A stretch of DNA of 34,836 nucleotides from a virus. The notes under the pieces were generated by a model. It did not search any database. It worked only from the letters and a program-made list of their open reading frames with translations, and was not told the origin of the DNA. Position 1 is the stretch's first letter; the number at the start of each line of letters is the position of its first letter. The stretch covers positions 1-34,836 of IMG/VR virus record IMGVR_UViG_3300017706_002651. One strand, written 5' to 3'. Both the position numbers and the translations under genes were made by a program. Shown here in pieces: positions 1 to 34,836 of the stretch.

Positions 1-1457
1 CCGGCTGGAGCAGTCGTTGTATTTGCAATATTTCGTCTTCCGTATGTACGATAATCTTCAACAACCTCAGGAGTCAACTCATTAATTATTCTATCTAAGT
101 AAGGATGATCTTTTTCTTTTCTGTGATCAAAAACCTCAAATGCTCCTCTTTCTTTTGCTAACTGAATTGATTCCTCGTATGAAGCAAGAGACAACCATTT
201 ATAGATCTCTTCAACTGTTTCAATACTTTCACCAGAACCGTATACTTGTCCTAGCATTGCAATTGCATCACCTAGTCCGGTCACACCTAGGCCAGTGCGA
301 CGGCCATCAGTAGCAACTTTACGTATAGTTTGCCAAAGATTTTTCTCGTAATACTTTACTGTTTCATTTTCCGGATCACTATCGATTTTAGATAATATCT
401 TATCAATCTGATTTATTTCAAGATCGATCATGTCATCCATGAGTCTTTGTGCTTTTCGTGTCTTAGATCTAAAATCTCCCCAGTCAAAAGATGCACTTTC
501 TGTCCATGGATCCTTAACAAAAGAAGTCAAGTTCATAAGCATAAGACGACAAGAATCGTACGGTGACAAAATAATTTCACCACATGGGTTAGTAGATACA
601 GAACCAAAACCAACATCAGCGTAAGCATCAGACGGAGTCATGCGAGTTGCTGTGTCCCAAAATAGAACACCAGGTTCAGCAGACGCATGTGCGCCTTCGA
701 TTAGAGCGTCCCAGACTTCTGTTGCCCTAAAGTGATCGTGAACCTCTGGGTTGTCTGAGTCAACAGGCCATCTAACTGTGAAGTGATCATCGTCTTGCAC
801 AGCTTTCATAAATTCATCAGTAACCCTGACAGAAATATTGGCACCAGTTACACGCTTTAGATCTCTTTTAATTTTAATAAAGTCCATGATTTGCGGGTGG
901 TGGACTGATATTGACAGCATTAGTGCACCACGCCTTCCGCCTTGAGCAACCTCTCTGCAAGAATTACTAAATCTATCAAGAAAAACTTCAATACCGTCAG
1001 TTGTTTTTGCTGCATTTGATGTTATCATGCCTTTAGGTCTAATTGTGGAGATGTCAAAACCTACACCCCCTCTTCGTTTCATAATTTGTACTTGCTCTTG
1101 ATCTGTCTTAAGAATACCCGCGTAAGAATCAGCTGGGGATTCAATGACAAAGCAGTTCGATAAAGATTGAATTTTTGCTTCATTTCCTATACCACTCATT
1201 GGTGATCCTTGAGGAACCACGTATTTAAAGTCTTTTAACAATTCAAATATTTCATGTCTATTTAAGGGGTTAGGATACCTTGATTCTATTTTTGCAAATT
1301 CTTCAGCTAACCGATCATGCATGTCATTTGGTGTTAATTCTATATAATTTCCTTTTGAGTCTTGCAGGGCATATTTGCCTGCAAAGACTGATGCTGCTAA
1401 TTCATCCCCTTCAAAGTATTTAAGAGACTCATCGAAAACTTCTTGATAATTGTACAT
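1..1457 (-). CDS. nrdJ: Class II (B12-dependent type) ribonucleotide reductase, N-terminal 485 residues, cut by window edge
   Basis: Reduces ribonucleotides to deoxyribonucleotides for phage DNA synthesis. The reading frame is open from an ATG at 1457 to the window edge, so the C-terminus lies outside. Seen: redox Cys102 in SLSNCFV, the finger-loop signature STNPCGEI with Asn300, Cys302 and Glu304 (N-x-C-x-E), and a second redox Cys at 313. Known: the thiyl cysteine and its downstream partner are 11 residues apart in class II enzymes (Thermotoga and Lactobacillus types) and 23 apart in E. coli class Ia, so the spacing of 11 here supports class II. There is no N-terminal ATP-cone. A TAAGGAG site lies 6 bases before the ATG and overlaps the end of the helicase gene, so the two are probably co-translated from one operon. 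Class is inferred; the B12-binding C-terminal part is not visible. Confidence 0.9.
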   Translation of the reverse strand, partial: MYNYQEVFDESLKYFEGDELAASVFAGKYALQDSKGNYIELTPNDMHDRLAEEFAKIESRYPNPLNRHEIFELLKDFKYVVPQGSPMSGIGNEAKIQSLSNCFVIESPADSYAGILKTDQEQVQIMKRRGGVGFDISTIRPKGMITSNAAKTTDGIEVFLDRFSNSCREVAQGGRRGALMLSISVHHPQIMDFIKIKRDLKRVTGANISVRVTDEFMKAVQDDDHFTVRWPVDSDNPEVHDHFRATEVWDALIEGAHASAEPGVLFWDTATRMTPSDAYADVGFGSVSTNPCGEIILSPYDSCRLMLMNLTSFVKDPWTESASFDWGDFRSKTRKAQRLMDDMIDLEINQIDKILSKIDSDPENETVKYYEKNLWQTIRKVATDGRRTGLGVTGLGDAIAMLGQVYGSGESIETVEEIYKWLSLASYEESIQLAKERGAFEVFDHRKEKDHPYLDRIINELTPEVVEDYRTYGRRNIANTTTAPA

Positions 1458-1466
1458 TTTTTCTCC

Positions 1467-2849
1467 TTAGGTGTTTTCTTCGTTTACTTCTTTCCATTTT
1501 TGTTTAAGTTTTTCTTTTAAGTTTGTATGGTTATTTGACAACACATCGTCAAGAGTCATCATTTCAGCGTTTTCCATAATTGTAAATCTTGATTGTGAGG
1601 TATCTATTTGCAAAGGAAATAGAATTCCGTCTTTTCCGGCTCTGTTTTTTGCAACAAAAAGTCTGGCGGTACCTTTTGCTTTTTCTTCTGGTTTTCTAGA
1701 AAGTGTAACAACAACGTCTGCAACCATGGCTTTACCGTAAGCCTCGGACATATTCTCAAGACCTACAACGTTTGATGTCGAACCCTCCTTGTTTGATTGA
1801 GATGCTGTCCAAACTGGAATATTCATTTCCATAGACATGTTTCGCAATTCTTCATAAATAAGCTTAAGCTCATGCCGCAAAGAATCAAATCTTCTTGTGC
1901 TTCTCATGATATCTGCATAATCTATAATAATTAGGCTAGGAGCAAATGACTTTAACATTAGTTTTTCAATGTGATTTCTTAGTGTTATGACGGATGCGCT
2001 TCCTGTTGGAAACTCTTTTATTATTAATCTGCCGTAGTCATCTTTGTCCTCGTAGTGCTTTATTACTTTGTCTTTTTCTTTAATGATTTGATCACTAGCT
2101 ATTCTACAAAGATGACTATCGTATCTAATTCCAACAATATTTTCTGTTAATTCAAATGTATAGTGAATTACATTTCTGCCTCTTCTAATGGCTTCAGCAC
2201 CAAGTGAAACTAGAAAATGGCTTTTTCCAACACCTGTGGGTGCTGTTATTACTCCTATTTCTCCTCTTCCTAAACCTCCGTTTAAAATACCTTCTTTGTC
2301 AAGAAAGTGAAGACCTGTCGGAACTGGGTTTCTATTATGGTAAACAAAGCGTGACTCCATGTCTTCAAAAAAATCATGTCCGACTGTGGAGGGCATGCCT
2401 GCGCTAAGTGCGTTTTTCATTAAGCCAACAACTGACTCTGTTTTATCAGTTGCAATTAATTCAACAGCTTTTTCAAGAGCTTCTTTCATAGCTTGTCTTC
2501 TACAAAAATCCAAAGATTTTTCTTTAACATATTTTAAATCTCCGACATCGGGATTTAGTTTTACCCTTTGTAAAAAGTCTATAACCTGGTCCCTTAGAAC
2601 AAGGTCTTTATCATTTCTTAGATTTTCTTTTACAATGTTTAGTAGTATTGGCATTGTAGGAAAACTTTTGTATTTTATGTAGTATTCAAAATAATTTGAC
2701 GTTAGAAACTTAAGATACTTTAGTTCAAAGTATTCAGGTGTCATTACTTCGCACATTTGTGCGGCCCAGTTTTTATCAGTTATAAAAGCTTGAAAAATCT
2801 TTTCTTGGTATGATTTTCCGTATTTTCTAAAATGTGCATTTTCTATCAT
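1467..2849 (-). CDS. 41: Replicative DNA helicase, DnaB/T4 gp41-like
   Basis: A 460-residue replicative helicase that would unwind DNA 5' to 3' ahead of the phage polymerase. Seen: a helical N-terminal part (about 1-160), then a RecA-fold motor with Walker A ITAPTGVGKS (201-210), Walker B LIIIDYADIM with Asp310 and Asp313, and the H4 motif TASQSNKEG with Gln351. The length fits T4 gp41 (475) and DnaB (about 470). No primase domain is fused and no separate primase is in the window. The ATG sits one base after the TAA of the upstream 5' nuclease, and the ribosome site GGAGA is inside that gene, so it depends on the recA-led operon. The family is certain; the exact orthology to gp41 is inferred. 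Confidence 0.93.
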   Translation of the reverse strand: MIENAHFRKYGKSYQEKIFQAFITDKNWAAQMCEVMTPEYFELKYLKFLTSNYFEYYIKYKSFPTMPILLNIVKENLRNDKDLVLRDQVIDFLQRVKLNPDVGDLKYVKEKSLDFCRRQAMKEALEKAVELIATDKTESVVGLMKNALSAGMPSTVGHDFFEDMESRFVYHNRNPVPTGLHFLDKEGILNGGLGRGEIGVITAPTGVGKSHFLVSLGAEAIRRGRNVIHYTFELTENIVGIRYDSHLCRIASDQIIKEKDKVIKHYEDKDDYGRLIIKEFPTGSASVITLRNHIEKLMLKSFAPSLIIIDYADIMRSTRRFDSLRHELKLIYEELRNMSMEMNIPVWTASQSNKEGSTSNVVGLENMSEAYGKAMVADVVVTLSRKPEEKAKGTARLFVAKNRAGKDGILFPLQIDTSQSRFTIMENAEMMTLDDVLSNNHTNLKEKLKQKWKEVNEENT

Positions 2850-2850
2850 A

Positions 2851-3813
2851 TTATTTTGTCTCCATAAATTTCATTGCCAAATAGAAACGATCAGCATTAA
2901 AATTATTAATTCCATTTTTAATAAGCTTTCTAATGAAAGATAATTTATCATTATTAATTTCTTGAGTTTCTATTGTATATTGTATTTTTTTGATTTGTTT
3001 GTTTGTTAAAAATCCTGTATCAAGATTTATAATTTTTATGTTTCGTTTTATTATATTGGATCCAGCTATGATTTTACCATATTTTTGAGTTTTTGTGTTT
3101 TCTTTTATTTTTTCTTTGCATTCTTCGATAATATCAGATAATAATAAATCGTTGTTAGTCTTCATTTTGGGAAATGCTTTTTCTAGAAACTTAAAACCAA
3201 CGCCTTTAATTCCATTGATGTTATCGCTTTTATCACCAACAATGGCTTTTGCAAGACAAAAGTTATTAGGATGAATACCAAATTTATCAATAACCGTATT
3301 TATGTTAACATATTTTTTCCACGTAGGGGAATATATTACAGTTGCAGGTGACAGTAGTTGATAAAAATCCTTATCTGAAGAAACTATTATTTTTCTCATT
3401 GTTTTAAACTGATAATTATTGAGGTAGGCAATAACATCATCAGCTTCACAGTCTGGTATGTATATCTGCCTACATTTAGTTAAATCAAGCAGCTCAATTA
3501 AAAGAGCTATTTGAAAATTTCTATTTGCAATAGTATCAGGTATCTCATCATAATATCTGTTAAGTTTTCCTGGTCTTTTTCCTTGCTTGTACTCTTTTAG
3601 TAAATCTCTTCTTTTTTGTGAACCACCAGACTCCCAGACAATGAATGCACTTTCAGGGTTTACATCTTCTAGATGCCTAGAAAGCTCATACATAAAACCT
3701 ACGATTCCACCTACTTGCTCTCCATTTGCATTCATTGCTGGATGTGCTACATAATGACGTGTAAATAGATTCATAGCATCTATTATTAATATCTTGTCAT
3801 TACTTGAGCTCAT
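2851..3813 (-). CDS. rnh: 5'-3' exonuclease / RNase H-type flap nuclease (T4 Rnh-like)
   Basis: A 320-residue PIN-fold 5' nuclease, the family of T4 RNase H, T5 exonuclease and the Pol I 5' nuclease domain, which removes RNA primers and flaps from lagging strands. Seen metal-site acidic residues: Asp12 in IDAMNLFTRHY, Glu123, Asp125 and Asp126 in CEADDVIAY, Asp147 and Asp150 in SSDKDF, Asp194 and Asp197 in GDKSDN, followed by the helix-hairpin-helix GIKGVGFKFL (201-210) that binds DNA. Its length is close to T4 Rnh (305). Its start lies inside the last codons of the recA gene (14-base overlap), which implies coupled translation. Because the polymerase in this window has no nuclease domain, this is the only 5' nuclease visible. 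Confidence 0.93.
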   Translation of the reverse strand: MSSSNDKILIIDAMNLFTRHYVAHPAMNANGEQVGGIVGFMYELSRHLEDVNPESAFIVWESGGSQKRRDLLKEYKQGKRPGKLNRYYDEIPDTIANRNFQIALLIELLDLTKCRQIYIPDCEADDVIAYLNNYQFKTMRKIIVSSDKDFYQLLSPATVIYSPTWKKYVNINTVIDKFGIHPNNFCLAKAIVGDKSDNINGIKGVGFKFLEKAFPKMKTNNDLLLSDIIEECKEKIKENTKTQKYGKIIAGSNIIKRNIKIINLDTGFLTNKQIKKIQYTIETQEINNDKLSFIRKLIKNGINNFNADRFYLAMKFMETK

Positions 3814-4981
3814 TATGTAATGCCTCCATTTCTACAAAAGATTCTGCATCTATGTCTGGATCATTATTAAACTTTTTTGTCATGCAAACATCTAGGGCAT
3901 CTAGAATGTATTCGCGATATTGTGGGCTATTAATTAATTCATAAAAATCAGATTTTCTAAACTTTTTATCTTCAACAATTTGATTCGTTTTTGTATCGAT
4001 AACAGTAAATTGTTTCCAGGCACCAGTACCAGCTATATTGATTTCTAAGTTGCCAACTTCGTATGGGCTTGATTTTCTTAGAGTATCAAACATTTGTTCG
4101 TGCTCGAATATGCCTTTTCCAAAATGTATTTCAAATTCACATTTTCTAAATGGAAATGCAACTTTATTTTTAATTGTTTTTGCTGAAACATTAATTCCAA
4201 TAACATCATCGCCGTCTTTGATCTGTTGACCTGCACCTAATTTGATTCTAATTGAACTATGAAAAGGAATTGCCTTGCCTCCAGGGGTTGTTGTAGGATC
4301 ACCGTACATTACACCAATATTTGTTCTAATTTGATTCAAACAGATAAATAAAACCCTTTGATCACCAATAACACCTGTTATTTTTCTCATTCCTTTTGAA
4401 ATAGCTCTTGCTTGCAATCCAATACTATTTTTATCATAATCACCATCAAGCTCAGCTTTAGGTGCCGACGCTGCAACGGAATCCCAAATAATTGTTACGG
4501 GTATATCCTTATCAATAGATTTGGCTTTTAGAATAGTAGACTCAGCGATAGAGAGCACTTCTTCTGTGCAATGAGTATCAACATATACAAATCTTTCTGA
4601 TATGTTTACACCTAGGTTTCTTAGGTTTTCTACTGAAGTGCCGTTTTCAGTATCAATATAAACAACAATACCACCTGATTGTTGTGTACTCCTTGCCAAT
4701 TGAGTTGCAATATGAGATTTTCCAATGGAAGGTGGTCCAAATATTTCGACAATTCTTCCTTCTGGTAATCCTCCATTTTTTCTATTAGAACAAATATAAT
4801 CAAGCATCATGGAACCTGTTGATATCCAGCGTTTAACATGTGTAGGAGAGTCTCCATTGGAAAGGTTATACGCTACTTGTGTTCCATGCTCTTTGTTTAG
4901 AGCCTTAATCAAATCTTTTGTAAAGTCATCATTATTTGTAACTTCTTCTTTATTTATGTTTTTTTTGCTTTTTTTAGCCAT
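3800..4981 (-). CDS. uvsX: RecA/UvsX-type recombinase
   Basis: A strand-exchange protein for recombination-dependent replication and repair. I take the ATG at 4981 (393 residues, starting MAKKSKKNIN) because AGAGGAG lies 6 bases upstream; a longer reading from 5026 has no such site and would run through the promoter. Seen: Walker A GPPSIGKS (about 82-89), the Walker B segment VTIIWDSVAAS (Asp167), and RecA loop motifs NQIRTNIGVMYGDPTTTPGG, with a GLQARAISKGMRK segment like that of bacterial RecA. The C-terminus has an acidic stretch (DPDIDAESFVEMEALHNE). Length is near T4 UvsX (391), but motif wording is closer to cellular RecA. It is the first gene of a recA / 5' nuclease / helicase / nrdJ operon with its own promoter. 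Confidence 0.93.
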   Translation of the reverse strand: MAKKSKKNINKEEVTNNDDFTKDLIKALNKEHGTQVAYNLSNGDSPTHVKRWISTGSMMLDYICSNRKNGGLPEGRIVEIFGPPSIGKSHIATQLARSTQQSGGIVVYIDTENGTSVENLRNLGVNISERFVYVDTHCTEEVLSIAESTILKAKSIDKDIPVTIIWDSVAASAPKAELDGDYDKNSIGLQARAISKGMRKITGVIGDQRVLFICLNQIRTNIGVMYGDPTTTPGGKAIPFHSSIRIKLGAGQQIKDGDDVIGINVSAKTIKNKVAFPFRKCEFEIHFGKGIFEHEQMFDTLRKSSPYEVGNLEINIAGTGAWKQFTVIDTKTNQIVEDKKFRKSDFYELINSPQYREYILDALDVCMTKKFNNDPDIDAESFVEMEALHNELK

Positions 4982-5003
4982 GTAGTCTCCTCTTGTTGTT
5001 TTT

Positions 5004-5032
5004 ATTATAAACAAAAATAGACGCATTTACAA
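5004..5032 (-). promoter_or_regulatory. Sigma70-like promoter of the recA operon
   Basis: Read on the minus strand: -35 TTGTAA (5032-5027), 17-base spacer, -10 TATAAT (5009-5004), then the ribosome site and ATG at 4981. The -35 overlaps the T-tract of the SSB terminator, so transcription of SSB ends and the recA operon begins in about 60 bases. It has the same layout as four other promoters in this window. Confidence 0.6.
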
Positions 5033-5058
5033 AAAAGGCCAAGGAATACTTGGCCTTT
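5031..5058 (-). terminator. Rho-independent terminator after the SSB gene
   Basis: On the minus strand a perfect 10-bp stem AAAGGCCAAG / CTTGGCCTTT with loop TATTC is followed by a run ending TTTTTT. It lies 16 bases after the SSB stop codon. A second weak 6-bp hairpin (AACCTA / TAGGTT, 5065-5080) overlaps that stop codon. Confidence 0.88.
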
Positions 5059-5073
5059 AAACTCAACCTATTT

Positions 5074-5838
5074 TTAGGTTAAATTAGCAAATGCGTCATC
5101 TAGTGATGAATATGCCTTTGATTCACTTTCTTTTGATTCTGTAGAATTGCTTCCAAAGCTTTTCTCAGTACCATCAGATGTACTATCTTCTCCATTTAAC
5201 CAGTCATTAATGATTTTTGACAGCTCTTCATAAGATTGCAACTGAAATAATGCTTCTGGATCAGGAATTGAATCTATCCATGTTTTCATCTGTTCTTCGT
5301 TGCTTGAAAGCTGAGAAGTTTTCATTCTTGGTCTAACAGAAGTTGTTGCCCATTGTCGGCCCGGTGTTTTTGTAGAAGAAACTGTGATATCTCGACCCGA
5401 ATACGGATCTGTAAAATCTCCTACATCCTCATCAGCTAAAAGCGTATAGAGTTCGGAATATACTGTTTTTCCAAATCCCCAGATTTGCACACCTTTCTCT
5501 TCTTCGCCTCGAACTACGACTGGTGCATAAATTCTCATTTTAGGATACAACTTTTTTAACAAGTCTTTATTTTCATCAGTTCTTTCATTTCTTAGTTTAT
5601 TAATAAGCTCTTGAAAGGGATCGGGCTTTCCAAACTGGTGCGGTGCTAAAATTCCTCTGTTTTTACCAATATTGTAATAAAAGTAAAACTCTTTAAAAGG
5701 AAGACCATCATCTGTTTTAAATGAAAGCATTCTAATGTTTGTATCTTGGTTTTCAGTCGGTCGCCAGTATTGGGTTCCTGTTTGTTTTCCTTGAAGTTTT
5801 GCTAGTTTGTTTCGAATTGCGTTAATGTCTAATGCCAT
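5074..5838 (-). CDS. 32: Single-stranded DNA-binding protein, T4 gp32-like
   Basis: A 254-residue protein that coats single-stranded DNA during phage replication and recombination. Seen: a basic N-terminal helix (INAIRNKLAKLQGK) like the gp32 cooperativity domain, an aromatic-rich core (KEFYFYYNIGKN, YPKMRIYAPVVVRG, QIWGFGKTVYSELYTLL, DPYSGRDITV) typical of the gp32 OB-fold, and an acidic Ser-rich tail ending SSLDDAFANLT, the place where gp32 contacts partner proteins. Length is a little under T4 gp32 (301). Odd: the protein has no cysteine at all, so the zinc ribbon of T4 gp32 is absent. It is transcribed alone: own promoter upstream, strong terminator downstream, and AAAGGAG before the ATG. 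Its neighbours (polymerase, recA, helicase) fit the role. Confidence 0.85.
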   Translation of the reverse strand: MALDINAIRNKLAKLQGKQTGTQYWRPTENQDTNIRMLSFKTDDGLPFKEFYFYYNIGKNRGILAPHQFGKPDPFQELINKLRNERTDENKDLLKKLYPKMRIYAPVVVRGEEEKGVQIWGFGKTVYSELYTLLADEDVGDFTDPYSGRDITVSSTKTPGRQWATTSVRPRMKTSQLSSNEEQMKTWIDSIPDPEALFQLQSYEELSKIINDWLNGEDSTSDGTEKSFGSNSTESKESESKAYSSLDDAFANLT

Positions 5839-5923
5839 TATGTTTCTCCTTTGTATTTAATGATTTTTGTGATTAATTGTTGTTGTTTGTTTTAAAATAT
5901 TTCTTTTTTTTAACCACATTTAT

Positions 5924-5952
5924 ATAATAATAAAAATGGTTATGGTTTACAC
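5924..5952 (-). promoter_or_regulatory. Sigma70-like promoter of the SSB gene
   Basis: Minus strand: -35 GTGTAA (5952-5947), 17-base spacer, -10 TATTAT (5929-5924), about 86 bases before the SSB ATG at 5838. It lies in the AT-rich gap 5839-6015, in which I see no gene. The long A-rich leader downstream could carry translational control, as T4 gene 32 mRNA does, but I see no clear pseudoknot. Confidence 0.5.
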
Positions 5953-6015
5953 AATGAAATATTTTTTGTGTGTTTTTGTGAAACCGGTAATTTTTGTTAC
6001 TAGTATTATATGAAA

Positions 6016-7134
6016 TTAGTAAAATTTGTAACCAGTAGGAAGCATGCTTTTATTGTGTTTTTTAATGTTTGAAGGTGTTGATAGCTTTGGAACATAACCA
6101 GCTATACTTGCAGTTGTCATAGCTTCATCTATTTCGCTTTCACAGATACAAGCTTCGTTAGTACAGCCGCAACTAGAACACTCATCAGTCCTTTTTTTTA
6201 ACGTCAAGCCCACTTCTTCGAGTTGCTCTTTTAAAAGAGAAAAAACTTCTTGGTGGACCATTTCATTGATTTTTTGTATAGATGATTTAGGCTTGCCTTC
6301 TGAATCATACTGAGGCACCATTTTAAAACCCTTTGATGTAACTTTATTATTATAATCAATTTCATTTTTGTATATGTGGTTATCAACTTCTTTAGAAAGC
6401 TCTTCGTTTTCAATATTGTGCACGTTTTCTTTAAATTCGCTAGAATATTCATCTTCAAAAAATTTATCATCAAATAAATCAATTAATTTCTTTTTCATAT
6501 TTTTTCCTTCTTTTAAGTTAGATATTTTATAATTTTTAATAATTTCTATCATAGCAGATTTTACAAGTTCTAAAGAACGGCTAGAAGTTATATAAATCTT
6601 AAAATAACCACTAGAATCTGGATCCACCCATGAATCTTTAATGCTGCCTTCTATAAAAGGATGATTACCTCTATTTTTAAAAACAGGTTCTACAACTCTT
6701 AGCGTAGGTTTTGCAAAAGGTAAAAAGCTAGCACTCCATTTTTTACCACTAATCTCAGGAATTCCATTGTAACCTGTAGGATCGATTTGTTTTAAAAAAG
6801 GAACAATTTCTCTTTTAACAAACAAATCTATTGTTTTTAAATTCATGTTTTTTGACTCCCTAAGCTTATATTTACCGTTAAAAGGTACTTTACTTCTAAT
6901 TAGGTCTTCTTCTCTAAATGTTTCTAAATCTTCATTTTCTGGAAACATAATAGAATCACTATCATCAATGTGAACTCTAAGCTGACCCATCTTTTTACTA
7001 AATTGTGCATCAGCTGTACCTTCAAACCCACCTCCGCTAATTTTTGGAGGATTCATATCCTGGTTTAGACTTGTTGATAAACCATCTCCTGATCCTAATC
7101 CACCTAGATGTGATACGTGTCGATTTGATTTCAT
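6016..7134 (-). CDS. Unknown phage protein with C-terminal cysteine cluster
   Basis: A 372-residue protein I do not recognise. The N-terminal 75 residues are Gly/Ser-rich and probably flexible (HLGGLGSGDGLSTSLNQ). The middle part (about 80-210) looks folded, with YFKIYITSSRSLELVKSAMIE near its end. An acidic, Lys/Asn-rich linker follows. The C-terminus carries CSSCGCTNEACIC, six cysteines in 13 residues that could bind zinc, then a basic tail ending LPTGYKFY. An internal ATG at 6498 (MKKKLIDLFDD) has AAGGA 7 bases before it and could give a second product of about 160 residues. It lies between the polymerase and SSB genes, 8 bases after the polymerase stop, so it probably shares the polymerase transcript; a DNA-metabolism or structural role are both possible. 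Confidence 0.75.
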   Translation of the reverse strand: MKSNRHVSHLGGLGSGDGLSTSLNQDMNPPKISGGGFEGTADAQFSKKMGQLRVHIDDSDSIMFPENEDLETFREEDLIRSKVPFNGKYKLRESKNMNLKTIDLFVKREIVPFLKQIDPTGYNGIPEISGKKWSASFLPFAKPTLRVVEPVFKNRGNHPFIEGSIKDSWVDPDSSGYFKIYITSSRSLELVKSAMIEIIKNYKISNLKEGKNMKKKLIDLFDDKFFEDEYSSEFKENVHNIENEELSKEVDNHIYKNEIDYNNKVTSKGFKMVPQYDSEGKPKSSIQKINEMVHQEVFSLLKEQLEEVGLTLKKRTDECSSCGCTNEACICESEIDEAMTTASIAGYVPKLSTPSNIKKHNKSMLPTGYKFY

Positions 7135-7142
7135 GCTTTTCC

Positions 7143-8351
7143 TTATGTTATCTCTTTTATAATTATAGGGAATTTATTGTTAAATCCTGTTACTTCAATA
7201 CTTTTTTGATTTAGATTTTTCATAATCACTTCATTTGCTTTTTCGTCCACATCTATTAACATTGCATCATGAATAAACCCTATTATTTTAAAGTTTAAGC
7301 TCGCTTTTTTAAGTATGCTATTTATTTTTTCAAAGCAAAACATTGAGACATCAACACCTGTTGATTGCAAGTAATAGTTTACATTTGATGATGAGTTTTT
7401 AAGTTTTCTACCATAAAAGTTTGTAAAGTAATTTTCTTGCATTTCAGATTTTATTTTTACAACAAGTTCGTGATATCCCATGTTTGATTTAATTCTTCCT
7501 ACTATGTCTTCAATATCGTAAAGCCAGTCCATATTTTTAAGGTCTTTTTTAATAGTATGCATACTTGCACCATAAAGTATTTTAAATGTTAGCTCTTTTA
7601 CAAAGTTTCTTTGTATTTCATCAATTTCACCATATCCATTATCATCAATAACAGTTTGTGCAATCCAAGTGTAAATATCTTCTGGAACCTCTTTATTAAA
7701 CATTCCCATAAGAATTCTTGGCTCTAAGTTTTTAATATCTATTTCTAGAATACTTCCATTATTATATGAAGATTTAAATATGTTTCTATTTTCTTTTTTG
7801 AGTGTCAAGATATTAGGACCATTTGTTACTGTCATTCTTCCTGTCGCAGAATTAAAGATAGAATATTCTATTGTTTTAAAATATTTTCTATTATCTTCCA
7901 GGTTGTTTAAAAACTTTTTAGCATGATACTTCTCAATTGATGAAAGATATTTTAAAAGATTTTTCTCAGATATTTTTGCAGGTTTTATTTCTTTAAATAA
8001 CTTATAATGATTTTGTGAAATATCTGTATAATACTTGTTTAAATTGTTTTCATTAAAAGATTTTGTTTGTTTCAACAAAAGACTGCACATTTTAACAAAC
8101 TTTTCAACACCTAAAACTTTAGACCAATCAGGATTTCTTTTAATAAATCCCCACATATTTCTATATTTTAAAGGTATGTCTAGCTCTAGTTCAACACCTG
8201 CATTTTTTGAAAAATAAGAAATAGAATCAGGGTTATTAGTTTTACAAATTACAATATCTGATTTTATTTTTTTTCTATTTATTAGTTTAAGATCTTTGTT
8301 AAAAATTAAATCTTTTTCTAATCCTGTTATTTTATTTGATATACAATACAT
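7143..8351 (-). CDS. Compact family A DNA polymerase domain, no exonuclease
   Basis: A 402-residue stand-alone polymerase of the Pol I family. Seen: the SATGRMTVTNGPNI segment (168-181) equivalent to TGRLSS..PN in Pol I; motif A ILEIDIKNLEPRI with catalytic Asp205, Glu210 and Arg212; motif B with perfect R-xxx-K-xxx-F-xxx-YG spacing (Arg248, Lys252, Phe256, Tyr260, Gly261); the O-helix-distal NYYLQSTGVDV (Gln329); motif C GFIHDAML with His361 and Asp362. The two catalytic aspartates are present, so it is likely active. Odd: motif C reads HDA, not HDE, and there is no room for a 3'-5' or 5'-3' exonuclease. Known: phage RM378 of Rhodothermus is reported to encode exonuclease and polymerase on separate genes. 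A proofreading partner may lie outside this window. Confidence 0.92.
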   Translation of the reverse strand: MYCISNKITGLEKDLIFNKDLKLINRKKIKSDIVICKTNNPDSISYFSKNAGVELELDIPLKYRNMWGFIKRNPDWSKVLGVEKFVKMCSLLLKQTKSFNENNLNKYYTDISQNHYKLFKEIKPAKISEKNLLKYLSSIEKYHAKKFLNNLEDNRKYFKTIEYSIFNSATGRMTVTNGPNILTLKKENRNIFKSSYNNGSILEIDIKNLEPRILMGMFNKEVPEDIYTWIAQTVIDDNGYGEIDEIQRNFVKELTFKILYGASMHTIKKDLKNMDWLYDIEDIVGRIKSNMGYHELVVKIKSEMQENYFTNFYGRKLKNSSSNVNYYLQSTGVDVSMFCFEKINSILKKASLNFKIIGFIHDAMLIDVDEKANEVIMKNLNQKSIEVTGFNNKFPIIIKEIT

Positions 8352-8367
8352 TTTTTCCTCTTTTAAT

Positions 8368-8392
8368 TAAATGTATTAAAAATAAATGTATT
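8368..8392. repeat. Two 10-bp direct repeats over the polymerase promoter
   Basis: AATACATTTA (minus strand) occurs at 8377-8368 and again at 8392-8383, 15 bases apart. The first copy contains the proposed -10. They could be paired operator sites, or chance in an AT-rich gap. Confidence 0.4.
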
Positions 8393-8398
8393 TTACAA
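8370..8398 (-). promoter_or_regulatory. Probable promoter of the polymerase gene
   Basis: Minus strand: -35 TTGTAA (8398-8393), 17-base spacer, -10 TACATT (8375-8370), ending 18 bases before the ATG at 8351. The -10 is weaker than in the other copies. It sits inside two direct repeats. Confidence 0.45.
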
Positions 8399-8402
8399 GT
8401 TA

Positions 8403-11400
8403 CTAAGAAATAAAAGTTGACTGTCTATTAACTTCACTTGTTATTGCAGCAATATTTTTAGTTATGTTAGAAGGCTTATAGGCAGACCCTCCAGCAGCTT
8501 GGAGTGTAACTGTTGTCTTAAAGCTACCTTCAGTTATATTATGGCTTAGAGATTCTACATGATATATTGTATCAAGTGTAGTATTTGTACCTGCCGTTAC
8601 ATAAAACTCTTGTCCTATTGATATAAACGGGCAACCTAACATTTGTATTGATATTTTTGATGGATTTATAAACAGTTGTTCAATATTTTGTTGCTGATTA
8701 TTATCCTGGGGGTTTGCTGTTGAATTAACATACCTATAAAGGTTTAATTCATTTGCTAACCCGCCTGAATCGTTTGTTATGGATATGTTTTCAATAATTG
8801 CAGAATTTGATCCAAATTCAATAGTAGGAACTTCAGCTTTAATTATTTTATCTATGTTTATGTGAACATAACTTTGCAATGCATTAAAAGTAAAAGAATC
8901 TTCTGCTATTTCTTTAGCAACAGTCTGTATTTCTCTTTTATTGCTTTTTTTTGTAAAAAAGTTTGTAAATTTTTTAAAACCTAGGCTAATATTATTCTTA
9001 GCTTTAATGGTATTTAAAAATAAATTAACATCAGAATTATTAACACCTTCTAATAGCATTTTTGATTCTGTATATCTTTCCTGTGCTTTATCATATACAT
9101 GAACTTTAATTATTTTTCTAGGCATTCCATCAATTAGCTTAACCTTTACATCTGTTCTTATTTGTAAATTAATAGGTATAAAATCTAAAGTTTTTACATC
9201 AACACTATTATCTGCTGTTTTATATATTTTTATTAATTTTGAATTTCTATCTTGAATTAATTCTTTTCTTTTTTCATCTCTAATGTTTGGATCTATATAG
9301 CCGCCTAGTTGTGAACCAATGTCAGTAATACCGTAGCCTATTTCATAAGGGTCTGGGTTTTTAAGTATTTCTCTGACAATCTGGAAAATTGTTTCTATAT
9401 CAAGCGTTCCGTTTCCTGTTTTTTCCAAAATAGTTCTTACTGATTTTAAAAATCTTTTTGTATCTATAAAAACATCCCCTAGCGAGACATTATGAAAAGC
9501 AGCAGCGTAGTTATTTGCTGTATGAAAATAAACTTGCATTTCATCGTATTCTTTTGAATTATGCATAGGAATAAAATATAGACCAGTCAATAGTTTTCCA
9601 AGAGTCATATATTTATAAATTTTTTCTTCATTGTCACCTATTTTAAGAGAATCAGTTTCGTTTGCTGCAAAACTAAACTCGCTAGTAGCATCAGAACTGT
9701 ATATAGTGTTTAACCTTTTTACAACAAGACTTGCCCCTATTTCTGTTTCAGTGTCTGGATTTTCAACAACTTTATTTTGTTGCGTTATTTCTATGTCATT
9801 TGATTGTGCAAAATTTGCCATATTTTTGATATATTCAATTGAAGAAGATTTTATTACTTCTTGTTTATCTTCTTCGTTTTCACTTTTTTCACCAGAGTCT
9901 GATTCATCTTTGTCTATGTTTGTTTTGCCACTATCCGGGTCATACAATATTTCACCAGTTTTTTCTAAAAACAATGAAATACTATTTAGATTAAATTTTT
10001 TATCAATTGAGTTATAAAGTAATTCTTCAAACTTTTCAAACCAGCTTATATTTTTACCCGATTTGTCTGTTGAGTAGTTATAAAGTGCTTCTAAAGAAAT
10101 CAAATCATTAGCTTTTTTTCCTAAAGTTGCATTATCAATTTTATTTAGATCAAGATGAGTCTTGTAGCTATGTCTGTCGTTTCTATTTTTTATTTTCTTT
10201 TTTAACAAGTCTAAATATTCATTAAGCTCTTCTACTTTCATAAACTTTGAATTTAAAGATGTTATAGCTTTTGTATTTGTAGAAATGGATATTAATTCAA
10301 GTGTAATACTAACAGTACCATCATCATTTATACTCATTCGATTGCTTGTTATCTTAAAAAGCTCTCTTCTTTTTTGCGAGTTAAGAAATTGACCAAACGG
10401 ATTATTGCTAATAATACCACCCTCTGGATGGTTCCAACCATATTCAATAATTAAAGAAACTGAAGATAGGTATTTTATGCCTATTAGTTTTGAAATTTCA
10501 GGCAATCTACTTCTATCAAATAGTTTTAAATTTAAACTTCCTTTAACAGATGATAAAAACTTGTAACCTGCAAGATAATCTTGCACAGAAAAAGATTCAA
10601 TAGACATAAAAGGTCTAAACGGGTCGACCACTCTGTTGGTTCCCATTTGAAATCTATTAATATCAGAATTTACTAAAGCCTGTGTTGATAAAAATATTCC
10701 CATTCCAGATACATTTTGAGGTTTTATTCTGCCGCTTCTTTTTGCGCTAATATTTGCTTGAGTTTTAAAAACAATATCGTTTTTATTTTGTAGTGTCACA
10801 CTTGAAAGACCTCTTGCAAATCCATCGTTTTTAAATTGATTTCTACCTACTAAAAATTTACTTAAACTTATTCTTTCATCAGGTATTTCTGAGTCATCAA
10901 CAATAACAATGTTTAAATGAGGTGAACATCTAGACATTTCAATTTGAGGTATCATATTTGTAAAAATAGGAATAAATTCTGTTTCTTTAGAGTTTCTAAT
11001 GGATATGTCTTTATTTCTAATTTTGTATATAGCAAGGCCCGGATTTGAAAATCTACTCATAACTGAGTCTTTATTAAAAGTATTATTTAGCAAATTTTTG
11101 CTAATAGTATCATTATTCGTACTGCCAATGTATTCACCAATGTCAAAGCTATTTTTACCCTTAAGGGGTTTTTCAAGTTTATCTGATCTATAAATAATTC
11201 CAACATCATTTTGAACACTTGAACCTTCTGCCAAGGAAGCCACATTTAATTTTTCAATAATTTCCTTGTTTGTTAAAACCTCTCCAGTCACACTAATTGC
11301 ATTTTCTAAAATTCCTTTAACATTGTTTTTATTATTGGAATTTTTATTAGATAGCTTTTCTCCAAAAATGTTATTTGCTGTTCCTTTAGCAGCAGAATAT

Positions 11401-11480
11401 CTTTTAATATCTTTAGATGAAGATTCTAAAAGCAATTCTCTTTTTTTTAAAATTGAATTATATATTTCGTTATTTTTCAT
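8403..11480 (-). CDS. Large baseplate hub-type structural protein
   Basis: A 1025-residue virion protein, most likely of the baseplate hub. Seen: a Ser/Asn-rich N-terminus (1-170); a region IPIFTNMIPQIEMSRCSPHL with SVQDYLAGYKFLSSVKGSLN and SVSLIIEYGWNHPEGG (about 175-370); an acidic linker DKDESDSGEKSENEEDKQ (about 525); and a C-terminal beta-rich part with SIQMLGCPFISIGQEFYV and YHVESLSHNITEGSF, wording seen in gp27 / gpD-like hub domains of contractile tails. Assignment to the hub rests on that C-terminal pattern and on position after the gp53-like gene; exact orthology is uncertain. Its ATG overlaps the stop of the gp53-like gene (ATGA), so translation is coupled. It is far larger than T4 gp27 (391), perhaps a fusion of hub and other baseplate modules. 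No lysozyme motif is visible. Confidence 0.7.
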   Translation of the reverse strand: MKNNEIYNSILKKRELLLESSSKDIKRYSAAKGTANNIFGEKLSNKNSNNKNNVKGILENAISVTGEVLTNKEIIEKLNVASLAEGSSVQNDVGIIYRSDKLEKPLKGKNSFDIGEYIGSTNNDTISKNLLNNTFNKDSVMSRFSNPGLAIYKIRNKDISIRNSKETEFIPIFTNMIPQIEMSRCSPHLNIVIVDDSEIPDERISLSKFLVGRNQFKNDGFARGLSSVTLQNKNDIVFKTQANISAKRSGRIKPQNVSGMGIFLSTQALVNSDINRFQMGTNRVVDPFRPFMSIESFSVQDYLAGYKFLSSVKGSLNLKLFDRSRLPEISKLIGIKYLSSVSLIIEYGWNHPEGGIISNNPFGQFLNSQKRRELFKITSNRMSINDDGTVSITLELISISTNTKAITSLNSKFMKVEELNEYLDLLKKKIKNRNDRHSYKTHLDLNKIDNATLGKKANDLISLEALYNYSTDKSGKNISWFEKFEELLYNSIDKKFNLNSISLFLEKTGEILYDPDSGKTNIDKDESDSGEKSENEEDKQEVIKSSSIEYIKNMANFAQSNDIEITQQNKVVENPDTETEIGASLVVKRLNTIYSSDATSEFSFAANETDSLKIGDNEEKIYKYMTLGKLLTGLYFIPMHNSKEYDEMQVYFHTANNYAAAFHNVSLGDVFIDTKRFLKSVRTILEKTGNGTLDIETIFQIVREILKNPDPYEIGYGITDIGSQLGGYIDPNIRDEKRKELIQDRNSKLIKIYKTADNSVDVKTLDFIPINLQIRTDVKVKLIDGMPRKIIKVHVYDKAQERYTESKMLLEGVNNSDVNLFLNTIKAKNNISLGFKKFTNFFTKKSNKREIQTVAKEIAEDSFTFNALQSYVHINIDKIIKAEVPTIEFGSNSAIIENISITNDSGGLANELNLYRYVNSTANPQDNNQQQNIEQLFINPSKISIQMLGCPFISIGQEFYVTAGTNTTLDTIYHVESLSHNITEGSFKTTVTLQAAGGSAYKPSNITKNIAAITSEVNRQSTFIS

Positions 11481-11770
11481 AATAATACAAACACCTGTTC
11501 AAGATTTGTAGGAATTCTTAAAAAAGTTCCTGGAGGCAATTGTAATGACCAACCAATTCCGCTAGCAGCAGCTATAACCCACCAAAACGATGAATCACCA
11601 TAATATTGACCAGCAATAACATCAAGTCTTTGAGATCCTGCTAGAGTAAGATTGTCAAAATCAATTAAACCTGACTTTATTCCTCTTGATATAACTTCAA
11701 CACAATCTGAGTTGGAAATAGCATTTCCATTATTTAAAAAATCTACATATGAATATCTGCTTATTGACAT
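11477..11770 (-). CDS. 53: Small LysM-like baseplate protein, gp53-like
   Basis: A 97-residue protein. Its core RLDVIAGQYYGDSSFWWVIA, followed by PPGTFLRIPTNLEQV, matches the LysM-like pattern of baseplate proteins of the gp53 kind: a short helix-strand unit with D-x-I-A-x-x-Y-Y-G-D-x-x-x-W-W and a final I-P. In contractile tails such proteins lock baseplate wedges to the hub. T4 gp53 is about twice as long (196), so this is a minimal form. It starts 8 bases after the stop of the 1154-residue protein and its stop overlaps the start of the hub gene, which fits equal, coupled production of baseplate parts. The LysM-like fold is well supported; which T4 gene it corresponds to is inferred. Confidence 0.72.
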   Translation of the reverse strand: MSISRYSYVDFLNNGNAISNSDCVEVISRGIKSGLIDFDNLTLAGSQRLDVIAGQYYGDSSFWWVIAAASGIGWSLQLPPGTFLRIPTNLEQVFVLL

Positions 11771-11778
11771 TTTTCCCT

Positions 11779-14700
11779 CTAAAACAACTTATTTACACCA
11801 GGCTTATTTTTGGAAGTTGCACTGCTTAAATTTTTGTAATTTTCATTTAATTTTTTACTTTTATAACTTCTGTCTTCACCGCGAGAATCAGACTTAAAAG
11901 ATTTTTCTGCTAAGTCTCCATTAGAACTATAAGGATCACCACTTGTGCTTCTCATAATATCTCCTACATTGTATATAGGTGCTCTATTAAACCCGCTATG
12001 ATCAATACCAGGTGCAATATCATGAATTGGACTAAATCCCATTGTAACTGTCATAATTTTTGGTGCCCTAGAGTTAAAGTCCAAATCCCAAGTAGTATCT
12101 TCTCCCAGCATTGAAAAAGAAAGACTTGTAATAAACCCAGCCAAACCTCTACCTCTTGAAGAATTAAAAGCTCTTGTAAAAGGATTTCCTGTTGGTATGC
12201 TTAATTCGCCAGAAGCTATTCTAGCTGCATTAAGTAAACCTCCGTCCTGTCGGGCATAGGGACTCATAAACAAAGCTTCGCTCATGACTGTTCTAAAAGG
12301 GTTAATGTCGTCGTCTGACAAGCCTATCTTATTTAATTCATGAGCAAACTTTTCATCAATTAGACCGTTATTTCCTTCAAAAATGTCTTTAAGATCAGAT
12401 GATAAAGAAAGCAAAGGAGCTATAAACATATGTTCTGGGCTTAATATAAAATCTTCAAATCTTGCTAAAATTATTTTTTGAAAAACGCCTAAAGGTGCAT
12501 CAATATCATTAATGATAATTCTATAGTATAGTTCCCCATTAATAATTTTAGTATTTTTAATTTCTCCTGTTAGTGATCTTTTAAAATGATAATATCTTTC
12601 ATCTTTAGGGCTATAATAGGGGAAATCTGGAAGCGTAGCAGCTAAAATAACTTTGTCTGTTTTTTGCGGACCGTAAGAAGAATCTTGATTAAAGTCATTA
12701 GGGTTTAAAAACTTTTTATAAATTTCCTTATAACCTATACTGTTTTGTGTATTAACAGAATTTACAAAAAGTTTCTCTGTTATATTTGAAGCCCTTGTAT
12801 CAAATAGAGCAGTTGCTGCTATGTTTGTGCCAGTTGTGCCAATTGTTCTTAAAACTAGTTCAACAATATTTGATCCAAATTGAGACCAAGCAACAGGTGA
12901 ACCAAATATTACTTTTACAGCAAGATCAGTAACAAGCTTTGTAATACTTCTAACTGCTCTTGCTGTCATTCCTAGGCCTGAATTTGACAAGCCTGGTGTT
13001 AAACTAACACCTGCTCTTCCTGCAATTAAAGTATCAGCATTACCTATTCCAAACTGTCTTGCCAAAGCTAATTCAGAATAGTTTGATTTTATGATATCTC
13101 CTACTCTTAGTCTTATCATAGGTGAGCCTTCAATAATTTGGCTAAATGGTTGAACAAAAGTATTTTTTCCTACTTGATCAAAGACTTCTGTTCCTTTTGA
13201 CCACTTAGGATAAATCAATGTTAAAAGCTTATTAACTTTCCACCACATTTCGTTAAAATCTTTTTTTGAAGTTGCTGCTATTTTAAATGATAGATTTATT
13301 GATCTTGTAGTTCCCTTGTATATTTGAACTGGATCCATTCTACCATAACCTGACGACGGGTTTACTCCTGGGGAAAATGAATCTGTTAGTGTCTCTAAAA
13401 AAGCGTGAAATGAAATTATTTCGTTAGTTCGCAAATCATGAAAATAAAACGGAACATAAGATGCTTCAAGCTCGTTTTCAATTTTTTCTACCAAAGAACC
13501 CGGAAGCCTTGCATAGTCTCCTTCTAGTGGGCTAATAACTGTTTGTGCAGAAAGCTTTTCGCTTGCAACTGATTTTAACGGGTTTGCTCCTTTAACACCT
13601 GTACCTAATAGCATTGCTGCTCTAACTGGATTTCCTGGCATTAAGTACAATGAAGGTGTTGTACCTTGGCCCCATGCAATTTTACCTGACAGATTTCTGC
13701 TTTTTGAAACAACACTACCTAAAGTATCGGGCATTAAATCAACATCTAAGGAATTATTAACAATAACACCTTTTTCTTTTTCTAAGAATATACCAGCACC
13801 GCCAGTTGACTTTAAAGAGTTATCACCTATACCTGATAAAATGTTTATAAATTGAACAATTCTAGATCTTTCTAAAAACTTTAAAAAATTTCTTGTTGTT
13901 GAAACATCAGAATCATTTAAAATTCTTTCTGATTCTTTGATTATTGACTTAAAGAAAGGGATCCAAAAATGACTAGAGTTTATAATACTTGTGTTTTTAG
14001 AAGCTTTATTTATATCAAAATTAATCAAGCCAGAATCTGGCCCAAACATTACATTAAGTCCCTCATCTACACAATCGGTAACTGGATATAAAGTATCTTT
14101 AAAAAAAGGAACAGGAGATCTACCTCTAATTTTTTGAATATATCCTGTTTTCTGGTAGTCTGGTAAATGCGTGTCTTCTTTAAACTGGTCTAGTATTAAA
14201 GAAAGTATGATTTTTAATCTAACAGAAGCCAACGTAATGATATGCGATTCTGATTCATAAGCAATACTAGAATAATCTCCTTTGTTAACTTTAACACTTC
14301 TTTCATCGATTAAGACATTTCCTTTTTGTTTTTGAAACCCAGAATTCTTTAAAGACTCTGGCATAGCATTCTGAACCGTTGCCCTTAAGTCTTTTGACTG
14401 TATCGTGGTATTTTCATTGTTTTCAAATATCTCAAATATCTCAGCTTCAGTTTTACCTGACATCATGTCAGGATTAATACCAGTGTATCTTTTAAAAATG
14501 TCTTCTGCCAAAATCTTAAGTCTTTCTATTTTAATTTCGCCAGAAGGTTCATCCTCACCTAAAGTATCATAATAGCTTATCGTGCTATTGTCAACATCAC
14601 TAGAGGTAGAAACACCTTTTTCTGCATAGGCAGAACCCTGCTGGTTAAACTTTCCAGGGTTGTACCTGTTGTTATTTATTAAAGTACTTAAAGTCTCACC

Positions 14701-15243
14701 AACAGCATTCTCGTTATTTTCTTGATTATAAAACGTTTCACCTCGGTTAGTTAGTTTTTGTTTTTCAAATTTTAACAATTCATGATTTGCAGGATCACCT
14801 TCTTTTTTTACAATGTTGTCTAGATTGGAAATATATCCTGACTGAGAATATTTTCTTAAGGTATTGCCTAAGGTCGTATTTGTTTCTACGAACACCTTAG
14901 CATTGCCGTCAGGTCCTGCGGGGTCGTGTACCCTATTTCCTCTATCGTTATTAGGTGATCTGGAGTTTTTAGGTCCTGGCCTGTAGAAATTAGATATTTT
15001 GCCGTTAAAGGTTCCATTTTTATGATCATAAGAAGACATTATAAAGTTAACATAATCGCCTAGCAATCCTGTTGCCTTGTCATCTAAATCTAAAAGAGGC
15101 TCACCAGATTCAGAATCAACACCTAAATCATCGCCTTCTCCTATTTCGTTGTTGGAATTAATGTCTTCAGGGTTTATCAAAATATTTTTCTGAACAGATC
15201 CTTGAGATTGAAAAAATTCTTTTAGTGTTTTTCTAGTAGTCAT
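11779..15243 (-). CDS. Very large baseplate structural protein, possible tube-cap (gp48/gp54-type)
   Basis: A 1154-residue virion protein. The first 330 residues are Asn/Asp/Gly-rich and look poorly ordered. The central part (about 570-720) has PLEGDYARLPGSLVEKIENE, YVPFYFHDLRTNEIISFHAF, GRMDPVQIYKGTTRSINLSF and MWWKVNKLLTLIYPKW, a set I associate with baseplate proteins that start the tail tube and are read as gp48/gp54-like. A C-terminal strand block includes APKIMTVTMGFSPIHDIAPG (about 1060). A hydrophobic Ala/Gly stretch at about 785-815 may be a buried helix pair. It lies between the tape measure and the gp53-like gene. T4 gp48 and gp54 are only 364 and 320 residues, so this is a large fusion or an unrelated baseplate scaffold; function is a moderate inference. 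Confidence 0.65.
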   Translation of the reverse strand: MTTRKTLKEFFQSQGSVQKNILINPEDINSNNEIGEGDDLGVDSESGEPLLDLDDKATGLLGDYVNFIMSSYDHKNGTFNGKISNFYRPGPKNSRSPNNDRGNRVHDPAGPDGNAKVFVETNTTLGNTLRKYSQSGYISNLDNIVKKEGDPANHELLKFEKQKLTNRGETFYNQENNENAVGETLSTLINNNRYNPGKFNQQGSAYAEKGVSTSSDVDNSTISYYDTLGEDEPSGEIKIERLKILAEDIFKRYTGINPDMMSGKTEAEIFEIFENNENTTIQSKDLRATVQNAMPESLKNSGFQKQKGNVLIDERSVKVNKGDYSSIAYESESHIITLASVRLKIILSLILDQFKEDTHLPDYQKTGYIQKIRGRSPVPFFKDTLYPVTDCVDEGLNVMFGPDSGLINFDINKASKNTSIINSSHFWIPFFKSIIKESERILNDSDVSTTRNFLKFLERSRIVQFINILSGIGDNSLKSTGGAGIFLEKEKGVIVNNSLDVDLMPDTLGSVVSKSRNLSGKIAWGQGTTPSLYLMPGNPVRAAMLLGTGVKGANPLKSVASEKLSAQTVISPLEGDYARLPGSLVEKIENELEASYVPFYFHDLRTNEIISFHAFLETLTDSFSPGVNPSSGYGRMDPVQIYKGTTRSINLSFKIAATSKKDFNEMWWKVNKLLTLIYPKWSKGTEVFDQVGKNTFVQPFSQIIEGSPMIRLRVGDIIKSNYSELALARQFGIGNADTLIAGRAGVSLTPGLSNSGLGMTARAVRSITKLVTDLAVKVIFGSPVAWSQFGSNIVELVLRTIGTTGTNIAATALFDTRASNITEKLFVNSVNTQNSIGYKEIYKKFLNPNDFNQDSSYGPQKTDKVILAATLPDFPYYSPKDERYYHFKRSLTGEIKNTKIINGELYYRIIINDIDAPLGVFQKIILARFEDFILSPEHMFIAPLLSLSSDLKDIFEGNNGLIDEKFAHELNKIGLSDDDINPFRTVMSEALFMSPYARQDGGLLNAARIASGELSIPTGNPFTRAFNSSRGRGLAGFITSLSFSMLGEDTTWDLDFNSRAPKIMTVTMGFSPIHDIAPGIDHSGFNRAPIYNVGDIMRSTSGDPYSSNGDLAEKSFKSDSRGEDRSYKSKKLNENYKNLSSATSKNKPGVNKLF

Positions 15244-15272
15244 AACAAACCTTTTTAATGCATATTAAATAA

Positions 15273-15410
15273 TTATTTTTGTTTTTGGGTTTCAAGAATT
15301 TTTTTAATTTTTTTAAAAAACTTTTCTTCTTTATCAATGACGCTAATATCACCACCAATATTTTTTAAATATTCTAAAAACTTTTTATTTAAGATATCTT
15401 CGTATTTCAT
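15273..15410 (-). CDS. Small 45-residue lysine-rich protein overlapping the tape-measure stop
   Basis: An ORF of 45 codons starting MKYEDILNKKFLEYLKNIGG and ending KKIKKILETQKQK. Its ATG overlaps the TGA of the tape-measure gene (ATGA), a strong sign of translational coupling, and it fills most of the gap before the next gene. It is predicted helical and strongly basic. No function is known to me; a small tail-assembly accessory is possible. It is too short for coding statistics, so the overlap is the main support. Confidence 0.55.
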   Translation of the reverse strand: MKYEDILNKKFLEYLKNIGGDISVIDKEEKFFKKIKKILETQKQK

Positions 15411-17479
15411 TTTAAAAACCCGAGTTGTGTTAATCTGTTGTCTACACCCTGTAAAACAACATTGTCAAGTACCAGCTTACCAGAGTTTCCTAGATTTAAT
15501 TCTGGAGAAATTGAAACGTTATTTTGAATTGGTGTCTCTTTACTTTTCTGCAATTCTACAAGTATATTCTTTTGAATTGTTGTTAATTCTCCTATGGCAT
15601 CAACGAGCGCCTGATTTTCTGCTTTAATAATAAGATCAGCATCAATTTTTCCGCCTTTTAACATTTTTTCTTCTGCAGGATCAAAATTAACTTTAACGTC
15701 AACAGTTGCTGCATTTTGAATTTTTTCTTTTAAGTTTTTAGACCATTTAACTTCTGTTTCATTTGCAAAAGCATTAATTGCATTACCTGATTGCACTTCT
15801 AGCGGAGAAGGGCTCTGTCTTTTTGTAAAAGCAAAGGCATTTTTCCAGCTTGTGCTAATGTTGTCAAAAGCTTCTGATTGTGATATAAAACCTAAATCTT
15901 CAATTATTTGATCTTTATCAACATCAAGACCTGTAACTTTAATTGTTTGTTCTTCGTTTATTTTATCAAAAATTTCATTAAAGCTTTCTGAATTTGTTAC
16001 ATTATCAAATGATGCTAAAAGTTCTTTTGCTCTTTTCTTGGTAGCTTCAGTCGCCCCGTCAGCACCAATAATTTTATCCATCGTTTCTTTAAACTTTTTA
16101 ATAGCCTCTTGTCTTTCATTACCGGTTTTTGTTGCTATGTCTCCTGTTAGCTGTGCAAACTCTTTTACTTTTTTAGCATCGCCGTCAAATAGCTTTAATA
16201 TTGTATCATCACTTGCAATAAATTCCTTTATATCTTGGTTTAAATCTTTAAACTTCATAAAGGTTTTATCAATTGCAATTTCATACATGCTTTGCCCGCG
16301 CTCAAGTGCAATATCGACAACTGATCTGGTGTCAATAATAGACTCTTGAAGATCTGCAACCACCTTGGCAGCGCTTTCAGCACTATATCCAGTTGCACTA
16401 ACAGAATCTGCTATGATGCCGCCAATGCTTACCTGAGAGTCAAATAGCTTTTTAGCATCGTTAATAGACATGTTTAGAGTTTTTGCAACAAGGGTAATCG
16501 AATGACCCATTTGTTCAGAATCCATACCTGCTTCAAACATAGAGTTTCTAATCATGTCAACAAAGCCAGCTTGATCTTCAAATGCTTTATTCATTAACGT
16601 TATCGGATCAAGTGAAGCACCAAAAGCCCCACCGAGGTCTCTTGCAAGCGAAGCAGCACCTTCAAATGTTTGTGCTTTACCCACCAGGGCATCAATACCG
16701 CCAGTAGTCATTTGTAGTTGACCTAAAGTTGCACCAAACTGGGAAATCGCCTCTTCACTAGCAGCACCGTATTTTTCATAATCTGCCATCGCAGCTGTAA
16801 TATTGTTTGTAATCTGATAAATACTTGCTGCAGTTTGCTGAGAATATGCCTCGGCATAGAATGCAATTTTCTTAAAAACTTCATCAGTTACTTTTCCAGA
16901 ACTTGCCATTTGATTATCAATAATCCCAAGAAAGTCTTCATTATTAATTCTTAATGCTCTTTGTATTGTAAGAGTATTAAGCATCATTTCCGTACCTTTT
17001 TCGGTTTCTTTGGCATAGTCCTGTGCAATTCTATTAATATAGAATGAGTTTACATCATATATTTCTTGAAGTTCTTTTCTAGCTTGTGCTGCAGATCCAA
17101 ACACACCTACAATAGTTCTATCACCGATAAGTCTATCAGCATCATTTGCCATCTCAGATATCAACCTAGCTTGTGACTTTACTGTAAAAGATACAAAGTT
17201 TTCATATTTGCCTGTAAAATAATCAAATGTCCCACCGTACTTACCAATTGCATCTTCAATAGAGTCAGCAAGGGTTGACTTTATAACTCTATCTCCGTAC
17301 ATAGGTGTAACATCTTTTGTTGTGCTTCTGCTACTTGAAGATCTATCTGTTATTGTATTGTCAGAACGAGTTCTACTTCTATTTCTGTCTACGCCACCAG
17401 TGCTAATAGAATCTCTATCATCTAGTTTTTGATTTAGCTTTTGTAGTGTTGCCAGTATTTTTTCGTCTGTATCTGCCAT
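15407..17479 (-). CDS. Tail tape-measure protein (gp29-like role)
   Basis: A 690-residue protein, almost entirely predicted helical, that would fix tail length and lie inside the tube. Seen: a Ser/Arg-rich, disordered N-terminal stretch (about 28-58), then Ala-, Gly- and Ser-rich helices (for example SLARDLGGAFGASLDPITLM and SVSATGYSAESAAKVVADLQ, about 270-390), and a charged C-terminal part. Long, low-cysteine helical sequence directly after the tail-chaperone frames and before baseplate genes is the usual place of the tape measure. At 1.5 angstrom per helical residue, 690 residues would span about 100 nm, similar to a T4-class tail. Its ribosome site AAAGGAG is inside the end of the frameshift ORF, 6 bases before the ATG. 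I see no clear membrane-pore segment or hydrolase motif. Confidence 0.82.
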   Translation of the reverse strand: MADTDEKILATLQKLNQKLDDRDSISTGGVDRNRSRTRSDNTITDRSSSSRSTTKDVTPMYGDRVIKSTLADSIEDAIGKYGGTFDYFTGKYENFVSFTVKSQARLISEMANDADRLIGDRTIVGVFGSAAQARKELQEIYDVNSFYINRIAQDYAKETEKGTEMMLNTLTIQRALRINNEDFLGIIDNQMASSGKVTDEVFKKIAFYAEAYSQQTAASIYQITNNITAAMADYEKYGAASEEAISQFGATLGQLQMTTGGIDALVGKAQTFEGAASLARDLGGAFGASLDPITLMNKAFEDQAGFVDMIRNSMFEAGMDSEQMGHSITLVAKTLNMSINDAKKLFDSQVSIGGIIADSVSATGYSAESAAKVVADLQESIIDTRSVVDIALERGQSMYEIAIDKTFMKFKDLNQDIKEFIASDDTILKLFDGDAKKVKEFAQLTGDIATKTGNERQEAIKKFKETMDKIIGADGATEATKKRAKELLASFDNVTNSESFNEIFDKINEEQTIKVTGLDVDKDQIIEDLGFISQSEAFDNISTSWKNAFAFTKRQSPSPLEVQSGNAINAFANETEVKWSKNLKEKIQNAATVDVKVNFDPAEEKMLKGGKIDADLIIKAENQALVDAIGELTTIQKNILVELQKSKETPIQNNVSISPELNLGNSGKLVLDNVVLQGVDNRLTQLGFLK

Positions 17480-17482
17480 TTT

Positions 17483-17725
17483 TTACTCCTTTGAGAATCG
17501 ACGATACATTTTTTCAATGTTATCATCAGGTCTTTTCAGTTCGTGTTCATTGGATTGTTTTTTAAGAGCCAATTGTTGTTTTTCATGATCGGCTATAATT
17601 CTATCTATATACCAACGACGATATCTCACAGGAAGTTTTTTAATTTCGGTATATGACATACCTAGGTTTTTTTGTAAAAAATAAAAGCTTTCAAGAAGTG
17701 TTTCTTGATAATTATAGGGCAGGCC
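17483..17725 (-). CDS. Frameshift extension of the tail-assembly chaperone (GT-like ORF)
   Basis: An open frame of 80 codons, from GLPYNYQETLLESFYFLQKN to YRRFSKE, with a strikingly protein-like core MSYTEIKKLPVRYRRWYIDR. It begins at the end of the T8 run inside the upstream gp26-like gene and is in the +1 (equal to -2) frame relative to it. Its only early ATG (17659) lies mid-ORF with no ribosome site ahead of it, while the frame stays open back to the T-run. Inference: it is made as a C-terminal extension of the 287-residue protein by ribosomal slippage, as in the G/GT tail chaperones of lambda and Mu, which also sit between the tube and tape-measure genes. The alternative is independent start at 17659 (58 residues) or a homopolymer error in the assembly. 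Confidence 0.72.
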   Translation of the reverse strand, partial: GLPYNYQETLLESFYFLQKNLGMSYTEIKKLPVRYRRWYIDRIIADHEKQQLALKKQSNEHELKRPDDNIEKMYRRFSKE

Positions 17726-18575
17726 AAAAAAAAGAGATTCCTATCGGAAGGTCTATCATATTGTTCGTATTACATCCATGACAGTAGAGGGGGACCTCCA
17801 TCGATATTCCGGGTTTATGTTTTATTATATGCCGCCTAAGCTTTGAAGAATCAAGTGCAGGCATTTTATTAATAAACATTGCAATTTTTGACCTATCCCT
17901 GATCCCGTCAATTGAGACAATATGAGCTACGAGGCTGTCTGTTATGTTCCCCTCAATATATTCGTTACCAAACAGCGCTTTTTTCCTTTCTTTCTCAATT
18001 GTCATGTTTTGATCATCTCTGATCGTTAAAAATTTAAATACTACTGTTTTTTTAGAAACAGGTAGTTGAAATTCAAATTCGTTGACGCCCTCAGCAATAG
18101 GATTTAATTCGAGTCTTTTGATTTCAAGTTCAGATAAATCAAATTCTTTTTCTTTATGTCTCATTCCGCAATTAGGACAGTTAACAGAGGCTTGGTAAGC
18201 TGTTCCGTAGCCTGTAATCCTAATTGATACCATTAATGCGTCTCGATCACCCTTAAGCAATGAATCTACATCAATATTTTTATTTATTAAACAAGATTTA
18301 ATAAGTTCATCAACAACAGTTCCTTTTTTAATAAAGGCCCTACTAGTTAAAATGTCTTCTTCTCTAGCAGTCATTGATTTAATTTCTAGACCTTTTACAC
18401 CGCTAAGACCCGATTCGCTAGAGTAAACGAGACCTTCTGACGGAACTGGTACTAATTCAACAGGTATTTCCCAGTTAAAATCATCTTTTGATACATTTCG
18501 AATATGATTGGCAGCAACTTCTGACGATTGCTGATTTTCTGCACCTTGCGTAAATATTTTGTTGGACTCTCTCAT
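17712..18575 (-). CDS. 26: T4 gp26-like baseplate/tail-assembly protein with zinc ribbon
   Basis: A 287-residue protein of the T4 baseplate gp26 family. Seen: an N-terminal helical part with PVELVPVPSEGLVY and SMTAREEDILTSRAFIKKG (about 38-85), then a zinc-ribbon made of CPNC (Cys133, Cys136) and CHGC (Cys265, Cys268), ending LPIGISFFWPAL. Zinc binding is inferred from the paired CxxC. In T4 gp26 is listed as a baseplate hub assembly protein. Here it sits between tube and tape measure, where other tailed phages keep the tape-measure chaperone. Codons 282-283 (Phe-Phe) lie on a run of eight T residues leading into the downstream open frame, so a minor product of about 363 residues is expected. 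An AGGAG site precedes the ATG. Confidence 0.85.
   Translation of the reverse strand: MRESNKIFTQGAENQQSSEVAANHIRNVSKDDFNWEIPVELVPVPSEGLVYSSESGLSGVKGLEIKSMTAREEDILTSRAFIKKGTVVDELIKSCLINKNIDVDSLLKGDRDALMVSIRITGYGTAYQASVNCPNCGMRHKEKEFDLSELEIKRLELNPIAEGVNEFEFQLPVSKKTVVFKFLTIRDDQNMTIEKERKKALFGNEYIEGNITDSLVAHIVSIDGIRDRSKIAMFINKMPALDSSKLRRHIIKHKPGISMEVPLYCHGCNTNNMIDLPIGISFFWPAL
17726..17733 (-). promoter_or_regulatory. Candidate ribosomal frameshift site (eight T run)
   Basis: Minus strand codons are ATC TCT TTT TTT TGG CCT GCC CTA TAA. The P-site tRNA-Phe on TTT can re-pair on TTT after a +1 or a -2 slip, and both lead into the 80-codon frame starting GGC CTG CCC. A -1 slip leads to a stop after about 21 codons. 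The zero-frame stop is only 5 codons downstream. Confidence 0.65.
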
Positions 18576-18633
18576 ATTTCTCCTATGCTTGTTTAAATAA
18601 TATTAAATAGCACAGTAAAGTAAAATAGTTTTA

Positions 18634-19125
18634 TTAATATTGTAAAACACAATTATCAAATCTAAGTGTCAAATCAATTGACATAGGTTCAGCATCATTA
18701 TCGTATGATAGGGATTGAAAATTAGCACTTGTAATAAATGCGCCTTTAATGTCCCAAAGCTCAACAACAGTTCCAACAGGATCTAGCATTTTAATTTGAC
18801 AATCTCTTTTATAAAAATCTGCATATCCAGCTCTTCCAGATACAGACTCTGTATGGGTTCTAATCCACTCCATTACTTGTTGGGCACCTGATGGGGCAAT
18901 TGGATCGTGAAGATTTACGTTCATTGTTCCAAATGTCAATCTTCCTGCAAGATATCTTTTTGAGTTAATAAAGTTTAGTGTAGTTTCAGCAATCTGGTAA
19001 GAAGGTCTAGATGCAGATTTCATTAAAAAGGCGTCAATACCTTCAATTGAAAAAACCCACCTAAACTGTCTTTTAGGTTCAAATTTATTTGGTAGCATAT
19101 CTACTACAGAAAGTGTCTCAGCCAT
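18634..19125 (-). CDS. 19: Tail tube protein, gp19-like
   Basis: A 163-residue protein, the same length as T4 gp19, that polymerises into the inner tail tube. Seen: KRQFRWVFSIEGIDAFLMKS near the N-terminus, the central GRLTFGTMNVNLHDPIAP, GAQQVMEWIRTHTES, and the C-terminal strand EPMSIDLTLRFDNCVLQY, all typical of gp19-like tube proteins (wording such as strand, helix, then final beta hairpin). It follows the sheath genes and precedes the chaperone pair and tape measure, as in T4-like genomes. A CGGAGG site lies before the ATG. The 67-base gap upstream contains the ATACTTATA element. Confidence 0.93.
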   Translation of the reverse strand: MAETLSVVDMLPNKFEPKRQFRWVFSIEGIDAFLMKSASRPSYQIAETTLNFINSKRYLAGRLTFGTMNVNLHDPIAPSGAQQVMEWIRTHTESVSGRAGYADFYKRDCQIKMLDPVGTVVELWDIKGAFITSANFQSLSYDNDAEPMSIDLTLRFDNCVLQY

Positions 19126-19155
19126 TTTTATCCTCCGATAATTTTACTATTTTAC

Positions 19156-19164
19156 TATAAGTAT
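19156..19164 (-). promoter_or_regulatory. ATACTTATA element before the tube gene
   Basis: Minus-strand ATACTTATA, 30 bases before the tube ATG, with no good -35 at the usual distance. The same nonamer occurs before the second sheath gene and an 8/9 match before the gp13-like gene. It may be a late promoter. Confidence 0.35.
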
Positions 19165-19192
19165 ATGATTCTTTATTTTTTACATTCATTTT

Positions 19193-22100
19193 TTAAATTT
19201 CTGCGCCTGCATTAGTAACTACAAAGTCAAGAGAAACAAACTCAATTGTTTTTGTAGGTTGCAATAATATCTTTCCTCTAACTGTGTTGTTTTCAACGTC
19301 AGCTTGAGTTGTAGTAGTTGTATCAATTACAACTTTATACCTGGAAAGACCTTGATTATCCTGAACATTTTGAAGAATAGGATCTACAAGGGATTTAAAC
19401 TTACTAAGTGTTTCTTCTCTATTAGGTTCAAATATGATTTGATTTGCAGCATCTCTAACAAGTCTTCTAATTTCAATAAGAAGTCTTCTAACATTTACTC
19501 TATCAAGAGCATTGGATGATTGTTGTAATGTTTTCTGCCCCCATATTACAAGGTTTGTTCCTGCAAAAGAAGTAATTGGGTTAATTTTAGAATCATACAA
19601 ATCATCAAGATTTTCTTGGTTTAATGCCATTGTACTTTGTACTGTTGTTTGCAAAGAAGTCCTAGAAAAACCTGCCGGTGCAAACCAGGGATGACCAATA
19701 GAATCATTTTGTGAAAATGCCCCTAAAACAACCACACTAGGCGGAACAGTTAGGTTTGTAGCTCTATCGGGATGTTGTATAATAATGTCAGGAAAATAAG
19801 CTGCAGCAAACGATGTATTAAGGCCTCTATTTTTAAAACTTTCTATTGTACTAGAAATGTCAGGATTTTGCAAAGAGCTTGTAATAACTGTATTGTTAAC
19901 ATCTTTTTCTTGAGTATCCATTATATACATTGCATCAAATCTAGATTCCATAGCAGAAATAGCATAATCTGTAACGCCTAGATTTCTTTGGCCTGGCACT
20001 GCAAGAAGCTTAATGTCAACATCAGCGTCTGTAGCCATGATATCTATAGCTTTTCTGTAGGCTGCAACTGTTGGACCAGAAACTCCACCTTGATCAGCTT
20101 CATTTGTATACTCTCTATGAGCTGCTGCATCAGTTAGTTTTGATTTCTCTTCATCAAATACGTTTACACCATTCCAACCACCTTGTAAGAATGTGGTAAA
20201 TTTAGCATATTTTCTATTTGCAACTTTTGTTAAATCTGAAACCTTTAGTGCTCTTGTTTTGGCAGCTGAATTAGGATCATTTGCAATAATCCCGTTTCTT
20301 ACGTAAACAGAATCTATCCACTTAGTTGGATCAGCCTTTGTATCGGATCCTGTAACAACTTGGACTTTATCTAAAGCAAACATATTGTTATTAAAAGTAT
20401 CAGCATCAACATTTCCAAGATAATCGCTTACTGCTGTTCCTGCATTGTCACCAACCCACATGTTAGCAACATCAGATCTAAAATCTCCAAAATATTTTGC
20501 AAAGTTTGAAATAGCTGTAGAGGATGAAAATGTTTTATTAGGATCTGTTGTAGATTGCACTTTAGAGAATTGAGGGCCCCAGTATATACCTGCATTAAGT
20601 TTTGCACTTGATCCTGCTCCAACCTTTAAATGTTGAATCATTGGAACTGGTGGTTGAACAATTGAATCACCAATTGCGCCAGACGCCACTAGTGCATTGC
20701 CTCTTTCATCAGGTAATAGCAGTGCTGATCCCGATGTTTGTAAGTGATAATGACCTCTAAACCCAAACGGAATTGCAGCAGCTGGTGCTTGACCTTCTTT
20801 TAGCTGGCTACTTGGTTCAATCCTAATATAATTACTATTGTTTGTATATTCCCCTTCAACAAGTATTGATTGAGATTCTTCGCTGTCATCAAAGTTAAAA
20901 CTTATTTTTTGATCACCAACAACTCTGCATATATATCTTTCAGAATTAAGATCCAAATTAACCTTTGAAAAAGATTCTAAAATTGAAGGATTTCTGTCTG
21001 TATCTTCAAAATCCCTTATAACAAGATCAAAACTTCCATATTCGTTTTGAGGATCTGTTGATGGCTTAATATTTTGAATAGATACTTTAAATTGATCAGA
21101 TGGACCTAATCCATCTGACAAAGCTGTAACCTTAAATAAGTCGTGTCTTGTTCCCATGTCTTGAGATATAAACATAGGCGAAAAAGCTCTTTGATATCTA
21201 TTTTCAAAATTTTCAAAATTAGGCTGTTGTGCTGTTCCTGCATTTCTATCAGCAGAACCTGTTAATAAAAATGAAATTGGTTCACCATTGGCATTAGCAC
21301 CTTGGGATATAGCACCACTACCAGTAGGTATTGCTTGAGACCTGTAAACAGGAAAATCAGCATATAGATAGTGACCTTTTTCTTCAATTTTTGTTGGATC
21401 TGTATTTAGAGAATTTGCGATATATTGAGGAGAGTCAGGATCAAAAGAAAACTGTATAGATCTATTGGTGCTTTGATTATAGCCATTCAAGTACAATGTA
21501 GCTTGATGACCGTTTGTTATGGATCCGGTTGTTGCGCCTCTTGGGCCAGCTGCAGTGGCAATTGTTGCCTGCCCGGGGGCAGTGTCTGTGACGCTGGCTT
21601 GACCATGATCTGCATGTGCTTCTAGCTTAAGATTAACACCTTGAGGGGCAAATATAACTCCTCTAGCAATAGGAACAGATCCACCTAGACCACCTAGAAA
21701 TGACTTTGTACCGCTTCCTTCGCCTGGATCGTTTCCAGGTGGATTAATTTGAACATTGTCATTTGCAAAAATACCGGCAGATCCTGCTATAATAGTATTT
21801 CCATTTTTACCACCAACAGTTCTTGTTAATACTAATTTTCTTGTGTTGCCATTTGCATCAGCAGCCAAAGCAGGAACTGTGTCTATATTTTTAATGTTGT
21901 TAGCTGCAACAGCTGCTATTATTGCTGTTCTAATTTCTGCTATAAATGTATCTGCATTTGTTGCTGCAGATTGATCAATTCTAGTAGCATTGCTTGCTCC
22001 AGCTGATACTGTTAATGTATGTTTTGTACCGTCCATATTGTGAAACACTAGAGACTCTCCACCAATACCGTTCGCAGCATGAGTTGTTATAACAACAGAT

Positions 22101-22600
22101 GCTTTTGAAGGCCCTGGCTGTACACCTGCATCTGATAAAAATGTTGAACCATTTGATTCTGACATTAAGCAGCCAACGAAATAAGTTCTGGCAGCAGTTT
22201 GCAAAGTTCCGTTTGCATAAATGTTATTTCCAATATTACCAGTTCCTTGAACTAGTTTTTGCCCAACAACAAAACCTGCGTTTGTTACGAGACCAGATGC
22301 TGCTTTTTGTTTTCCATCACCAGCACCTAAAACTCTAATATATGTACCCGCCGATGCGTTTCTTAACCATTCTCTTAGTGCAATTGGTCCAAACTCATTA
22401 CCTTTTGAGTCTCCAAACTTTCTAATAAGCTCCGAAGAATTTGGAACTGTCACGGGGACAAAAGCGGGACCGCTTTTTGCTGTCCCGATAACGCCAGCCG
22501 GAACCCCAGTAGGTTCTAATTGAGGCGGTGCTGTAACAGCTGAAAGATCTATTTCATTGGCTTTTACGCCCGCACTTAGTCTTGTAATTTTTTCACTCAT
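19193..22600 (-). CDS. 18: Tail sheath protein paralog B, gp18-like
   Basis: A 1135-residue contractile-sheath protein. Seen: N-terminal GVPAGVIGTAKSGPAFVPVT and TYIRVLGAGDGKQ, a long variable insert region (about 120-480, Asn/Gly/Ala-rich), and the conserved C-terminal sheath core with RDAANQIIFEPNREETLSKF, YKVVIDTTTTTQADVENN, GKILLQPTKTIEFVSLDFVV. This core threads strands between neighbouring subunits in T4-type sheaths. It is longer than T4 gp18 (659). It lies 30 bases after a second sheath gene and 67 before the tube gene. The N-terminus lacks the SPGF(F)xxE start found in the neighbour and in gp18, which may mean a specialised role, for example at one end of the sheath or as a surface-decorated subunit. 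Confidence 0.88.
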   Translation of the reverse strand: MSEKITRLSAGVKANEIDLSAVTAPPQLEPTGVPAGVIGTAKSGPAFVPVTVPNSSELIRKFGDSKGNEFGPIALREWLRNASAGTYIRVLGAGDGKQKAASGLVTNAGFVVGQKLVQGTGNIGNNIYANGTLQTAARTYFVGCLMSESNGSTFLSDAGVQPGPSKASVVITTHAANGIGGESLVFHNMDGTKHTLTVSAGASNATRIDQSAATNADTFIAEIRTAIIAAVAANNIKNIDTVPALAADANGNTRKLVLTRTVGGKNGNTIIAGSAGIFANDNVQINPPGNDPGEGSGTKSFLGGLGGSVPIARGVIFAPQGVNLKLEAHADHGQASVTDTAPGQATIATAAGPRGATTGSITNGHQATLYLNGYNQSTNRSIQFSFDPDSPQYIANSLNTDPTKIEEKGHYLYADFPVYRSQAIPTGSGAISQGANANGEPISFLLTGSADRNAGTAQQPNFENFENRYQRAFSPMFISQDMGTRHDLFKVTALSDGLGPSDQFKVSIQNIKPSTDPQNEYGSFDLVIRDFEDTDRNPSILESFSKVNLDLNSERYICRVVGDQKISFNFDDSEESQSILVEGEYTNNSNYIRIEPSSQLKEGQAPAAAIPFGFRGHYHLQTSGSALLLPDERGNALVASGAIGDSIVQPPVPMIQHLKVGAGSSAKLNAGIYWGPQFSKVQSTTDPNKTFSSSTAISNFAKYFGDFRSDVANMWVGDNAGTAVSDYLGNVDADTFNNNMFALDKVQVVTGSDTKADPTKWIDSVYVRNGIIANDPNSAAKTRALKVSDLTKVANRKYAKFTTFLQGGWNGVNVFDEEKSKLTDAAAHREYTNEADQGGVSGPTVAAYRKAIDIMATDADVDIKLLAVPGQRNLGVTDYAISAMESRFDAMYIMDTQEKDVNNTVITSSLQNPDISSTIESFKNRGLNTSFAAAYFPDIIIQHPDRATNLTVPPSVVVLGAFSQNDSIGHPWFAPAGFSRTSLQTTVQSTMALNQENLDDLYDSKINPITSFAGTNLVIWGQKTLQQSSNALDRVNVRRLLIEIRRLVRDAANQIIFEPNREETLSKFKSLVDPILQNVQDNQGLSRYKVVIDTTTTTQADVENNTVRGKILLQPTKTIEFVSLDFVVTNAGAEI

Positions 22601-22630
22601 TAAATTCCCCGTTTTTAATAATAATATATA

Positions 22631-25600
22631 TTAGACAAAATCAATACCTGAATTAGAAATAACAAAATCTATTGCAACAAATTCTATTGCCCTGGTAGGA
22701 ACTAATACAATTCTTCCATTTAAAACATTGTTATCAATATCTGTTTGTGTATTATTGGTAGAGTCAATTACAACTTTAAATTGGTCAATACCTTGATTTT
22801 CTTGAATTCCTGCCAATGCATCAGAAACTTTTTTATGATACATTGATCTAACTTCAGGTGTGTTTGCTTCAAAAATAAACCCAATTGAAATATCTGCTAC
22901 AATTCTTTTGACTTCTAGTAACATTCTTCTAACATTAACCCTATCCAAAGAAGTTCTTGCTTTTTGTAATGTTTTTTGTCCAGATATTACGTATCCACTT
23001 TTTGGAAATGTTGAAATAGGATTTATTCTTGCTTCGTATGCAACATCTCTTTCATCCTTGTTTAACCTAGCTCTTGCGCTTGAAACAAAGCTTAGAGACC
23101 CTCTGTTAAATCCAGCAGGTGCAAACCAAGGAAAAGAAGTATTATCGTTAAAACCTATTGCAGACAATGCAGCAACTGTTGCAGGCATTAATTTTCTTTT
23201 CCCATCATCTTCAACAACTACATCTGGAAAATATGCAGCAGCGTAAGAAGTATCGTAGTTTTTATCAGAAAAGCTTTCTATTGATTTTCTAACATTAACA
23301 TTACCAGGTGTATCTTCATACATTCTAGTTTCATTTGAATTAATATGTGGCACATCAAGAAGAAGTAAGGCTTTGCCGTATTCCTCTATTCTTTCTATTG
23401 CGTGTGATATAAGTTGATCTGATCGTATTCCAGGAAACGTTAAAATATTAATTCTTGATTGTGCAGGATCTGTTAATAAATTAACAGCAGATTTGTATGA
23501 ATTAACGTATGAATTTGAGTCCCCTGTTCCAAAATTCATTGTCAAACCAATGTCAGGTGAATTAACTCCTTTTCCTCCCGTGTCTGACGAAGAAGCTTTG
23601 TCATTCATAACAGCCTGATCTTTGTCTAAAATATTAGTACCATCAAAACCGCCATAAAAAATATTAGTAAACTTAGTATAGTCAGAAAATCTATTAAAAT
23701 AAACTGAAGATGTTAGTGACATTAAAGACGCAAGCGTTAATCTTTCTTTTGCATGAAGGTCATCAGATACCGAATAATCATTGCCATTAACAACAGCATC
23801 TCTAAGATAAGCTGCATTTTTCATTTCATCTCTAGCAGAGCCTGTTAAGAAATGTGCGTAATTTGATAAAGTTTCATTTTCATGTAAAAACTTACCTAAA
23901 CTAACTCTAGCAAGTGTAAACTTATTGTGGTTAAAGTCATCAGCCCCAGAACCTGTTACTAAGGCATCTAGCTTTTGTATACCTAAAAATTTAGACATAT
24001 TATCCAAGAGATCGTTATATACAATGGATTCATTTGCCCTATTGACAGGTGATGATATTTCACCAACTGCAGGTATTCTTTCAAATTTAACTCCCCATGA
24101 AAGACCTTTTATTGAGCTTTCGTTTAGTGAGCCTTCGCCTATGTATTTAAAATCACCAGTAGTGTTTCCTCTGGCTTCTCCAGTTGTTACTTTATATCTA
24201 AAAGGAATTGGAGGTAAAATAGATCCAATCATAGCAGCAGAGTCATTTGTTCCAATACTTACTCTTGACATTCTTACTACTGATGTTTGCTGATCGAGAT
24301 TGGCTGTAGAGGGTTCTGCATCAAAAGTCTTAAGCAATGGCAAGCCTCTAAAGCCAAAAGGTGCAGCATGATTAGGAACCTCACCTCTTTCCAGGGCATC
24401 CGATAAAACAACTCTAATTCTTGCTGATTTATTTGGATAGGTTCCTTGAATTGTCAGTCTTCTTTCTTTTGAAAGTGTTGTATCAAAATTATATAAAAGC
24501 TTCATATCGCCTATTTTATTGGCAATAAAGTTTTCGCTATTTGGATTTAAGTCGCAATTAATAAAACTTTCAATAATTTGTAATGAAGTATCCAGATCTC
24601 TTTTTGCACGCAACTCAACATCAAACATCGGGTATGGGTTTTCATCATCATCTGATTTTCTAATATTTGCAATAGAAATCTTATAAAGGTCATTTGCGTG
24701 TTTTCCGTCGTCTATGCACTCAAAATGAAATAAATCATATTCAATTTTTCCAAAAGGTTGTGATATAAAGCTTGTAGTTTTAGGCGCCTGATATCTTGCC
24801 TGAAAGTTTCCAAAAATTGTTGAAAACATTTTATTAGACTTCACAGACCTGCCTGCAGATCCACTTAAAAGACCTATTGTTACATCTGCTGCCGGAGTTG
24901 CTTTTAAGGGTGCAAGCTCGTTTTCAATAGGAAAATGTGCATATAACAAGTGCTGGTCTTGTTGAAATCTTGCAGGATCAGTATTCAAAACCTTGGATAT
25001 ATAGGCATCGCTAGAGGGATTCAAAGAAGCAGAATATACTTTTACACCGCTAAATCCGTTGTTTGTTCCAATAGATGAATCGCTCGATGTTAAAAGAAGT
25101 TTAAACTTTCCAAACATTTCATTACTTTGTGCAGCAGTTATCGTAGAACCTGTAAAATCTTTATTTGTTTTAGGGTCAAACTGGGCATCATGATTAAGTG
25201 TAATAAACTTAGACCCAGACGTAGTAAACAAAACGCCTCTAACAATGTAAGGATCATTTGAAAGAGTTGTATTCTGAGAAGCAAAAATTGGATAGCCAAC
25301 AGCTTCAATAGCAGCCACATCGTGCTCAGCACATAAAAATTGGACTTCTCCAAAAGCATTTTTGCCTGTTCTATTTGTATCTCCTGACGAAGTTACAACA
25401 AAGCCAGCATTTTGGACTGTACCTAGTATTTCAGTGTCACCAAAGTGAGACTCAGTTGTATTTGCACCTGCACCTAGGACTCTTACAAAGGTTAGTGCAT
25501 CTCTATGTTCTAAATATTTTTTTACCGCCAGTGTTGATGGATAATCTGTCTTCGCTTCACCAAAAATTTCAACAAATCTTTCATAGCTATTTACTGTAAT

Positions 25601-25741
25601 TGGTGTAAATGCAGGACCCTTCTCAGAGAAACCAACAACCCCTGCAGGAACTGTTGTAATAATTTGATCAAGGTTTTGTCTTCTTTCTGTTACGATTTCA
25701 GTATCAAAAAATCCTGGGGACTTAAAAGTCTGTTCGGCCAT
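22631..25741 (-). CDS. 18: Tail sheath protein paralog A, gp18-like
   Basis: A 1036-residue sheath protein. It begins AEQTFKSPGFFDTEIVTERR, the usual sheath N-terminal strand (SPG..xxE), followed by VPAGVVGFSEKGPAFTPITV and TFVRVLGAGA. The C-terminal core has FDGTNILDKDQAV, SFPWFAPAGFNRG, QKTLQKARTSLDRVNVRRML, IGFIFEANTPEVRSMYHKKV and QFKVVIDSTNNTQTDIDNN, all standard sheath motifs. It differs from the downstream paralog mainly in the middle insert. Of the two, this has the more canonical N-terminus and is probably the main sheath subunit. It follows the gp15-like gene, and an ATACTTATA element lies 36 bases before its ATG, next to a GAGGAG ribosome site. Confidence 0.93.
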   Translation of the reverse strand: MAEQTFKSPGFFDTEIVTERRQNLDQIITTVPAGVVGFSEKGPAFTPITVNSYERFVEIFGEAKTDYPSTLAVKKYLEHRDALTFVRVLGAGANTTESHFGDTEILGTVQNAGFVVTSSGDTNRTGKNAFGEVQFLCAEHDVAAIEAVGYPIFASQNTTLSNDPYIVRGVLFTTSGSKFITLNHDAQFDPKTNKDFTGSTITAAQSNEMFGKFKLLLTSSDSSIGTNNGFSGVKVYSASLNPSSDAYISKVLNTDPARFQQDQHLLYAHFPIENELAPLKATPAADVTIGLLSGSAGRSVKSNKMFSTIFGNFQARYQAPKTTSFISQPFGKIEYDLFHFECIDDGKHANDLYKISIANIRKSDDDENPYPMFDVELRAKRDLDTSLQIIESFINCDLNPNSENFIANKIGDMKLLYNFDTTLSKERRLTIQGTYPNKSARIRVVLSDALERGEVPNHAAPFGFRGLPLLKTFDAEPSTANLDQQTSVVRMSRVSIGTNDSAAMIGSILPPIPFRYKVTTGEARGNTTGDFKYIGEGSLNESSIKGLSWGVKFERIPAVGEISSPVNRANESIVYNDLLDNMSKFLGIQKLDALVTGSGADDFNHNKFTLARVSLGKFLHENETLSNYAHFLTGSARDEMKNAAYLRDAVVNGNDYSVSDDLHAKERLTLASLMSLTSSVYFNRFSDYTKFTNIFYGGFDGTNILDKDQAVMNDKASSSDTGGKGVNSPDIGLTMNFGTGDSNSYVNSYKSAVNLLTDPAQSRINILTFPGIRSDQLISHAIERIEEYGKALLLLDVPHINSNETRMYEDTPGNVNVRKSIESFSDKNYDTSYAAAYFPDVVVEDDGKRKLMPATVAALSAIGFNDNTSFPWFAPAGFNRGSLSFVSSARARLNKDERDVAYEARINPISTFPKSGYVISGQKTLQKARTSLDRVNVRRMLLEVKRIVADISIGFIFEANTPEVRSMYHKKVSDALAGIQENQGIDQFKVVIDSTNNTQTDIDNNVLNGRIVLVPTRAIEFVAIDFVISNSGIDFV

Positions 25742-25776
25742 TATATAGTCTCCTCTTCAATATATATATTTTCTAT

Positions 25777-25785
25777 TATAAGTAT
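25777..25785 (-). promoter_or_regulatory. ATACTTATA element before sheath gene A
   Basis: Minus-strand ATACTTATA, directly followed by ATAG so that a TATAAT is also present, 36 bases before the ATG at 25741. No fitting -35 is seen at 17 bases. Confidence 0.35.
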
Positions 25786-25807
25786 TAATCAAAATACCAA
25801 ATTTCTA

Positions 25808-26995
25808 CTATTCGTTTGCATCTTCAATTTTTCTTAAAAAGTCTGCTGATAACACTGTTTCTCCTTTTTTTTGATTTCTAGATAAAACCCTTCGATATTC
25901 TTTGGTTGTTTTCCCTGTTTTTGGATCTATGTCTTCAAACAAAAGCTCGATACCAGTATCTTCAGGTCCATCATCAAAAGAGCCGTCAGGCTTTAATGTA
26001 TCTATATCAGATAATATAAATTTATCTGTATTGTTTTGTGCGTTATTTTTATCTTTTGTTTTAATGGAGCCTGCCTTGACTTCACTTATTTCAAAATTAA
26101 TCTCAGGAGAAGATAAAAATCTTCTAAACGGAGTATTTACACCGTCCACACTTGGCGCAATCAAATACGAAGGAACAGTAATAGTAAAGTTGTTTTTTAT
26201 AATTCTTTCTTCATTGGAGTAATCTGAAAAGTTATCAGCAGAAGTAATAGAATTTGAAACAAATGCAAAGTGCTCATATCCTTCTCGCGTCTTTATTTTA
26301 AACCCTCTGTCCTGCCCATCAAACATTGCGATCAAATGTTCAATCATTTGATTAGCTTCAGTTACATATTGAGTCCAAAATGTGACATCATACTCTATTG
26401 TAAAAAATTCAGGATATGGAATAGTAATTATTTCAAATATATTTTTTCCTATTTTATGTGATAGATCGATTTCCTCTTTAAAATAAGATATGTTTGAACC
26501 GTTTCTTCTTGAAGCCTGGCTATTACCAACCTGAATGTTTCCAGGAAATACATCTGACCTTGAAAACTTTCTTTTAGAGACATTTTTTTGATTTTTTAAT
26601 CCTAACTTATTAATAATGTTTTGATAGTCTCTATCTTCCTCTGACAGCCTTCTTTTAATAACGTATAGATCTTGATCTCTATATGAAATAGCTGTTCCAT
26701 AGCCTCCTTGGCTTGGTGCCAAGTCGATATTTTTTCTAACAATTGATATAATGGGTAAAATTAAGGCGTTATTATCGTCTCTTAGCGCTTCTTTTCTTCT
26801 CGTAAGCGCAAATCTTTCACCCGAAGCAAACACAACTGGGACAGGTATGGTGCTATCTTTATTTTTAACTTCGAAGGCAAGTCTTTTGTCAAAAAGCTCA
26901 AAAACTGCCCTGTCAACGTCTTCTATTCCATTCTTAGGAATAGAATGATTTTCTTCTGTATTTAATCCTTCAAAGCCACTACTAATTTTTGACAT
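25808..26995 (-). CDS. 15: Tail completion / sheath-stabilising protein, gp15-like
   Basis: A 395-residue protein resembling T4 gp15, which caps the finished tail and joins it to the head. Seen: STIPVPVVFASGERFALTRR (about 48-67), which parallels the gp15 segment VPITYASKEHF; LILPIISIVRKNIDL (78-92); and FFTIEYDVTFWTQYVTEANQ with MIEHLIAMF (about 196-225), parallel to the gp15 YELSIFTRYEDD...VEQILPYF. The C-terminal 100 residues are acidic and probably flexible. T4 gp15 is 272 residues, so this has extra length in the middle and at the C-terminus. Gene order neck, gp15-like, sheath, tube is as in T4. It starts 2 bases from the stop of the gp14-like gene. Confidence 0.75.
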   Translation of the reverse strand: MSKISSGFEGLNTEENHSIPKNGIEDVDRAVFELFDKRLAFEVKNKDSTIPVPVVFASGERFALTRRKEALRDDNNALILPIISIVRKNIDLAPSQGGYGTAISYRDQDLYVIKRRLSEEDRDYQNIINKLGLKNQKNVSKRKFSRSDVFPGNIQVGNSQASRRNGSNISYFKEEIDLSHKIGKNIFEIITIPYPEFFTIEYDVTFWTQYVTEANQMIEHLIAMFDGQDRGFKIKTREGYEHFAFVSNSITSADNFSDYSNEERIIKNNFTITVPSYLIAPSVDGVNTPFRRFLSSPEINFEISEVKAGSIKTKDKNNAQNNTDKFILSDIDTLKPDGSFDDGPEDTGIELLFEDIDPKTGKTTKEYRRVLSRNQKKGETVLSADFLRKIEDANE

Positions 26996-26997
26996 AA

Positions 26998-27663
26998 CTA
27001 ATCCTCATCGTAAAAAGAAGATCCCGACTTGGTTTTTGTACCTTTTGGAGAAACTTCTTTTGGCCCGGTTATTGGGGAATCCAAAACACCGTTTTCTCTT
27101 AGTTCTCTTACATCACCTGTTTCTCCAAGCTGGTTGGATTCAAAACCACGTTGCTGGACAAAAGTATCTTGAACAGCATCAGGATCTGTATATTTTTGTG
27201 ATGTAGGTCCGAAAACTTTGGAGATAAACTGTCTTTTTCTTGCCTGTCTACCTGTTACAGTAATAAAGTTTCCATTTTCAATCTGGCCAAAAATAGTAGA
27301 TGAAACAGGTGCCTTGATAACTTCAAAAAATACGGAGCCGAATGAAAAGAAATCTCCTTCATTTACTTCAATGCCCTTATCAAGCAAATCTTTCTTTTGG
27401 ATATATGCTTCGATATTGTAAAACTCTTCAGATCCAAATTGATTTGTTCTAATTTCTTGTTCTTGATATTTAACAAAACAATCAATTTCAACAGGAGTAT
27501 CAAAAATTTTATCTGGTGACTCTTCATATATATCATGAATTTGAGTTTTAATTTCTGATATCGAATAATAATATATTTTTTGACCAGCAATGTCTTTTAT
27601 CATTTCTTTTGCTAAGTCATTTATAAAGCTTATTTCTCTAGGTGTTATAAAAAGTCGTGCCAT
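26998..27663 (-). CDS. 14: Neck protein, gp14-like
   Basis: A 221-residue probable head-completion neck protein. Seen: REISFINDLAKEMIKDIAGQ near the start, then KIYYYSISEIKTQIHDIYEE, PVEIDCFVKYQEQE, KKDLLDKGIEVNEGDFFSFG and FEVIKAPVSSTIFGQIE, an order and style that fit gp14: start helix, tyrosine-rich strand with acidic end, then a small beta-barrel with a lysine-leucine-leucine-aspartate turn. The C-terminal 60 residues are disordered-looking and basic, ending KTKSGSSFYDED. It lies between the gp13-like and gp15-like genes, the T4 order 13-14-15. Length is near T4 gp14 (256). Assignment is by pattern and position together. Confidence 0.68.
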   Translation of the reverse strand: MARLFITPREISFINDLAKEMIKDIAGQKIYYYSISEIKTQIHDIYEESPDKIFDTPVEIDCFVKYQEQEIRTNQFGSEEFYNIEAYIQKKDLLDKGIEVNEGDFFSFGSVFFEVIKAPVSSTIFGQIENGNFITVTGRQARKRQFISKVFGPTSQKYTDPDAVQDTFVQQRGFESNQLGETGDVRELRENGVLDSPITGPKEVSPKGTKTKSGSSFYDED

Positions 27664-27667
27664 AATA

Positions 27668-28855
27668 TTATCCTATTGATATCGAAGAACCGTTTGGCAT
27701 AGGGACAAACTTTAATTGCTTTTGAATCATCTCAGCCCTATTTGAGCTAACTTCTAGAAGCTTGTCATATGTCATTGTATCCAACATTTCTTTTAACTGT
27801 GTTATTAGCTCCTTCTTATCTTCCCGACCTCTACTTAAAAGATCTGAACCGTTTAAATTAACGTCAGCACCTGGTATTGGAACAGATGAAAATTTAGACC
27901 TAATTTCTCCCAATTGTTCTTTGCACAATGCTAGTGCATATTGTCTAATCCACTGCTTTCCTATTGAATTAATTCTATTGTATATTAAATTTCCAAAAGG
28001 AACATTTGACAAATTGGAAACACCATGAATCGTATCATCTTGATAGTCTGGGTTTAAAGGATCTGGATTGTACATAACTCTAAAAAACATTTTTTTAGGA
28101 TTGTCTTGTGTAGGTGTAGGAAATATTCTTATTTTAGTACCAATAATCTTATAGGAATAGTTAGATCTTCTAACTCGATTTGAAAGATCTAATTGTCCTG
28201 CACGTAGAATATCTTCAAAAACAGGCAAAACGTAAAATATAGTTTCAGGAGTAAAAGACTCAAAAGAAAATTCATTATTTAAATAATTTACTGCACTTGT
28301 TGTATCAAAAAATCTATATGCTGCCTGTGGTGAAAAATGAAAAACTTCACTAATTTTTAGCTTTGATTTAAAGCCTTCCTTGGCATTGGAACCAGTATTA
28401 TATATAACGTTGCCGTCCGAGTCTTTTAAGTCTGTATAAAAGTCATAATCTTGCTGACCTTGAACAAGATCAATGGAACCTGATATCATATTATAAGAAC
28501 CTCCTACACCTGCTTCCATAGCGTAGGGTTCAGCAAATCTTGCAAGATATTGTAAGTTTTCACGCGGAAACTTTTGTTCGGCATCATAACTTCCTGTTGG
28601 CATACCCATAAATTGTAAAAGTTGTGATTTTGCCTGATACTGGTTTATAATTGCTCCGTATTCCAAAGCAGATTCTTCTAAGTTTGCAAAAATCATTTTT
28701 TTTGTTAGTTCAACTGATAATATGTCCTCACCTAGTTTTCTTTTAGTGAAGACTACAAATTGATCAGCCTCACCTCTAAAGTCATCATCAGAATCAAAGA
28801 CGCCGTACGGTGTAGGGTTCTGGCTGTTATCAGCCATTTGCGAAAACGTTGCCAT
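27668..28855 (-). CDS. 13: Neck protein, gp13-like
   Basis: A 395-residue protein placed where T4 has neck gene 13. Seen: FVVFTKRKLGEDILSVELTK and IFANLEESALEYGAIINQYQ (about 32-70), helices typical of phage head-to-tail connector proteins; QGQQDYDFYTDL, the Q-x-Y-D-F strand seen after a GSIDL turn; and C-terminal helices WIRQYALALCKEQLGEIRSK and LITQLKEMLDTMTYDKLLEV. The helix-strand-helix layout is that of connector-type neck proteins. T4 gp13 is 309 residues. Assignment rests on this layout and on the neighbouring gp14-like gene 4 bases downstream. CAGGAG precedes the ATG, with the ATACTTATC element 20 bases upstream of it. Confidence 0.65.
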   Translation of the reverse strand: MATFSQMADNSQNPTPYGVFDSDDDFRGEADQFVVFTKRKLGEDILSVELTKKMIFANLEESALEYGAIINQYQAKSQLLQFMGMPTGSYDAEQKFPRENLQYLARFAEPYAMEAGVGGSYNMISGSIDLVQGQQDYDFYTDLKDSDGNVIYNTGSNAKEGFKSKLKISEVFHFSPQAAYRFFDTTSAVNYLNNEFSFESFTPETIFYVLPVFEDILRAGQLDLSNRVRRSNYSYKIIGTKIRIFPTPTQDNPKKMFFRVMYNPDPLNPDYQDDTIHGVSNLSNVPFGNLIYNRINSIGKQWIRQYALALCKEQLGEIRSKFSSVPIPGADVNLNGSDLLSRGREDKKELITQLKEMLDTMTYDKLLEVSSNRAEMIQKQLKFVPMPNGSSISIG

Positions 28856-28874
28856 AAAACACTCCTGTATATTT

Positions 28875-28883
28875 GATAAGTAT
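28875..28883 (-). promoter_or_regulatory. ATACTTATC element before the gp13-like gene
   Basis: Minus-strand match 8/9 to the ATACTTATA element, 20 bases before the ATG. The overlapping TATACT could also serve as a -10 with TTAAGA 17 bases upstream. Confidence 0.35.
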
Positions 28884-28903
28884 ACAAGATGTCAGGTTAA
28901 TTC

Positions 28904-29389
28904 TTAAAATTTAGTTCCCATTTTAGAATTACGAATATTCATAACGTAGCCTATACAAGAATCGTCGACATGTTTAAAACCTAGTGCATGACCAATTTCG
29001 TGAGTTCCAAGTAAATTTGATCTAGAATAATAATCATCTTTAAAATAAGTTGTTGCATACAAAAAAGTATTATCTAGTTTATTTCCCCATGTTATTGTTC
29101 GTGCGCCGTAATTGCTACCATTTTTATCTAATTCTTTAACTTTTTCATTATTAATTTGAAAGTATATTTTATTATATTCTTCCATTTCTATATTATTGCA
29201 ATCAATGGTTTTGTTATCAAAAATCAGATCATATCCTTTATTATTCCAATAATCTACACCAATTTGTATGGTTTTATTAAGCCCTTTGTCACACGATATA
29301 ACCTCGATAGTTTCATTTATAATTCTACTTGATGAAATCTTACATGAGGCATTAGCTGTTGAAATTTGTGCAATAAAAAATAGTAACAT
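28904..29389 (-). CDS. Exported metzincin-type zinc metalloprotease
   Basis: A 161-residue predicted secreted protease. Seen: hydrophobic N-terminus MLLFFIAQISTANASCK with a plausible signal-peptidase cut after ANA; the full metzincin zinc signature HEIGHALGFKH (His130, Glu131, His134, His140); and a Met-turn GYVMN (Met150) 10 residues later. Four cysteines (16, 33, 64, 145) could form two disulfides after export. A WGNKLDNTFLYATTYF strand precedes the active helix, as in matrixins. There is no pro-domain cysteine switch. The n-region has no positive charge, so export is likely but not certain. It has its own promoter and AAGGAG site. Possible roles are attack on host envelope proteins, superinfection control, or processing of virion proteins; I cannot choose among them. 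Confidence 0.85.
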   Translation of the reverse strand: MLLFFIAQISTANASCKISSSRIINETIEVISCDKGLNKTIQIGVDYWNNKGYDLIFDNKTIDCNNIEMEEYNKIYFQINNEKVKELDKNGSNYGARTITWGNKLDNTFLYATTYFKDDYYSRSNLLGTHEIGHALGFKHVDDSCIGYVMNIRNSKMGTKF

Positions 29390-29412
29390 AATAAAAACTC
29401 CTTTTTATTTTT

Positions 29413-29441
29413 ATTATATTACTATTTTAAACCGTTTACAC
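29413..29441 (-). promoter_or_regulatory. Sigma70-like promoter of the metzincin gene
   Basis: Minus strand: -35 GTGTAA (29441-29436), 17-base spacer, -10 TATAAT (29418-29413), 24 bases before the ATG at 29389. It has the same layout as the replication-gene promoters, although the gene sits among virion genes. Confidence 0.6.
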
Positions 29442-29458
29442 AGGGATTGAATTAGCTA

Positions 29459-29971
29459 TTAGGCAGTAGCCGATTCAACAAGTATAACAGTACCAATAGC
29501 TGTTTTATCATACCCGTTTAAATGCCAATGAACACCATCACAAACTAATTTTAAATACATGCCATTCATATCTGTGGCTGCGGTGGCGTCGGCTGTAATT
29601 TTTGAAATGCCGTTAAAGTCCAAAACTGTACTATTAGCTGCACCTTGGACAACATATCCAAAAATATCTGTACCATTTGCACCGGTTGTAACAATAAAGT
29701 CTGCGCCAGCATTACCTGCATCAGCTATAAAGCTAAACTCATAATAGCAGCCTGCTGAAGATGCTGCAGCTGGTAATGTAACAGTGATTGTCTGTGCTGC
29801 ATTTGTTGAAAGATCTATAGTAATTAAACTACCAGATTCGGATGCGTCTAACAATCTCGCAGTTGTTGCTGCATTGCTTAATGCAATAATTGGTCTTCGT
29901 GTGGGTAAAACGACCCCTGTTCCTGATTGCTGAAACAATCCTTTTGAATTAGTATATACTACTTTTGGCAT
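29459..29971 (-). CDS. Probable small virion surface protein (beta-rich)
   Basis: A 170-residue protein, very rich in Ala, Thr, Gly and Val, predicted nearly all beta. Seen: MPKVVYTNSKGLFQQSGTGV at the N-terminus, SLITIDLSTNAAQTITVTLP, YYEFSFIADAGNAGADFIVT, and an ending MYLKLVCDGVHWHLNGYDKT. The pattern, a short capsid-like N-terminal arm then a jelly-roll-like domain with the LVCDGVHWHLNGY finish, is one I associate with small decoration or fibre-head proteins of marine phages; I cannot name a T4 match. It is expressed downstream of the coiled-coil gene, behind a structured leader, with TAGGAGG before the ATG. Base composition is richer in G+C than its neighbours, as is common for abundant virion proteins. 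Confidence 0.7.
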   Translation of the reverse strand: MPKVVYTNSKGLFQQSGTGVVLPTRRPIIALSNAATTARLLDASESGSLITIDLSTNAAQTITVTLPAAASSAGCYYEFSFIADAGNAGADFIVTTGANGTDIFGYVVQGAANSTVLDFNGISKITADATAATDMNGMYLKLVCDGVHWHLNGYDKTAIGTVILVESATA

Positions 29972-30006
29972 AATTTCCTCCTATTTTTTAAATTTGTTTA
30001 GAGTTA

Positions 30007-30060
30007 CTTGTCCACAAGATTCCGACACGGTAGTGGGGTTACCTTTATGCTATGTGCCGG
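30007..30060 (-). ncRNA. Structured RNA leader between the coiled-coil and beta-rich genes
   Basis: Minus-strand RNA can form a 7-bp outer stem CCGGCAC / GUGUCGG (30060-30054 with 30028-30022, one G-U pair), stacked on an inner stem GGUA / UACC with a 7-base loop ACCCCAC, plus a separate hairpin CUUGU / ACAAG (30018-30007). The outer stem has a mismatch if read as plus-strand RNA, so the minus transcript is favoured. The loop CCAC could pair with GUGG of the last hairpin, a possible pseudoknot. The stretch is about half G+C in an AT-rich region. Confidence 0.4.
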
Positions 30061-30078
30061 GCCTAGTTTTATATAGGT

Positions 30079-30291
30079 TTAAAGTCCAGCACTTTCCCAG
30101 ATTTTTGGTCCGTTTAAAACTTTTAAAGTTGAAATCAACTTATCAACGCGAGGATCAGATCCGCCACCACTTGATTTTGCTTTTTTAAGTGCAGCCACTT
30201 CTTTCTTAAGGGCAGCTAATTGTTTGCAGCAGTCTTCACATTGTGTCTTAAGCGCTGCAAGTTCTTCAGATTGTTTATTCTTTTCAGCCAT
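30079..30291 (-). CDS. Short coiled-coil protein
   Basis: A 70-residue protein. Residues 8-40 (EELAALKTQCEDCCKQLAAL then KKEVAALKKAK) form clear heptads with Leu, Ala and Val at core positions; CEDCC (18-22) adds three cysteines that could cross-link strands. A Ser/Gly linker (SSGGGSD) leads to a short C-terminal helix VDKLISTLKVLNG. Likely an oligomer, perhaps trimer or dimer, linking or chaperoning a virion protein such as the beta-rich product downstream. I do not recognise a named family. GGAGG lies 5 bases before the ATG and its promoter is directly upstream. Confidence 0.7.
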   Translation of the reverse strand: MAEKNKQSEELAALKTQCEDCCKQLAALKKEVAALKKAKSSGGGSDPRVDKLISTLKVLNGPKIWESAGL

Positions 30292-30324
30292 TTTTCCTCC
30301 ATGGTTTAAAAAATGATTAATATC

Positions 30325-30353
30325 ATTATAATTATTAATTATATATATTACAA
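30325..30353 (-). promoter_or_regulatory. Sigma70-like promoter in the divergent gap (minus side)
   Basis: Minus strand: -35 TTGTAA (30353-30348), 17-base spacer, -10 TATAAT (30330-30325), 34 bases before the ATG at 30291. Its two hexamers are identical to those of the recA promoter. A plus-strand TATAAT at 30327-30332 overlaps it and could serve the divergent plus-strand genes, but without a good -35. Confidence 0.58.
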
Positions 30354-30381
30354 AAAAATGATTTTTTTTATAGGAGAAACA

Positions 30382-30948
30382 ATGACAAAAAAAGCATTAA
30401 TTAAACGGCTGGTCAAAGAGAGCATTTACAATAAGCATAATCACAATATTTTGGCAGAAATGGACATTGTATCTACGATTCAAGATATTTTGCCCTATGT
30501 TAACTATCTAATGAATATTGGGTTTTTAACATATCACGGAAGGAAGCTTCTTTTAAAAAAGTGTAGACAAAGTGAAGCTGCAAAAGAAGAAATTAAAAGA
30601 CTTGCAGCAAAAAAAGGTTTTTCTATAGAAAATTTTAAAAATAGTGCTTATTTAGATAAAACTCAAGTCAAAGGCAGTGAAGCTACAATAGCTAAGCCAG
30701 AAGATACTGATCATATTTCCTTTAATAGCGAGTACTTTTTTGATGAAGAAGAATCAACAGAAGAAGACAGCACATCGTTTGGCCTAACAGATGATACTCT
30801 TGGAGTTGATTATGGAACTAGCTTTCCAGCAGAAGATCCCGATACTGAAGTTAGAGAATATTTTCCTAAGCCTCGACCTCTAAACGAGCTCGAAGACTTT
30901 GTTAAAAATAAAAGAAAAAATTTAAAAAAATACTGGTCAAAGAAATGA
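30382..30948 (+). CDS. Unknown acidic protein, first gene of the plus-strand island
   Basis: A 188-residue protein of unknown role. I take the ATG at 30382 (MTKKALIKRLVKES) because TAGGAG lies 6 bases upstream; an earlier ATG at 30313 would add a stretch of low-complexity residues with no ribosome site. Seen: a basic helical N-terminal half (to about 85) including LPYVNYLMNIGFLTYHGRKL and ARKK-type basic clusters, then an acidic, probably disordered middle (YFFDEEESTEEDSTSFGLTD), and a basic end KNKRKNLKKYWSKK. The stop overlaps the ATG of the following HExxH gene (ATGA), so the two proteins are made together and may act together. Confidence 0.75.
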   Translation: MTKKALIKRLVKESIYNKHNHNILAEMDIVSTIQDILPYVNYLMNIGFLTYHGRKLLLKKCRQSEAAKEEIKRLAAKKGFSIENFKNSAYLDKTQVKGSEATIAKPEDTDHISFNSEYFFDEEESTEEDSTSFGLTDDTLGVDYGTSFPAEDPDTEVREYFPKPRPLNELEDFVKNKRKNLKKYWSKK

Positions 30949-31283
30949 AGACTATTATACTGCAAAATAGTAAAATACCTCAATACCTTTCAATTTTTAT
31001 CAACATAAGTGCAATTACACTATATCCTTTTATTATTTCTAAGGATGAAATGTCAGACACTACAATTAACCATGAAATGATTCACATAGAGCAGCAAAAA
31101 GAGCTCCTGGTGTTATTCTTTTACTTTTTATATGTTGTATATTGGCTAAAAGGCAAGATGTCAGGAATGACAAACGACGAGGCTTATTTTAATATTCCTT
31201 TTGAAAAAGAAGCATATACAAAAATGTATGATAAGGCTTATTTAGAAAAAAGAAAAATGTATGCCTGGAAAAAATATACTTAA
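30945..31283 (+). CDS. Small putative membrane-associated HExxH metallopeptidase-like protein
   Basis: A 112-residue protein with NHEMIHIEQQKEL, an HExxH zinc motif (His43, Glu44, His47), and a later acidic helix IPFEKEAYTKMYDKAY in which Glu87 or Glu89 could be the third ligand, the arrangement of gluzincin-like folds. Between them is a hydrophobic segment LLVLFFYFLYVVYWL (about 54-68) that could cross the membrane once. A second hydrophobic stretch (ISAITLYPFII, 21-31) precedes the motif. It is far shorter than normal peptidases, so it may be a minimal enzyme or a zinc-binding remnant. It is coupled to the upstream gene by ATGA and ends one base from the convergent minus-strand gene. I see no terminator between them. 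Confidence 0.75.
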   Translation: MKTIILQNSKIPQYLSIFINISAITLYPFIISKDEMSDTTINHEMIHIEQQKELLVLFFYFLYVVYWLKGKMSGMTNDEAYFNIPFEKEAYTKMYDKAYLEKRKMYAWKKYT

Positions 31284-31284
31284 T

Positions 31285-31908
31285 TTATTGTATTTTAACG
31301 CCTAGCCACAACCCTTTACTTGCTTGTTCGATATATTTGTTTAATAGATGAGCAGGTATTACCCACTTTAAAGGCTTTTTTTCGGGCATTACTGTAATAT
31401 CTAAGCCAGATCTAGACATAGACATTCTTATTTCTTGCTGTTTAATATAATTTATTTCACCACGATCTGTTATGTTTGAAACACTTAACAAAGTCATGTC
31501 AGGATTATACAACATCATCTGGACATGCGTCTCGTGTTGATCAATGGTTATTATTGTCTCTATTAGATAATGATTATTTTGACTAGAGCACTTTTTAGCG
31601 TTTAACAAGTAGTTACAATTATTCCATGCATATTCAATAGTATCTTTATCATAGACCTTTATCATAGAGTGCATTAATATCGGATCGTAAGTCCCTCTTT
31701 CGTTTATAACTTTTGCACCTTTCCAATGATAGCTACTATAGCCATATACAACCTTTTCACCTATGATACCCTCTACATCTTCTGTGTAATTTCTTATTTT
31801 AGGTGATGAAATATATACCTCAATATTTGCATGATCTTCTACCACTATTTCTAAAGGTTCTGCAAATACATTTAACATAAACAACAAACAATAAAAAAGC
31901 ATATCCAC
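31285..31908 (-). CDS. Predicted secreted protein of unknown function
   Basis: A 207-residue protein with a signal peptide: MDMLFYCLLFMLNVFAEPLE, probable cut after VFA. The mature part is predicted mixed alpha/beta, with IEVYISSPKIRNYTEDVEG, GYSSYHWKGAKVINERGTYD, a Cys pair (NNCNYLLNAKKC) fit for one disulfide, TIDQHETHVQMMLYNPDMTL and PLKWVIPAHLLNKYIEQAS near the end. I know no family with confidence. It would act outside the cytoplasm, like the nearby metzincin. It overlaps convergently with the plus-strand island and lies 40 bases after the small gp-like gene. The ribosome site is AGAGGTGG, spaced close to the ATG. Confidence 0.7.
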   Translation of the reverse strand: MDMLFYCLLFMLNVFAEPLEIVVEDHANIEVYISSPKIRNYTEDVEGIIGEKVVYGYSSYHWKGAKVINERGTYDPILMHSMIKVYDKDTIEYAWNNCNYLLNAKKCSSQNNHYLIETIITIDQHETHVQMMLYNPDMTLLSVSNITDRGEINYIKQQEIRMSMSRSGLDITVMPEKKPLKWVIPAHLLNKYIEQASKGLWLGVKIQ

Positions 31909-31948
31909 CTCTAAGATAAATATGCTTTATAAACCAAGTTATATAAAA

Positions 31949-32161
31949 TTATTTTGTCTGGACAAACTTATATAGCTTTTCTGCTTCTGCAATAATCTCT
32001 TCAGCCGATGGAGGCATTGGCCATGCTACTGTTTTAGGGTCAATAATATTTCTATCACAAAGATATCGAAGTCTTTCGTATTCTTGATGATACCTACTTG
32101 TTAAAATTCCTTCTGCTTGCCCTAATAGACCTGCCCTTAGTTCAAATGGTTTGCTACTCAT
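31949..32161 (-). CDS. Small conserved-looking T4-type phage protein
   Basis: A 70-residue protein, MSSKPFELRAGLLGQAEGIL to PPSAEEIIAEAEKLYKFVQT. The start KPFELR, the central tyrosine/arginine helix RYHQEYERLRYLCDRN and the end PS-x-E-E-I-I-A-E-A-E-K-L-Y-K-F-V are a pattern I recall from small proteins of marine T4-like phages; no function is established to my knowledge. It is separated from the capsid gene by a terminator and by an inverted-repeat-rich gap, so it has separate control. AAGGAG lies 7 bases before the ATG. Confidence 0.72.
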   Translation of the reverse strand: MSSKPFELRAGLLGQAEGILTSRYHQEYERLRYLCDRNIIDPKTVAWPMPPSAEEIIAEAEKLYKFVQTK

Positions 32162-32188
32162 GTTTTCTCCTTGTGTGTGATGAGTGTT

Positions 32189-32230
32189 TAGTGCTAATAT
32201 ATTATTAATTGTGTTGGTATATTAGCACTA
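32189..32230. repeat. 13-bp perfect inverted repeat in the capsid to small-gene gap
   Basis: TAGTGCTAATATA (32189-32201) and TATATTAGCACTA (32218-32230) are exact complements around a 16-base loop, 28 bases before the ATG at 32161. There is no T-run, so it is not a typical terminator; it could be an operator, an mRNA-end stabilising stem, or a processing site. A smaller palindrome TAACA-ATA-TGTTA (32232-32244) adjoins it. Confidence 0.75.
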
Positions 32231-32266
32231 TTAACAATATGTTATTAATTAACAATTGTAAAACAT

Positions 32267-32295
32267 AAAAAAAGGTGGATCCGAAGACCCACCTT
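32267..32295 (-). terminator. Rho-independent terminator after the capsid gene
   Basis: Minus-strand stem AAGGUGGGUC / GAUCCACCUU (10 bp with one G-U) capped by a UUCG tetraloop, running into seven T residues, 23 bases after the capsid stop. This is a very stable and complete terminator. Confidence 0.93.
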
Positions 32296-32318
32296 AGTTA
32301 ACCAGAAAAGATTTCTCG

Positions 32319-34229
32319 TTAGATTACATTCATATCCAAGCAAGTTACTGTTCCGTAGAAGTCACCACGAACCATTTTCTTACCGTAACGAGTCATCACA
32401 CCTTTTCTTGGTGTAAAGTCTTCTGGTTGGAAAATAGTAGGAGTAACGATTAACGGTACGTAAGGAGCGTAAACATAACCTGTTTCCAAGTATGAACCAC
32501 CTTTATAACCTACAAGCAACTTGTTGCGTGGGAAGTATGGGTCCTTATAGACAGTAAATCTGTTAGAAAGAGAACCAACTGACTGAGCGCCTAGCTGGAA
32601 TGGAGCACCAACTTGACCTTGACTATCAAGCTTCATAGAAGGCTTGTACATTACAGATGCCTCGAAGATTGTAGAAACTTCAGGTGAAGTAACAATAAAG
32701 TTAGCAGAGCCACGCAAAGTCTTTCTGTGGATTTCATTACCAACATCAATAATGGTTTCAACCAAAGTCTCATACCATTCACGAACTGTACCAGTAAATG
32801 CTGGACCAGCTTGAAGTGTATTTCCTCTTTCTACTGTAGCACCAGTACGTTTGTTAACAAATTTACCAGGTGAACGTGACCAAAAGAAGTTAGCACCGCG
32901 AGCTTGAGTAACCAAGTCATTCAAGATTTCACGATCAATTTCTAATGCGATCTGCTCAGAAAGAATTTGAGTCAATTCAACTTCAGCATCCATTGAGTGA
33001 TAAGCATTAAGATCTTGTGCCAATTCTGGAGACCAACGAGCTCTTAACTTACGTGTGTCGGCTGTAACGGAGATCGCCTCAACCTTGATGTCGATTTCTG
33101 GAATTACAGGTGTAGGAGCACCTACGCCGCCGGATCCAGTTCCCATGTCAGATTCAAATACCGGAATTGTCAAAGCAGTTCCATCAGCATCGGTTGATAA
33201 ATTTGCTGATTGTGCGTAAGAGAATGAGATATCGTTTCCAGTACCTTGAACTGTGTCAATGTTAAGTGTTGTTCTACAAACAGTTAAAACAACTGCTCCA
33301 GTATCACTTGCCTTAATAAAAGGGTTGGGTGTAAAGACACCAGTTGCAAGGGTTCCTAACTGATTAAGACGTCTAACGTTTTTAATTCCCGTACCACCCT
33401 GTACTGAACCGTCTACATCCAAAAGTGGTGTAGAGTCCAAAAGAGCATGCGATGAACCTGTAACAGCAAAATCTTTAACAAGTGTCAAATCAGCATTTGA
33501 TGTTCCCGCCAAAGGAATCGCAATAAACTGATAAGTTGCTACACCATCTTCGATTCTTTGTAAGATTTGCGGGTCAAACCCCATAAATCTAGCATCGGAA
33601 CCTGAAGCAGCTATAAGATTTGAATCAACTAAAGTATTTGCAGTAGCTGATACGTTAAAAGACCCACCACCAGCTGCAACCAAAGCAACCTTTTCATCTC
33701 CTTGGTGTGTTCTAGAGAATCCAGAGCCAGCAAGATCATATTGACCGCCAACAGCAAGTGAACCACTTCGTACACCTTTACCAGTAGGTGAATTATAGAT
33801 TGATTGACCTGCAGTGTAGGTTGAACCTACAGCTGAGTCTGTTGTTCCAGCTCCGCCGCCGCCTACACTTGAACCGTATGTATAGTCTAAGTAGAAAAGA
33901 AGACCAGATGGTAATGACATAGGTTGTACGGAAACCAAATCATTTGCAACCAATCCACCAAATACACGACGTACAATTGGGAAAGCAATATTGGTAAATC
34001 CACGAAGATCGCCTGAAGCACTTCCGCCACCAGCACCTAAAGTATTAGCTTCTCTAAGAACTTGAGCAGCTTGATTTTCTAAAAGACGTGACATGTTTTC
34101 ACGTTTTGTCCCTTCCAGTCCTCTAAGAAGACCAGTACGAGCCCATTTTTCTTGTAAACGTCGACCTTCAGCACCTACGTGACGATCACGTATACCTTCA
34201 GTCAACTGATTTAATGTAAAATTTGACAT
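32319..34229 (-). CDS. 23: Major capsid protein, gp23-like
   Basis: A 636-residue capsid protein. Seen: FTNIAFPIVRRVFGGLVAND and VSVQPMSLPSGLLFYLDY (78-116), the classic gp23 entry; then a Gly/Ser/Thr-rich insert (about 118-370); then ARWSPELAQDLNAYHSMDAE, QIALEIDREILNDLVTQARG, IVTSPEVSTIFEASVMYKPS and PLIVTPTIFQPEDFTPRKGV, the HK97-fold P and A domain motifs of T4-like capsids. Residues 58-61 read LRE-A, matching the (L/I)xE cut site of T4-type prohead proteases, so about 60 N-terminal residues would be removed; the cut is inferred. T4 gp23 is 521 residues, the excess is in the insert domain. It follows the scaffold gene and is closed by a strong terminator. Confidence 0.96.
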   Translation of the reverse strand: MSNFTLNQLTEGIRDRHVGAEGRRLQEKWARTGLLRGLEGTKRENMSRLLENQAAQVLREANTLGAGGGSASGDLRGFTNIAFPIVRRVFGGLVANDLVSVQPMSLPSGLLFYLDYTYGSSVGGGGAGTTDSAVGSTYTAGQSIYNSPTGKGVRSGSLAVGGQYDLAGSGFSRTHQGDEKVALVAAGGGSFNVSATANTLVDSNLIAASGSDARFMGFDPQILQRIEDGVATYQFIAIPLAGTSNADLTLVKDFAVTGSSHALLDSTPLLDVDGSVQGGTGIKNVRRLNQLGTLATGVFTPNPFIKASDTGAVVLTVCRTTLNIDTVQGTGNDISFSYAQSANLSTDADGTALTIPVFESDMGTGSGGVGAPTPVIPEIDIKVEAISVTADTRKLRARWSPELAQDLNAYHSMDAEVELTQILSEQIALEIDREILNDLVTQARGANFFWSRSPGKFVNKRTGATVERGNTLQAGPAFTGTVREWYETLVETIIDVGNEIHRKTLRGSANFIVTSPEVSTIFEASVMYKPSMKLDSQGQVGAPFQLGAQSVGSLSNRFTVYKDPYFPRNKLLVGYKGGSYLETGYVYAPYVPLIVTPTIFQPEDFTPRKGVMTRYGKKMVRGDFYGTVTCLDMNVI

Positions 34230-34260
34230 TTTTCCTCCGAATATATTATATTATGTCAGC

Positions 34261-34836
34261 TTATTTCAAACCTGCGAGTCTTGCCCAACGATCAACTTGA
34301 CCAGAAGCAGATGATTCAGTAATCAATGTTCCGCCCGATCTTGTTGGTCTTGAAGAAGAGCCTGCAAGTTTTCTAATTTTTGTTTCATTGAGTGTGTCAG
34401 TCTTTCTAGAAACTGACTCAGAAAGTGTTTTATACACTAGCTTGACTTCTCGCAAGCTTTCTGCATTATCAATAGATTCGATGATAGTCTTTTTTTGAGA
34501 AGCACCCAAACCTTTTGTTTGTAAAAGCTTATTTACGTAAAGTAGTTTTGCATTAAACAGATTCATCTCGTTTAGCTGATCACGAAGGTTTTCAACAGCA
34601 CCTCTGTATTCATCCAGCTTTTCTCTGAGTAAGTGATTTTGACGCTTCTCTTGGAGAATTTTTTTCTGGTAGCTAGACTCGTTAAGTGTTCTCGTCTCAT
34701 TGTTGTTACCAGCAGATCTATTTTTTCTTAATCGTTTTAGTTCGAGTTCAAGAAGACCTTCATTAATTTCATATGATTCTTCAGCCTTTTCTTTCTCTTC
34801 ACCTTTTTCAGCGCCTAAGTCAAAGTCAGGAAGGTC
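34261..34836 (-). CDS. 22: Prohead scaffold protein, gp22-like, C-terminal 191 residues (cut by window edge)
   Basis: The reading frame is open from the window edge to a stop at 34261. An internal ATG at 34566 is not the true start, because the frame continues upstream in the same protein-like style. Seen: acidic-charged GAEKGEEKEKAEESYEINEG, then a coiled coil (LLELELKRLRKNR to KLDEYRGAVENLRDQLNEMN), helices NKLLQTKGLGASQKKTIIES, and a C-terminal tail QVDRWARLAGLK. A helical, charged protein just before the major capsid gene is the position and character of T4 gp22, the core scaffold degraded during head maturation. The RWxxLAG tail is one I associate with T4-like scaffolds. The N-terminal part and the protease gene should lie beyond the right edge. 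Confidence 0.85.
   Translation of the reverse strand, partial: DLPDFDLGAEKGEEKEKAEESYEINEGLLELELKRLRKNRSAGNNNETRTLNESSYQKKILQEKRQNHLLREKLDEYRGAVENLRDQLNEMNLFNAKLLYVNKLLQTKGLGASQKKTIIESIDNAESLREVKLVYKTLSESVSRKTDTLNETKIRKLAGSSSRPTRSGGTLITESSASGQVDRWARLAGLK

Follow-up and report, generated by a model that had tools for sequence, protein, structure and literature searches.

Introduction

Long-tailed phages conserve tail-chaperone frameshifting as a translational signal, with T4 long the named exception: G-T frameshifting is described as widespread 'except T4', and shifts of -1, -2 and +1 all occur (PMC5009743). Proteins of the T4 gp26 type are elsewhere labelled 'baseplate hub subunit' in annotation. 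Vladimirov, Gautam and Davidson (2022, Virology 566:9-15) are said to have recognised T4 26 and 51 as TAC-N and TAC-NC, encoded by two separate genes, and reportedly found frameshifting to be conserved in several T4-like groups. The core idea of a frameshifted tail chaperone in T4-like phages is already known, and a further paper, citing Vladimirov et al., gives -1 as the direction of the poly-T signals known in T4-like phages (PMC12846349).

Slipping in the +1 direction on UUU_C has been shown for influenza A PA-X, at the site UCC_UUU_CGU, in a study that predicted further UUU_C sites as part of a broader class (PMC3498833). UUU is also among the best +1 codons in a randomised release factor 2 context (PMC10885494).

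Here we examine a gp26-type gene in a window of viral DNA (the whole stretch analysed, 34,836 nucleotides; the source record is a 34.8-kb fragment). Comparison with relatives makes it very likely that a +1 programmed frameshift near the end of this gene yields two tail-assembly chaperones. Both frames, the slip codon and the gene order are conserved among the relatives, and no separate start of the second frame is.

The gp26-type gene and its neighbours

The features of the locus are as follows.

18634-19125, minus strand: gp19-type tail tube protein, next gene upstream of the gp26-type gene (PHROG 4542 tail tube, E=6e-28)
17712-18575, minus strand: putative TAC-N, T4 gp26-type, 287 aa, zero frame (Pfam PF12322 and PHROG 150)
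17724-17735, minus strand: candidate shift site TCT TTT TTT TGG, slip codon UUU_U, T run at 17733-17726
17486-17725, minus strand: putative TAC-C, a +1-frame stretch of 80 codons that the proposed shift would append to gp26; predicted fused product 363 aa
17657-17659, minus strand: in-frame ATG inside TAC-C, not a start, without a usable ribosome site
15407-17479, minus strand: 690-aa protein, probably the tape measure; next gene downstream, preceded by an AGGAG site of its own

The 287-aa protein belongs to the T4_baseplate family PF12322 (E=1.1e-16; 61.7 bits against a curated cut-off of 24.5) and also matches PHROG 150 'baseplate hub' (E=1.8e-17). It contains two CxxC pairs and has its own ribosome site, AGGAGAAATATG. 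The 3' end of its gene reads TCT TTT TTT TGG CCT GCC CTA TAA, with the zero-frame stop at 17714-17712, and its T8 run is the only one in the sense of the window's minus-strand genes. The +1 frame (GGC CTG CCC TAT ...) opens at the GGC at 17725 and continues for 80 codons to a stop at 17485-17483. Eight T residues near the end of the gp26-type gene, followed by an open second frame of 80 codons, had been reported in the initial annotation of this DNA, and both were confirmed where it had placed them.

The same annotation had likened the position of the two frames to that of the G/GT chaperones, between tail tube and tape measure, and comparison with relatives supports this. The tail tube is identified by profile, although its match to Pfam Phage_T4_gp19 (E=3e-5) falls under Pfam's cut-off. 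The 690-aa protein is probably the tape measure on the basis of its position and length; searches with Pfam and PHROG profiles gave no family match for it. An open reading frame of at least 200 aa comes next in 140 of the 146 relatives with enough sequence.

Two tail sheath proteins are encoded upstream of the tail tube and, beyond them, a head-tail adaptor and the major head protein. The sheath genes adjoin each other on the minus strand (19193-22600 and 22631-25741); each product (1135 aa and 1036 aa) has a match to tail sheath profiles, and the genes are duplicated or paralogous. Within the structural block, two overlapping genes lie on the opposite, plus strand (30313-31283), the first with a weak carnosine N-methyltransferase match under Pfam's cut-off. 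Replication genes on the minus strand at 3-8351 include those for a family A DNA polymerase, RecA, a 5'-3' exonuclease, a DnaB-type helicase and a ribonucleotide reductase. This replication set accompanies T4-type head and tail genes and differs from T4's own family B polymerase set.

Conservation of the out-of-frame join

The 3' end of gp26 was examined in two sets of relatives. Among the best 80 relatives in IMG/VR, the +1 join was kept in all but two (L065 and L069), and one further locus (L039) was cut off by a contig end. The +1 sites in this set read TTT TTT TGG, TTT CTT TGG or TTC TTT TGG, with the zero-frame stop three to six codons further on, and the +1 frames continue as a homologue of the 80 codons found in the window. 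The two exceptions join by -1: they carry AAT TTT TTC TGG, and the TAC-C homologue lies in the -1 frame. The second set, 80 loci related to Flavobacterium phage immuto and drawn from another part of the family, again had the +1 join, with TTT CTA TGG and TTT CTT TAC as rarer sites; L129 was cut off. Altogether, 141 distinct loci have the conserved join, 134 by +1 and 7 by -1. They are diverse, most rows of the fused alignment being 27-48% identical to the window. At the DNA level, no matches in cultured phages were found.

Cultured phages are represented among the relatives. Microcystis phage Mel-JY01 and Rhodothermus phage RM378 carry TTT TTT TGG, and immuto carries TTT CTT TGG. In Bacillus phage SP-15, Listeria phage LIS04, Streptococcus phage GXN1 and Streptomyces phage LuckySocke, the +1 frame also follows UUU_Y, in other contexts and without TGG. 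In three of these (SP-15, L088; LIS04, L090; GXN1, L086) the zero frame ends with a common CC CGA TT(C/T) soon after the UUU codons, and this CGA codon could be an alternative +1 shift point. Joining by -1 with T_TTT_TTC is found in Escherichia coli phage 121Q and in a 595-kb uncultured phage; the group with an X_XXY_YYZ heptamer comprises 121Q, L065, L069 and L094-L096. The window does not belong to this group, since its -1 frame closes after 20 codons and contains no TAC-C homologue.

A rule for the slip site and its direction

For each distinct locus we defined a slip interval, the one region in which a shift can work; it is bounded by the new frame's last stop on one side and the zero-frame stop on the other. 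This interval contains UUU_Y in frame (Y being C or U) in 134 of 134 +1 loci, and an X_XXY_YYZ heptamer in all seven -1 loci, so that the overlap contains a conserved slippery sequence, as in systems of the G/GT type. Background frequencies in windows of the same length from the same genes averaged 8.7% for UUU_Y and 18.7% for the heptamer, although such counts treat related sequences as independent and overstate significance. This simple sequence rule matches the direction in all 141 distinct loci. Before TGG, the P-site phenylalanine codon is TTT in 98 of 98 FF loci, against 70% TTT and 30% TTC elsewhere in the same genes. CUU_U was considered as a general slip codon and rejected: it fails in the TTT CTA TGG loci, and UUU_Y fits all.

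These comparisons favour a programmed shift into the +1 frame, as first proposed from the window alone, and they refine two further points of that proposal. Conservation of the overlap and of the T run had been put forward as a check; the out-of-frame join is indeed conserved, but the length of the run is not, being mostly T7, with no more than T3 in 52 loci and T4 before TGG in three. What is conserved is UUU_Y, read in frame, rather than run length. The direction had been given as '+1 or -2', and the family variants favour the first. Frameshifting by -2, as known in phage Mu (PMC5009743), would lead into the same frame with one extra residue (ISFFFGLPY instead of ISFFGLPY), and the window's T8 would let tRNA-Phe re-pair at -2 with no mismatch. 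In the family variants TTT CTT TGG (45 distinct genes), TTT CTA TGG (four) and TTC TTT TGG (three), however, Mu-type re-pairing at -2 requires mismatches, whereas re-pairing at +1 on UUU_Y never does, and we regard a -2 shift as very unlikely.

The T run also calls to mind transcriptional slippage, in which mixed mRNAs would arise and the frames would be joined in the RNA. Runs of T7-T8 are long enough for slippage by RNA polymerase, and their presence in the family counts in favour of this route. Yet the 52 T3 loci and three T4 loci keep the same join without a long run. The 52 loci with no more than T3 exclude slippage by RNA polymerase as a general mechanism, and we consider it very improbable as the explanation of the join.

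The direction of the shift appears to have changed during the evolution of the family. In a tree of 113 gp26 proteins, well-supported branches force a minimum of three changes of direction, with long branches leaving the deep part unsure; L065/L069 and L094/L096 are nested in otherwise +1 groups.

Stimulatory elements were sought around the site. Downstream sequences showed no RNA stem-loop beyond control level (z of -0.65 vs -0.74 in control stretches, for pseudoknot-free folding). A Shine-Dalgarno (SD) stimulator like that of release factor 2 was rejected, since only 47 of 100 loci have an SD-like core among the 18 nt that precede the slip. The zero-frame nascent sequence P-x-G-x-x-F-F is almost invariant, and either this peptide or slow decoding of the next codon (a single Trp) may act as stimulator.

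Evidence for a proposed read-through from gp26 into the second frame

Substitutions in TAC-C among 16 pairs of relatives fall mainly on third codon positions (237/126/578 at positions 1/2/3). The same bias is found when the count is confined to codons that lie after the zero-frame stop and before the second frame's first possible start (37/24/121), and this pattern indicates that the +1 frame is under purifying selection upstream of any start of its own, with selection acting at the protein level there. Relatives also have in common the TAC-C motif G-L-x4-(K/R)-E-x2-L-E-x2-F-x-L ... P-x3-R-x-W-(F/Y).

Such selection is strong evidence against a separately started gene. Were the second frame a small gene with its own or a coupled ribosome start, the conserved join would be coincidental; public records do annotate it in this way, listing the C-terminal frame as a hypothetical protein of its own in immuto (L083, 3839-3949), Mel-JY01 (L082, 3809-4045) and RM378 (L191, 3201-3377). 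A start with an SD-like core within the first 40 codons is, however, present in just 11 of 100 loci, nearly all of them inside the conserved domain and mostly deep within it, and 42 of 100 loci also lack a start upstream of the slip. The second frame is thus conserved and overlaps the end of gp26 without a conserved start of its own, as expected of a G/GT-type arrangement, and a separate gene is extremely unlikely. The earlier view that the ATG at 17659 is internal, and that the frame has no start with a ribosome site, holds up well: the corresponding column in relatives contains M, F, I and other residues, so that Met is not conserved, and the frame is selected upstream of its first possible start. 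A homopolymer error in sequencing or assembly, at the T8 run of this single metagenomic contig, would mean that the two frames are really one continuous gene. The same out-of-frame join recurs across all 141 distinct loci, some of them from cultured phages and some with no long run; this refutes such an error in practice and leaves it a negligible probability.

Structures were modelled for the fused protein and for TAC-C. AlphaFold2 modelled the fused window protein (363 aa) with a mean pLDDT of 86; values were high in the gp26 part and fell in TAC-C, for which the alignment, made of zero-frame relatives, had no depth. With a separate alignment of its own, TAC-C was modelled as four helices, with a pLDDT of about 95 at residues 11-50 and a mean of 84. 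Foldseek gave no PDB match for the models of the fused protein or of TAC-C; its matches in BFVD were other viral models of the gp26 type, including that of SP-15.

Proposed mechanism and significance

The conserved +1 programmed frameshift is very probably functional. Most ribosomes would end at the gp26 stop and release TAC-N, the short form of 287 aa. The remaining minority would be waiting for the next codon while the P site holds tRNA-Phe paired with UUU; the tRNA would then move one base forward and re-pair on the overlapping UUU or UUC, and reading on through TAC-C in the +1 frame would give a small amount of TAC-NC (363 aa). By analogy with lambda gpG/gpGT, TAC-N may coat the tape measure and TAC-C may recruit tail-tube subunits. 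In this scheme the occurrence and frequency of the shift, the slipping tRNA and the binding partners are inferred.

Outside the full text of Vladimirov et al. 2022, we found no earlier report of +1 shifting in this large group, of the UUU_Y rule or of switches in direction. What may be new is a family that shifts by +1 in most members and by -1 in a few; the apparent additions are that a large uncultured group shifts by +1 and that the direction has switched at least three times on the family tree. More tentatively, and with some doubt on our part, a lone UUU_Y, in most cases just ahead of (Y)UN UGG and unaided by RNA structure, might be the dominant and perhaps ancestral mode in a large, mostly uncultured T4-type group, driven, it may be, by the nascent peptide or by slow decoding of Trp, several switches between +1 and a -1 heptamer having come about by a few base changes and a compensating indel. 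The family offers a natural series for studying why ribosomes slip forwards in some cases and backwards in others at a near-identical site. Across these genomes, automated annotation probably calls the C-terminal half an orphan or misses it.

Comparison with known systems

With the T4-like tail assembly chaperones, the locus has in common the PF12322 family and the TAC-N/TAC-NC logic. A profile of the fused protein aligned with T4 gp51 over 218 columns, including the TAC-C helices, with a weak E-value of 0.01 (hhalign; 0.09 for the C-terminus alone), which by itself is no proof of homology. The locus differs from the T4-like poly-T signals, given as -1 in the paper cited above (PMC12846349), in that the window group shifts by +1 on UUU_Y.

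The pair is best read as the putative functional equivalent of lambda G/GT, a likeness of layout. As in lambda gpG/gpGT, the shift site is close to the 3' end of a gene flanked by those for tail tube and tape measure, and a small C-terminal domain can be reached by the shift only. Unlike the window group, lambda shifts by -1; it makes its two products at a ratio of about 30:1 (PMC5009743).

Other tailed phages also use +1 frameshifting in tail genes, among them the haloarchaeal myovirus HSTV-2 and Listeria phages PSA, A118 and A500 (PMC5009743); the shifts of PSA, in capsid or tail-shaft genes, occur on a proline codon, in contrast to the UUU of the window group. The proposed movement itself, a P-site slip of one base forward, resembles that of PA-X (UUU to UUC) and of release factor 2 (CUU_UGA; CUU to UUU). 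The A-site signals differ: a rare codon in PA-X, a stop codon in release factor 2, and mostly Trp UGG or Leu CUU/CUA in the window group.
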